A stretch of DNA of 64,000 nucleotides from Elephas maximus indicus. Taxonomy: Eukaryota > Chordata > Mammalia > Proboscidea > Elephantidae. The notes beneath the pieces are model-generated. The model did no database searches. It had not been told where the DNA came from and saw only the letters and a program-made list of their open reading frames with translations. The stretch is from the NCBI RefSeq assembly GCF_024166365.1, contig NC_064842.1, positions 20,679,001 to 20,743,000 on the forward strand, in the 5' to 3' direction. Below, piece by piece: positions 1-64,000 of the stretch. The number at the start of each line of letters is the position of its first letter. The first letter of the stretch is position 1. The translations under genes were made by a program, and so were the position numbers.

Positions 1-261
1 TTTAACTTAAAAGACAGACTTAAGAATGGAACTCATTGATAATCCAGGGACTGCCTGTACTCTGATGATTTCTGGGTATATATTGGACATTTCATGTATT
101 TGATGTGATTTATATCTTTTGACAGATGCTTCATCGTTTAATTGTCAAGCATACTGAGACCTTGAAAGTTGCAGTCCATTTTTATGTAAAAATCTTATGT
201 TTTATGCATAATCCTTTGAAAGTTAAAGTGTAATAATCTTTTTAACTGGCTTCATTTTTAG
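1..261 (+). other. AKT3: 3' end of the upstream AKT3 intron
   Basis: AT-rich intron sequence ending in the acceptor cttcatttttaG. No exon, repeat or RNA gene was recognised in it. Confidence 0.85.
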
Positions 262-476
262 GTGTTAGAAGATAACGACTATGGTCGGGCAGTGGACTGG
301 TGGGGCCTCGGTGTTGTCATGTATGAAATGATGTGTGGGAGGCTACCCTTCTACAACCAGGACCACGAGAAACTTTTTGAACTAATACTAATGGAAGACA
401 TTAAATTTCCTCGAACGCTCTCTTCAGATGCAAAATCATTGCTTTCAGGGCTGTTAATAAAGGATCCAAATAAACG
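262..476 (+). CDS. AKT3: AKT3 exon: kinase domain C-lobe (human residues 317-388)
   Basis: This internal exon of AKT3 encodes part of a cytoplasmic AGC-family serine/threonine kinase acting downstream of PI3K and PDK1. It starts directly after a ...tttttaG acceptor, with GTG as an internal valine codon and not a start, and ends ...AAACG before the donor gtaagt. The 215-bp length gives [15 protein letters not shown]..., where the DxWxxG core of kinase subdomain IX anchors the catalytic loop. It then gives the [10 protein letters not shown] segment, and its last complete codon is the lysine before Arg388. The final arginine codon is split (CG|G) and completed by the first base of the next exon. 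The protein matches human AKT3 as I recall it, with no frameshift. The activation-loop threonine (Thr305) lies on an exon upstream of the window. AKT1 and AKT2 are close paralogues, but the C-terminal exons identify AKT3. Confidence 0.97.
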
Positions 477-1244
477 GTAAGTCTCCAATAATACTCATTG
501 AGTTAACGATGAACATGGTTAAAAATTATGATGTAGAAACTAATCCGCACATAACTGACTCCACGATACAGTGTATTTGGTGTAGATATCTTCCTGCTGA
601 ATTAGTGACTTATTTTTAACTGCATAATATTGAACATTTAAAAAATTTCCTCAATGCTTTCCTAGCTTGGAAATTTTATGCAAATTTTTCCAAAGAAGGC
701 TATTGCGTTTTCTTATCCGTATTATGTGTCCACAATTTCTTAATTGCCCTGTTTGATATTGTGGGGAGGGGAGGATCTCTTTTTTTCCTTTCAGTCTCTG
801 GACCTTTACATTTCTGCTGGTTTACATTGTGAAAAGAATGGACTGGTCTCTATACTCACTCCCTCCCCGCAACCAGTGTTAACATAGCTAACTACTTTTT
901 TGTTTGTTATTTGAAAATACTCTTTTTCATGCATGGGTAAAAGAATTGATGGTTTTAAAAAACCAATCTTTCCATACTTATTATTCCCATTTTTTGTAGC
1001 TATAGCTATGACCTGAAGGAGGCTGCAGCCCTTGATGCTTTGCTCAGTGAGCTACAGCATTGTTTGTTCATGTTTATGTTTTAATTTGAACGTACATTTT
1101 ATAAATCATATTTGAAATCGTTATTAATTTAAAAATGCCCCTTAATGCGTGTGTGCATTTTTATCTGTGTCTATATAGTCCATGTAGATGTATATGCATA
1201 TCAGTATTTCTCTGCAAGTTTATCAAATTATAAGCATCTTGAGG

Positions 1245-1384
1245 AAAACCCGTTGCCGAGGAATCGATTCTGAGTCATAGTAACTCTATAAGACAAAGTT
1301 GAACTGTCTCAGGGTTTCCAAGGAATGGCTGGTGAATTCGAACTGCCGAGCTTTTTGGTTAGCAGTCTTAACCACTGGGCCACC
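1245..1384 (-). repeat. AfroSINE
   Basis: Begins aaaacccgttgccg and ends in an inverted tRNA-like head (ttaaccactgggccacc). Diverged, minus orientation. Confidence 0.85.
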
Positions 1385-1803
1385 TTTATATAGTGTTTCA
1401 TCTTTCATAATACCTAACGTAACATTTTATTGTAATGTTCTATTTATGGTTGAGTCTCAATAAAATATGTGAAGGGATAAATTAATTCTAAAATTTGGGC
1501 TTTGCTTACCTTTAGAGATGACTTTCATTACATACTTATATGCTTTTAAATTTATAAGTAACATGGTTTTACCTTAGCCAGTAATAAGCAAACATAATAA
1601 AAGAGATAACACCTTTTTGCTTTGCAAAAAACCATTTTAAAACGTGCTTCATAATCATAGTAACTGTGATATCACCCTCTATCTGTAAAGTGTTTTATCT
1701 GTAAAGTGTTTGTTTTCTTTCAAACAGCTTTTACCTTGTTTATCTTCCTTGCCTTTTTTGGCAGCCTTGTGAAGTAGATAGGGCAGATATTATTGTCAGC
1801 TCC

Positions 1804-1955
1804 CTGAAACCCTGGTACCACAGTGTTTAAGAGTTCGGCTGCTAACCAAAAGCTTGGCAATTTGAATCTGCCAGGCGTTCCTTGGAAATCCTGTGGAACA
1901 GTTCTACTCTGTCCTATACGGTCACTATGAGTCAGAATCAACTGGACGCCAATGG
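1804..1955 (+). repeat. AfroSINE
   Basis: Has the tRNA-like head (gaaaccctgg, gctgctaaccaaaag) and the tail ctatgagtcagaatcaact. Confidence 0.85.
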
Positions 1956-3058
1956 ATATTTTTTTGACTGGGGAGAAGACAGAGGCTCAGATAGGGTTAA
2001 GTGATTTATCTAAGGTCTCCCAAAAATTCTTGCAGAAGCAAGAATAGGAATCAGTCTGGTGCCTATTCAGTGTGTCTTTTATGTCTCATATACAATGTAT
2101 CTATTTCTCAATTGGTTCAGATTTTTAAATATGTGCCATTAAATTTGGTTACTTCATGATTAATGTAATTGATACATCTATTATAGGAGGAAATATTACT
2201 TGCACTTAGTGACAGGTAAGTCTTTAAATAGAGCTATGATTTCCATTTTATCTGTTTGACCTTGGGACCTGGTATTTGGCTTAGGTTTCAAGGGCAGTGA
2301 ATCTTCATTCTATTCTTCCCTGGCTTCTTGAGGTAACTTTTACCACCCTTTCCTTAGTGGCCCTCTGTAAGTGGCTGGTAAAACAAAATTGTTCTTGTGG
2401 TTTACATGTCTATATCTCATCCTTTTTTTTTTTTATTGTCTCCATTCCAATAAGTAACACATAATAGGTACTTAGTAATTTTTTGAATAAATGTGAGGTA
2501 AATTTCTAGAATGTTAGTAGCCTGGTATACAGGGCAACTCTTAATAGTTTGTCTGCCCAGGAGATTGGTATTGTTCCAAAGAGAAGATGAGGCATTTTCA
2601 ATTATCTAATGTTTCCTTTTATAATAGATGTATCGAGTTCCTGCACTGGTGCATTAAATATTGGGACTGCAAGGGTGAAAAAGATGAACAAGCCTCTGCT
2701 CTAGATGTTCACAAAACGTATACTTACAATGGAATATAATAAATGTGCAGGTCAAGCTAAGTACAGATTGCTGTTGAAATTATTAGCCTTTCAAGGGAAT
2801 TGAAAGACTTGAGTTGATTCATCAAAGAGTTGGAATTTACGGAGAGAATGTCATTCTAAGCAGAAAAATTTACATGTAAAGCAGAATTGCAAGTAAGCAT
2901 GGTATTTGAGAAATTCAGTGACTAGAGTGTGGGATATGAGTTGAGTAACATTGGGAGATAAAGCCGATATGTTAGATTGTAAGGGACCTTATGTTTCCTA
3001 GAAAATATTTAATCTTTATTCAGAAGAGAAAGAGAAGCCCCTGGAGTATTTAAAGCAA

Positions 3059-3229
3059 AAACAAAAAAAACCAAACCCGTTGCCATCAAGTCGATTCCGA
3101 CTCATAGCGACCCTATAGGGCAGATTAGAACTGCCCTGTAGAGTTTCCAAGGAGTGGCTGGTGGATTTGAACTCCTGACCTTTTGGTTAGTAGCCATAGC
3201 ACTTAACCACTACACCAACCAGGGTTTCC
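3059..3229 (-). repeat. AfroSINE with 11-bp target-site duplication
   Basis: Full-length minus-strand copy. It is flanked by perfect direct repeats ATTTAAAGCAA at 3048-3058 and 3230-3240, so it was inserted by LINE-type retrotransposition into an older sequence. Confidence 0.93.
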
Positions 3230-3570
3230 ATTTAAAGCAAGGGATGGCGTAATCAGAACTCCATTATGAAAAGGTAACTCTGACAGCTTTGTCATGGATG
3301 AATTAGAAGAGTGAAGGGCTAGGGTAGGCAGCCAGAGCAGTTATGGAATTATCCAGATACGAATTATGGCCCCTCCTGAAATTTAAAAAAAAAAAATTTT
3401 TTTTTGTGGTAAAAGAGCAATAAATGGAGCTTTGTGAATGATTCAGTAGGAGTGGCAAAGAAGGGGGAGGAGTCAGGGAGACCTGGAGGTTTCTAGGTTG
3501 GGTGACTAGTTTGAGAGGACAGAGTTTTATTAACAGACGGGAATATAGACAAAGGAGAAGGCTTGATGGG

Positions 3571-3640
3571 GTTGTTGTTGTTAGATGCCGTCAGTTTTGA
3601 CTCATAGCAACCCCATGTACCACAAACGAAACACTGATGG
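3571..3640 (-). repeat. RTE-type 3' tail fragment
   Basis: Starts gttgttgttgttagatgccg and shares the actcatagcaaccc core of the RTE/AfroSINE tail. Confidence 0.7.
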
Positions 3641-4223
3641 GGTAGATGCTGATATTAGCTTTGGGCATACTGAGTCTGAGCCTTCTATAGAAAACCTGGA
3701 TGGAAATGTCAAATAACCAATTGGGAATAGTAGTACTAGAGTTTAAGAGAAACACAGTAACTGAATACATGGATTTGGGAGCCACAAACATCTGGGAGGT
3801 AGCTGGAGCCATGACGGTAGCAGAGAATAGGGTAGGGTGTAAAAAGAAGAGGGCTTAGGAAAAAATCCTGAGAAACATCAGAATGTAAGAGGTAGAAAGA
3901 AGAGGAGTCAATGTAGGACCCTCAAAGTTTTCTGAAAAATAATGCAGATTGCATGGTAGTGTACTTATAATGTTTATTATAATCTTTATTTTTGTTATTC
4001 AGCTATTTTAAATATTGCTTCAACTTTTCTGATATTTTTTACTGGATTGCTGTCCTGTCAGTAGGTCAGCTTTGATTTTGCTTTTATTTATTATTTGTGT
4101 GTTACTTTATGGTCGTTCTATTAGTATCTCATTTATCCTCCCATATAGACTTCATAGGAAAACTATGACCTCATGTTGCATTCAGGAAACACCAGGAAAA
4201 TGTGATTTCTGTGATGTTCTTGC

Positions 4224-4436
4224 AAGGAACCCTTGTGGCTCAGTGATTAAGCCCTGGGCTGCTAACCAAAAGGTCAGTGGTTCAAACCCACCAGCCATTC
4301 CATGGGAGAGAGATGCAGTAGTCTGCTTGCAAACAGATTACAGCCTCAGAAACCCTATGGGACAGTTGTGCTCTGTCCTATAGGGTTGCTGTGAGTCGGA
4401 ATCAACTTGACAGCAGTGGGTTTTTTTTTTTTTTTT
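4224..4436 (+). repeat. AfroSINE (long form)
   Basis: Has the head ggaacccttgtggctcagtg, the middle segment agtctgcttgcaaacag, and the tail gagtcggaatcaacttgaca. It ends in a T-rich run. Confidence 0.9.
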
Positions 4437-4732
4437 GAGTGATGTTCTTAATAGTGAATAATCCATAGGGGGGCATTTAGTTTGGCATTCTGGTGTTGGA
4501 GTTTCGTATTCTTAGCTATAAATACGTCAAGGTCAAAACGTATTTTGAAGTCTTGAATTATATATTAAGGAGTCCTTGACATTGAAATTTTTGACAGTTT
4601 CACACTTTGAAGAAGTTTGTGTTAAACAATCTCAGCTTCTAAAATGGCAGCCTAAGGTTATATTCTTAGGCTTTGCATAGTGTTCATGGCCTGTGCCTTA
4701 GTTTTATATGTATTTGATGAACACAGATTAAA

Positions 4733-4898
4733 TGCTGGTGGTTCAAACCCCACCAAGAGCTCTACAGGAAGAAGGTGTTGCGGTTTGCTTCCATAAAGAT
4801 CACAGCCTTGGAAACCCTGTGGGTCAGTTCTACTCTGTCCTATACCGTCACTATGAGTTAGAATTGACTTGACAGCAGTGAGTTTGATTTTTTTGGTT
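4733..4898 (+). repeat. AfroSINE, 5'-truncated
   Basis: Lacks most of the tRNA-like head and starts near gctggtggttcaaacccc. The tail is ctatgagttagaattgactt. Confidence 0.85.
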
Positions 4899-6133
4899 TA
4901 GGTCCAAAGTTGAACTACAGTTAGAGAACTGGAGGGACTACATGAAAACGAATGAGAAAAGCCGGATTCAGACTTCTAGAAGCCCTAAATAACAAACTAA
5001 TTATGGCTCTCCACTCCAACTCCCACCTCACCCACCCCCACAAATATAATTCAGAATGAAAAAAAAATTGACATAAACCGTAGCATAAGGGTAAAAAATA
5101 CAATGAAGTTCTGATTTTTCTCATGCAGACTACTTTGATGCACATTTTGAAATATTCTTTCCAAAAAGTATGTTTTACTGTTTGTGCTTTTCTGGTTTCC
5201 TGAACACAAGCTTAGAAAGGCTTTCGAATAATCCAGTACTGATCTCTGCCCTCAAAGGCATCTGCAGTGGTCTAGGGGACGTCAACAATTCTAGGGAGTG
5301 CTGAGTGTTAACTAAATACAGAATGGCCAGTCTGAAGGTTCCAAACGGGAGCTTAGCTATTATGACCTGATCTAAGCTAAAAGTCCCGTATCAGGAGGAT
5401 GGTCCATTTAGTGAATTCTCTTTGGATCTGGGGCTAGGATACCCAGGTTGTAAGTACACTTATCATCATCAGAGATTTCTAGATATCAGCTGATTGTTTT
5501 ATTTTCCGTTCTGACTGTGTGGGAGGACCTTAGGTCCTTCTCAACCCGTGTTTCCTACACCTGGCAGTACCAGAATGCATTAGAATTACACAGTTGTTTA
5601 TTTTCTGTGACATACTTGGTTTGCTTTCTGCTCAGTGACCTGTTAGAACTGGCATGCCTCAACTCTGGAGAGCCAGTTGTTATATTTGCAGAAATTGTGT
5701 GAGTTGGTTATTAAACCTAGTCATTATAAAGAATTAAATTACGTGAGCTTACCATTAAATCAAGGATATTAAAAGCAAAGGTGATGTTCAAAATTCATCA
5801 CTTAATAACTTTGTTACATTTTGCTGCTCTGTGTCTGAAGGTTCTTTACATCTGCTGTATCTCTGGGTAGGCCATATAATGAATGGGCATCTCTTACCAC
5901 CTCCGTGTTGAGTGACCTCATGTTGCTAGCTTGAAATTGGCCATGGTGGGAGTATTTACACCAGGGCAATCAGCAAACACTGTAAATCAGGGTTTGATTT
6001 GCTGTTTTTTTGATTGTTCAGACTTTAGAAAGTGATGGATAAAATGTTAATATTGCAGAGTTTAAGTTTGTTGTGTCTGTAGCCCTTACATTGTGAATAG
6101 CAGAAAATGTGAAGAAATACTCTTCCACTATTC

Positions 6134-6350
6134 CTGTACCTTGGACATGTAATCAGGACAGAACAGTCCCTGGAGAAGGACATCATGCTTCATAAAGTAG
6201 AGGGTCAGTGAAAAAGAGGAAGACCCTCAACAAGATAGGTTGACACAGTGGTTGCTTTGTAAGGATGTAGCAAGACTGGGCAGTGTTTCATTCTGTTGCA
6301 CATGGGGTCACTATGAGTCAGAATCAACTCAGCGGCACCAAACAGCAACC
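6134..6350 (+). mobile_element. RTE retrotransposon 3' end
   Basis: Reads into the same end as the larger RTE copies: an ATCAGGACAGAACAGTCCCTGG region, then aagaggaagaccctcaac, then gggtcactatgagtcag. Severely 5'-truncated. Confidence 0.8.
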
Positions 6351-6808
6351 ATTCAAAAGTTATTAACCATTCAACAATAAAGTCACTCATGTCATTGACA
6401 AACAAGTGACATTCTGACATATGTCTCTGGTGTATCACTTTCATCTTACAAATAAAATATAAATATAATAAATTATATAAACAAAAACATTAACCAATAT
6501 TTATGTCTGAGCTACTTAGAAGTCATTTGTATCCATTGACTGGCTTTGGATACAAGAGTTCAGCAAAAATTAACAAAGGTGTTGTGTGAGAATCAATTGG
6601 CTAATTAATTTACAACCTAGAATATTGTTTGTTTTATTCTTTGTAAATTTTCTGCTGCACATCCTTTATATCAGTACAACTTATAATAAATGTATGCATG
6701 TGTTGTAGATGCATAGTTTCCCCCAGAGGGCTGGTCGTTAAGCATTTACCAGCATACTGTCATTCCTAACCATGAACAAATCCAAATATAGCTTGCTATA
6801 TTAAGCTT

Positions 6809-6968
6809 GGAAACCCTGGTGGCATCGTGGTTAAGTGCTGCAGCTGCTAACCAAGAGATCAGTAGTTCAAATCCACCAGGTGCTCCTTGGAAACTCTGGG
6901 GCAGTTCTACTCTGTCCTATAGAGTCGCTATGAGTCGGAATCGACTCAACAGCAGCGGGTTTGGTTTG
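6809..6968 (+). repeat. AfroSINE, near-consensus
   Basis: Little-diverged copy from ggaaaccctggtggcatcg to the tail gcagcgggtttggtttgg. Short form without the middle segment. Confidence 0.92.
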
Positions 6969-6990
6969 GGTATGTTAAGCTTGATCTCAA

Positions 6991-7140
6991 TAGATAGATG
7001 AACACAATGACCGCAGCCATGAGCTCAAACATACAAACCATCTTGAAGATGTTGCAGGACTGGACAACTATTTTGTTCTGTTATACATGGAGTTGCCGTG
7101 AGTCAGAGTTGACAACAGCAACTAATGGCGACAACAGCTT
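6991..7140 (+). mobile_element. RTE 3' end fragment
   Basis: Contains agctcaaacatacaaacc, then ttctgttatacatgga and gtgagtcagagttgacaaca. It lies directly after an AfroSINE. Confidence 0.75.
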
Positions 7141-7167
7141 GTCAAATTCAGATCTAAATAGAGTTCA

Positions 7168-7306
7168 TTTCTTTCCTTTTCTCTGTTCTTTCCTTCTCTC
7201 TTTTTTCTTCCTTCTCACTCCCTCCCTTTCTCTCTCTCCTCCCTCCTTTTCTTCTCTTTCTGTTTCCTTTGTTCTTACTTTATCTCCCTTCCTTCCTTCT
7301 TGGTGT
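7168..7306. repeat. Polypyrimidine tract
   Basis: About 140 bases of nearly pure C/T on the plus strand, with short TTCC and TCTC units. Confidence 0.8.
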
Positions 7307-7462
7307 GCTCTATGGTATTAGTTTAAAAATTATCCGTTTTACAAGGATATAAAGAAGAAGCAGTACTGCATACCAAATAATATGAAATCATCACATTGTC
7401 TGATTTTGAACTGTGAGAAAACACCTGAATTTAATACTGTGTTAAATATCACTTAAATAAGC

Positions 7463-7521
7463 CCCAAACCAAACTGAACTAGTTGCTGTCAAGTCATTGC
7501 CTACTCATAGCAACCCTATTG
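7463..7521 (-). repeat. AfroSINE tail fragment
   Basis: Only the 3' tail is left (gttgctgtcaagtcattgcc, actcatagcaaccc). Confidence 0.6.
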
Positions 7522-7837
7522 TTAAATAAGAGCACCTTCAAAAAATGGGGGATGACGGGCCCAGGGGATGTGTTCCTTGTTTTTTAGTTTACGCTGCAGT
7601 GGCAGTGATGTTTTGTAGATTATCAATACTGTTTCTGTGAAAATTTGAGGTTAAAATGACACATGAATCATTCACAAGGCTTCATGAATTATTTCTTTCT
7701 AACCAGTTAGTCATTTCAGAATTTGTGTTAACAAGAGTGCATTTTCACTTGAATAATTCTGAAAGAAATTTGGTTTATCAAATTGGCAGTGATGGTAATA
7801 TCATTTATTGTTCTAGGTGCCCATCTATATTATTTCT

Positions 7838-7990
7838 AACTCTTGCAGACCCCCACGAGATTGGTATTACGATCCCTACTTTACAGATAAGAAAACCAAA
7901 GTTAAGCAGCTTTCCATTGTCACACATCCAGTGAGTGCCAAAGCTGGTATTGCCTTTCAGGTCTTTCTCCAAAGCCTGTGCTCTTTTCTA
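7838..7990 (-). repeat. MIR-like ancient SINE
   Basis: The string ctttacagataagaaaacca and the following cacatccagtgagtgccaaa match the inverted core of mammalian MIR elements. Confidence 0.5.
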
Positions 7991-8185
7991 AATACTGTAC
8001 TGACCGGAGGCTAGTTCTTCTTAATAGCGTATGATGTATATTAGATCTTATGGCAAAGTGTTTTTATTTTTATAGATACTGATCACACAGGCTATCACAA
8101 AGAAAATTATACTTTCACACAAAAAAATGGTCACACATCAGGCTTATGTAAACATACTCATTAGATTTTATTTCTGTCCTCGTAG

Positions 8186-8273
8186 GCTTGGTGGTGGACC
8201 AGATGATGCAAAAGAAATTATGAGGCACAGTTTCTTTTCTGGAGTAAACTGGCAAGATGTATATGATAAAAAG
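8186..8273 (+). CDS. AKT3: AKT3 exon: end of kinase domain (residues 389-417)
   Basis: This 88-bp exon follows a cctcgtAG acceptor and ends AAAAAG before the donor gtaggat. Its first base completes the split arginine codon. It then encodes 29 residues, [17 protein letters not shown] through VYDKK. The [12 protein letters not shown] stretch is the typical AKT sequence just after the RLGGG motif, where the kinase domain passes into the AGC C-terminal tail. The 3' boundary falls between codons, so the reading frame enters the next exon in phase 0. No change from the expected AKT3 protein is visible. It lies 7.7 kb downstream of the previous exon across a SINE-rich intron. Confidence 0.97.
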
Positions 8274-9730
8274 GTAGGATATATTTATGGCATAGCGGTT
8301 ATGTATTTTGGCTACTGCGCTAAAATGAACTTACAGCAAAAAAAGGGAGGGTTCAATGAATAAGATTTGATGAAGTAATGACATTTTTCATTTTACTCTG
8401 ACATTTAAGTGATTCTTTGACTTGTTAGTGCAAAGTTTTATTCATAATTTTGACTCCCAAGATGGAGTTTGACGTTTTATTCAATGTGGTCAAAGAATTG
8501 ATTTTTCTGTTTTTAATTTTCATAATTGTTAGTTTGCCACTCTTTCTTTCATTAAAAAAATAATAAAGATGCCTAATGTTATGTTGTTCTTTATGTAAAC
8601 TAACCAGCAAAAAAAATCATAATTTTTTTTACCCCCATACATTTTTAATTTAAAGTGAAAACTTCCAATTTGTGTATACAAGCCCATATTTCAAAAGAAG
8701 TTTAAAGAAATTTAGTTTTAATCTTTAACAAACTAATAAATTTAATTGTCTTTTTTGGAAATACTCTGTTATTTGAAATAGAACTTTATTGCCCACAAAA
8801 TGGATGCTGCTAATTATATAACTTTATTGTAATATGCTTATTGTTTTTAATGCTGCAGTTTTTGCTTAAGTTTAGTAACGGGAAATTATTGTGTTTGTTC
8901 ACCCTTCTATTTTTTTAAACATATACAAGTCATGATGACTTTTTAACACAAAACCTGGGTAAACCCATGGTTGACAGTCACATTATTCTCACGTTAATAA
9001 TTATCGTGTCAGTTTTTTTTTTTAATTCTGCATTTAAGAATTAGTTTTACTGTTTGTATAGTTTCATGTGAAGATATCGATTGATTGTTCATTTACTGCT
9101 TCCAGCATTCCTAGTGCAGACATTGATTTTGATATTTTGATTTTCTGGTGCTCATGTAAAAATATTCTATGATGTAATTTTTATATAATTCAGTAATTGG
9201 CTTAAAATTTTTATTTACTTTGTTTAAGTATTCCATCTGTTTGGTTTATTCCAGTTTGCCATATTTTTTTCTGGAAAGGCATTTATCAATCACCATTTGT
9301 GTGGTGCCTCTTTTGTGCAAGGTATCCTCATCTGTTAACCCCTGAAGTAAGGACAGAATGATAGCATGTGCATTCTAAGGAAGTAATACATGTACTTCGT
9401 TTCTCTATTATTTTGTGGTGGTCGTAGGGAGTGTGTTAACTTCTTCTCCGCTTCTTGTAATAAGGAGTTTAAAATAGTTGCATTGTATATTCAGCACCTC
9501 TACTTAAAGACTCAATTCAATTAAACTCACATCTTTTTGAGTTTCTGCAGTGTAAGGTACGTGGTGATGACCAAAACCTTCAGACCCCTTACAAGGAGGA
9601 TGTGACCATCCTTAGATGTACTGATGTTTACTGACTTCATGTAACTATTTTATATTGTTGGCGATGATTCTTAGGAGTCGTATGCACACATGGGAAGACT
9701 ACTGATAAGCTATGTACTGTGTGTATCTGA

Positions 9731-9936
9731 AGGTTCCCTAGGTAGCACAAACAGCTTGCACTTGACTCCTAATCTAAAGGGCGGTGGTTCGAACTCACCC
9801 AGTGACTTCACGGAAGAAAGTCCTGCCACTCTGCTTCCAAAAAGTCAGCCATTGAGAACTCTACGGAGCACAGTTTACTGTGACACACACTGGGTCACTA
9901 TGAGATGGAATTGACAAAAGTGGATTTGGTTTGACC
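9731..9936 (+). repeat. AfroSINE (long form)
   Basis: Has the head ggttccctaggtagcacaaa, the middle gcttccaaaaagtcagcc and the tail gggtcactatgagatggaat. Diverged. Confidence 0.85.
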
Positions 9937-10924
9937 ACCAAAGAACCTGAAAAAGACCAGTCTTACTTTGTCTCCCAGAAACAATACATGGTCAGAGGTT
10001 TTCTTTAGCTTACAGAGCTATAAGCCACAAGTAAACATTTATTCAGTATACCTTGCCTGGTGAAGATTCAATCCAAACAAGGAAATGTTTCTTTAAGAGT
10101 CAAAACGGTTAGGATACCAATGTGGCATTGCTAACGTAAAGACAGGGAAAACATGAGCCTTCCTCAGGGCTGGGATGAAACTAAAACTTGCTGCCATGGT
10201 TTCCTCATTATTTCAGCTAGTCGTGCTAAATGGTAGCTTGGCGTTGCCTGGAGAATGCCCTGAGAACCTAGCTTGCACATCAGTTAAAAAGCTCTGCCAG
10301 GCTGGACAGGCTCACAGTAGAGGATGAAGGCTGTGAGAGTGTGAGTAGGTCTATTTGGGTTTGTATTACATCACAAAGCAACAAGAAATTATTGCAACCA
10401 GCCTGATATCAGTAGCTCTTTGAATGAAATCAGGTAAAATTCTAGTGCTTTGGACAGTAAACATGAAATAATTTACAAAATCACACATTTTTATGAATTC
10501 CTTATGTCTTTTAATATGTAACGTACTCATAAAAGGTTAATTTATCTCTAAGATCAGATATTTATATTAGAGCTCTTACTAAAAAGCTTTAGAAGGTTAT
10601 TTTTTGTAGGTTCATTATGACATACTTGTTGGCCATGTTTCTGTGTGTTGTGGCAAATCTAGAATAAAGGCCTGTCTAGAAATGCTGGTATCTTTGGGGG
10701 AGCCTAAATCCCACCCTTGGCAAAGTGACAAATGAACTAATCTTAGTTACGAGTAATAGGATGTGCTGCTCCAAAGAACATACTATGACATGTAGGATGG
10801 GGTCCTGGTCTGGGATTTGCTTTTTTTTTTTTCCTGTGTGGAAACGGACACGTCATTTACTGCCGTAAAATTAGGATCCCTGAAGTCCCTTCAAGCTTTA
10901 AGGTTCTGTGGTGGGATGCTGTAG

Positions 10925-11157
10925 AATATGAATTTATCTAGATGAATTTATTTCTGTGTAGAATTCCATATACATTTTACATGCAATTTGTCAACTTCTA
11001 CAAAAATGCCTGCTGGAATTTTATGTGAGATTATGTTGAATATATGGATGAATTGGGGGAGATTGGCATCTTAACATATTGACTCTTCTGACTCGTGAAC
11101 AGTTTATCTGCCCCTTAATTTAGATCTTCTTTAATTTCTCTCAATAATGTTTCAGAG
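10925..11157 (-). mobile_element. L1 fragment
   Basis: Antisense L1 ORF2-like sequence (tgtcaacttctacaaaaatg, ggcatcttaacatattgact). Confidence 0.7.
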
Positions 11158-11480
11158 AAAAACAACAAAGAGCATCGAAATCAGATTATTCAAAACCAGT
11201 GATAGAAAATCTGAAATAGAAAATCTAAAACAGAAAAAGGCACATATTACCTATGGAGAACAAAAGTAAGAATGACAACAGAGTTCTCAATGGAAGACAA
11301 TGGAAAGACATCTTTTAAAGTACAAAAAGAAAAAAATATCATCAATCTAGAGTTCTGTACCTAGAAAAAATACCTTTCAAAAATGAAGACTACACCAAAG
11401 AAGCTAGGAGAATTCATTGCCAGTAGGATGTAACAGAAAGAAATGTTAAAGGAAATTCTCCAGGCAAAAGAAAAATGAGC
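11158..11480 (+). mobile_element. L1/HAL1-like fragment
   Basis: Purine-rich stretch with gagaattcattgccagtagg and aaatgttaaaggaaattctc, typical of old L1/HAL1 sequence in sense orientation. The class is assigned from memory. Confidence 0.45.
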
Positions 11481-11666
11481 TTCTTGAGTCTCTGGATTTA
11501 GTAGCTTTCATCACATTCCTTTTCTTTTGAGACTCCAGCTATATATATAGGTATATATGTATTCTTTTAAAGAGTGGCTTTTTTTTTTTCTTTTTTGCTA
11601 CAGAGTCACTTGCAGATTTGTTTGAATTTTTCAAGGTTTGTTTTTAAGCTCCTTTAGGGTACATTT

Positions 11667-11881
11667 GGAGTCCCTGGATGGTACAAACAGTTAAATGTTT
11701 TGCTACTAATCAAAAGGTTGGAAGTTGAGCTCCACCCAGAAACACCTTTGAAGAAAAACCTGGTGATTACTTCCAAAAGATGACAGCCATTTAAAACTCT
11801 ATGGAGCGCAGCTCTACTGTGAAACACGTGGAATTGCCATGAGTCGCAATCCACTCAATGGCAACTGGTCTGGGTTTTTCG
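11667..11881 (+). repeat. AfroSINE with 13-bp target-site duplication
   Basis: Long-form copy flanked by perfect TTAGGGTACATTT repeats at 11654-11666 and 11882-11894. Confidence 0.93.
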
Positions 11882-11914
11882 TTAGGGTACATTTAAAGTA
11901 GCCTTAATCCTAAG

Positions 11915-12129
11915 ACTGAAGTCCCTGGGTGGTGTAAATGGTTAAGCACGCAGCTGCTAACCAGAAGTTTGGCAGTTTAAGTCAATCCAGAGATGCCTCA
12001 GAAGAAGGACCTGGCGATCTACTTCTGAAAAAGTCAACCATTGAAAACCCTGTGGAGCACAGTTCCACCGTGACACAAATGGGGGTCACTGTGAATGGGG
12101 ATTGATTCAATGGCAGTTGATTTGGTTTT
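11915..12129 (+). repeat. AfroSINE with 8-bp target-site duplication
   Basis: Second long-form copy about 30 bases after the previous one, flanked by ATCCTAAG at 11907-11914 and 12130-12137. Confidence 0.9.
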
Positions 12130-12167
12130 ATCCTAAGGCTACATGTAACTCCACTTCAAAGCATCCA

Positions 12168-12240
12168 GCTACAACGCCATTGATTCGGACTCATGGTGAC
12201 CCTGTGTGTATATCAGAGAAATGTGCTGTGGTGTGGCCTC
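12168..12240 (-). repeat. AfroSINE/RTE tail fragment
   Basis: The core gccattgattcggactcatg followed by gtgaccctgtgtgtat. Strongly truncated. Confidence 0.55.
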
Positions 12241-13627
12241 TATGAGTGTGAAAAGATTCATAGGGAAAGACATTGCATTTGAAGAAAACACAGGATCTAA
12301 AGTAATGGAAATATGACATTTCAAAAGGAGAACAATGTGAGAAAAACAAAAGTAGCAACGAGTGAAGTACATGAAGATACGCCGATTGGAGGAACCAGCA
12401 ATTCACGGTAGATAGAAATTGGATGCAAGAAAGTGGAGAAGTGGGCCTGTTAATACTGTGTAATTTTTGAAAAGTTTAGCTTTGCATGACCCAGTTGCTT
12501 ACCAGAATTATAGATTCTAATGTAGGGAAATGACATGAGGTAATTAGACCTTTTTGAGTTTTGTTGGTATAGACTTTTAGGGAGAAGGGCTTGGGGAAAA
12601 AAAAGGAGAATCTCATTTAGAGACGACTGCAGTGCTATAAGTGTGAAGTGACAGGCCTGACTGAGGCAGATTAATGGCAGTGAGGAAGGAAAAGGAAGTG
12701 TGAATCCCAACAGCATTATACAGAAATAGGAATTGGCAGTCTAGTCTGACAATCCTGGGAGAATGGGAGCAAGCTTAAGGGGGAGAATTCTAGCTGGTTT
12801 TGGTAATATTGAATTCCAAGTGGGATTGTCTAAGAGCTAAAAATACAGCAGTAACATTTGAAATCTGGAAGTTTAGAGTATAATTAGATTTGTGAGAATG
12901 GACTACCTCTATAAGGAGGAGAGAGATGAAAAAAAGGATGGTGAGAGGAGAGAGACAGGAGGGAGAAGGAAGAGGGAACTAGAACACAGAGGGTCAGGAT
13001 TGAATATTGGAAAATATCCATGGTCAGAAAGCTAATATTTTTGCCTTGTTCTTAATCTTAGGAAAATAAATATTTTCCCCATTGAGTATGATGCTAGCTG
13101 TTCGTTTTTGTAAATGCCATCTACCAGGTTGAGAAAATTTCCTACTATTACTAGTTTTCTAAGTGTTTTTATTATAAATGAATGCTAGATTTTGTCAAGT
13201 ACTTTTTCTGCATTCATTGGTGACCATGTGGTTTTTTAGTCTGTTAATATGATGAGTCACATTGATTGGTTTTCAGATATTAACCAACCTCTGTACCTAG
13301 GATGAACCTCACATGGCCATGGTGTATTATCTTTTTTATATATTGTGCTAGATTTGATTTGCTGATAATTTGTTAAGAGTTTCTACATTTTTGTCCGTGA
13401 AAGATATTGGAGTATACTTTTATTTTCAGATACTCTCTCTCTGATTTTGGAACCAGGATAATGCTGGACTTCTAAAATGAATTGTGTGGTATTTCTGTCT
13501 TTTTTATCTTATGGAAGAGTTTGTGTGGAATTGATACTATTTCTTGTTTAAGTGGAATTGATATCATTTGGTAGAAATTGCCTAGGAAGCCAGCTAGGCC
13601 TAGATTTTAAGAAACTTAATTTCTTAA

Positions 13628-13836
13628 ACAAAAACCAAGCCTGTTGCTGCCGAGTTGATTCCAACTCATGGTGACCCCGTGTGACACAGAGTGGAACTGC
13701 TCCATAGGGTTTTCTTCTCTGTAATCTTTACAGAAGCAGATCTCCAGGCCTTTCTTCCATAGCACTGCTGGGTGGGTTCGAACTGCCATCTTTTAGGTTA
13801 GTTGGGTGCAAACTGTTTGTACCACCCAGGGAGCTC
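13628..13836 (-). repeat. AfroSINE inserted in the LINE
   Basis: Long-form minus copy starting near ccaagcctgttgctgccgag. Flanks ATTTCTT at 13619-13625 and 13837-13843 form a probable target duplication. Confidence 0.88.
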
Positions 13837-14276
13837 ATTTCTTTAATAATAGATAAAGGGTGATTCTAATTAACTAGTTAACTGTTTCTTTTGAATGAGA
13901 TTTGGTTGCTTGTGTCTTTTAAGGAATTTTTAAAATTTCATCTAAGTTGTTGAATTGATTGACTTGAAGTTAGTCATAATATTCCTATTACACTTTTAGT
14001 GCCTATAGGATCTCTAGTGTTGACCCCACTTTCAATCCTGAAATTAACACTTTGTTCCTTTTTTTCTGATCACTCTGGCTACAGGTTTATTGATTTTATT
14101 GATTATTTTCAAAGAACTAGCCTTTATTTTTATTGGTTTTCTGTTTTATGTATTTAAAAAACTTTTTTTACTGTTTTCAGCTCGCCCTTGTTTAATTCAG
14201 TCTTCAGTTTCCAATATCTAAAATTAGAAGCTTACCTCCTTTCTTCTCATAGTATAAACATGTTGTTTTTATCATT

Positions 14277-14470
14277 ATTTGCCGTTGAGTCGATTTCAAC
14301 TCATGGCGACCGATGTGTTCAGAGTGGAACTGTTCCATAGAGTTTTCAAGGCTGTGACCTTTGGGAAACAGAGTGCCAGGACTTTCTTCCAAGGCACTGC
14401 TGGGTGACTTTGAACTGCTGTCCTTTCAGCAAGTAGTCGAATGCTTAACCATTTTCACCACCAGAGACCT
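14277..14470 (-). repeat. AfroSINE inserted in the LINE
   Basis: Long-form minus copy from ttgccgttgagtcgatttca to aaccattttcaccaccagag. Confidence 0.88.
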
Positions 14471-15173
14471 AGTACTATGTATTTCCCTGGAAGTATTGCT
14501 CTAGCTGCATCTCGTGTATTTTGTTACATTGTGTTTTGATTTAATGTCATTTCTTCTTTGACCCTGTGGGTTATTTAGAAATGTGTTGTTTGATTTACAA
14601 ATATTTCCAGATGGTTCAGCTATCTTTTTGTTTTGGGGCCCTAGTTTAATTCTATTGTTGTTAGAAAACATATTTTGTATAATTTTAATTATTTTCAATT
14701 TATTGAGATTTGTTATGACCCAGAACATGGGTTATGTTGATGAAAGCTCCATGTATATTTCCAGAGAATGTGTATTCTGTTCTTGTTGTGTGAAGTGTTC
14801 TGTAAATGTCAATTAGGTCAATTTAGCTGAGAGTATTGTTCATGCGTTTATCTCTACAGATATTTTGACCACTTATTTTATCAATTATTAAGAGAGGAAA
14901 AGTGATATCTCTTACTCTAATCAAGGCTTTGACTTGTTTTATTTTTAATTCTATCAGTTTTGCTTTTTTATTTTTTTTAATGTTAAAGCTCTGTTTTTAG
15001 GTGCACCCAAATGTTGAATTATTATATCTTTTGATGAATTTACCTCTTTATCATTCTGTAATGACCCTCTATATCCCTGGTGATAGTCTTTGTTCTGTAG
15101 TCTACTTTTGCTGGTATCAACAGAGTTCTGATATCAACATAGCCATTCTAGCTTTCTTTTGATTAATGTTTAC

Positions 15174-15199
15174 TTTGTGTGTGTGTGTGTGTGTGTGTA
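15174..15199. repeat. (GT)n microsatellite
   Basis: About 12 GT units inside the antisense LINE. Confidence 0.9.
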
Positions 15200-16711
15200 T
15201 TTTATGTTTATCCTAACTATGTCTTTATATTTAAGGTGGTTTCCATTTAGACAGCGTATAGTTGGGTCTTGCTTTTTAGTCCCATCTCACAATCTTGGTG
15301 TTTTTAATTACGGTGTATAGAACATTTATATTTAATATAATTATTGGATTTGTTGGTTTGATTTAATTCTCCCATCCTACTTTTTTCTTTTTGTTCCATC
15401 TATTCTTTCTTTTTCCATCTTCAACTAAAAATATAGCATTCTGGATACTGCTATGTGCTTCAGAGTAGTACAGTATGGTTCTGTTTTCACCCACCTCCAT
15501 TCTTTTTGCTATTATTGTCATATATTTTACTTTACATATATTGTAAATGTTGTAAATCCCAAGATTAATTTTTGTTGCAATTGTTTTAAGGGGATTTAAA
15601 AAATAAAAATATTTTCATGTTTACACTCATACATGCCATTTTTGGTTCTCTTATTTCTTTTGCATCGTTTTAAATTTCCATCTGGTATTATATTCCTTCT
15701 GCCAGAAGAATATTCTTTAATATTTCTTGTATGTCAGGACTGCAGTGATGATTTCTCTCTTTTGTTTGTCTGAAAAAGAATTTGGTCTTGATTTTGAAAG
15801 ATACGTTTTTCAGATAAACAATTCTGGGGTTGCAATGTTGTTTGTTTTTTCAATATTTTTAAAATGTCTCTGCATTTACCTTCCTGGCTGGTTTTAAGAT
15901 TTTCTCTCATCTTTAATTTCAACAATTTTGATCATGGTACGTTGGGTGTTTTTGTTTTTAGTTTATTTCTTGCTTTTTGTTGTTGTTGTTATCTTGTGTT
16001 TTTTTGAGCTTTTGAAGTGGGATTTTCTGTGTTTTATTAATTTTGGAAAATTTTAGCCATTAGTTCTTCATAGATTTATTCCACACCATTTACACTTTCT
16101 GTTCCTTGTGAAATCTCCAATTACATGTGTGTTAGACCTTTTCATGTTGTCCCCAAGCTCTTCAATGCTTTGTTCTGTTTTTGTTTGTGACGGTAGTAGC
16201 TTTTGTTGTTTATTTTGTTTTACTCTTTTTTCTCCTCCTGTGTTTGTTTTGTTTTATGGTGTTTCAGTTTGGATGATTTCTATTAGCCTAACTTCAGGTA
16301 CTCTGATTCTTTTACAGCTGTGGCCAGTCCTAGAGGAATTCTTCATCGTTGATTTCATGTTTTTTATTTCTTGCATTTCCATTGACTCTCTAGTTTCCAT
16401 CTTTCTGCTTAAATTCTCTATCCATTTATGCATGTTGTTAACTTTTTCCATTGGCACTTCAAACATGTTGATCATAGTCATTTTAAAGTCACCTGTTGTT
16501 CCAACGTCTGGATCATCTGTGGATCTGATGCTGTTCATTGTTTTGTTTCTTGACCATAGTTTGTTTTTCTTCCTTTTTTTTTTTTTGGTATCTCTTATTT
16601 CAATTGATTGTCAGTTATTAGGATTAGAAGAGTGGTAACTGATACAAATTGTTCTTATGTGTAGATATTAGCATCTCTCTTCTTCAGTGAGAACACTAGT
16701 ATGGGGGATTG

Positions 16712-16925
16712 AATCAGTTTGGTCCATGGGTTCTCAAACTTTTTCTCTGAAGGGTCAGATAGTAAATATTTTAGGTTTGCTGTCACATAGTACTTGTTTT
16801 TTGTTTCTTTTATAAAAAAAAAACAACATATATATATATATTTTATACCCCTTTAAAAATACAGCAACCATTCTTAGCTCATGGGCCATTACATGCCAAT
16901 CCCTGGTCTAGTTAGTATTGAACTA
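16712..16925 (+). mobile_element. Probable hAT-type DNA transposon fossil
   Basis: The strings gggtcagatagtaaatattt and ggtttgctgtcacatag, then the distal catgggccatta, resemble a widespread mammalian hAT-derived repeat. A low-complexity A/TA stretch lies in the middle. Family assignment is uncertain. Confidence 0.4.
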
Positions 16926-18224
16926 GGTTTGAGTTTGTGGTTGCTGTATTCACCTTCAGTGCACCACAGACTTTATATTCCTCTAGCAATATGCTGATAC
17001 TACTATGTACCTAGTATGGCACCTGCACCATACAGGGATTCTCTCTCTATACTCTTGCCCTGCCCTCTGCAGTCGACTGCTATTCCTTGTTACTGGGTGC
17101 TAGACTGGTGGTGGGGATAGGAGGGTCCTTAGTGCTCCTCATCCAGTCTCTGTCCTAGGCAGGCCCCGTGCACCAGAGTTTCTGACCATCCCCTATGGAA
17201 GCCGAATTGTTTCTTGACTCTTGGTGGGTCTTGGATAGCTGAGTTCCCTGCTTCTCTAGCAGTTTCAGATCCCTGCTTTTATCAGAGTAGAATCCTGGGC
17301 CCAAAAGTGTTCCTGCTACCTCCTCAGAAACCGATTATCTTCTTCCCTCCCCAGATGCAGTGGACCTGAATCTGAGCCCTGGGGGCAGGAGGATTTTCTG
17401 CCACTCTCGCATAGCTTGTCTGTTAATTCATATGAAAGAAGGTGAAATGGTGAAAGTCGTCTGGTAAAAGTGGGTGAATTTTTTTGTCCATTTGCCACTG
17501 AGGAGTTCTCTCTCCACTCTCTTGCCCTGTCCACAATCTTTTTCATAAAGCCCACATAGAAGCCTGCAAAAGAGAGCTTTTGATTTGAGTGTGTACTTCC
17601 GCCATATCTGGTTCTTTCATTTATTCTAAACTGTCAGACTAGCCCACACTTGACCTTGCAGAATTCATTGAACTTAGCTGCTTTGTTCTTGGCCACTTGT
17701 TTGATGGCCACCTCTTCCTTTAATGCTTGCAAAGATGAAACAGTTCATGTGTTAAATCTCTTGTCCAAGAGGATTTTTACTCTTTGGGATTCAAGTCTAG
17801 TTTGTTGCCCTGGCACCTTAGTTCTTTGATGGACTCAAGAAAAGTCATGATTTTGTAGATTCCCAGTCTTTTCACTTTGTTAGGAAGGGAATGACAATTC
17901 TTGCAGCCTTCTGTAATCTAAGTAGAAGCTGAATTCCAAATTCATTTTACCAATCTGGCATAACCCTGATTTCTAAATCCTGACAAAGTTGTCATAGTAA
18001 TACAAAAGAATTGGTTAATGAATGTAGATTTTAGAATCCTAAATAAATATTAGTATTTGAAATCTGGTTCTATAGAAAAAGATAAATATACTTTGACCAG
18101 GTAGATTTATTGTCAGTAATCTATTTCATTGGCAATATTTATCAATGCAATTATGTGCCAGTCATTTTTTTTTTTTTTTTGGAGTACTGAGTAATACCAT
18201 GAACAAGAAAAGCTCCAGTCCTTG

Positions 18225-18480
18225 TGCTTGATGATATATTCAAGAGAAAAGAGATACATTCTAAACAAATAAACAAAGCTGATCATTTTTGATTGTGGTA
18301 AGAGCTATAAAGAAAATCTAAACAAGGTAATGGGATAGAGCCTGGTGGGAGGAGGCCAGAAAAATGAGAAGAAACCATCCAGAAAAAGAAAACAGCAAGT
18401 TTAAAGGCCCTCAGACAAGAACAAGCAAATTAGAGGAACAGAAAAGGCCATTGTATCTAGAGGGGACTGATTGAAGGGAA
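18225..18480 (+). repeat. L2/MIR-type ancient repeat, tentative
   Basis: Reads like the common mammalian motif 'ttgtggtaagagctataaag ... gggatagagcctggtgggag'. Diverged, and the class is not certain. Confidence 0.35.
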
Positions 18481-18699
18481 ATGGTGAGAGATCTGTATAA
18501 AAACATTAATAAAATCCAGCAACCACTTCTAAAACGAACTGAAATTTTCCCTTTACAAACCAAGGGATGCTGGGATGAAACTTACCAAAAACACTTTTTT
18601 AAATGCAAGATCATATGTGGCCAGCAAAGCATAAAATATTACTATCTGGCACTTCAAAGAAAAAATGTGCTGACCCCTAAATTGAACTACAGATTATGG

Positions 18700-18826
18700 T
18701 GATGGAAAATCTGGCAATGAGTATTCATGATGGTTGCACATGGTTAATGTAATTGGTCTCACTGAATTGTACACATGAAAAATGTTGAATTGACAAATCT
18801 ATATTTTTACAATTAAAAAAAATAGT
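18700..18826 (+). mobile_element. L1 3' end fragment
   Basis: Ends with ctcactgaattgtacacatg and an AT-rich tail, like the 3' end of old mammalian L1 elements. Confidence 0.55.
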
Positions 18827-18898
18827 AGTTACAATGGAAATAAGAAAATATTTAGAGCTCAATGACAATGAAAATTTGTGTGATACTGCCAAAGACGG

Positions 18899-19220
18899 GC
18901 TTTTGTGGTTCAGTGGTGGAATTCTGCCTTCTATGTGGGAGACCCAGATTAAATTCCCAGCCAGTGCACTTCATGTTCAGGTACCACTCGTCTGTCAGGG
19001 GGGCTTGTGTGTTACTGTGATGCTGAGCAAGTTTCAGGAGAGCTTCCAAGCTAAGAGGGACTAGGAAGACAGGCCTCACGATCTACTTCCCAGTGAAAAC
19101 CCTTTGGATCACAACAGTCCAATATACAACTGATCGTGAGGGTGGCACAGGGCCAGGCAGTGTTTCATTACATTGTGCATGTGGTCACCGTGAGTCAGAG
19201 GCTGACTCAGTGGGAGGTAA
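18899..19220 (+). repeat. SINE with tRNA-Gly-like head and RTE-type tail
   Basis: The head gcttttgtggttcagtggtg / gaattctgcc / gggagaccca closely parallels a tRNA-Gly gene, with an intact A-box (TGGTTCAGTGG) and a damaged B-box (GATTAAATTCC). The last 90 bases (gggtggcacagggccaggca through gtcaccgtgagtcagag) match the RTE tail. This head differs from that of the other AfroSINEs here. It is not a functional tRNA gene. Confidence 0.65.
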
Positions 19221-21524
19221 CAACACTTGCGGGAGGGTGGGGGGCAAAACAAAAAAGCAAGGTTGAAAACTAATTAGCTAAACTTCCAAATCAAAAGAGT
19301 TAGAAGACAAACAAATGCCCAAAACAGAATAAACCCAAAGAAAATAAGTAGAAGCTCATAATGAAGGTAAAAGTAGAAATGAATGAACAGTTGACAGGAT
19401 CAACAAAACTAGGATATGTTTATGTAAAAGATTGCTGAAATAGACAAATCTCTAGCAAAAATAATCAAGAAAACAGAGAAAGTACAAAAAATATTAGGAA
19501 TGAAAATGGGACACAACTACAAGTATAAACATTAAAATATGATGCAACTACCATGAAGAATTTTTCTCTGAAAAAAGAGAACTAATGGATAATTTTTTTA
19601 AATATGTAAATTATAAACTGACTCAAGAAAAATGATCATTAAATGAGTTTAAATCTGTTACCATCCAACTCCAGTGTTTCCTCCTCAATACAGAAACAGT
19701 AAATCAAGCCCAGATTTTTGTATGTAACTTCCATCAAAACTTCAAAGGAAAGATAATCTCTATCATAAACATTTTACACAACTTGTTTCAGAAAAAAAAA
19801 AAAAAAAAGTTGAATGCTTCTCTAATTTATTACCTTTTTATCAAAAACCCTGACAGGAGGAATACCAGAAAGAAAAATTATAGCCATTTATGAACAGACT
19901 CATATATTCTAAATAAAATATTTAAAAATTTCCAACAATGTGTAAAAATATTTAAGATTTCATATCCAAGTAGTATTTATTCTAAGAATATGGTGATTAC
20001 ATTAGAAAATTTTATTAATATAATTTATCACATTTAGAGATTAAAGAAGACAATTCACAAGATAGTCTCAACCGTTATAGGAACACTTCATGAATATGAA
20101 ATTAGAAATAATTCATGATCAAAATATATTAAAAAACCCTTTTACCAAATGAGAATGAAAAGGAACCTTCTTTAACTCATGAATAGGCTTTTATCAAAAA
20201 CTTTCAACAAACATTATACTTACTGGTAAATATTGTAAATATTTAACATTGGGAACAAGGCTGTCAAGAAAAGATTCTAGGTAGCATTTTACCATAGGTT
20301 CTAGACAGCAGAGTACAATAAGAAAAAGAAATGAGTGTATGATTTTTAAAAGGGGGGAAAACTGCCTTTGATGGGGGAATACATAATTAAATTTTGACTT
20401 ATAGTGAAGCACTGTTAAGGAAAAAATAACTTAGATTTACAAGTATCAAGATTGATAAATCACAAAATATGTTAGCAAAAAAAGCCAATTATAAGAGATG
20501 TTTAGAAACTGATGCCATTATTTAAATAAGTGAAAATGAACTAAAGAAAACTTTGTATTTATGACCACTTGTATATGTGGAAAAAGTATAAAAACTTGCT
20601 TGTACTAGAAGTTCTAACCAGAGCAATTAGGCAAGAAAAGGTATCCAAATTGGAAAGGAAGAAGCGAATCTCTTTTAGATGACATTACCCTATATATAGA
20701 AAATCCCAAAGAATCCAAACAAAAGCTGTTAGAGCTAATAAATAAATTCAGCAAAGTTTCAGGATACAAGATTAACACGCAAAAAATCAGTTGTGTTTCT
20801 ATACACCAGCAGTAAACAATCAGAAAAGAAAATAATTTCATTTACAGTGTAGTCTAAAACAATAAAAAGCCCAGGAATAAATTTAACTAGGAAGGTAACA
20901 GACTTGTACACTGAAAACTAGAAAAAACTTTGTTGAAGAAATTAAAGACCTAAATAAATGGGAAGACATGTTTATGGATTGGAAGACTCAATATTATTAA
21001 GATGTCAGTATTACCCAAAGTGATCTACAGATTCAATACAATCCCTATCAAAATTCCAACAGCCTTTTTTGCAGAGATTGAAAAGTACATCATCAAGTTC
21101 ATATGGAATTGCAAAGAGTTCCAAAATGCCAAAACAGTCTTGAAAAAAAAGAACAAAGTAGAAGGACTTACATTTCCCAATTTCAAAACAAACTATAAAG
21201 CTACAGTAATCAAAAAGTGTGGTATTGGTATAAAGATAGACACATAGACAAATGGAATGCAATTGAGAGTTCAGAAGTAAACCCATACGTATGGTCAGTT
21301 GTTGAAAAACAAAGATGCCAAGACCATTCAATGGGGAAAGTATAGTTTCTTCAATAAATGATGTACGGTTAGCTGGATCTCCACATGCAGAAGAATGAAG
21401 TTATACCCATACCTCATACCATCTATGAGAGTTAACTCACAATGGGCCAATGGCATAAATGTAAGAACTAAAACCATAAAACTCTTAGAAGAAAACAGGG
21501 ATAAAGTCTCTCAACCTAGGTTTG

Positions 21525-22525
21525 TTTTTTTTTTTTTGGTGAAAATATGCATAGCAAAACATACCAATTCAACAATTTCTACATGTACAATTCAGTGACA
21601 TCAGTTACATTCTACAAGATGTACAACCATTCTCACTATCCTTTTTCAAATTATTCCGCCCCCGTTAGTATAAACTTACTGCCTTCTAAGCTTCTCATGT
21701 CATCTTTGGAGTTGCTGCTGTCAATTTGATCAGATATAGATAATTGTTTAAAAGCACGGTGCTAAAGGCAAACATTCTTTGCTAATTAAGCTAAACTGTT
21801 GTTTGGTTGCAAGATGAGTTCAAGGGATAGTTTCAGTTTAAGATTTAAAGATTTTTTCAGGGCATCAGTTTTTTTGGCGGGGGGTCATTCAATCTCAGTG
21901 TCCCCAAAAAGCCTGGATTCCATGAGAAATTTAAAATTTGTTCCACACTTTACTCTTTTGATCAGGATTTTTCTATAGAATCTTTGACCAAAACATTCAG
22001 TAATGGTAGCTGGGTACCATCTAGTTCTTCTGGTCTCGTGGCAAAGGAGGAAGTTGTTCACCGAGGCAGTTAGACACATATTCTAGTTCCCTCTCCAATT
22101 TCTGCCTCTCTTCCTCTGCTGCTCCAGGCAAATAGAGACCAATTGTAATTTGGATGGCCACATGCAAGCTTTAAAGACTCAAGGAACTACATAACAAAAT
22201 AGGAGGTAGCACAGAAACATTAAAGGTTATATTAGTCCATTTGATGGGAATGTCCCACAAAATCATGACCTTAAACCTCTGAACCAAGAAAATAATTCCT
22301 ATGATGTATTTGGTTTATACTTTTTTTTTAGCATCAGCAGCTGCTCTTTTGTTGTCATCGTTGTAAAAATATATGTAACACAACATTTGCCAATTCAACC
22401 TTTTTCGAGCATACAACTTAGCAGTATCAATTATATTAATCATCTTGTGCAGCCATTACCCATAACTGATGCCACGTTTCCCATCAGCATAAACAGAAAT
22501 TCACAGCTTCTCAAGCAATGGATGG
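21525..22525 (-). mobile_element. 1.0-kb poly(A)-tailed insertion inside the L1, class unresolved
   Basis: The L1 is interrupted between ACCTAGGTTTG (21514-21524) and ACCTAGTGTTTG (22526-22537), a near-perfect target duplication. The insert starts with 13 T on the plus strand, so its poly(A) end is on the minus strand. Segments 21541-21680 and 22365-22500 are diverged copies of each other. It has no credible ORF. It may be the 3'UTR of an afrotherian L1 lineage; I recall similar sequence as common in elephant DNA. Confidence 0.6.
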
Positions 22526-22858
22526 ACCTAGTGTTTGACAGCGGATTCTTAGATATGAAACCAAAAGCACAAGCAACAAAAGACAAAATAGAAATCTTGG
22601 ACTTCATAAAAATTAAAAACATTTATGCATCAAAAGATTTTATCAAAAAAGTGAAGAGACAGAATGGGAGAACATTTTTAGGAACTGTATATCTGGTAAG
22701 TGTTTAATATTCAGAATATATTAAGAACTCCTGCAGCTTAACAAGAAAAAGACAACCCAATCAAAAAATGGGCAAAAAGACTTGAATAGTGATTTCTGCA
22801 AAGAAGATATACCAGCGGCTGTTAGCACACGAAAACGTGCTCAATGTCATTGGTCATT

Positions 22859-22999
22859 AAACCTGTTGCCATCAAGTTGATTCCAACTCATAGCAACCCT
22901 GTAGGATACAGTAGAACTGCCCCATAGGGCTTCCAAGGAGCGCCTGGTAGATTTGAACTGCCGACCTTTTGATTAGCACCCATAGCTCTTAATCACTGG
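22859..22999 (-). repeat. AfroSINE inserted in the L1
   Basis: Minus copy beginning aaacctgttgccatcaagtt. Flanked by tggtcatta and tggttatta, a target duplication with one change. Confidence 0.9.
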
Positions 23000-23322
23000 T
23001 TATTAGGGAGATGCAAATCAAAGTCCCAATGAGGTACCACTTCACACCCACTAGGATGGCTATCATCAGAGAAACAGAAAATAGCAAGTGTTAGGGAGGA
23101 CGTGGGGAATGTAAACTGGTGCAGCCGTTGTGGAAAACAGTTTGGCAGTTCCTCAAAAAGTTAAATGACCCAGCAATTCCCCTCCTAGGCATATACCCAA
23201 AAGAATTGAAAGCAGGGAATCAGAAACTGTACACCAATGTTCATAGAAGCATTATTCACGGTAACTAAAAAGTAGAAACAACCCAAGTGTTCACCATCAG
23301 GTGAATATGTAAACAAAATGTT

Positions 23323-23438
23323 TTGGTGGTGGTGTTAGGTGCCGTCGGGTCAGTTCCGACTCATAGCAACCCTGTGCACAACAGAACGAAACACTGCCCG
23401 GTCCTGCACCACCCATACAGTCGTTGTTAATCGTTGTT
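23323..23438 (-). mobile_element. RTE 3' tail inserted in the L1
   Basis: About 115 bases of the RTE end (ggtgttaggtgccgtcgggt; acactgcccggtcctgc). Confidence 0.8.
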
Positions 23439-24764
23439 AATCAGCCATAAAAAGATGAAATTCTGAAACGTTCTGCTGAGTGAAACAAGTCAAACAAAAG
23501 GGCAAATATTGTAGAACCCCATTTAAATGAAATACCTAGAATACGTGAATACATAGATACAAGAGTTAACTACTGGTTACCAGGGGCTAGGGTGAGGGAG
23601 AAGGCAGGAGTTACTGCTTTAATGGTACAGAGTTTCTGTTTAAGGTAACGAAAAACATTTGGAAGTGGATGGTAGCAATGGTTGCACAATATGGTGATTG
23701 TTTTTGTTATATTTTATCACAATTAAAATACTAAAAAAAAAAATACACAAGTGACAGTAACTCCAGGACAGGGTTTGTTTGAATTATAAGTAATTATCAT
23801 TCTTGTAGGTTAAAAATAGTTGAACATTAGCTATGTTACATGGTTCAGCAGCGAGAGGAAGGGGGTAGAGATTTAGTTACATCTATATATTTTATATCTT
23901 CAAAAAACAAAAGTTTGAAAGCACATATGGCAAAATGTTAACATCTGTTAAGTCTGGATTCTGTTATATTATTTTCTGTTCTTTTCTTTGTGCTTTAAAT
24001 AGTTTTTTAAGTCACGTGGAAGGTGAAAGAAATGGAAACGTGAAGCACAGGCTACTCTGTCAAGAAAATTGAAGACTAAAAAAAGAGGGAGCAATAGCTG
24101 AAGAGGAACACAGCCTTTAGAATGGATTATATTCGGTTTTGTTTTGCTTATATACTTGTGGGAAAGATCCAATAAGGGCTTTGATAGTGGAGATATATAG
24201 GCAAAAGTAAGATGGAGTACGATCCCCGAAATATAGCTAAAAGGATTAGCCTTTATGAAAGAGATGGGGCACCTTTGTAGTGATGTGGATTGAAAAGAAA
24301 TAGGAATGGCCACAGAAGCAAATGTGTTTAGAGGCATTTGGGCAGGAAGTTCGGGTAGTTCCTGCCTGCAGAACCCTATTTTCTTTATTACGGGAGTTCT
24401 GCCTTCTTAGAGTGAGAAGGCGGTCAAAATCAGAAGTTTGAGTAGAGTATTGCCTGTATGAAAGGGAGAGGAAACTGGAGAGAAACCTCACTAGGGGCAT
24501 GAAAAGAGGTAACAGATAGTGCTTGAGGGCCTAGTGGAGGTTGTAGACTTCAGAGCTTAATTTTATGCTGACTCTTAAAGCTTGATTTTTTTTTTTTTTT
24601 TTAAGGAAAAGAAAATCATAATATAAAAGCAGTGAAGACCAAGAGGTATTTAGGGAAGATTTCTTTGATTTGGCATCTTTGGCTTGTTTTGAGATGAATC
24701 TTATATAAGTGTATACACACATACATACACACAGTAGTTTTGATTGAACCATGGACTGCTACAT

Positions 24765-25480
24765 TTTGGTTTTCAGCCTTTTGAGTATAATGTGTCTAGG
24801 TGAGAATTTTTTTGTATTTATTCTGCTTGGGTTTCTCTGAGCTTTTTAAACCTTTTAACATATCCTTCACTAACTATGGAGAATTTTTAGCCATTGTTTC
24901 TTTTTTTTTATGCCTTTATTGTCTCTTTCTTCTCTTTCTGAAACTCAGTTACACATACATTAGATCTTTTTATTTTGTCCCACAGCTATCTGGAACTGGG
25001 TTCATTTTTTCCCCTATGTTCTTTAGATAATTTCTATTGATAGGTCATCAGGTTTACTGACTGTTATGTAACCTTCAATTTGTTGTAAGTCCATTCAGTG
25101 AATTTCTTTTAGATACTGATTTTTTTGTTTTACATCTTCCATTGGGTTTTTCTAAATGTAATTTCAGTTTCTTTGCTGAGATTTCCCATCTTTTCTTTCC
25201 TTATGAACATGTTTTAGTCTACATCCTTTAGCATAGGCACAAAAGCTGCTTTGAAATCCTTTTCTGCTAATTCCAACATGCTGGTCATCCCAGTGTGTGT
25301 GCCTACTGTGATTGCCTTTTTCTGGTGTATTGGTCTCCTTTTCCTGTTTCTTTTTATGTCGAGCCATTTTGGAATGTATCCTGGGCATCTTGAATGACAT
25401 GTTATAGTGCCTCTGGATTCGTTTGGGTTGCAGCAAAATGTAATGATCTCTTCATTTTAATAGGCAAGTTATGATGGCCG
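24765..25480 (-). mobile_element. L1/HAL1-like fragment, antisense
   Basis: Corresponds to the region at 15.93-16.60 kb: gagctttttaaaccttttaa, gtttcttt runs, cagttacacatacattagat, then ccaacatgctggtcatccc. A second copy of the same part of the same LINE family. Confidence 0.6.
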
Positions 25481-25669
25481 AATGCAGCTTACAAACTCTG
25501 TCTCTTCTCCAGTGGGTGGCGTTTGAAATTTCAGGTCAGCTTGTTTTTTGTTTGTTTGTTTAGCCTTCTTTTAGGAAGCTTAGAGTCTAGCCTGTACATG
25601 AATGGTTCAGGGTTGGCCAGAGATTTGGGCAGAGATTATACACAGAATTTGGAGTTCCCCTCTTAGTTT

Positions 25670-25800
25670 TATTCAGCAAACATTTACTTCTTATATCATC
25701 TGTATCAAATATTATGCTAGGTGCCACGTATACAAAGATAAAATAGAGTCCTTGCTCTCAAGTTACTCACAAGCAATAGAGATAAATAAGCAATTTGCAT
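25670..25800. repeat. MIR/L2-type repeat, copy 1
   Basis: The string ttcagcaaacatttacttct followed by attatgctaggtgcca is the common 'transition' motif of ancient mammalian repeats. Confidence 0.5.
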
Positions 25801-26489
25801 TTCTGTTTTATGGGGTTTCCCCACCCTTACTTTAAAAGTTCTACACTTTTCCCAGACTCTGTTTTCTGGTCCTTCATGGCAGTTATATTGTTTCCGATCC
25901 AATTTTTAGCCCTTCATGACATAGGCTGGGGCCTACCCTGAGGCTAAAAGCCACAAAAATGGGAAATTCACCCCTTGCCATTGTCTTCTTCCCGGTGTCC
26001 AACTACCCTTCAATAGTCACCTGTTTTTAGTTGTGTCCCAGTACCTTCTGGTAGTAGTTTTTCATATTTAGTTTATAGTTATCTGCATGAGGATTGGTCC
26101 AATAGAAGCTACTTGGCCACTCCTAGAAGCAGTTATTCTTAATTGTATATTATTGCATGCCAAATATAAGCCTTTTCTTCTCATGACACAGTAATTTGTT
26201 TTCTATTCATGCAAAAAGATATATCACAAATCACGTTTGTGCAACTTTCTAAAGAGCTTGTGTAAGTAGAAGAGCTTATTTAAGCCTGTGAATTATCAGT
26301 GAATGTCATTAGTTAAGTGCATACCACAATTCGAACAATTCAAAGCTGTTCCCTTTCTCGCTTGTCCCAGTTCTTAGTAGCAAACTCATACCATTTTAGG
26401 GGATGTGGGATTTTCATTGCCTTTTGGTGGTAAGTAGACACATCAGTAGCTAAAGGGCCAAAGAACCTTCTATGAATGTTTTCCATTTT

Positions 26490-26635
26490 TATTCAACAAA
26501 CATTTACTTCTTACATAGTTTATATCAAACATTATGCTAGGTGCCAGGGATACCGAGATAAGCAAAATAGGGTCCCTGCCCTCAAATTGCTCATGTGCTT
26601 AGTAGAAGAAACATAAATAAGCCGTTTGTATTTCA
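26490..26635. repeat. MIR/L2-type repeat, copy 2
   Basis: Repeats the features of the 25.7-kb copy (ttcaacaaacatttacttct, attatgctaggtgccagg, ggtccctgccctcaaattgc). Confidence 0.5.
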
Positions 26636-28963
26636 GTGTGTAGGGCTATGTTTGAGGTGTCGTAGGAGCATTTCAGAGGACACCGAGTCCAGTCTTTAAA
26701 GGACCTGTAATGAAGCCTGTACTTCAGAATTTGATAAAAATTAATTGGAGCTTATTCATATATTCATACTGTGATGCTTTAGGATGACTTCGACTAGTCT
26801 GAAAATTTTAGATCTCTAATTTTTTTCATTTTAAAAAGAGGAATTAGACTAAGTCTATAAGTCTCTTTTCAATGCATATATTTGATAATTCAATAAAAAT
26901 CCACGGAAAAGAAGAGATAGTAAAAATCTTACTTTGTTCTACTTAGGGAATAGGTATTTAAAATAATTTAAATTCTTGGTTAACCAAGACTTTATTAGGT
27001 TAACAGGCAGTGAGACTTGCCATTTGTTTGCATTTTACCATTGTGCTACGTAACTGTCCAGTGTACGTCCACATGGGCAGCTTTCGATGGACAATTGGTT
27101 TATGTTGGATGTGTGTTTAGAACCGCTCCATTCTTCTACCTTTTTTTTTTTTTGGAGTGAACCCTGTATAGCTGTTGCTTGCTAAAGCTACAGCCTTCAT
27201 ATCTTAGCTCCTTTCTTCTGGATCCTTCATGAAATTCCAGTTAATTTCTAAAATTAGTTAATTAGCACAGTGCCTGGATATAGTAGCTCCCAATAAATAT
27301 AGGGTTTTTTTCCCAGTAGTTTCCTGACCTGTGGTAGAAGCTGTTCACTGCCTTTCTCCCTCATACTGCACTTGCATCTCTTCCTCTTCAGCTGTTAGAG
27401 CCCCTACTCCTCCTTCTCACCAAAATCTTATTCCCCAACTCAGGAGCTCCTTATCACTGAATCCTCCAGGGGTTGGTCTGGTGTGATGATAAGAGGATGG
27501 CTGTCATTGCTGGAACTTGGGCAAAAGGAGACTGGTTCTTAGCCATCCTCCCTGAAATATAATATGAATTTCTCTATAGAACTAATAGTATAAGTATTGA
27601 CTGGGATCTTTATTATTATTTATATTGCATTTTTTTCTGAATTTTGAGTTTAATACATGTTAACGTGACTGCTTGAGAACCTACCCACATTATATAGCTT
27701 TTTCTTTTTTTTTTTTTTTTGGTGTTTGTATTGAAATAGGTCCCAAGTTTTTTCCAACTTACATTTTGTAACATAACCGGCTTATACATTGAAAATTGTT
27801 TATGCCTCATTTCTCCCCAACTTACTTACTTGTTCAACTTTTGCTCATGTCGCTGAATATTTCTAATCAGAAATAGTGACCAGTGGCTGCCGTACCACTA
27901 ATGCTGGACAGTGCCTATGAAATCAGCTGGAGGAGGGATACACAGTGGTTCATTTGCAGGTTCTCAATGCAGTCCTGAGGTTTACAGCCCACACCACTTG
28001 GTTCTCAGTGCAGTCCTAAGATTTATGATACACACAGCTTGCCCATAAATAGTACCTTAGAAGCAAAGTCTTTTTACTACCTTCCTTTGCCTTTCAAAAA
28101 GGCCCCTGGGTTTTGTTAATGAGAACCCTTTTACTCTCATAAATGACTTCTCTCCAAGCATAACTGAGGCCGTCAGGTAATGTACTGATGTTTGTTTGTG
28201 AATAACATCACCTGCCCACAGACCCACGGCCAGTGGGATGAGTGCTTGTGAAGTTCTTTTTAAACAGGAAAATTTATCAAGGAAAAGAAAACATGAGTTT
28301 AAATGCCTGGGGATTATTTTTAAAGCAGCCCAAAAGTACCCATATCACATGTTAAAAAGCTCTTCTAAATTCCATCAGGGAAAGCAGATGTATTTAATAT
28401 TTGTTATAGCTAAAATATTTATTTTGATGGGTCCAATTTATGATACAACAGTTATGTATTAGTGTGGTATATACTTTGACCCTCGGTGCATTTTTTTTTA
28501 TAGGATCAAAGTCAACATTATGAACATGAATTACTATTGTGTGGTTTTGCATAAATATAGTTATTTTAGTTTCCAGTCTTGTGTCAAGAAGGGTTAATTG
28601 GCATGGTAAAGCTTAGCAGATAATGTGATTAAATAAATATGTGCCACGGGTCTATTAGTTTTGGTAGAAATAAACCATCTTACCATACTCCTGCTTTGCT
28701 CATACATGCACTTGTATATGTACGCAAAGCATAAAACCAGATTTTCAGGGAAAATAGAAATGAAATAAACCAGAATCCCCGCTAAGCTTAGCTGCTCTCT
28801 AATGATTCAGAGGTGAAAATTCTATCACCAGTTATTGCCTGTGGCAAATCTAAGCATTCTATAGTGTTCATCAATTTTACTGTCTTATCTGTGTTCCCAG
28901 TATTTTTGATCCATGTATGCCAACACAGGGTGGTGGCGATAACCTAGTTTTTAAAGAAATACC

Positions 28964-29162
28964 CAAACGCCACTACCATCGAGTCAGTTCTGAGCCATAG
29001 TGACCCTGTAAGGCAGAGCAGAACGGCCCCACGTAGTTTCCAAGGCTGTAATCTTTACAGAAGCAGACTGCCACATCTTTCTCCTGTAGAGTGACTGGGG
29101 GGTTTGAGCCGCCAACTTTTCGGTTAGCAGCCAAGTGCTTTACCCACTGCCTCACCAGGTCT
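28964..29162 (-). repeat. AfroSINE (long form)
   Basis: Minus copy from ccactaccatcgagtcagtt to tgcctcaccaggtctcc, with the middle segment cagaagcagactgccaca. Confidence 0.9.
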
Positions 29163-30210
29163 CCGAAGGCAATATACCCAAACCCGGTGCTGTCGAGATC
29201 AGCAAGACAGTATAGGGTACCGTAATTCTGTTCTGTCAGCTTTCAATCTCTGCTTTCTGTTTCCAACACATCTGGAACCGAAAACAAAAGAGCATGGAGA
29301 CCTAGTGGTATTGTGTCCCTGCTGAGGAAGGTCAGGGGAAGCTGACCTTCAAAGACTTTGGTGTTCCTGTGCCCATGCTGTCCTTCCAGCCACCCCAGAA
29401 GTAGCGAATGGGACTTCCTTTAACACATTCAAGAAAATTTTTCTCTCTGTTCTGTTACTAACACTGAAAAGAGAAACACAGTATCTACTCTGAGAAAGAT
29501 AGCAAGTGGTAGAGTAGTTTGGTAATGTTTAAAATTTTAAATGTTAAGTCAGTATGAAAAGATTTAGGGGGCTGCGACTTTGCTACCACTCTATGGACTT
29601 GAGGCTACACAAGTAAACCCAGCTCCAGAAGATGTCTTTTCAGTAAACTGAAAGCCGTGTTTTAAACCCAGCACCTTTATTTTCCTGTTAAGATGATTGG
29701 GAACTACATTTTACAAAGAAAAATGTGCTTTCAAAGAAAGATCTGTTCCCAGCTGAAAGCATTTGTCAGAAAAGTCTGTTAATTTTACAGTTAAAAGCAC
29801 TATGGCCATCCGTTGAATTAACACATAAAAGGAGTGGAGATTTACAGTGCTTGTGACTTCGTCAATACTTTTCAGGTCGAAATGGGGGTTTATGTTGTGT
29901 CAACTGATACAGGAGTGTTTTGAGAAATGTGTCCAGAGGAAAAAAAAGAAGAGATGAAGATACTGATTTAAAGCCAAGCTATAAAATTCAGTATTTGAAA
30001 TTTTTATCAAGTCTTTTTTACAGTATTATGGCCTGAAAATCTGTTATGAAATCCAACATCTGAGTATTTCCAGTGGTTTCTGATGGGAGTGCCTTCGTTC
30101 AGGTACTGTGGCAATTATTTTGCTAGCCCTCCCCCACAGATTTGCCCATGCACATAATTTAGGGTCTTCACAGGTGTTTCTATTTCACTGAGTTGTCTCT
30201 TCCTACTCCT

Positions 30211-30258
30211 CTGTGTGTGTGTGTGTGTGTCCGCGCGTGCGCGTGCACGCGCATGTGT
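30211..30258. repeat. (TG)n(CG)n alternating purine-pyrimidine tract
   Basis: A run of TG units is followed, after one break, by cgcgcgtgcgcgtgcacgcg and catgtgt. Nearly 48 bases alternate purine and pyrimidine. Confidence 0.85.
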
Positions 30259-30588
30259 AGAGGAGTAGTGTCCCTCAGCGTAAAAGTTTGACTTTATGTC
30301 TGGAGAAGCAAAGGCATAAAGCAGCTTTCATACGTGGTCTTCATATTGTAAGTGCTGTCATAGAACAAGCTTGGAATCAGGATACATGGGTTTTTGTTGC
30401 CCCAGCTGCTATTTATATCATCTTAGGTAAGCCATTTTACCAATATCAGCCTCAACTTTCTCATTTCTAAAAGAATACACTAAAGGGTAGATTTACTCAT
30501 TTATTCAATAAATATCGTTGAGTGCTAATTTGTAGCAAGCACTGTAGTAGGAACTGGAGATACATCACTAAATGAAACAAAGTCCCAG

Positions 30589-31615
30589 AAGGGAAAAGTG
30601 GAAAACAAATAGCAAGATGATAGATTTAAACTCTTTATATCAATAATTAGAGTCTCCGAGTGGCGCGGATAGTTAAGCACTTGACCGCTAACTGAAAGGT
30701 TGGCCGTTCAAACCTACCTAGAGGCACCTTGGAAGAAGGGCTGGCAATCTGCATCTGAAACATCACAGCCTTGAAAACCCTATAGAGTGCAGTTCTACTA
30801 TGCACACATGGGGTCACCAGGAGTTCATGTTGACTTGACGGTAACTGCTGTGTATCTGTATAGATATGTCAGTAATCACATTAAATGTAAATGATCTAAA
30901 TGCTCCACTTAAAATTGTCAGATAATAAAAAGCAAGAACACCTATATCCTGCTTTCAAGAAACCTACTTTCAATGTAAGACAAATAAATTAAAAGGATGG
31001 AAAAGATATACCATGCTAGCACTAATCAAAAGAAAATTGGAGTAGCTATAAATACCAGATGAAGTAGATTTCAAAGCAAGTAATATTATCCAAGATAAGA
31101 TGGATCATTTCATAATGATAAAGGTATCAGTTCATCAAAAGGACATACAGTATTATTTATGCACGTAATAACAGAACCTCAAAATACATGAAGCAAAAGC
31201 TAGCAGAACTGCAAAAAAAAGTAAACAAATCTACAAATTGCTAAAAGAATTAAATATCCTTAAGCCAAAAAAAAAAAAAGAATTTGTACCATATACAAAA
31301 TAACCTCAAGATGGATCATAGTTCTCAGTGTAAAACTTTCAAGAAGTAAACAGGATTTCACTTACATAAAAATCTAGAAAATACAAACTAATATACTGTG
31401 ACAGGAAGTATGTCAGTAATTGCCTGCTGGGGACATGGTAGGGGGAGGATTAAATGGGGCACAAGAGAACGTTGGGAGTGATGGATACGTTCATCATCTT
31501 GATGGCGGTGGTAGTTTCTGGGCATATACGTATGTCAGAACTATCAAATTATATGCTCATAATATATGTAGTTTATTGTATGTCAGTTCTACCTAAGTAA
31601 AACTGTTTAAACAAA
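30589..31615 (+). mobile_element. L1 (deleted) inside an older repeat
   Basis: ORF2-like segment (aaatgtaaatgatctaaatg ... ggagtagctataaatacc), then an L1 3'UTR-like end (ggatacgttcatcatcttga). The middle of the element is missing, and an AfroSINE sits at its left part. Confidence 0.6.
30650..30848 (+). repeat. AfroSINE (long form) in the L1
   Basis: Head gagtctccgagtggcgcgga, middle gcatctgaaacatcacagcc, tail ggggtcaccaggagttcatg. Confidence 0.88.
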
Positions 31616-32490
31616 GAAAGTCCCTGCCATCATGGAATTTATATTTTACTGGGGAGAAAGATACAATGATAGTGACAATAATCAAATACATGTATCTCTT
31701 ACATATGTGAGAGTGTGCCTGTATGTGTGTATAAGATGTTGAAAAATCTTTTGGAGAACAAGTACTGTGAGGATAGAAAGTGATGGGAAGGGTAACTGAC
31801 ATAGGTGGTCAGGGAAGTCCTATGTGATAACATTACGTTCGAACAGAGACTACGCTAAGCTCCCCTGGAATCTTTTGAAAGCTCTTAAATTTCGGTTTTT
31901 TAATAAAGTTACAGGTGACCATTCTCTCTCTCATTGTCTAAAAGAACAGCAGCTTTCCCCTAAACTGAAGGTACATTTAAACTTTCGACATCAGAAAGAA
32001 GTGCATAGTAAGGGTGGGGCGGCAGTAAGCAGAACCTATTCCAAACGCCCCATGACGCCCATTTTTACTAATGAATTTCTTGTAAATTTTTGAATGGAAG
32101 GATGCAGTTCAGCTTTGTGAACATCTGTAGAGTGTTGAGTCAAGAGGACTCAACAGCCAGAATCTCAGTCACCCAATTCCCTGCCAGGGAGGGGCAGTTA
32201 GCTCTCAGGATTCTAAAAGGAAACCCAAACCGCTCCAGAGTACACATCGCCCTTAGTGTTTTTGTGTGCACACATACAGTGCTGGTGAGGAGAATGCACT
32301 TGATTGTGAACAGAAGAGGGAAGATTTCCTTCAGTGAAGTGAACTGCTTGCTTATGTCAAGTTGTCCTGACAGAGCAGCTAGAGAGAAATATGTTCTGGC
32401 ATAATAGCAGGTTTCTCTTAAACACTGGTAGAGGAGCTTCTTCCAGGTGAGGGAGGTAAAGGGTACTGAGAGATGAGCCATATTACTCTT

Positions 32491-33211
32491 CGTTGTTGTT
32501 GTTGTTAGGTGCCGCTGAGTCGGTTCCAACTCACAGCGACCCTATGCACAACAGAACGAGACACTGCCCGGTCCTGCGCCACCCTTACTTAAAATCATTC
32601 TTATGCTTGAGCTCATTGTTGCAGCCACTGTGGCATTCCACCTCATTGAGGGTCTTCCTCTTTTCCACTGACCCTGTACTTTCCCAAGCCTGATGTCCTT
32701 CTTCAGGGACTGATCCTTCCAGACAACATGTCCAAAGTATGTAGGATCCGGTCTCGCCATCCTTGCTTCTAAGGAGCATTCTGGTTGTACTTCTTCCAAG
32801 ACAGATTTGTTCGTTCTTCTGTCAGTCCATGGTATATTCAGTATTCTTCACTAACACCACAATTCAAAGGTGTCAGTTCTTCGGTCTTCCTTATTCATTG
32901 TCCAGCTTTCACATGCGTATGATGTGATTGAAAATACCATGGCTTTGGTCAGGTGCATTAACGTAATGCCTTTGCTTTTCAACACTTTAAAGAGGTCCTT
33001 TGCAGCAGATTTACCTAATGCAATGGGTCATCTGATTTCTTGACTGCTGCTTCCATGGCTGTTGATAGTGGATCCAAGTAAAATGAAATCCTTGACAAAT
33101 TTTATCTTTTCTCTGTTTATCGTGATGTTGCTCATTGGTCCAGTTGTGAGGATTTTTGTTTTCTTTATGTTGAGGTGTAATCCATACTGAAGGCTGTGGT
33201 CTTTGATCTTC
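32491..33211 (-). mobile_element. RTE retrotransposon, 5'-truncated, with target duplication
   Basis: 720-bp minus-strand copy from the 3' repeat (gttgttgttgttaggtgccg) into the end of the reverse-transcriptase ORF. Minus-strand frames give YFGHVVWKDQSLKKDI and YGLHLNIKKTKIL, typical of RTE/BovB-type C-termini. ATTACTCTT at 32482-32490 and 33212-33220 is a perfect target duplication. It has frame breaks and cannot be autonomous. Confidence 0.88.
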
Positions 33212-33227
33212 ATTACTCTTTAGTACC

Positions 33228-33432
33228 AATTAAAACAAAAAACCCACTGCCACAGAGTTGATTCCAACTCATAGAGACCCTAAATGACAGAATAGAACTG
33301 TTCTATGGGTTTTCCAAGGCTGTAACCTTTAGGAAGCAGACTGCCACATCTTTTTCCCATGGAGCCGCTGGCGAATTTGAACCGCAACCTCTCAGGTAGC
33401 AGCTGAGAGCTTAACCACTGCACCACCAGGGT
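33228..33432 (-). repeat. AfroSINE beside the RTE copy, 11-bp target duplication
   Basis: Long-form minus copy flanked by TCTTTAGTACC at 33217-33227 and 33433-33443. It inserted at the edge of the RTE target site. Confidence 0.92.
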
Positions 33433-34787
33433 TCTTTAGTACCTGTTGCTAGCTGATAAATGGAATTTGAATTTGGTTTGGTCCCCAGTAGAGTACTTGC
33501 TGATTCTGCAGACTTAGAATGGCTGTGTATTAGGGGCGAACAGAAAAAATGGTAAAAAATGGTAGAAAACAAAGAGGTAAGAAGTGCTTTGTAACAAGTG
33601 CTGGCAAGTGAAATGTGGTCCTTTATTTTGAAAACGTGCTTCGAATTGCACTCATCCCACAATTTTAAGAAAACATGGTCTGTGTAGAGAGTACTTTGAA
33701 GATTTTTGCCTAATTAACATAAATTTGGTGACAGTAGGAGTGGGAAAATGCATTGATCTAAAGCCAATTGTGTGTTTTTGTTTCTGTAAAGTTTTTATAA
33801 AACATGCTAATTTCTGTCATTCCGTTTTCTGTTTTCATATCCACGTGAGGATTTTATTCCAAAAATGGTGTCTTCTGTCCTGAACGTTACTTATCAGAGC
33901 ACACGCTCACTCCAGGCCCTGGGACTGGGCTTCCTGTCTTAAAAGGAAACCTACAGGATCCATGTACCCCTCAAGACCTGCACCCGGGAAAGGGGAGCCC
34001 CTTCCCTGCCTTCCGCTTCCTCCTGGCCAGTGGAGCTTGCTGAGGTGGAGGCTCGCACAGCTCAGACCTCCATGACCTCCACCTCCAGCGACCCAGGGGA
34101 TCCCCTCCCACACCCATGCCTGCTGCAGGTCCTAGACAGTGAATTCAGCTCTCCCGACCCCCAGAGTCTTTACTTTAAATCTCCTCAGGGGCCACGGCTC
34201 CTGTTCAGGATCCGATGAAAGCTGTGGACAGAGCGTTTGCATGTCAGTCATGTCAGGGACTGCCGAGAATCCCCAGAGCAGGGGCAGACATTAACTTCTG
34301 CCCTCCAAGCAGAGTGGTTACAGTTTTTGTGAAGTATGAGACGGCACTCTGTATAGGGAATAGCTGTGTTATTAAATTGTGCTTTTTAGTAATAACCTGC
34401 TCGGGCAGGCACCAGGAAGGGAAAAGCCAGCAAGGTTGTGCTCTTAGGCACAAGGAATAGCCTACATTTTATTGCAGAGGCCTACATCCATATGGTTTTG
34501 TTTATGTGTTTGTTATGGGAAAAAGTCGGGACAGATTTCTCAGCATTCTCCTTCCACTGTATTCTGCGGTTCTCCCTTGTTCTCTTTCACATAATCTCTT
34601 AAATTTTATCCAGAGCAACTGAGTACTCGGTGGTGTTTGGACTGCTGACTGGGAAGTCCAGTACTATATCTACCAGCTTTCTAGTCTTGCAATGTTCATT
34701 TAATTACTGTCTCTCTAATTTTATCCTTGGTATGGATTTTCCTGAATTGAAATCTGTTAACAGTACCTTTTTCCTTTCTTCCTATAG

Positions 34788-34890
34788 CTTGTACCTCCTT
34801 TTAAGCCTCAAGTAACATCTGAGACAGACACCAGATATTTTGATGAAGAATTTACAGCTCAGACAATTACAATAACACCACCTGAAAAAT
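34788..34890 (+). CDS. AKT3: AKT3 exon: AGC-kinase tail with turn motif (residues 418-451)
   Basis: The 103-bp exon begins after a good pyrimidine tract (ttcctttcttcctatAG) and ends ...GAAAAAT before gtaagt. It encodes LVPPFKPQV...YFDEEFTAQ...[15 protein letters not shown] is the conserved tail segment of AGC kinases that docks on the N-lobe. The threonine in TITITPP corresponds to the turn-motif phosphosite (Thr447 in human AKT3, an mTORC2 target in the family). The exon ends with one base (T) of the next codon. With the canonical last exon this becomes TAT (Tyr452); with the alternative last exon at 49668 it becomes TGT (Cys). It is therefore the branch point between the two C-termini. Confidence 0.97.
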
Positions 34891-35412
34891 GTAAGTACAT
34901 CTAGAAGGTAGTGAGAACTTTTTAATATACTTAAAGAAATTAGTTATTTTTTTAAAATCATTTGACAGCTTCAAAATGAAATCCCACAGTGACGTATTCC
35001 ATCCCCTTTAAGGATATGGAGCTCTCAATGAAAATATGTCAAAAGACAAGCAAGTTGAGAGAAAAGTATTCCTGGGTAGGAGCAGTTACATAGGGAGGGA
35101 TTGTAGACTGAGAATTACAGACTGAATTGTAATCTCATTAGCCCTTTTTTCTGCTTTCCAGTAGATTCTTTTGACATCAGCTGAAAGGATTCTGAAATAG
35201 AGACTTCCCGTGTGTCCCAGACTTTACTCATTCAGTACCACCTTTATGACTTTTGCCAATTCTGTCTCCTGCTTAATGTAATAATTTTTCAGTTCACTTT
35301 AAATTGAGTTACCCTTTTATTTGGCTTTGTCTTAATCAGTAATATCTGCGAAGTCATAATTTAGTTTGCTAGTAATTATATATGTATTTACATATATGTT
35401 TAAAAAAAAAAA

Positions 35413-35563
35413 AAGTTGCTGTCCAGTCAACTCCGACTCATAACGACCGTATAGGACAGAGTAGAAGTGCCCCACACGGTCTCCAGGGAGCAGCTGGTGG
35501 ATTCAAACTGCTGACCTTTTGGTTAGCAGCCAAGCTTGTAACCACTGCGCTACCAGGGCTCCA
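35413..35563 (-). repeat. AfroSINE, left arm of an inverted pair
   Basis: Minus copy from aaagttgctgtccagtcaac to gcgctaccagggctcc. Confidence 0.92.
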
Positions 35564-35593
35564 ATATATGTGTGTGTATAGATATCGATATCG

Positions 35594-35755
35594 GAAACCC
35601 CGGTGGCATAGTGGTTAAGAGCTACGGTTGCTAACCAAAAAGTCGGCAGTTGGAATCCACCAGGTGTTCCTTGGAAACCCTATGGGGTAGTTCTACTCTA
35701 TCCTCTAGGGTTGCTCTGAGTCAGAATCGACTCGACGGCAACGGGTTTGGTTTTC
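35594..35755 (+). repeat. AfroSINE, right arm of an inverted pair
   Basis: Plus copy from ggaaaccccggtggcatagt to acggcaacgggtttggtttt, about 30 bases after the opposite copy. Confidence 0.93.
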
Positions 35756-36409
35756 TTATATATGCATATGTATGTATGTATGTATATGTAAATTACGTAT
35801 CTGTTAAAACTACATTTTCATTGCACATACACTAGTATATGTCCCACACTTTGAGAAAGACCCTAAATAACTGGGCTCTAATGGAAGAATAACATTAGAT
35901 AAAATTTATAAACATTCCCATTTGCTGACAAGTGTTGGTTCTCAAGGGCCTGTGTTTAGACTACTGACTGGGAAGACCAAACCTTATCTACCAGCCTTCT
36001 AGCCTTAGGTAGGAGGAGAGGATTGAGATTTAGGGTGGTATTTGGATGGCTACAAATATTCTTCGAGTCATGTATCTTTTGCCTCACACAGTGGTAGTAT
36101 CATGTTAGTTTCTTTCCCTTTATTTTCTTTGGGGTTTTACTCTCTCCTCCTTCCTTTTTCAAAGGCAGATTAGTTGAGAGTGCTGATGTACACTGGGTGT
36201 CCATGAGAGGAGATTCAGCCATGGACACGGTCAGCGGATCTGTGGATGCAAACTAGGAGCCATCTAGGCCCGGAGTTCTTCATTTGGGGCCCATGGCTTG
36301 TGAACAGTCTGAAGTTAAAAACACCCTGTGACTGAACATTCTGAAATTTAAAATGTTACTTTATGTTGTTATATTAAATAATGTCAGAATACTCTAAGAA
36401 CCTCCTAAC

Positions 36410-36512
36410 TTTCCTTTTATAAGTGAAGACACTGAAATCCAGAGAAAAGCTGAGCTGCTCCAAGTCCCACAGCCAGTGTCATCATAGCCAGGAGCAGGAC
36501 TCATCATCTTGG
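36410..36512 (-). repeat. MIR-like ancient SINE
   Basis: The strings agacactgaaatccagagaa and aagtcccacagccagtg correspond to the inverted MIR core. Confidence 0.5.
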
Positions 36513-36884
36513 CTGATATCCAGGTTAAGTTGCAAAATACCAGTATATTGAAGTGCTACCCATAGTACATCACCCATGGTGGGGCAGTGAGGCAGTGAGC
36601 TTCCACTCTATCTTATGTGCCATGGATAGAATCTTACGATTTCTAAGAGTTAAATAACAATGTTAGAAAGCCTTCAAAGTTGTGGACAAGTGCTTAAGGG
36701 CTTTCTGAGTAGAAACAATGGACACAGGCCTTGGCATAGTTCCTCTGACTGCAGCATGAACTAGAGCTATGCAGTTGTCTGCAATGCTGGGCAGCGCCGT
36801 GGGTTGTTAGATTGGAGCATGGGCAGTTCCCTCTGTATAGCATCCACTAGGCCCCATCACGTGGATATAATTCTAATTATAATC

Positions 36885-37450
36885 AGGCCCCATCATTTCT
36901 CTGCTTACAACCTTCCAGTGGCTTCCCATTGCAGTTTAAATTCAAACCACTCAACTGGCTTGCACAGCCTGTCTGATCTGGACCCTCTCCACCTCTTTGA
37001 CCTCATTCTGTTCTATCTTCCACCATTGTTTCTATGCTCCAGCCACATCTCCAATGTGCCACACCTCGCCTTCCCTTGGGATGTTGTATTTACTGCTTTC
37101 TCTGCCTAGAATGCTCTTTTCCCAGATATGTGCATGAATGGCTGGTGCCTTCTTGTTCTTCAGATCTCAGTTTAGATGTCACTTCAGCGGACATCCTTCT
37201 CTGACCTCCAGTCTAAAGAACAACATAGCTCCTTAGTCATAACCTCACACTTAATTCTCTACATCAGCACCTTTACCTGCTGATATTTTTCTGGTTAACT
37301 TGTGTCTTTGTTTACTGTCTGTTTCTGCCACTAGACCGCAGTGTTCTAGAGTGGAGGGATCTGGTTTGTCTTATTTACTGCTAGCCTCAATTCCTAGCTA
37401 GATGCCTAGCCATCATAGGTGCGCAATAACTACCTATGAGGTGAATGAAT
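36885..37450 (+). mobile_element. L2 LINE 3' end
   Basis: Matches the L2 3' region in order: catttctctgcttacaacct, tggcttcccattgcag, tgctccagccacatct, ctctgcctagaatgctct, gtcacttcagcggacatcc. Well preserved for its age. Confidence 0.75.
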
Positions 37451-37802
37451 AAGCACACTGTGTTGAGTGCTGGGGTCTTCAGGGGCAGGAGGATGACTGA
37501 CTTACAGATGCTGCTGTTGCCCATTGGGACCTAGAAGCTGGCTGGGCTGGCTTGCTCCCCACTCAGTTTCCACAGAAAGCATCGAGAGAGCAAGGCCCTC
37601 ACATGTCTCTGTCCTATGCCTTGTCCTCCTTGAGACAGTTTCCTCTCTTAAACAGAACTCTTGACGTCTGTGGACTCTTTAGGACAACTAAATATTTCAT
37701 TTTGGAAGTCCTAGAAATAGGTAGGCTCTGTAAATACAAAGCCTTGGATAGTTATTTTACTTCAGAAAGTTAAAAGTAAAATCTCAACATGAAAGACAGA
37801 GT

Positions 37803-37930
37803 GGTAAAGTTGAAAAAGTGCTGGACTTAGCCCTAGGCTCTGCCACTTCCTACGTCTGGACCCTGGGCAGGCCACGTTGCCCTTGGAGGCCAGGTTTCCC
37901 TCACCTGTAAATGGGGGTATGCAGGCCTGG
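37803..37930 (+). repeat. MIR
   Basis: Contains ctctgccacttcctacgtct and ccctgggcaggccacgttgc, then ttccctcacctgtaaatggg, the MIR order in sense orientation. Confidence 0.65.
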
Positions 37931-38536
37931 GTCTTCCTGCCTTCCTCTTTCTAAGTGTGCCTGAGGAGCCTATTTAGGACAAGCTTTGGGAACAACACCT
38001 GGAGTTCTACATGTGTGAATTTTTAATCTTATTTAAGCACCCGATTTATGTCACTTTGTTCTGTGATCTACTACCTGAAGGGTGAAAATAGGCCTAACCC
38101 AATATCTAGCTAAAAAGAATGGCTATGAGGGGGCAGGGGATGGGAAAAGGGCTGACTGAAATACAACGTTAGGAAATGTAAGACTAGAAAGACCACTGAG
38201 AGACAGTTTACAAATCCATTTTGATCATAAGTAAGTTAAATTAAAAGTGGTTGATATATACATCCGTTGCTAGTCAGTTATTTTTTCATGATTGACTTGA
38301 ATTTCGAAGCCTAGCTGTCCATTGCCAGAACCCATTCAAAACTCATCCTACTTGCTTTATCCCTCATTCCAAACTTTCATGCCAGTTGTCCTGTTGAGAG
38401 TTAGCCATTAATAAACATTTTATTGCTCAGTTTCTAGAACTTCTAAAACAAGACTGTTAAAAATGTTAGAGGGTTTTTTAAGTCCCCCAGCACAGTTAGA
38501 ACATATCTTGAACCTAGTTCTTGAGTTTCCTGGATC

Positions 38537-39560
38537 AGCAATATGTTGTTGATGTTGTTAGGTAGCACCGAATCACTTCTGACTCTTAGATACCCTGTGT
38601 ACAACAGAATGAAACTCTGCCTAGTCCTGTGCCATCCTCACAGTTCTTGCTGTGCTTGAGCCCATTGTTGAAGCCCCTGTGTCAGTCCATCTCATTGGGA
38701 GTCTTCCTCCCTTTTGCTGACCTTCTACTTTGCCAAGCGTGATGTCCTTCTCCAGGAATGGTCCTTCCTGATAACATGTCCAAAGTATGTGAGACAAAGT
38801 CTCACCATCCTTGCTTCTAAGGAGCACTCTGGCTGTACTTCTTCCAAGATAGATTTGTTCATTCTTCTGGCAGTTCATGGTATATTCAATATTCTTTGCC
38901 AACACCATAATTCAAAGTCATCAATTCTTCAGTCTTCCTTATTCATTGTCCAGTTTTCACATGCATATGAGGCAATTAAAACACCATGACTTGGGTCAGG
39001 CACACCTTAGTCCTCATAGTGACGTCTTTGCTTTTTAACACTTTAAAGAGACTTTTTGCAGTGGATTTGCCCAATGCAATGTGTCTTTTGATTTCTTGAC
39101 TGCTGCTTCCATGGACATTGATTGTGGATCAGTGAAATCCTTGACAGCTTCAGTCTTTTCTCCATTTATCACGATGTTGCTCATTGGTCCATTTGTGAGG
39201 ATTTTTGTTTTCTTTATGTTGAGGTGTAATCCATACTGAAGACTATAGTCTTTGATCTTCATCAGTAAGTACTTCAAGTCCTCTTCACTTTCAGCAAGCA
39301 AGGCTGCATCGTCTGCATATCACAGGTTGTTAACGAGTCTTCCTCCAATCCTGATGCCCCGTTCTTCTTCATATAGTCCAGCTTCTTGGATTATTTGCTC
39401 AGCATGCAGATTGAATAAATATGGCGAAAGGATACAACCCTGACGCACACCTTGACTTGAAAGCACACAGTATCCCCTTGTTCTGTTTGAATGACTGCCT
39501 CTTGGCCTCTGTACAGGTTCCTCACAAGAACAAATAATTGTTCTGGAATTCCCATTCTTC
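38537..39560 (-). mobile_element. RTE retrotransposon with reverse-transcriptase remains
   Basis: 1.0-kb minus-strand RTE copy. Minus-strand frames contain QGVRQGCILSPYLFNLHAEQ (RT finger/palm block) and the catalytic YADD box at 39308-39319, followed by YGLHLNIKKTKILTNGPMSN. The codon just before YADD is TGA, an in-frame stop at 39320-39322, and more breaks follow, so the copy is dead. The endonuclease part is missing. Confidence 0.88.
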
Positions 39561-39565
39561 AACAT

Positions 39566-39997
39566 GTTGTTGTTGTTGTTAGGTGCCGTCGAGTCGGTTC
39601 CGACTCATAGCGACCCTATGCACAACAGAATGAAACACTGCCCGGTCCTGCGCCATCCTTACTTAAAATCGTTGTTATGCTTGGGTTCATTGTTGCAGCC
39701 ACTGTGTCAATCCAGCTCGTTAAGGGTCTTCCTCTTTTCTGCTGACCCTGTACTCTGCCGAGCATGATGTCCTTCGCCAAGGACTGATCCCTCCTGACAA
39801 CATGTCCGAAGTATGTAAGACGCAGTCTTGCCATCCTTGCCTCTAAGGAGCATTCTGGCTGCACTTCTTTCAAGACAGATTTGTCCGTTCTTTTGGCAGT
39901 CCTGGTATATTCAGTATTCTTCGCCAACACCACAGTTCAAAGGTGTCAGCTCTTCTTTGGTCTTCCTTAATCATTGTCCAGCTTTCACAGGCATCAA
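39566..39997 (-). mobile_element. Second RTE copy, same orientation, abutting the first
   Basis: Starts with a new 3' tail (gttgttgttgttaggtgccg). The minus frame gives LTYFGHVVRRDQSLAKDI. CAACAT at 39560-39565 and 39998-40003 is a possible target duplication. It is less diverged than the first copy. Confidence 0.85.
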
Positions 39998-40099
39998 CAA
40001 CATAGAAGCCATTAATAGAACATTTTTCCTGGCATGTCACATTTTATCATTAACTCTGTTATTTAAAAGAATATGCATAATTTAGATGTGAGTAGCACT

Positions 40100-40198
40100 G
40101 TATATGATCATGAGGATGGCACAGAGCCAGGCAGCATTTTGTTCTGTTATATATAAGGTGGCTGTGAGTTGGAGCCGACCTGACAGTGACTAACAGCG
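40100..40198 (+). mobile_element. RTE tail in the opposite orientation
   Basis: gaggatggcacagagccagg, then gtggctgtgagttggagccg. Short plus-strand end. Confidence 0.75.
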
Positions 40199-40282
40199 AA
40201 AGTTCCTGTATAAACCCATTAATGTCTTTAAAGGTTAAAAGGACCGTTTCTGTATTGAGACAAAGATGTACAGGAAGCCGAC

Positions 40283-40478
40283 ACACACACACTCAGTTCT
40301 GACTCCTGGAGACCCCGTGTGTGCGGAGTAGGACTGTGCACCACAGGGTTTTCAATGGTTCCTTTTCATAAGTAGATCTCCAGGCCTTTCTTCTGATGTA
40401 TCTTTGGGTGTGTTAGAACCACCCCCCTTTTGGTTAGAACCCCCAGTGCTCAACCATTTGCTCTGCCCAGGGGCTCTA
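40283..40478 (-). repeat. AfroSINE (long form), diverged
   Basis: tcagttctgactcctggaga, ataagtagatctccaggcct, then ctctgcccaggggctct. Confidence 0.75.
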
Positions 40479-41335
40479 ATAGGAAGCCCAGACATTGTAG
40501 GAATTTCCATGCTGGGCATTCCCTGTGAATAAATTTGTAGACCTGGGAAAGTGTGAAGTGGGGTGGGCTGCTGGGCTCTGGATGGTTCAGGAACGTGAGT
40601 GTCCCGCAGAGCATCTCTGTCTAACCGGGCCTACCACAGCCCAGGGTAGTGTGGCCTTGCTACCTTTCCCTGCTCGGGATCTCGGAGTGGGGCAGGCAGA
40701 TCAAAGAGCTTAGCAGCGTGTGTGAAGCCAGAGATGGGCAGCAGTATCTCTGCAGGCCACCCCGTCCAGCGGTGAGCAGCCCACTGTGCCCTCCTGGGAG
40801 CACTCCTGCAGTGTCTCCAGCTCAGCTGAGCACCTGGGGCCCAGAGTGCCCTGTTGTAGAACAGCCTCTGATGATTAACTGCAGCTGCTGGGTTTTTCCA
40901 GGGCAAAGGGGCAGTGTTTTTAGTTTGAAAGTCCCTGGATATACCCTAGATCCGCTTAAGGGGCAGATTAAAGGAGAACCAGTGAAACCATGAACTGTGA
41001 TTACATTTAACGTAGTCTTTTCTCCTTGCGGCCTGAATAATGGTGCTGGTTAGAAACCATTGCAGCTCTCTAACTGCTAAAACACAGACGTTTTGTTCAT
41101 AAAAGTCCGCAGTAGTAACATTAGTTAGCAATTGTCTTCCCACTTGCCACCTTGCTTTTACAAAACAGAATGGAGTTATTTTTTTAGAACAAACCAGCCG
41201 TTAGGAAGGCGAGATGTTCCATTTTCTACAGACAGCTGCAATAGCGTGCCAGATTGCCCTTGCTGGTGGTAACTAATTGAACAGCTTTTGGAATGTGCTG
41301 TCTCGTGTTATATCCATTAATGGGCCTCTGCCTTC

Positions 41336-41456
41336 CTCCTGCGGGAGAAAGATGTGGCAGTCTACTTCCGTAAAAATTTACAGCTGTGGAAACCCAATGG
41401 TTTACTGTCTTACAGGGTCACTGTGAGTTGAAATCGACTTGACAACTGTGGGTTGT
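41336..41456 (+). repeat. AfroSINE 3' half
   Basis: Starts in the middle segment (gggagaaagatgtggcagtc); tail cagggtcactgtgagttgaa. The tRNA-like head is absent. Confidence 0.8.
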
Positions 41457-41881
41457 GTTACAGAGAAATGGGATTTCTTTGAGATATGGTAGCTTTACTG
41501 CCATATAATTTCACTTGTTAAACGTGTTAAGAAACTGAAGTTTCTTGGACCCAGGGATTTAGACATAGAGTTGATGACTGTTTTCTTTTTCCAGATGTGT
41601 TTTTAGGCAGAGTTCTCTTCATTGTCATCGTTGTTCTCTGTGAGCATCCTCTCAGAGCAGGGACTTTCCTGTGTGTATACTGATGGGTACCATGTTCTTC
41701 AGTCTCTAACTCAGAGGCTCAGCTGCAGGGTCAGGTGTCACTCACAGTGGGCGCCCCCCTACCCCCATCCCGCTGTGGGCCTGTGTGGACCCAGAGGGGC
41801 CTGCCTCAGTGCCTGTCCCAGGATCGTGGCACCATTTGGTATAGGGATCTTATACTTGCCCCTCACCATTATCAAGTAGTT

Positions 41882-41992
41882 TCCATGGGAGAAAGATCTG
41901 GCAGTCTGCTTCCATAAAGATTTACAGCCTTGGGACCCAGTGGGTCACTGTGAGTCAGAATCAACTCGACAGCAGTGGGTTTTGGTTTTTCA
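41882..41992 (+). repeat. AfroSINE 3' half
   Basis: Same truncated form as the copy at 41.4 kb: gggagaaagatctggcagtc, tail gagtcagaatcaactcgaca. Confidence 0.82.
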
Positions 41993-44137
41993 TTACCAAG
42001 AGAGAAGGAAAAGACAGGGAGCTGAAGTGAGAGAATGCTATATTGGCCTTAAAAGACTGTCAAGGTATGGGGTGTTCACATGGTTATTTATGAAATTCGG
42101 GTTTTTTATATTCAGAAATGTGATTAATTTGTTACTGACAGAATGAAGACTCTTAATTTTTAGCTCCCATCCAGCCACAAAGCAATCAGTACTCCTTGTG
42201 TGAAAGGAAATCCAGCATCCTCCCCCGCCCCCAACCCCACCAAGAGCCTGACTGGCTGGGTCACCCCGGGAGCCAGGCAGCATCCCTCCCGCGGACGAGG
42301 CAGGACAAGGACAAGGACCAGGCTTCCCCACACATGCGGTCCTGGGCTCTGCATGTTTGAGGTGCAGAAACACACCCAGCAAAACAAGACTGTTAATGGG
42401 GAAAACTGTTGCTTGGAAATGTGATTGACGTATGTCAGAATCTGCACAGTACGATTTCAGCTGCCTTTTCTATATTTCTAGAGAATTTTTTTATGCTGTG
42501 ACTCAGCAGCCGATAGGCCATCATCCCCTAGCTCCTCCTGTTCTTGCTGTTGCTAAAAATATTGCTGAAGGTATTTGATCTAAAAGATGCATGTGGTTTA
42601 CTTGGTACAGAACCAATACTTTATAACGAGGTAGAGATTTCCCTAAAACTCAATACTATCGAGAAATGCCAACTACCACTGCTGTGGTCTGCTTGCCGAA
42701 GGAGAGAGGTGCTCATGGTTCAGTGGTTTTCGGGGAGCAGGGAGCCACCGATGCTTTTTGGTTGATTGATACCCACCTAATTCAGTGCTATTTTCTGATA
42801 CATCAGAGGCCACAAATTTTGGTTACTTTTAACTTGATCACATTTCTTAGAAACTTTTGTATTAAGAATAGAATAGCAAGAAGAAAAGAACAGAAATGTT
42901 TGTTCCGTACCCTTCAGACAAATGCAAAGCACTATCCTTCGTTGTATGGCAGGGTCAGTATCCACAGAATAGCAAGATCTGGCCTGTATTTTTTCTCCCA
43001 TGGCATGAGATTGGTGCTTGTTAGAGAGGTTGGGAAATTAAAAGATTTGCTAATGTATTTTCTGTATATATTTGAGGAAATAGAATTTTTTGCTTGATGA
43101 AAAGAAGGTTGGGTATTTGAAAGACCTTTTCCTTTATTTCTGCTGTTAGGACGGCGTACAGTTAGATGAGCTTGGAGCGAAGCAGGAGAGATGTAAAAGG
43201 GAGCGCCTCCCCCATGCGAAAGTGAGCCCTGGAGGGCGACAGGGACTTTGCCCGGAGCTGTGTCCCCGAGTCTGAGTTTGCAGAGCTTCTCGTGATGAGG
43301 GACTGAACAGATGACCACCTATGAGGAAGGGCATCCTGACAGGGCAGCATTTAATCAGCAGAGCTGTTGTGGGAAAAGGTTGGGCGAAGATTTGTAATCT
43401 TTGAACTACAGGAAAACAGGGAAGGTGATGGGGAGGAACAACTTCATTGTAAGCAGCCTCCTCTTTCGTCCTATCACGGCTCTTCTCCCTGTTTGTTTCC
43501 TAATGGACTAGGACTTCCATGCTGACATCCCTCCCTCTTACCCTCTGTCCCAGCATTAAGTTTTATCATCAGAAGATTGGGAACAGGAAGTTAAGGTAGA
43601 TGTTAAATGTTGAATAGAGACAAAATCTTAAAAACACAATCAAGGACACAGATGAAATGGGGTAACAGAAACCTTGATTTTGCATTTATATCTAAAACAC
43701 CATGAAGTAAAAGCATTTGAAGACATTTAGCAATGAATTATCTATACACACTGTGGGTGCCTTAGCACCCAGGACTTCCGTAATTTTAACAAATTGTAAC
43801 TTCATGAAATGGAAGGCTATTGAAGATGGTGTGTGCCTCCTTATATTAAAATCCTGTTTTCTTCAGTATTATTTTTTCCCGTTTCATTACGTCTTCAAAT
43901 TTTAGTGTCTTGAAAGAGATAATTTGATAGTATTATTTTCTCGTAGACCACAGGTTTATGAAAATGAGAAATTTTTAAAGTAAATGTAATTACTGTATGT
44001 TCTATTGATAAACACAAGTTTATAGGAGTTATCAGCCTCTGTTCATCTTTCCTATATTAGCAGTTAGAAGAATGTAGACCAGAGATAATATTGGCAAAAA
44101 AATATGTAAGATTAAAATAGCTGTTTCCTGCCCACAG

Positions 44138-44223
44138 ATGACGAGGATGGCATGGACTGCGTGGACAATGAGAGGCGGCCACATTTCCCTCAGTTTTCTT
44201 ACTCTGCAAGTGGACGAGAATAA
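44138..44223 (+). CDS. AKT3: AKT3 canonical last coding exon: hydrophobic motif and stop (residues 452-479)
   Basis: After the acceptor ttcctgcccacAG the exon completes Tyr452 (T|AT), continues [18 protein letters not shown] and FSYSASGRE, and stops with TAA at 44221-44223. FPQFSYSA is the AGC-kinase hydrophobic motif; its serine is Ser472, phosphorylated by mTORC2 for full activation. Joining the four exons gives exactly 163 residues (317-479) with no gap, so this is the functional gene and not a processed copy. One substitution from the human protein I recall is visible: Met460 reads as Val here (GTG). The exon runs directly into a long repeat-poor 3' untranslated region. Confidence 0.97.
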
Positions 44224-44831
44224 TTGTCTCATTCTGCTGCTTCACTGTCATCCTAGACTTATTACTGAAAACGGTTCCTGGACATCACCACCAGTCCTAG
44301 CTCTTACAGATAGCAGGGGCACCTTCAGACGTCCCAGACCAATCAAGGGTCTTCACCCCTAGCAACCTTTCACACACATGAAAACACACATATATGCAAA
44401 CACACTCGACCTTTTGTTTTTGCATGAAATTGTATCTCAGTCTAAGGTCTCATGCTGTTGCTGCTACTGTCTTACTATTATAGCAACTTTAAGAGATAAT
44501 TTTACAATCTTTCGAAGTCATGAGTCCACCATTGTTCATTTGTGCCCCAGTTGTCATCTTCTGATCTTTTTAGGTTTTGTTTTCCCTAACAGTGAAGGCT
44601 GGAAGAGAGACATTGATTCTAGGTACATTTTTAAACTTTCTAGAAGATAAAAACTAACTAGGCTAAGAAGATTTAGTGTGTAATCCACAGCAACGTGGAT
44701 GGGTGGTGATGCACGTATGCAGACTGTTAGTGAAGCCATTCAGTTCAGTGCATGAAGTAGGGATTGAGCGCTAAGATCTGGCTGGAATTCATTAGGAAGC
44801 ACTTGAGAAAAGGACTGAACAACCGCTGATA

Positions 44832-44862
44832 AATATATATATATATATGTATATGTATATTT
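44832..44862. repeat. (AT)n microsatellite in the AKT3 3'UTR
   Basis: Run of AT units with GTATAT variants. Confidence 0.85.
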
Positions 44863-45474
44863 TTAATTCCTATTGGATACTCCAGAGGAAGCCTGTATCA
44901 CACACGGACATCTAGACTTCACGGGCAGTCATGGACAAACGAACATTGTCCTACCAAGAAATGAAGGCATATGCACAGCAGAGAGAGGGTCTCATGATAC
45001 GATTCACGCCAGAGAGCATTTTTCCCCCTGTGCTTGGAAACGTTTCTCTCTTCTTGATATTTATCACCTCTGATGGCTGAAGAATATAGACAGGTATGAG
45101 GATCCTGCTTTTCACCAAAATTTGTACACCAAGGTAGACAGACAGGTGTTTGCCTTATTTGTTTTAATTTTCTACTTTGAGTTTTCCGTGAATTAGCTTT
45201 CTCTCAGATGTTAAAACTTTGAATATCCTTTTATGGTTTTGTTTATATTGCAGTAGTATTTATTTTTTAGTGATGAGGAGTGTATGTCACGTTAGCAAAT
45301 GCAGCTCCAACTTACACAAGATAGACTGCATGCAGCTTATTTTGACCCATGTGCAAGGAATGTACACGCCGATGAGACTCACGCACTTTTTCTCCTCTGT
45401 AAAAAAATCTTGATGAGGCTCTGAAATTGTACATAGTGGTTAGAATTTGGCTTTGAGAGAAGAGATGCTGTCGT

Positions 45475-45523
45475 TTAACCCCTCGGTGCTGAAAATCCCC
45501 AACTGTCCATGCCAAGGGGTTAA
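45475..45523 (+). other. AKT3 3'UTR hairpin 1
   Basis: The arms TTAACCCCTCGG (45475-45486) and CCAAGGGGTTAA (45512-45523) are complementary at 11 of 12 positions around a 25-base loop. This is the best-formed of three related foldbacks in this UTR. Confidence 0.7.
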
Positions 45524-45890
45524 TGAAACCAATGGATGTTGATACGTGCTCAGTTGAGAACTGATCTGTGATGAAGGCCTGGCAGCACAGTGCGGTGGAA
45601 AAAACTGAGACCTGAACGATGATGAGCAATGAACTTTCCTTGGCAATATGAACACATCTCGAGTATTTACCGAGTAGGCAGTAAAGGATTAGAACCTGGT
45701 GTGTTTAGTCTGATCATGGTACACTTATCACTGAATTAAGCCATCAGGGAAAAAAACAACAAAAAAAGAACACCTCCAGCTTTCCTTTTTCTGTACATAC
45801 TCATGTCCCCCAGTTCCAACCTTTCTCACTGACGGGGGACATGTATGCAAACCTCATCTTTCTCCTTCATTAATGATGATCTTCAGATTA

Positions 45891-45948
45891 AACCCTTTGG
45901 TGCTAGGAGCTGACATTTTCCAAAGCAGCCTATGAAGTCCAAGGGGCT
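45891..45948 (+). other. AKT3 3'UTR hairpin 2, containing a miR-29-type site
   Basis: The arms AACCCTTTGG (45891-45900) and CCAAGGGGCT (45939-45948) pair with one mismatch and one G-U. The left arm runs into TGGTGCTA, an eight-base match to the miR-29 seed. Confidence 0.6.
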
Positions 45949-46138
45949 GGGGGGCCATTCTTGCAGCAAGCAGGCGGCAACCCGGACTCGCTGGAGTGAC
46001 CATGGAAATGTGTTTTAGTTCAGCTATCTGACAGCTCCCCAAATGGAAGACTACAGCATTACGTAGTATTATGATTGCATTGTACGAAAGAGCAAGTGAC
46101 TTTTTAAGTAGGATGAATCATATTCATATGCAGATGTC

Positions 46139-46225
46139 TTAGCCTCTTGACGCTGGAAGTGTGGGTTTATAGATATGAAACCACTGCTGGCGGTGGGCAG
46201 GCCACTGGGACTGACAGGGGGTTAA
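46139..46225 (+). other. AKT3 3'UTR hairpin 3
   Basis: The arms TTAGCCTCTTG (46139-46149) and CAGGGGGTTAA (46215-46225) pair along all 11 positions if G-U pairs are allowed. The outer arm sequences resemble those of hairpins 1 and 2; the loop is longer. Confidence 0.55.
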
Positions 46226-47697
46226 AGGGCATTTTATTAAGGCAGCTAAGACATATTCAGACGTAGATTTTGTCCTCATTTTTCATATTTTTATCTGAGT
46301 GAAGTTCATCCTTAATATTGAGTGGGAAGTTACAGTAAGTGGTAGTTCACTCTTGCACATATAGCTCACCTTTTTTTTTTTTTTTAAACTTGGAATTATG
46401 TTGAATGTTTCACTTTGACAAGAAAGTAGACCGGAAGGTGTGTCCTGTAAGTTGTCTTGCATCCATCCATTCTATGAGAAAGAAGCAGATAAGAGGACAG
46501 AAGAGAGCTGAGACTGGCTGATGATCAGAGTTTTCCTTCCTTCAGAGGGAAAGTGTAACACCACACACTGAGCACATAGCTTTTGTTTTTTTGTTGTTGT
46601 TGTTTGTTTGTTTTGTAATCTTAAGGTGATTCCATGACAGTGGCGAAGGACACTTTCTAAGATTAATGACCACCGCTGACAGTGCCCTGGGCTGGCCACT
46701 CCTCACAGCTGGCTCTCCATCCCCAGCCAAGGCCTGGGGCTTGCTTGGCACTTGTCCCCTCGAAGAGCCTGTGAGCATCACAGAAGTGTTCTCTTGGCTT
46801 AGATTCTTTGAATCCCTTACTTTTGCTCCCAGATCTCAATCAGCTGGCGTGGAGGAATAATAGAAAAAAATGTGTGTCGAGGGAGATTTCTGAAACTTCC
46901 TTGTAATTTGCCCATAGCTGTAGTTGTGGATTCTGGCAGGTGGAAAGGCCCGAAACCTGGAATCATTCCATCAGAATACAGTTCAGACTTTGCGGACTCC
47001 AGCTTGTACTAACTTTCATTGAGTTTGCCCTATTGTAATCACACAGCCATCTTGGAGGAATTGGCCATTTCTGCTTGGATTTTCGACAGGGTTGCTCACA
47101 GCTTTGCTTTCTACACTAATTAGCGTTATTCCAGTATTGTTTTCCATTTCCCCATAACTGATTTCCGGCTTCTTAAAGCTGACTGTTCTTGCAGGGGCCA
47201 CTTGCTTATCCTAGAGTACAAAAGTAAGGGCCTTCCTTACTAACTGCAGGGTCTATATATTACACCTCAATGTACACACTTTGCTGCTACTGTTCGTACT
47301 GTCTACAGTAGAATTTCCTTATCTTGCTCCTGATAGTGCATTACAGGCAAGCATGAAATGTAAAGTATTTATTTAAATAAAAAAGAAAACCTCTAAATTG
47401 GTAATTGAATTACCTCCCTGTAGCTTTATAGTTTGTGACATTTCTTGACCTTGCTAGTTCTTTCATTAGATCCGTGCAAGATCTAGTCATCTGGTTAAGG
47501 ATTTTAAGCAGACGTGACTATGAACCCAAGAAACCGTATTACTATTGGTCATACTAAAACTGTTGCTTTCCTTGAGTCTATGACCCACAAGGATGTGAAA
47601 TAACCACGAGAACCTGTTTTTGTACACTGTACATCCTTAGTATTTTTACACGTATATGATAGGGATGCACATGATTTTCCTTCGTACAGACAGCTGA

Positions 47698-47703
47698 AAT
47701 AAA
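47698..47703 (+). terminator. AKT3: AKT3 candidate poly(A) signal AATAAA
   Basis: An AATAAA hexamer in a repeat-free 3'UTR context, followed by a TTGTTGTGGG-type GU-rich stretch about 30 bases downstream. It is a likely but unproven cleavage signal for the canonical transcript. Confidence 0.5.
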
Positions 47704-48762
47704 GCACTATGTCAACCTGCTACTTCTCTGCCTATTGTTGTGGGACCTGGTTCTGTAATCGCAGAAAATTCAACGTTATTCTTTACTGGCACGAATATAT
47801 ATTTTCAATAGCCCCACCTGGTGTTAACCTACCCTCTATGAAATGTGATAGGAAACTATGTTAATTCCCGGTAGCCGAAAACACACAGGGGGTTATTTTA
47901 TTACTTCAGTGAGATTGCACTAGCGTGGTGGTACAGCGTTGAGGAAGGGGCTACTTCCCGACCTCTCTGCACTGGATTCAGGGCATATCTTCTCTGAAGC
48001 CGGCGGGGAGCAGGTCTCCTTGGAGATTCTTTCCGACCCTAGTAATCCTCGCAGCAGACGGTTTGGACCAGAACTCTGAAGGAGTGTAGCTCCTCAGTGA
48101 TGTCTTCCTGATTCGTACCGCTCCGCACACTCCTTCCTTAGAATGCATTTTAAAGACTTCACGGCAAATCGGCAGACTTAGACATGGGGAATAGATGAGT
48201 CGGATGAGTGCGCTACAATCTGGTCGACCTGGAATTCTTCAGGATGGGGCCTGTTTTCCAATTGTACCTCACATACCAACGTAATCTACTGGTTTAGAAG
48301 CTTGGTTTCACTCCTGTGACGAAGGCAGGTGAAGGAACGGCGTTTGGGTCCCAAGTTAGCCAGGCATATATGTGTCAGGCAGCCAGATCGGAGGGTGTTC
48401 TTCACATGCTGTTCTCTTAGAACCACTGGGGGACAGTTCCAGAATAAAGTGACCTCTTAATTTCTTTAAAGGTGCTATTTTTAGAATATCATATAATTTA
48501 TTCACAGTATTCCAAGAGCAGAATTAAGGACAATTAAAATATCTTAGGTGACAGTCTTTATGTCTAGCACATTTTTGATGAAGTCAAAAACTTCTGAATC
48601 TGAAGAGTTCTCCCTGTTTCAGGCTTGAACCTTTTCCATGCTCTAGAGACTCAGATGGGCTCTGTAATCATGCCACTGCCTCCCAAGCCTAAGTCACATG
48701 GATTTTGAGAAGCAAGGCTGAGCATATGGTAACATCAGATCTATGTCGAAATAATAATAATA

Positions 48763-48783
48763 CTGCTGCTGCTGCTGCTGCTG
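48763..48783 (+). repeat. (CTG)7 trinucleotide run
   Basis: Seven perfect CTG units preceded by TAA units. Short; shows no sign of expansion. Confidence 0.9.
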
Positions 48784-48954
48784 GTAGGTCGCTGGCTGGG
48801 GCAAATCGCCTGTGGTCAGTGACGTGTCCTGATGGCAGCCTTGCCTTTAGTCTTTTAGTGTCATGCTCAAAGACAACACAACATTTTCATTGTCCGTTTT
48901 TATTACTTTAAAGCATTTGCGGGCTTAACTCTGTATAGTGCAAATACTATTTTA

Positions 48955-48960
48955 AATAAA
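48955..48960 (+). terminator. AKT3: Distal candidate AKT3 poly(A) signal
   Basis: AATAAA in the sequence ttttAAATAAATAATGACC. The DNA from 47.7 to 49.0 kb remains free of interspersed repeats, which fits a longer 3'UTR form, but nothing in the sequence proves use. Confidence 0.3.
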
Positions 48961-49398
48961 TAATGACCTCTGTACAGATACTTGATATACTCAAGTAAAT
49001 TTTCTAATTTCCCTAAGTACATGTTTTTAGGCTCTTCTCAAGTATAGCATATTGAAGAAGAAATCTGACCACAGAGCCAAAGATGACGCTCTTTTTCTTT
49101 TCTTTTTTTGTTAATGGAGTTGAGAGAATAATGCCTAGTGTTTCCCAGTGTCTCTTTATTGTGCACATCCTGGCAGGATAAGTCACAATGGACTCTTACG
49201 GGTTGTTGATAAAAGGCAAATAAAGTTGAAGGATGATACAAAAATCACGAAGAGGGAAGCAAAATGAATGGCAGAAAAAAAGTTGATTTGATCCTTATTA
49301 CACTTTGGCCTAGCTAAACTATGTGCCTTTTTGGTGTGTTTTGTTCATTACCCCAAGATAAAAAGAAAACAGTATAATTCAAGTCTTTAAAAAATTCA

Positions 49399-49404
49399 TT
49401 TATT
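49399..49404 (-). terminator. SDCCAG8: SDCCAG8 candidate poly(A) signal
   Basis: TTTATT on the plus strand reads AATAAA on the minus strand, about 265 bases past the SDCCAG8 stop. That spacing gives a 3'UTR of roughly 290 bases, close to what I remember for the human last exon. It lies inside the AKT3 alternative intron. Confidence 0.65.
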
Positions 49405-49667
49405 GAAACTCGTATGTGCAACAGCATATAAATGGGCAGAGTTTAAAGCATAATAGACTGCAAATCATTTCTGAAAACATACACCAGGAGATAGGTCTTC
49501 TCATTGAACATCAAACTTCAGACCCAGCCCTTCCAGACGCTCAGCATCCAGCACCACTGCCATCTGAGGCGCGTCACGCTGGAAAGGTCGTGGTGGATTG
49601 TGGCGTATTAAAAGCAGATGACTGTAAATCTCTCTGTACATGATTGACTTCACTCTGTTTCATCCAG

Positions 49668-49735
49668 GTCAGCAATCAGATTGAGGCATGCTGGGTAACT
49701 GGAAAAAAATTATAATAAAAAGTAAGTTTAAATAT
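49668..49735 (+). CDS. AKT3: AKT3 alternative last exon (isoform-2 type), reading frame cut short by TGA
   Basis: An acceptor ttcactctgtttcatccAG is followed by an exon that, joined to the base left by the 34788-34890 exon, reads Cys-Gln-Gln-Ser-Asp and then TGA at 49682-49684. From memory, the human short AKT3 isoform (465 residues) ends CQQSDCGMLGNWKK. Here the second Cys codon position is TGA, and the bases after it still read GMLGNWKK. The C-terminus would be CQQSD, about 456 residues in total, lacking the hydrophobic motif as the human isoform does. A poly(A) signal AATAAA lies at 49714-49719, so the exon is probably about 65-70 bp; the 3' end is estimated. The exon skips the canonical terminal exon 5.5 kb upstream and overlaps the SDCCAG8 last exon on the other strand. 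Whether it is used in this species cannot be seen from DNA. Confidence 0.75.
49669..49698 (-). CDS. SDCCAG8: SDCCAG8 last coding exon (final nine residues and stop)
   Basis: On the minus strand a pyrimidine-rich acceptor (attttttttccAG) is followed by TTACCC... encoding LPSMPQSDC and TGA (stop at 49669-49671). This is the C-terminus of SDCCAG8 (NPHP10/CCCAP), a coiled-coil protein of the centrosome, centriolar satellites and ciliary base. It joins in phase 0 to the exon at 61606-61732 to give ...LRSQ-LPSMPQSDC, which agrees with the human ending I recall. The exon continues as 3'UTR toward lower coordinates, with AATAAA on the minus strand at 49399-49404. The whole coding part lies inside the alternative AKT3 last exon on the opposite strand. 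It is too short to find as an ORF; the call rests on the splice signals and on the match to the upstream exon. Confidence 0.9.
   Translation of the reverse strand, partial: LPSMPQSDC
49714..49719 (+). terminator. AKT3: Poly(A) signal of the AKT3 alternative last exon
   Basis: AATAAA 46 bases into the alternative exon, in an A-rich run. On the other strand the same bases are part of the pyrimidine tract in front of the SDCCAG8 last exon acceptor. Confidence 0.6.
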
Positions 49736-50888
49736 ATCTTCGTCAATGTGACTTGTCTTCTCATTTACTGGTGTAGTCACCTCTTACCACTTCAGTTTTT
49801 GGAGAAAAAATTTCTGTTGCTAAAAATGTGGAAACTATGTAAAGGTTTGTGCCTCATCTTGACCACAGATCAGAGCCCTTGTCACATATTAGTAATAATG
49901 ATTTTAATGCTTTAAATCTGAAAACAACCTGTATTCCAGGCATTTTTTGTGCCTTTTAAATAAGGACAGTATGGTGTTAGGACATGGCCAGAGAGCCGTG
50001 TTTTCCCTGTCCGGGAACAGAGAGGCTCATTTATGCCAGAATCTCTTTACCGGACATTGATTCAGCCATGCAGTGGGTGAAGCTGGAACAAAAACAGACA
50101 TGGGCCGTGTGCCTCTGGAAGTCCCTGGTGTGACCTGCAAATCTTTAGCTGTAAAACAATTTGTTGTAACATATATAAAGGTATTTTTTATGCAAAACCC
50201 TGTTTGCTGGGAGAGGGGATTTGGTGTACATGATCTCTTAGTTATGTTTAAAAACTAGGTCATAAAAATTGGGCCAGGGAAGGGGGATCATAATTTAGGG
50301 TAGTAGTATGTTACCTGCTGCTGCGGATGTGGCTATTCAGATTAGTTTTTACCACGACAGAAGTCATGTTAGCAACCATTGGAACTAGTTATACTCTACA
50401 TAACAGTTAACTGAGTGCCTGTCATGTAGTGCATGGAAATGTAAGTAAGATAGAGTCCTTGCCCTCTGGGAGTGGAGAGGGGAGCTCAGATGACTTTGAT
50501 CAAACCCCATTCTCACTTAACAGGTCAGAGTGCGGTGTAGGATCGAAGGGCAAACCTGGTCTCCGTCAGCTGGGGATCATGTTCAAGAAGTGGGCTGGCA
50601 CTCCCCAACCCCATTTCCTAAACTAGAATCACAGGACGACTCTTGTCTTCCCAGAGTAAGCCACGATTACTTGGGGATTTCCAAGAGAACAATGAATGAA
50701 ACCAAGAGATTTAGAATTCATGCCAGAGAAATACATGAAAACCAATCTGTTGCCTTCAAAAAAAAAAGAAAAGGTAATATTTAAATACCTTCTAGTGCAT
50801 GCGACACTCATCATGACTTTTTCATGACTCAGCCTGTAGGAGGATGGTTTCACACAGGGTAATTAGAATATGTGTACAGCCCCATCTC

Positions 50889-51091
50889 AAGGAGCCCTAG
50901 TGGCACAGTGGTTAAAAGCACTCAGCTGCTGACCAAAAAGGTCTGTGGTTTGAACCCACCAGCAGCTTAGAAGGAGAAAAGTGGCAATCTGCTTCTGTAA
51001 AGATTATAGCCTTGGAAACCCTGTGGGGCAGTTCTACTCTGTCCTGTAGGGTTGTTATGAGCTGGAATCAACTTGATGGCGGTTTGGTTTC
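50889..51091 (+). repeat. AfroSINE (long form)
   Basis: Head ggagccctagtggcacagtg, middle gcaatctgcttctgtaaaga, tail gagctggaatcaacttgatg. Short flanks CCATCT on both sides may be the target duplication. Confidence 0.92.
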
Positions 51092-51149
51092 AGTTCCATC
51101 TAGCACTGAACTAAGGTAGGGGCTAGAGCAAAAGGGCACGCTCCCTCGT

Positions 51150-51735
51150 GAGTGAATATGTGCTGGGGAGATGGGTGGACGAATGAATGTGTGATGTGTG
51201 CTGGGGAGATGGTGGACGAGTGAATGTGGTATGACGTGTGCTGGGGAGATGGGTGGATGAGTGGACGTGTGGTGTGACGTATGCTGGGGAGATGATGGAC
51301 GAGAGGACATGTGGTGTGACCTGTGCTGGGGAGGTGGTATATGAGTGACTGTGCTGTGACGTTTGCTGGGGAGATGGTGGACGAGTGACTGGTGTCACGT
51401 GTGCTGGGGAGATGGTGGACAAGTAAATATGTGGTATGACGTGTGCTGGGGGGATGGTGGAGAACTGAATATGTGGTGTGACGTGCTGGGGAAATGGACG
51501 AGTGGATGTGTGATGTGTGACGTGTGCTGGGGAGATGGTGGATGAGTGACTGTGGTGTGACTTGTGCTGGGGAAATGGTGGACAAGTAGATGTGTGATGT
51601 GAGGTGTGTGCTGGGGAGATGGTGGACAAGTGGTGTGACGTGTGCTGGGTAGATGGTGGATGAGTGACTGTGGTGTGATGTGTGCTGGGGAAATGGACGA
51701 GTGAATGTGTGGTGTGACCTGTGCTGGGGAGATGG
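51150..51735. repeat. Minisatellite, about 15 units of 36-46 bp
   Basis: Units are built on gtgctggggagatggtgga + cgagtgaatgtgtggtg + tgac, with gctgggg recurring roughly every 40 bases from 51162 to 51724. Units vary in length (some lack gtggtg or have gaaatgg for gagatgg). Long open frames on both strands here are caused by the repeat and have no coding evidence. Confidence 0.9.
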
Positions 51736-52554
51736 CTGGATCCTCTCTCTTCCTTCGCACCCACAGGGGCCTTCTGTTCTCTGGGCCCTTCCTCGCCAGC
51801 TGCAGGGAGTCTGCTCTGGAGCCCTGCCACTGCAGAAGGGGTGCCCTCTATCCTCAGTAGAATACACCCGGCCCAGAGGCTGCCAACTCGATTTTACCAT
51901 CAAACACAGCATCTCTACCTAGAGCATATTAGCCTTTCCGTCTTGACCCAACTGACGCAGTTCAGTTCTGTCAAATGACTGGTTTCAGTGATGCCCTACC
52001 TCGCTCCCCGGGTTGGCCAAGTAAGGACAGCTACCTGGTGGCTGGTGCTCTGGAAACCCAGTCTTACTTTTTCACCTTACAAATTCAAAGATGTCTTTGG
52101 ATACAAGCATAAACCACAACAGGCAAATTTCAAAAAAAAAAAAATTAAACTTTTGATAGAAAACACATCCATCCACGCACGATACAAAATATTTCTAAAG
52201 ACCTGAAGTACAAGTAAAATGTAGTTTTGTTTTTAACTAAGCTCCAGGAAAACTGGCATTTCTCATAGTCTTGCAGTGCCTGAGGGATCCAGGGCCATCT
52301 AGTAATTTATCAGTGTGCGATCCTTTCCCTGGGGACACCAGGCTCTGCTGAAGCTGTGACCTCTCCTTCTGCGGATCCACGTGAGAGGGACACAGGTGTG
52401 GGCCCTCCCCATGAGCCCATGGCATTGACCTGGACTGCTCTCCTGCAGCCAGTCAGCTTTTGCTCCCTCTTCATCAGTTTTCTGTTTTATTTGGTTTTGG
52501 TGTGAAGGCTTGAATTCCTCCTCACTTTATATTGTGGTGCTTTACTGTTCATTG

Positions 52555-52615
52555 TTCGACCCCAGTGCCTGCAACTGTGCCTGGCCCATGGTAAGCACTC
52601 AGTAAGTGTGACGGA
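52555..52615. repeat. MIR/L2 scrap
   Basis: ccagtgcctgcaactgtgcc and ggtaagcactcagtaagtg are typical of ancient mammalian repeat ends. Confidence 0.45.
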
Positions 52616-52632
52616 AGAAGTCACTCTAGTAT

Positions 52633-53122
52633 GTCATTGTCATGGGTTGAATTATGTCCCCCCAAAAATATGTGTATCAAATGGGCTGGGCCATGATTCC
52701 TGGCATTGTGTGATTTTCCTATATGTTGTAAATCCTGCTTCTATGATGTTAACGAGGGAGGATGGGCGGCAGTTGTGTTAGGGAGGCAGGACTCAATCTA
52801 CAGGATTGGACTGTGTCTTGAGGCAATCTCTTGAGGTATAAAAGAAGGGAGCAGAAAGACTGGGGACCTCATACCACCAAGAAAGCAGCACCAGGAGCAC
52901 AGTGTGTCCTTTGGACCCATGGTCCCTGCACCTGAGAAGTTCTTCAACCAGGGGAAGACTGAATACAAGGACCTTTCTCCAGAGCCGACAGAAAGCCTTT
53001 CCCTGGAGCTGACGCACTGAATTTGGACTTGTAACCTATCAGACTGTGAGAGAATAAATTTCTCTTTGTTAAAGCCATCCATTTGTGGTATTTCTGTTAC
53101 AACAGCACTAGATGACTAAGAC
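52633..53122 (+). mobile_element. Solo LTR, MaLR (MLT1/MST-like) family
   Basis: 490-bp LTR beginning tgggttgaattatgtccccc and ending ttgtggtatttctgttacaa / gatgactaagaca, the typical MaLR ends. It has a TATAAAAG box (52837-52844) and AATAAA (53053-53058). No internal retroviral sequence adjoins, so it is a solo LTR. The subfamily resembles one common in elephant DNA, from memory. Confidence 0.8.
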
Positions 53123-53990
53123 AGACCTTGTTTTGTCTGCGAAATGCAGGCATGCTAAAATAATGTCACCCTCAGTTTGCTGAATCTTTAGTAAAGACCT
53201 TCTGAGTGCTTTCCGTGCTGATTCCATAGCCTGCCAGTGATAATGGACACTTCAGGTACTGTCAAAATCTAGCATTTGGCATCTGAGAAGCAATCTGCCT
53301 TTACTTCTTAGGGATGCTTATTTCCAGAACACTGTTCCAGGGTACACTGACCATGGTCTTGCTGTACAGGACTGATGAAAATGCCACATCCACAATAGCC
53401 TGTCAGAGCTGCGGTGCGAGCCCTCAGCCACCATCTTTCTGTCCTTCTGCCTTTTACGTGTGGCCAGGCCCCTTGCTGTGGCTCCAGGGTGGAGTGGCCA
53501 CATCTGCAGTTGTGTGGTGCTCTCAGATCACAAGGGGACCAGCAGGCGCCCTGGCAGCTGCTCTGGTAGAATACTGTCCACAGAGGACATAAGCACTCCC
53601 TGTCTGCAAGCCCACTATTGCTAACCCATTTTCTTTTTTCTCATTTTAATTCCTATCAGGGCACCTCCACACACCCGGACTTTTGTGCCTATAATTTATT
53701 TCTGAAGTTTGACTTTAAATTCGGAGTTTAAAAAATGAGTTGCTCTGGGTGACCTGAATTGTTCCCCAGGCAACCACACTGTGGGGTTGAGCCTTTTCTT
53801 CTTTTCTGTTTGTTCCTAAGCAGGCCTGAAAGGCGACACCCTCCCAGGATATTGCTGCCCTACCTCACCTCTATAGGAAAGCTTGCAACCTCAGGCCTGA
53901 CCTGCTGTCCCCTTGTTTGTCTGTGCATCTCCACCCTAGCCTCTTAGTAGCCCTTCCAAATGGAATATCCCCCTCCTTCTTGCTCTCTCT

Positions 53991-54193
53991 GAAAAAAAAA
54001 AAAACCAAACCAGTTGCTGTTGAATTGATTCGATTCATGGAACCCACGTGCGGTTTGCTGTATGAGGTTTTGAAAAGGCTGTGACTTTCAGAAGCAGATC
54101 ACCAGGTTTTTTTTCCATGGCACCTCTGGATGAGTTCAAACTGCCAACCTTTCAGTTAGCAGTCAAACACTTAACCGTTGGCAGTACCCAGGG
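53991..54193 (-). repeat. AfroSINE (long form)
   Basis: Minus copy after an A run: ccaaaccagttgctgttgaa through ttaaccgttggcagtaccc. Confidence 0.88.
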
Positions 54194-54249
54194 ATGCTGT
54201 CTTGTTCTCTGCCTTGCTCCTCTGCATCTTTTGTCTCTGTGTTGCCAGG

Positions 54250-54275
54250 TTAAAAAAAAAAAAAAAAAAAAAAAA
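54250..54275. repeat. Poly(A) run
   Basis: More than 20 consecutive A, ending aagagg. Low complexity. Confidence 0.9.
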
Positions 54276-57200
54276 GAGGTCCTGTTCCTTGTGCCTTTGG
54301 CAATAAAGCATCTATTTTTAACTAGATGGGGCAGAGCCCCTCCTCCACCTCCATCTGGAACATTCCAAAATCTTGCCCTGAGTTGACTGAGCTGCTCGGT
54401 AGCCACCAGTACCTTCTCTCTGTGGCTCTCCAGTCATGTTTTGGGAGCCAGGACTACTGCCCTGCAGTTCTCCCAGCCAGGGCCAGCTCCAGGCCACACG
54501 AGGCTGTGGCAGTTCCCCTGGGAGAATGGCAGCCACCTCACCCATTGGGATAGCTCCCACTCTGTGCAACCTTTTACCACAGCCAGTGGCCCATGGAATT
54601 TCTCTAGAAGAAATTCTTTCCCTGTCCATTTACTTCTCAGTTCAAATCACCTCATTTCTCTGGGCCTTATTTTTTCATCTCTACAAAAGAGATGTTAAAT
54701 TATTCACCTTTCAAGGCCACAGTACTCTCAGTACCGATCCTGTTGGCTTCATGATCATCATTGCTGGGCTCTGGGTAAGGTGGGGAGCTCCCCTTTAAAG
54801 GGTGCCCAGTTCTAGTAGTAATTTTTTTTCTTTACCAGAAACCAATTGATATGGAAGCCAAAAAATGAACCTGACGTGGTACAGAGCTAAGATTTACATG
54901 CAGGCAACCTGACCTCAAAGTCCAGGGTCTTAATGCCCATTCTGACCAGATGAATGAGAGAGCACCTAAGCAGCCAGATTTGATCTTTGTGGAATTAAGT
55001 AGAGGTCAGATTTGGAAAGTAACCTGGAATAAACAAGCCAAGTGAACTATGTAGTCACTGATTTGTTTCAGAGAAAGGTGCCCCAACCAATTATCCTGTG
55101 AGACTTTGTGAAAATGAGGCCTTAAGTGTGGACGCTCAACTGTGAGAAGGCAGCCTTCTCAACCAGCCCTCCAGGCCCAAGCCAGCTGCCGTCTGTGGGT
55201 GTAGCTCTGCCTTTCTTCCTCCCACACAAGTGACAGACACTCCGGCGGGGCTCCCTGCCCTCCCTCTGGCTCGGGGTAGCCTCAGTGCCTCTCTGGGAAT
55301 CTGCCTGTTGCCAGCTGCAAAGCGGGGCAGGAGTTCATGGCAAGGTCACCACACACCCAGCAATTCATTCTTCCTCCTAACTGCCAGGCCAGACTCTGAC
55401 AATGGGAGCTCTGCACAGAGTTCAAAGCCTGGTTTCCCTGGACCAGGGGGCCTGGCTGGGCTGTCTGGGGATCCCGAAAAGCAACAGAACTGTGGAAGCT
55501 GCGGAATTAAAAGGCAGGCACAGGAAAGGCTGCAGGCAGGCAAGAAGCTAGAAGAGGATGATTCTTCGGGTCTCAGTAAAATAGCATCTCAGCTGGACAG
55601 GGGACTCTCCACCCAGGGGGACAGCACCCCACCACACACAGGAGGAAATGCCAGCACCGGGCCTGCCCTTTGCCGCGCCTTCTCGTCTTCCCAGAGCGCA
55701 GGCAGTGTTCCTTCTGCAACTCGGGGAAACCCAAGTTAGTAGTCCTCCAGCGTTCTGGAGTCACACAAGTCACAATGGTGTCCCCTGCACACCGGCAGGT
55801 GTCTGTGTTTCATGTGGGCCATGTTTCCATGGTAAATAGATTTTAAGAATTCCCAAAGGACAGACAGTGTCACCAACAGCACAGAGCAGAGCCTCTGGCT
55901 GCCTCGTGTTTGAAAGTGTTAAAAATAAAGACAACATTGACATTTGGGGTTGTAATGTGACGGAATTACAGTCTTTTAAAGGCAAGAACCACTTATCTAC
56001 ACTACATGTAATATTCAGTGTTTTGTTCACTTGTCTAATTGGATTAAAATATTTAGCTCCCTTTAAAATCTTGATTGTGAATTTATATAGCAAAATGTAA
56101 TGTCTGACTTCGGAAGCAATGAGTGGAGCGAATGTATCTGAAGCAATATAAAATTCAATTTATTTTTCTTCCGTGATTCTTGTTCTGAGATTATTCAGTC
56201 TTGGACAAAATGAACTGTTAAAGGAAGAGCAAGTTTGGCTTAAATGAAGCCCTCAGTGCTTTTCAATATTAATTATGCACAAAGCCCTCCTTTGAAAAAA
56301 AAAAGACCAACTTAAACTGCTGTTTGAGTTGTATGGGGAAGTTTCTCTGAGGGTCGTTAGAAACGCGGTTCCAGGGGTCTTATGTCATTCTGCAGAAACA
56401 CTCCAGCAGCAGGGAGTTAATGACATTTTAGCTGCATATGTTCAAGTTTATTTAAAAAAATATGCAAGTCACTTTGGTTGACAGTGTCTTGTACACAGTT
56501 TTGAAAGAATCAGGGCAAACTTTAACAGAGTCAGTTTTTATTTGAAAAATATTTTCTGGGAATGTATCAGTGTTTATTTTTGAGACTGACAATTCCGGTG
56601 AAAATCAGGATAAAAACAAAAAAACAACAATTTGGTTGAAATAAAATTGTTTGTTTTCCTCTATTTAGAATTCTTTCCAAAAAATCTTGGTTCAGGAGGA
56701 GGCTTTTTAATTTATTTTATTCAGTGTATTTGCTGTTCTATTCAAGCACCATCTGTCTTGCAGGTAGCTAACTTTGGGGAAGCTCCTAAGTCAGCTGGGC
56801 AAAGAACCCAGGGCTCTGGCAGGGACCACACAGCAAACTAGGCAAACACCTCTATGTCCTGACGTGGTGGGCCGCAGCCACTCATTCTTGCTCTTCCCGA
56901 GCCTGTGCACCCTCACTTGAGCTGCCAGACTCCCACTGCCTCCTTCCTCCTTTTGCTCCAGGTCACCCACTGGCCTTTCCTCCCTAGATCACTGTCTGTG
57001 TCTCTGCTTCTTGTGCTTGTTTTCAGCTCTATTCTCTGAGTCTTTTGGTGTAATGAGATAACGTTGACAATCTTGACTATAATCACATATGGCTGCTGGA
57101 TCCATGCACAACTTTAAATCAAATTAAAAAGGAAATTCACTGCCAAGAATGCTTAAAAGTCATAGGTCCAACTGATTAACCATTGATAAGTCAGTTGCAG

Positions 57201-59659
57201 ACTCTGTTTCTGAACTGTAAAAGTGATTCATACGGAGGGGCTAATGGGGAATCGCTCCCCAGGCTGAGCACTGAGGACTGAGCCAAACGGCCTGCTCAGG
57301 GTGATGGTTGCTACACAGTGCAAACAAGTTGCAACCATATTTGTCACCAAATGCATACATAAACAAAAAAAAAAAATCATCTCAATGCTTAAGAGAATCC
57401 TCTCAGTGTACAGATAATTTGTGTCTCCCCTCCCCAGATGCCATCCTCCCCAAGAAAAGACTCTTATTGCCTCACCAGCTGGCTCCACCCTTCCTGGCCA
57501 GATGTTTGAGCCTCCGGGCTCTGGGTCACAAACCCCTGACCCTCCTACCAGCTGTCAGACCTTGCCTAACCTCCCCTGGGAGGCAAGTTCCTCGCCACCC
57601 CTCACGCCACCAAACCAGACCCCTCCTCGCTCCCTAAGAAGAGGCAAGAGTGTTAAGAGTGTTATGTTCAACCTAGCCCTCAAGCACAAAAGCTGAGGGG
57701 AGAGTGCCCATCTGGAGACGGTCACCTGACTGAAGGGGAGGTACGGAAGTGTGTTTGGGGTAGAGCTGAGTAAATGCGTTATCGTCTCTATTTCTCCTCC
57801 AAGCCATTTTATGACATTTTGAAAGCTGTTTTCTAGAAGTTTCTTTTTCCCCCAGAGTGAGGCAGATTAAAAAAACCCTGTTTTTATTCAGCCCTAAATT
57901 AAGAGCAAGCCAAAGCATAAGCCTGGAGCTTAGTGGTTAGCGCCCGAGCCATGCCCACTCGTCAGCCCACAGAGCCGGCCCCACTCTCACCAGGCTGGTT
58001 CACTGCCAGCAACGTCAATGAAGGGGAAAATGGGAACACTCGTGGCCAAAAATGCCACCGTGGCATAGTTACGCTTATGAGTATCTCCCTCTGCCAGACA
58101 TGTTGCAGAATTTAGGCAGAAGCAATTTAGAATAATAAAGCCTTCTAAATAGGCTAGACACTTCCTGTCAGAGGCGCAGACTAGCCCCGAGCCCTACCAT
58201 TAGTCCTCGGGGTTAAGGCAGCAGGCTTAGCTCCCAGGAGAGGACTGGAGGGAAGTGACTCAGCTTCAGAGCAGCTGCCCAGGCCAGCCAGAAAGTATCC
58301 ATTCTCTTTTGAGCATTGGGTGGCCAGAGATTTTCTAGAATTTGACATGCAAAATTGAGTTATTAAGCCTAATTCATCCAGGCTAAGAAATTAGGAGGCT
58401 TTAGCTAAACCAGCCCTAAACCAGAGAAGACGGCAGCTCCAAAAGCCGGATGCCCAAGAGCTGTACCCACAGGACAATCCCCAGAAAAGCAGTCGGTGCT
58501 GCTTGTCAGCCTGGAACCCTCAGGAGGCAATGAACTCCCAGATACCTGCTCAGTGTCAGGCAGTTGCCACATTCAACTCAAGGGCTGATTTGAAGGTTAA
58601 CTGACAATTCAAGTTTGTTCAGTGGGAAAATGCATCCCGGGGGAGGCCCGGGCACATGACAGCCCGAGTAGAGTCTAATGCAGCATTCGCGTGGAGAGAA
58701 GAGGCTTTGGGTTCAGACGCTCAGCAGAGAGCTGCAAACCTGGATCCCTACCTCTTCTTTGGACACTAGTGTTTGCTACAGAAAGCCAACATTTTCTCTA
58801 CCAAGTTTCTTTTGTCATCTTCATACGAAAATAACTCCAAATGTAATATTTGGATCTGAAGGTCCCTTTAGAGATGAGCCAGGTGGGCCAGCATCAAACA
58901 GCACAGGATGGTCAGACCGCTTCTGTCACTTCAGGCAAGGGAAGAAAGACTCGCTAGTTTTTCTGAGGATTTTTAAAATTTTTTTTCTTTTTTCAATGCA
59001 TTTTTGTGCAAATTTTGCAATTCATTTGGCAATTACCAGATTTTTAAAGCCCTGGAAGAGGTTTCTCGGCATTGATGGTCCATGTGAAGGAGGATCTGAG
59101 TGTGATGTAAAGCAGGCGGATGGAGAGTGAGAAGGCAAACCCCACACTGCAGTGATCTAGCGCAGAATGGGGGGGAGACGCCCCACAATACTAGCTCTGA
59201 GGGAAGTCGTGGCTCCTGGAGGCCCAAAGGTGTGCTCATGCCATGAGTAACAGTCCCTACAGTCGTGACAGAGGCTAGCACCTGCCTGGAGCCCCAGTGA
59301 CCCCAATGGCCCTAACCTTTGGCTGACCAGGACTAACGCTGGCTCACCTGGGGCCCTCCCACAGGACTGCCAGTGCGGCTTGGGTTCTGACCTAAGCCGG
59401 ACCCTCACAGGTGGAAGAGAGGACAGAATGCCTGAAGGCATCTAAGAAGTGGGGGTGGGGGGGAAGGGACCAGGGAGGAGTGAGCATCTTCCTGTCACCG
59501 CTGGCTCCGCGGGGTCTCTGTCCTGTCCTGTGCTTCTCCCCCAGGACAAGTTAGAGGAGAGGAGAGAGGAAAAGAGACAATCCTGACATGCCTACTGCCT
59601 ACAAGGTGCACGAAGGCCTGCCACACATGGTGCAGCTGCACTCATTTCACACTTCCAAT

Positions 59660-59775
59660 ATCACTTGGAGTTAGGTTGGTGTAATACCCACTGTGCAGAT
59701 GTGGAAAACTCAGGCTTAGAAGAGGCGTAAGAGACTTTCCCAGGGTCTCAGAACAATGACAGAGTCTGGAATCAC
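59660..59775 (-). repeat. MIR-like ancient SINE
   Basis: cagatgtggaaaactcaggc, then gactttcccagggtctcag: inverted MIR core. Confidence 0.5.
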
Positions 59776-60499
59776 TCTCTGCTCTTTCTGGTACCAAACA
59801 CCTCAGAGGCTCTCAAATGTGAGTATCCTCCAGAATTTCCCCAGAAGCTTTTTAAAAAACGCTGACTCAGTATATGTGCGGTGGGTCCCTGGAAACTGAA
59901 TTTATTTATTCCTTTCACAAGCATCTGGGACGACTGGGGGTGCATGGTCTTTAAGCAGCATGCACTGTGCTTTTCCCTGGGGGCAGTTTCAGAACCATGG
60001 GAGGGAACAGGGCAGGTGCAGATACCAACCCCCAACTCCAGCCCTGAGCTAGTGCCTGGCACCCAGGAGGCACCCAGTTCCTATCTGTGGCATAAATGAG
60101 TACTTCTTTGCAGAGGGATTTGGTGGGCTGGGTGGGAGAAGTCAGTACTTAGAAGTTCCCCAATATCCAGTCAGTACATGGTCATTTTGAAAGAAGAATG
60201 GGACATACAATTTCTCATCATTTTCATGTCCAAATGCATTTCTCCCATTAAACATCCCAAGTACTTTCTTCATGAAGTTTGCCAGGCACTCAGGAGCACC
60301 TGGGTGCAATCCTAACTAACAGCAGCCAGCCCATGGACCTCCTCATTATCCTAACAAATTGCTTGTCGGGGCAGAAAGCACAGTCTTCCCGACAAGAATA
60401 GAGCAACTTAGCATAAAAAGCTTTAATTCTGTACTCTAAACTCACCTGGACACTGTCTTTCCTCCATTATCCCTGCTGGTGGCCCCAGATCTAACCTGA

Positions 60500-60725
60500 A
60501 CAGCAAAAGCCTGGGCTGTGGAATCAGCCTTAGGTTCCATTTGCAGGTTCCCTACTTGCTAGCTGTATACACTTGTTTGAGGCTTGGCTTAAAAAAAAAA
60601 AAAAAAAGGCTTACCTATCTGTAAAACAGACATGATAATATCAACCTTGCAGGCTTGTTCAAGGGGAAAGAGTTAATGTCCATCATAAATGTAACACGGG
60701 GCCTGGCACTCTGCAAGCACTCAAA
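60500..60725 (+). repeat. MIR, split by an A run
   Basis: ttccctacttgctagctgta, then an A run, then cttacctatctgtaaaacag and gataatatcaaccttgcagg. Confidence 0.6.
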
Positions 60726-61004
60726 ATGTCAGCTCAATCATCAGCTAGCTTAGGACAAGATTCCTTCTGCATCCTGTTGGTGATGACTCCTTACTTGGGA
60801 ACACCGCTTTCCTCAGCCAATTCAAATCCTATGCATCCTTCAAGGACGTTCAAGGCCCACCTCTTCCCCAAAGCTTCCCTGGACCTGCAGTCCTTCCCCT
60901 TCCCCTCCCCCTCCTGCCCTTCCGCTGCATAGCCTGCTTGATGCAGTTCAGAACTCAGCCCAGCTTGCTGGCTCATGGCCATGACCTCTCCTCCCTTCCT
61001 GACT

Positions 61005-61215
61005 TTGCTGTTGTTGTTAGTTGCCCTTGCTGCTGAGTTGGCTCCAACTCAAGGTGACCCCATGAGTCTATTGTTGTGGCCACTGTGTACTTTGAGCTCC
61101 TTCCAACTTAGGGGGCTCATCTTCCAGCACTATATCAAACAATATTCTGTTGTGATCCAGAGTGTTTTCATCAGCTGATTTTTGGAAGTAGATCGCTAGG
61201 CCTTTCTTCCTGGTC
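61005..61215 (-). repeat. RTE/AfroSINE-related element
   Basis: Opens gctgttgttgttagttgccc with the tail core gagttggctccaactcaagg, then diverges (ttggaagtagatcgctaggc). Confidence 0.65.
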
Positions 61216-61605
61216 TAAGTCTGGAAGCTCTGCCAAAATCTGTCCAACGTGGGTGACACTGCCGGTATTTGAAATACCAGCAGCATAGCTCCCAGAATCA
61301 CAGCAACATGCAAGCCACGCCAGTACAGCAAACTGACAGACAGGTGGTGGTCCCTGATGTCAGCTCCCTTTAAAGGACAGGACCCTGACTCACACTTGTC
61401 TGGTGTCCCCCACTGTGCCCAGTACAGTCTCAAGATCTCTCCCAGTTTATTAGCAGAGCAGTGTGATCATGGGAACATCAGCCTATTCTAAAAATGGAGC
61501 TCTGGAAAAAAGACTGCAAAAAGGACCCATCTCCAGACCCCAGTGTGTCCTCCAGTGGGTGACCCCACACTGAGGACCACCCCTGCCACCAGGCTCATAC
61601 AGTAC

Positions 61606-61732
61606 CTGGGATCTCAGGTGTGCCACCTCCTCCGATAGGCTCTGTCTCTCCAGGAGGAGCTCGGTCTGCTTGTTGAGGAGCTGCACAGTCTGCTGCGCGG
61701 TGGCCTGCCTGTGCTTGTCCAGCTGCCTTAGC
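61606..61732 (-). CDS. SDCCAG8: SDCCAG8 penultimate coding exon (coiled coil)
   Basis: The 127-bp minus-strand exon has acceptor ttctccAG and donor CAG|gtactg. After one base finishing the previous codon it encodes 42 residues starting LRQLDKHRQATAQQ, continuing through LLNKQTELLLERQSLSEEV and ending AHLRSQ. Leucines and charged residues sit at heptad spacing, as expected for the C-terminal coiled coil of SDCCAG8, which is a scaffold at the centrosome and ciliary base (loss causes nephronophthisis/Bardet-Biedl-type ciliopathy in humans). In human numbering it would be about residues 663-704 of 713. It ends between codons and splices across 11.9 kb to 49698. Upstream exons are beyond the right edge of the window. 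Confidence 0.93.
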
Positions 61733-61875
61733 CTGGAGAAAAATCCACCACAGAATGAAAGAAAGGTCCTGAGACATGGGGTTCACAGACATCAGAGGTT
61801 GGAGAGGACACTGGCCCTTTAAACACCTTTGACTGCTACCTGTATCAGCACTATGATTCCAAAATGTAATCAGCT

Positions 61876-61912
61876 GGAAGCCCTGATGGTGCAAAGTTTG
61901 AGCTAGCAGTGG
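61876..61912 (+). repeat. AfroSINE head fragment
   Basis: ggaagccctgatggtgcaaa only. Very short. Confidence 0.4.
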
Positions 61913-63328
61913 GCCCTTGGTACATATTTGTTAAGTTTACTGGACTGGTCTCAAATGTGGAAGGGAACTGGGAACATTCTCAATGAGTGGTCAACTAGAA
62001 AATGCAGAGATGAGTTGGGTAAGTAGAGGAAAAGCTGAAACCTTAAGCTCACAAGCAGAGGTCAGAGATGAGGTCCTACATGCCTCCAGTGGCCAGGTGG
62101 AAACGCTCTCACTAGCTGAGCAGACAGCCCGCCCTGGCTGGGGAAGTGGGCGAAGGACAATGGAAACACTAAAGTAAGGGCTTTCCATTATTAATCACTC
62201 AGTCAATCATGAGCTGCGGCATCACTGACCAGATGTCTTTAAAGATCCTAAATTTGTCGTTCTGCTGATGGGCTCTCCTCTCCAGACTTGTTAATTCACT
62301 CAAACTATTATCGTCATTTGTCCACAAACGGCTTCCGACGGCCAGTAGCACACACACACACGTGGAATGTAGGCTTTGGATTATATTTAGAGTGGAACAA
62401 CTACCCAGACCATTCTGGAAAAGCAGTTAGATGTCGTATGCCCTTCCTCACAGCCATCCCTGATTAAAAGCACCAACAGGGAAATTAGCCTGTGTTTTCA
62501 CAAGAAAGGGGGATAAAAAGCTCAGGGTGCCTTTCAAACTCCAGTCAGACGCCCAGCACAGTCAGGGACGTTGCAGACCCTGTCCACAGACACTGGCCTC
62601 AGGCTGCCCTCAGGTTCTCCTGCAGCTGCGTTTGCTGGGCTCTGAGCACAACTAGGCCTTTACGAGGCCACAGATTTGTCCTTAGGGTGGGGGCAAGTAG
62701 ACTTATAGCATCTGGGGACAGGTACAACTGCATTCTGGGACACTTAGCAGTGTTCTAGTGCTTTACTCACACTCTCCTCAGACACTGCTGCCAAGTGTTA
62801 CCCTCTACCCCGCCCGCCCCCACCTGCCCTTCTCAACCTGGATCATTTCTCCTGAGTCTTTGTTCCAGCTGCCACAGCAGGCAGCCTTTCCTGCTGCTCC
62901 AGCCCTCAGCCCTGGCCCCTCCTCTGAACACTGTGGCTCCCTGTTTTCAATCACTCTCAGCATTCTGCTACTCTCAGTTATTTGCAAAGGTGAGGGGGTG
63001 GTGGCACAGGAGAAACCTGCAGCTGTCCACAGAGCCTTGGCACCTTGGGCATGCTCAAACCGCCTGACCGCCTCCCACGATTCCACGGGCCCACTTGCAT
63101 CCTGCTTCCTGCTTGACTGCAGAAGAGCTGCGGGGACTAAGGGCACGGGTTGTTTCTCTTTTCCTATGTCTGTAGCTGTTCAGGGCCGAGTTCCCTCAGC
63201 CCCAGGTTGGCTGCAGTCCTGCCCAGCTTTCCAGTTCCCTGGCTCAGATGGAGCTAAACAGAACAGCTAAGGTCTTCTGTCCAGTTATGAGTGGTCCCTG
63301 TTTCTGTATTGTATAAATGATAACACTC

Positions 63329-63359
63329 TCCCCACCCCACCCCACCCCACCCCGCCCCA
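63329..63359. repeat. (CCCCA)n run
   Basis: Five or six near-perfect CCCCA units ending in CCCCGCCCC. The minus strand, which is the SDCCAG8 sense strand, reads repeated GGGGT. Confidence 0.88.
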
Positions 63360-64000
63360 TTGTCCTACCTCTGTCTCGGAAAAGGAAGAAGTAAGTCTCT
63401 TTCTGGTGATGTCACAGGCACCGCCACTTTGGGAAGCACAATCTGTCCCCCACGTGGTCATGCCTGTGACATGAGACCATCTTTTCCTGAGACCACGGTC
63501 TCCAGACCCCCCACTGTGGCAGACCAAACAGTACCTTCTCCTATCCCAGCTCCTGCGTCACCACCGTGCTGAGTGGGGAGACCCTGGGAGAGAAGCCCTG
63601 GCCAGCAGCCTGGTGGGTGCAGGTACCAGCACCCAAGAGCCTGCGTGGGCAGGCTGGCCCACTGACACATGCACATAGCCTCTGTTTATCTGAGCACCCA
63701 CTCAGATAAATGCATCTGAAGACGCAGAGATGATAACTGCCTTCTTCTGGAGAAGCAGACTGAGCTACCATTTGAATATTTAAATCAGACAGGTGACAAC
63801 AATTCCATTAGCAGTTGATCTCTCTAGACCCTCAGGTGGCTTTTCCCGTCAACCAAAAGGAGGTGGGGCGGGGAAGACCCACAGGTGTAACAGCTACTGA
63901 GGACACAGCCCATTGGCTTCCCACTTGCTCGAAAGGAGTGCAACAGAAACACGTAATAGACAAATGCCACCATTAAGGCTCAATGAATGGCAAGAAGGGC

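What the first reader, a model, noticed from the sequence alone, without database searches (positions are those of the whole stretch)
49668..49698. The same 30 bases code for the AKT3 alternative C-terminus and, antisense, the whole SDCCAG8 last coding exon
Seen: after the plus-strand acceptor the AKT3 frame reads (T)GT-CAG-CAA-TCA-GAT. On the minus strand, after its own acceptor, the same bases read LPSMPQSDC-stop. The SDCCAG8 stop codon lies one base from the AKT3 splice junction. Known: AKT3 and SDCCAG8 are tail-to-tail neighbours in mammals, and both endings match the human proteins as I recall them. Inference: selection on SDCCAG8 constrains, or largely explains, the AKT3 isoform-2 tail.
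Basis: partly seen in the sequence, partly recalled or inferred. Interest (0 to 1): 0.85.

Follow-up and report, generated by a model that had tools for sequence, protein, structure and literature searches.

The report
AKT3 tail mirrored by neighbouring gene
In the Asian elephant, a 31-base stretch reads as the end of one gene on one strand and as a possible alternative end of the AKT3 kinase gene on the other, and a stop codon that costs the first gene nothing leaves the AKT3 version with 5 amino acids instead of the 14 seen in guinea pig.

Summary
The window is Asian elephant: the Elephas SDCCAG8 protein matches 100% and lies on a contig of the same length. On the minus strand, SDCCAG8 exon 61606 joins 49698-49669 and ends LPSMPQSDC-stop, the ending of 58 of 69 listed species. 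On the plus strand, 34890 joined to 49668 reads TPPEK-CQQSD-TGA. A guinea-pig AKT3 model ends CQQSDCGMLGNWKK, so this tail has 5 residues, not 14. The TGA hangs on base 49684, the silent third position of an SDCCAG8 proline codon. Given that SDCCAG8 ending with a TGA stop, 75% of synonymous codings leave the AKT3 frame open, so an intact AKT3 tail is weak evidence of selection on it. The tail's last residues mirror SDCCAG8's splice site and pyrimidine tract; a possible AKT3 poly(A) signal lies in the same bases. The closest known case is THRA2/NR1D1. No RNA data and no DNA of other mammals were available, so use of the AKT3 exon in elephant is unproven and the selection test could not be run.

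The parts
34788..34890 (+). AKT3 penultimate coding exon ([34 protein letters not shown] + first base of a split codon), donor after 34890
44138..44223 (+). AKT3 canonical last coding exon (coding part), [32 protein letters not shown], with the hydrophobic motif that carries Ser472
   Evidence: the name Ser472 from passages of PMC8306188
49645..49667 (+). 3' splice site for the AKT3 alternative last exon, lying in the SDCCAG8 3' UTR (tgacttcactctgtttcatccag)
   Evidence: approximate score 10.8; 13 sites scored, range 4.0 to 14.7
49668..49684 (+). AKT3 alternative tail as read in this genome: (T)GT CAG CAA TCA GAT TGA = CQQSD-stop
49684..49684 (.). Third base of the AKT3 TGA and, on the minus strand, the silent third base of the SDCCAG8 proline codon CCT
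49669..49698 (-). Whole coding part of the SDCCAG8 last exon, LPSMPQSDC-TGA
49699..49721 (-). SDCCAG8 last 3' splice site and pyrimidine tract (tttttattataatttttttccag); its complement would encode the end of the 14-residue AKT3 tail and holds the plus-strand AATAAA
49714..49719 (+). AATAAA, possible poly(A) signal of the AKT3 alternative last exon
   Evidence: sequence match only; one of six plus-strand AATAAA in 43900-50500
49399..49404 (-). AATAAA, probable SDCCAG8 poly(A) signal
   Evidence: sequence match only; one of eight minus-strand AATAAA in 43900-50500, the first past the SDCCAG8 stop
61606..61732 (-). SDCCAG8 penultimate coding exon, donor after 61606 (lower end) joined to 49698

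Best explanation
SDCCAG8 is the gene that selection keeps here. Its last nine codons, its 3' splice site and its pyrimidine tract, read backwards, happen to offer AKT3 a small last exon: a good acceptor just past the SDCCAG8 stop codon, a short open frame and an A-rich poly(A) signal. If AKT3 transcription runs through and splices 34890 to 49668, the kinase loses the canonical tail with the hydrophobic motif. The exact residues added are a shadow of SDCCAG8 and matter little. In Asian elephant the shadow frame is stopped after five residues by a TGA that is silent for SDCCAG8. The stop lies in a last exon, so the short isoform could still be made, as a kinase ending CQQSD. Shown: the sequence, both frames, the stop, the conserved SDCCAG8 ending and the coding algebra. 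Inferred: that the AKT3 exon is used at all in elephant, the poly(A) site, and that only loss of the motif matters.
For: Both splice geometries and frames. SDCCAG8 proteins: 100% match in Elephas, and LPSMPQSDC in 58 of 69 species (113 named of 120 listed of 487 matched proteins). The last exon is among the most conserved parts of the C-terminal 132 residues (4 of 124 nine-residue windows, that one included, are as conserved). The guinea-pig AKT3 model tail CQQSDCGMLGNWKK aligns to window 49670-49708 with a stop at Cys. Enumeration: AKT3-frame residues 3, 4, 7 and 10 fixed by the SDCCAG8 peptide; frame open in 75% of codings with a TGA stop. Splice variants of AKT3 lacking Ser472 are described for human cancer cells (PMC8306188 and PMC6873690, passages).
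Against: No RNA evidence in elephant. The one alternative AKT3 ending seen for an elephant (Loxodonta isoform X4, P0132) uses another exon, at 36165 in this window. Guinea pig, and human by recall, share all 14 residues, including Cys at codon 6, which SDCCAG8 leaves open; mild selection on AKT3 would also give that. In 8 of 69 species (two foxes, giant panda, two Canis, raccoon dog, two pangolins) SDCCAG8 itself changes at the proline, so SDCCAG8 is not absolutely constrained. The 120 listed SDCCAG8 proteins are the best-scoring ones, and the score includes the tail, so tail conservation is overstated by an unknown amount. The acceptor ranking uses a matrix from general knowledge.
Confidence: 0.72

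Rival explanations
1. Both peptides are under selection in most mammals, and the elephant lineage lost the last nine AKT3 residues secondarily.
For: A guinea-pig model has all 14 residues and human is the same by recall; the last SDCCAG8 exon is unusually conserved, as double constraint would give.
Against: Most of that conservation follows from the SDCCAG8 peptide and its splice site. Three of the five SDCCAG8-silent point changes that alter the AKT3 frame hit codon 6, and that is the codon that is a stop here. Where SDCCAG8 changes its proline (8 of 69 species), the AKT3 glycine changes in every coding tried.
Confidence: 0.17
2. The plus-strand exon is not used in elephant: the acceptor is a relic or never mattered there, and AKT3 uses other alternative endings such as the exon at 36165.
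For: The Loxodonta AKT3 isoform X4 tail maps to 36167-36253 behind its own acceptor. Only 1 of the 200 proteins listed carries the CQQSD tail.
Against: The acceptor at 49668 scores above that of the canonical last exon (10.8 against 6.7), and an AATAAA starts 46 bases after the exon start. The database is clustered and one search listed 120 of 733, so tails of other species can be hidden. The isoform is known in human (recall; for a variant without Ser472).
Confidence: 0.35
3. The TGA is read as selenocysteine or read through, since it replaces a cysteine codon.
For: A UGA aligned to a Cys codon is a usual mark of a selenoprotein (general knowledge).
Against: No Rfam family, SECIS included, reached its gathering score in the window; 49100-51100 at E up to 1 gave only one weak microRNA match. 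After the TGA the frame has no stop until 49913, far beyond the AATAAA at 49714.
Confidence: 0.01
4. The A at 49684 is an assembly error or a private variant of the sequenced animal.
For: One genome only; no second elephant DNA was reachable.
Against: A single substitution in DNA with one match in this genome is an unlikely kind of error (general knowledge), and the change is silent in SDCCAG8.
Confidence: 0.05

Closest known systems
THRA (TR-alpha2) / NR1D1 (Rev-erb-alpha) antisense coding overlap
   Same: Convergent genes; an alternative last exon of one gene lies antisense to the last coding exon of the other; the alternative product loses a functional C-terminus; an in-frame stop cuts the alternative frame in one lineage (opossum) while the neighbour stays conserved (PMC3047299, abstract and sections 3 and 12; PMC4569393, abstract and sections 6 and 12).
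   Different: There the overlap is long (the opossum sequence is truncated by almost 100 residues), TR-alpha2 is abundant in eutherians, and about 60 bp lie between the 3' splice site and the NR1D1 stop codon. Here the exon-exon overlap is 31 bp at the coding end, the splice site is one base from the stop codon, and nine residues are lost.
AKT3 isoform 2 (PKB-gamma 1, AKT3-S472; the equation of these names is recalled)
   Same: Same splice geometry, same first five tail residues, loss of Ser472.
   Different: Tail CQQSD instead of CQQSDCGMLGNWKK. The 14-residue form was seen here in a guinea-pig model (P0122); for human it is recalled.
Other gene pairs with coding-coding overlap (surveys)
   Same: Such overlaps are catalogued: a table passage of PMC2330155 gives 108 (human) and 82 (mouse) CDS overlaps in its first two columns. 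Neither AKT3 nor SDCCAG8 occurs in the main text of that paper or of PMC6746723.
   Different: Those are catalogues (supplements not seen); a codon-level account of this pair was not found in the searches made.

Membership tests
THRA2/NR1D1-type antisense coding overlap | Convergent neighbouring protein genes | tested here: met
   AKT3 exons on plus, SDCCAG8 exons on minus
THRA2/NR1D1-type antisense coding overlap | Possible alternative last exon antisense to the neighbour's last coding exon, in the right splice phase | tested here: met
   T|GT split codon; exon from 49668 over SDCCAG8 49669-49698 (sequence only)
THRA2/NR1D1-type antisense coding overlap | Bidirectional coding across the shared segment | tested here: not met
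   TGA at 49682-49684; only 14 bases code on the AKT3 side
THRA2/NR1D1-type antisense coding overlap | The alternative mRNA is made | not testable with these tools
   No elephant RNA data; a guinea-pig protein model exists (P0122)
AKT3 isoform 2 | Shared body up to TPPEK, without the hydrophobic motif | tested here: met
   reading; the canonical motif is in the exon at 44138 that would be skipped
AKT3 isoform 2 | Tail CQQSDCGMLGNWKK | tested here: not met
   QQSD*GMLGNWKK
Overlap under selection in both frames | AKT3-frame codons conserved beyond what SDCCAG8 imposes | tested here: inconclusive
   Codon 6, left open by SDCCAG8, is a stop in elephant and Cys in guinea pig; no multi-species DNA

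The most novel reading that the evidence does not exclude
AKT3's alternative tail has never been selected as a peptide in placental mammals. It is a 'shadow exon' in which the parts mirror SDCCAG8: the residues mirror its codons, the Trp-Lys-Lys end mirrors its CCAG and pyrimidine tract, and the poly(A) signal lies in the complement of that tract. Its only function is to remove the hydrophobic motif.
Probability: 0.45. Interest if true: 0.55.

Novelty: new member of a known kind. Interest (0 to 1): 0.42.

Why it matters
AKT3 variants without Ser472 are studied in cancer, and a conserved 14-residue tail invites the belief that the tail has a function. This locus shows how such conservation can be borrowed from the gene on the other strand. 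It also names two base positions (49684 and 49670 here) where a change that is silent for SDCCAG8 stops the AKT3 frame, so the two explanations can be told apart by counting bases across mammals.

Tried and rejected
Selenocysteine at the TGA: rejected. DNA of other mammals: a 26-base pattern over the shared segment found nothing in viral contigs or genome contigs, as expected of collections without mammals. More AKT3 tails from the protein database: a full-length search (120 listed of 733) and a short-protein search (80 of 80) gave one CQQSD tail, guinea pig; the database is clustered, so absence means little. Peptide strings of both tails in the paper library: no paper. A recalled lead, rat AKT3 of 454 residues: none of the ten papers listed of 28 holds that phrase. 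A published account of this coding overlap: none recognised in the titles and abstract starts (26 listed of 27; 10 of 11; 20 of 210); the passages read of PMC5812623 say 'tail-to-tail' and those of PMC6395382 and PMC5414975 do not describe it. A paper on the AKT3 variant without Ser472 (PMC7501878) is not held. Retrocopies of the spliced AKT3 variant: not answered. A composition-based exon search gave candidates that one search replaced. One acceptor (ERDDLMAAL, score 4.0) was probably picked one AG too far downstream; it is kept in the range quoted. In one search, 7 of the 120 listed proteins without a species name were dropped before the species count; in the column counts one protein per species was used.

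Full report
Identity of the window. The window is G000:C32:20679001-20743000. The contig is 67,738,374 bases long. The best match to SDCCAG8 assembled from this genome is the Elephas maximus indicus protein, 100% identical over the 132 residues compared, on a contig of exactly that length. AfroSINE-like repeats in the flank agree (the repeat name is recalled).

What is there. AKT3 runs on the plus strand: coding exons near 277, near 8180, at 34788-34890, and the canonical last exon at 44138 with the hydrophobic motif. SDCCAG8 runs on the minus strand: eleven matching stretches of its protein were located in the window and the 200 kb beyond it. Its penultimate coding exon ends at 61606 and the last starts at 49698, reading LPSMPQSDC-TGA in frame. 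On the plus strand a good 3' splice site ends at 49667; the next base, 49668, is followed at once by the complement of the SDCCAG8 stop codon. In frame with the AKT3 donor after 34890 it reads CQQSD and then TGA at 49682-49684.

The next codon is a stop. In a guinea-pig AKT3 model the tail is CQQSDCGMLGNWKK (P0122, a UniRef entry). Aligned to the window it gives QQSD*GMLGNWKK at 49670-49708. The frame after the TGA also lacks the stop that ends the guinea-pig tail and runs on to 49913. So in this species the AKT3 alternative tail is five residues, and more than half of the SDCCAG8 coding stretch is not AKT3 coding.

Why the stop is free. The two frames are arranged so that third codon positions face each other. 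Base 49684 is the third base of the AKT3 TGA and of the SDCCAG8 proline codon CCT. With CCA or CCG the AKT3 codon is Cys, with CCC Trp, with CCT a stop. All four are silent in SDCCAG8. Over all 82,944 synonymous codings of LPSMPQSDC-stop, AKT3-frame residues 3, 4, 7 and 10 are always Q, S, G and G; residues 2, 5, 6, 8 and 9 vary among two or three readings each. With the stop codon held at TGA, 75% of 27,648 codings leave the AKT3 frame open; with any of the three stop codons it is 25%. Of the 16 silent SDCCAG8 point changes from the window sequence, 11 are silent in AKT3 as well; of the other five, three change codon 6, one changes Met 8 to Ile, and one (SDCCAG8 TGA to TAA, base 49670) stops AKT3 after its first tail residue. 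The QSD word on both strands comes from the near-palindrome CAATCAGATTG and is not independent evidence. The residues N-W-K-K of the 14-residue tail are the complement of the SDCCAG8 splice site (CCAG|TT) and its T run, and the plus-strand AATAAA at 49714-49719 lies in the complement of the same pyrimidine tract.

Conservation. Of 487 SDCCAG8 matches the best 120 were listed; 113 carry a species name, giving 69 species. LPSMPQSDC ends the protein in 58 (57 in every isoform listed, plus sheep in some of its isoforms). The exceptions are Q for P in two foxes and the giant panda, R in two Canis species and the raccoon dog, L in two pangolins, F or R for the final C in Tamandua and Rhynchocyon, and a different ending (LPSMPQI) in dugong. 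The nine residues have a mean majority share of 0.979, against 0.927, 0.927 and 0.964 in the three exon stretches before; 4 of 124 nine-residue windows, that one included, are as conserved. The list holds the best-scoring matches, so it favours intact tails, and the named species in it are placental mammals only. Such conservation would follow from SDCCAG8 alone or from both genes; the elephant stop argues that AKT3 residues 6-14 are not needed in this lineage. Where SDCCAG8 changes its proline, the AKT3 glycine changes in every coding tried.

Is the AKT3 exon used? Not shown for elephant. For it: the acceptor score (10.8; canonical last exon 6.7; rank 13 of 1137 AGs in 44300-60000, approximate matrix), the AATAAA, and the guinea-pig model. 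Reviews describe a human AKT3 variant lacking Ser472 with effects in breast-cancer models (PMC8306188, PMC6873690, passages); that this variant is the one with the 14-residue tail is recalled. Against it: the only alternative AKT3 ending seen for an elephant (Loxodonta isoform X4, P0132) maps to another exon at 36165.

Comparison. The closest known case is THRA2/NR1D1, where the opossum has an in-frame stop that removes the coding overlap while NR1D1 is conserved (PMC3047299, abstract and sections 3 and 12; PMC4569393, abstract and sections 6 and 12). The present pair works like a miniature of it, with the defining bidirectional coding across the segment not met in elephant.

Verdict. A real antisense exon overlap of a known kind, with a stop in this genome that favours the reading that the AKT3 tail is a by-product of SDCCAG8. 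The decisive test is a count of one or two bases across mammals, which could not be run here.

Noticed in passing
36165-36256: A second alternative AKT3 last exon: the tail of Loxodonta AKT3 isoform X4 (P0132) maps here (36167-36253, one residue changed), behind an acceptor with a long pyrimidine tract.
   Followed up: partly
51159-51740: A minisatellite of about 40-base units (14.5 copies) in the last SDCCAG8 intron, 1.5 kb from the overlap.
   Followed up: no
P0004 (Dugong dugon SDCCAG8), C-terminus: Ends LPSMPQI instead of LPSMPQSDC, as a one-base insertion in the shared segment could give; manatee has the usual ending. The DNA was not seen.
   Followed up: no
44224-49404: The last plus-strand AATAAA before the overlap (49219) and the SDCCAG8 AATAAA (49404, minus) are 185 bases apart, so the canonical AKT3 and SDCCAG8 mRNAs may end almost back to back; an ATTAAA also lies at 49607 on the plus strand.
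   Followed up: no
44138-44223: The canonical AKT3 tail reads DCVDN where most of the listed land-vertebrate entries have DCMDN and many fish DCLDN; the same V is seen in dog, beaver and horseshoe-bat entries.
   Followed up: no
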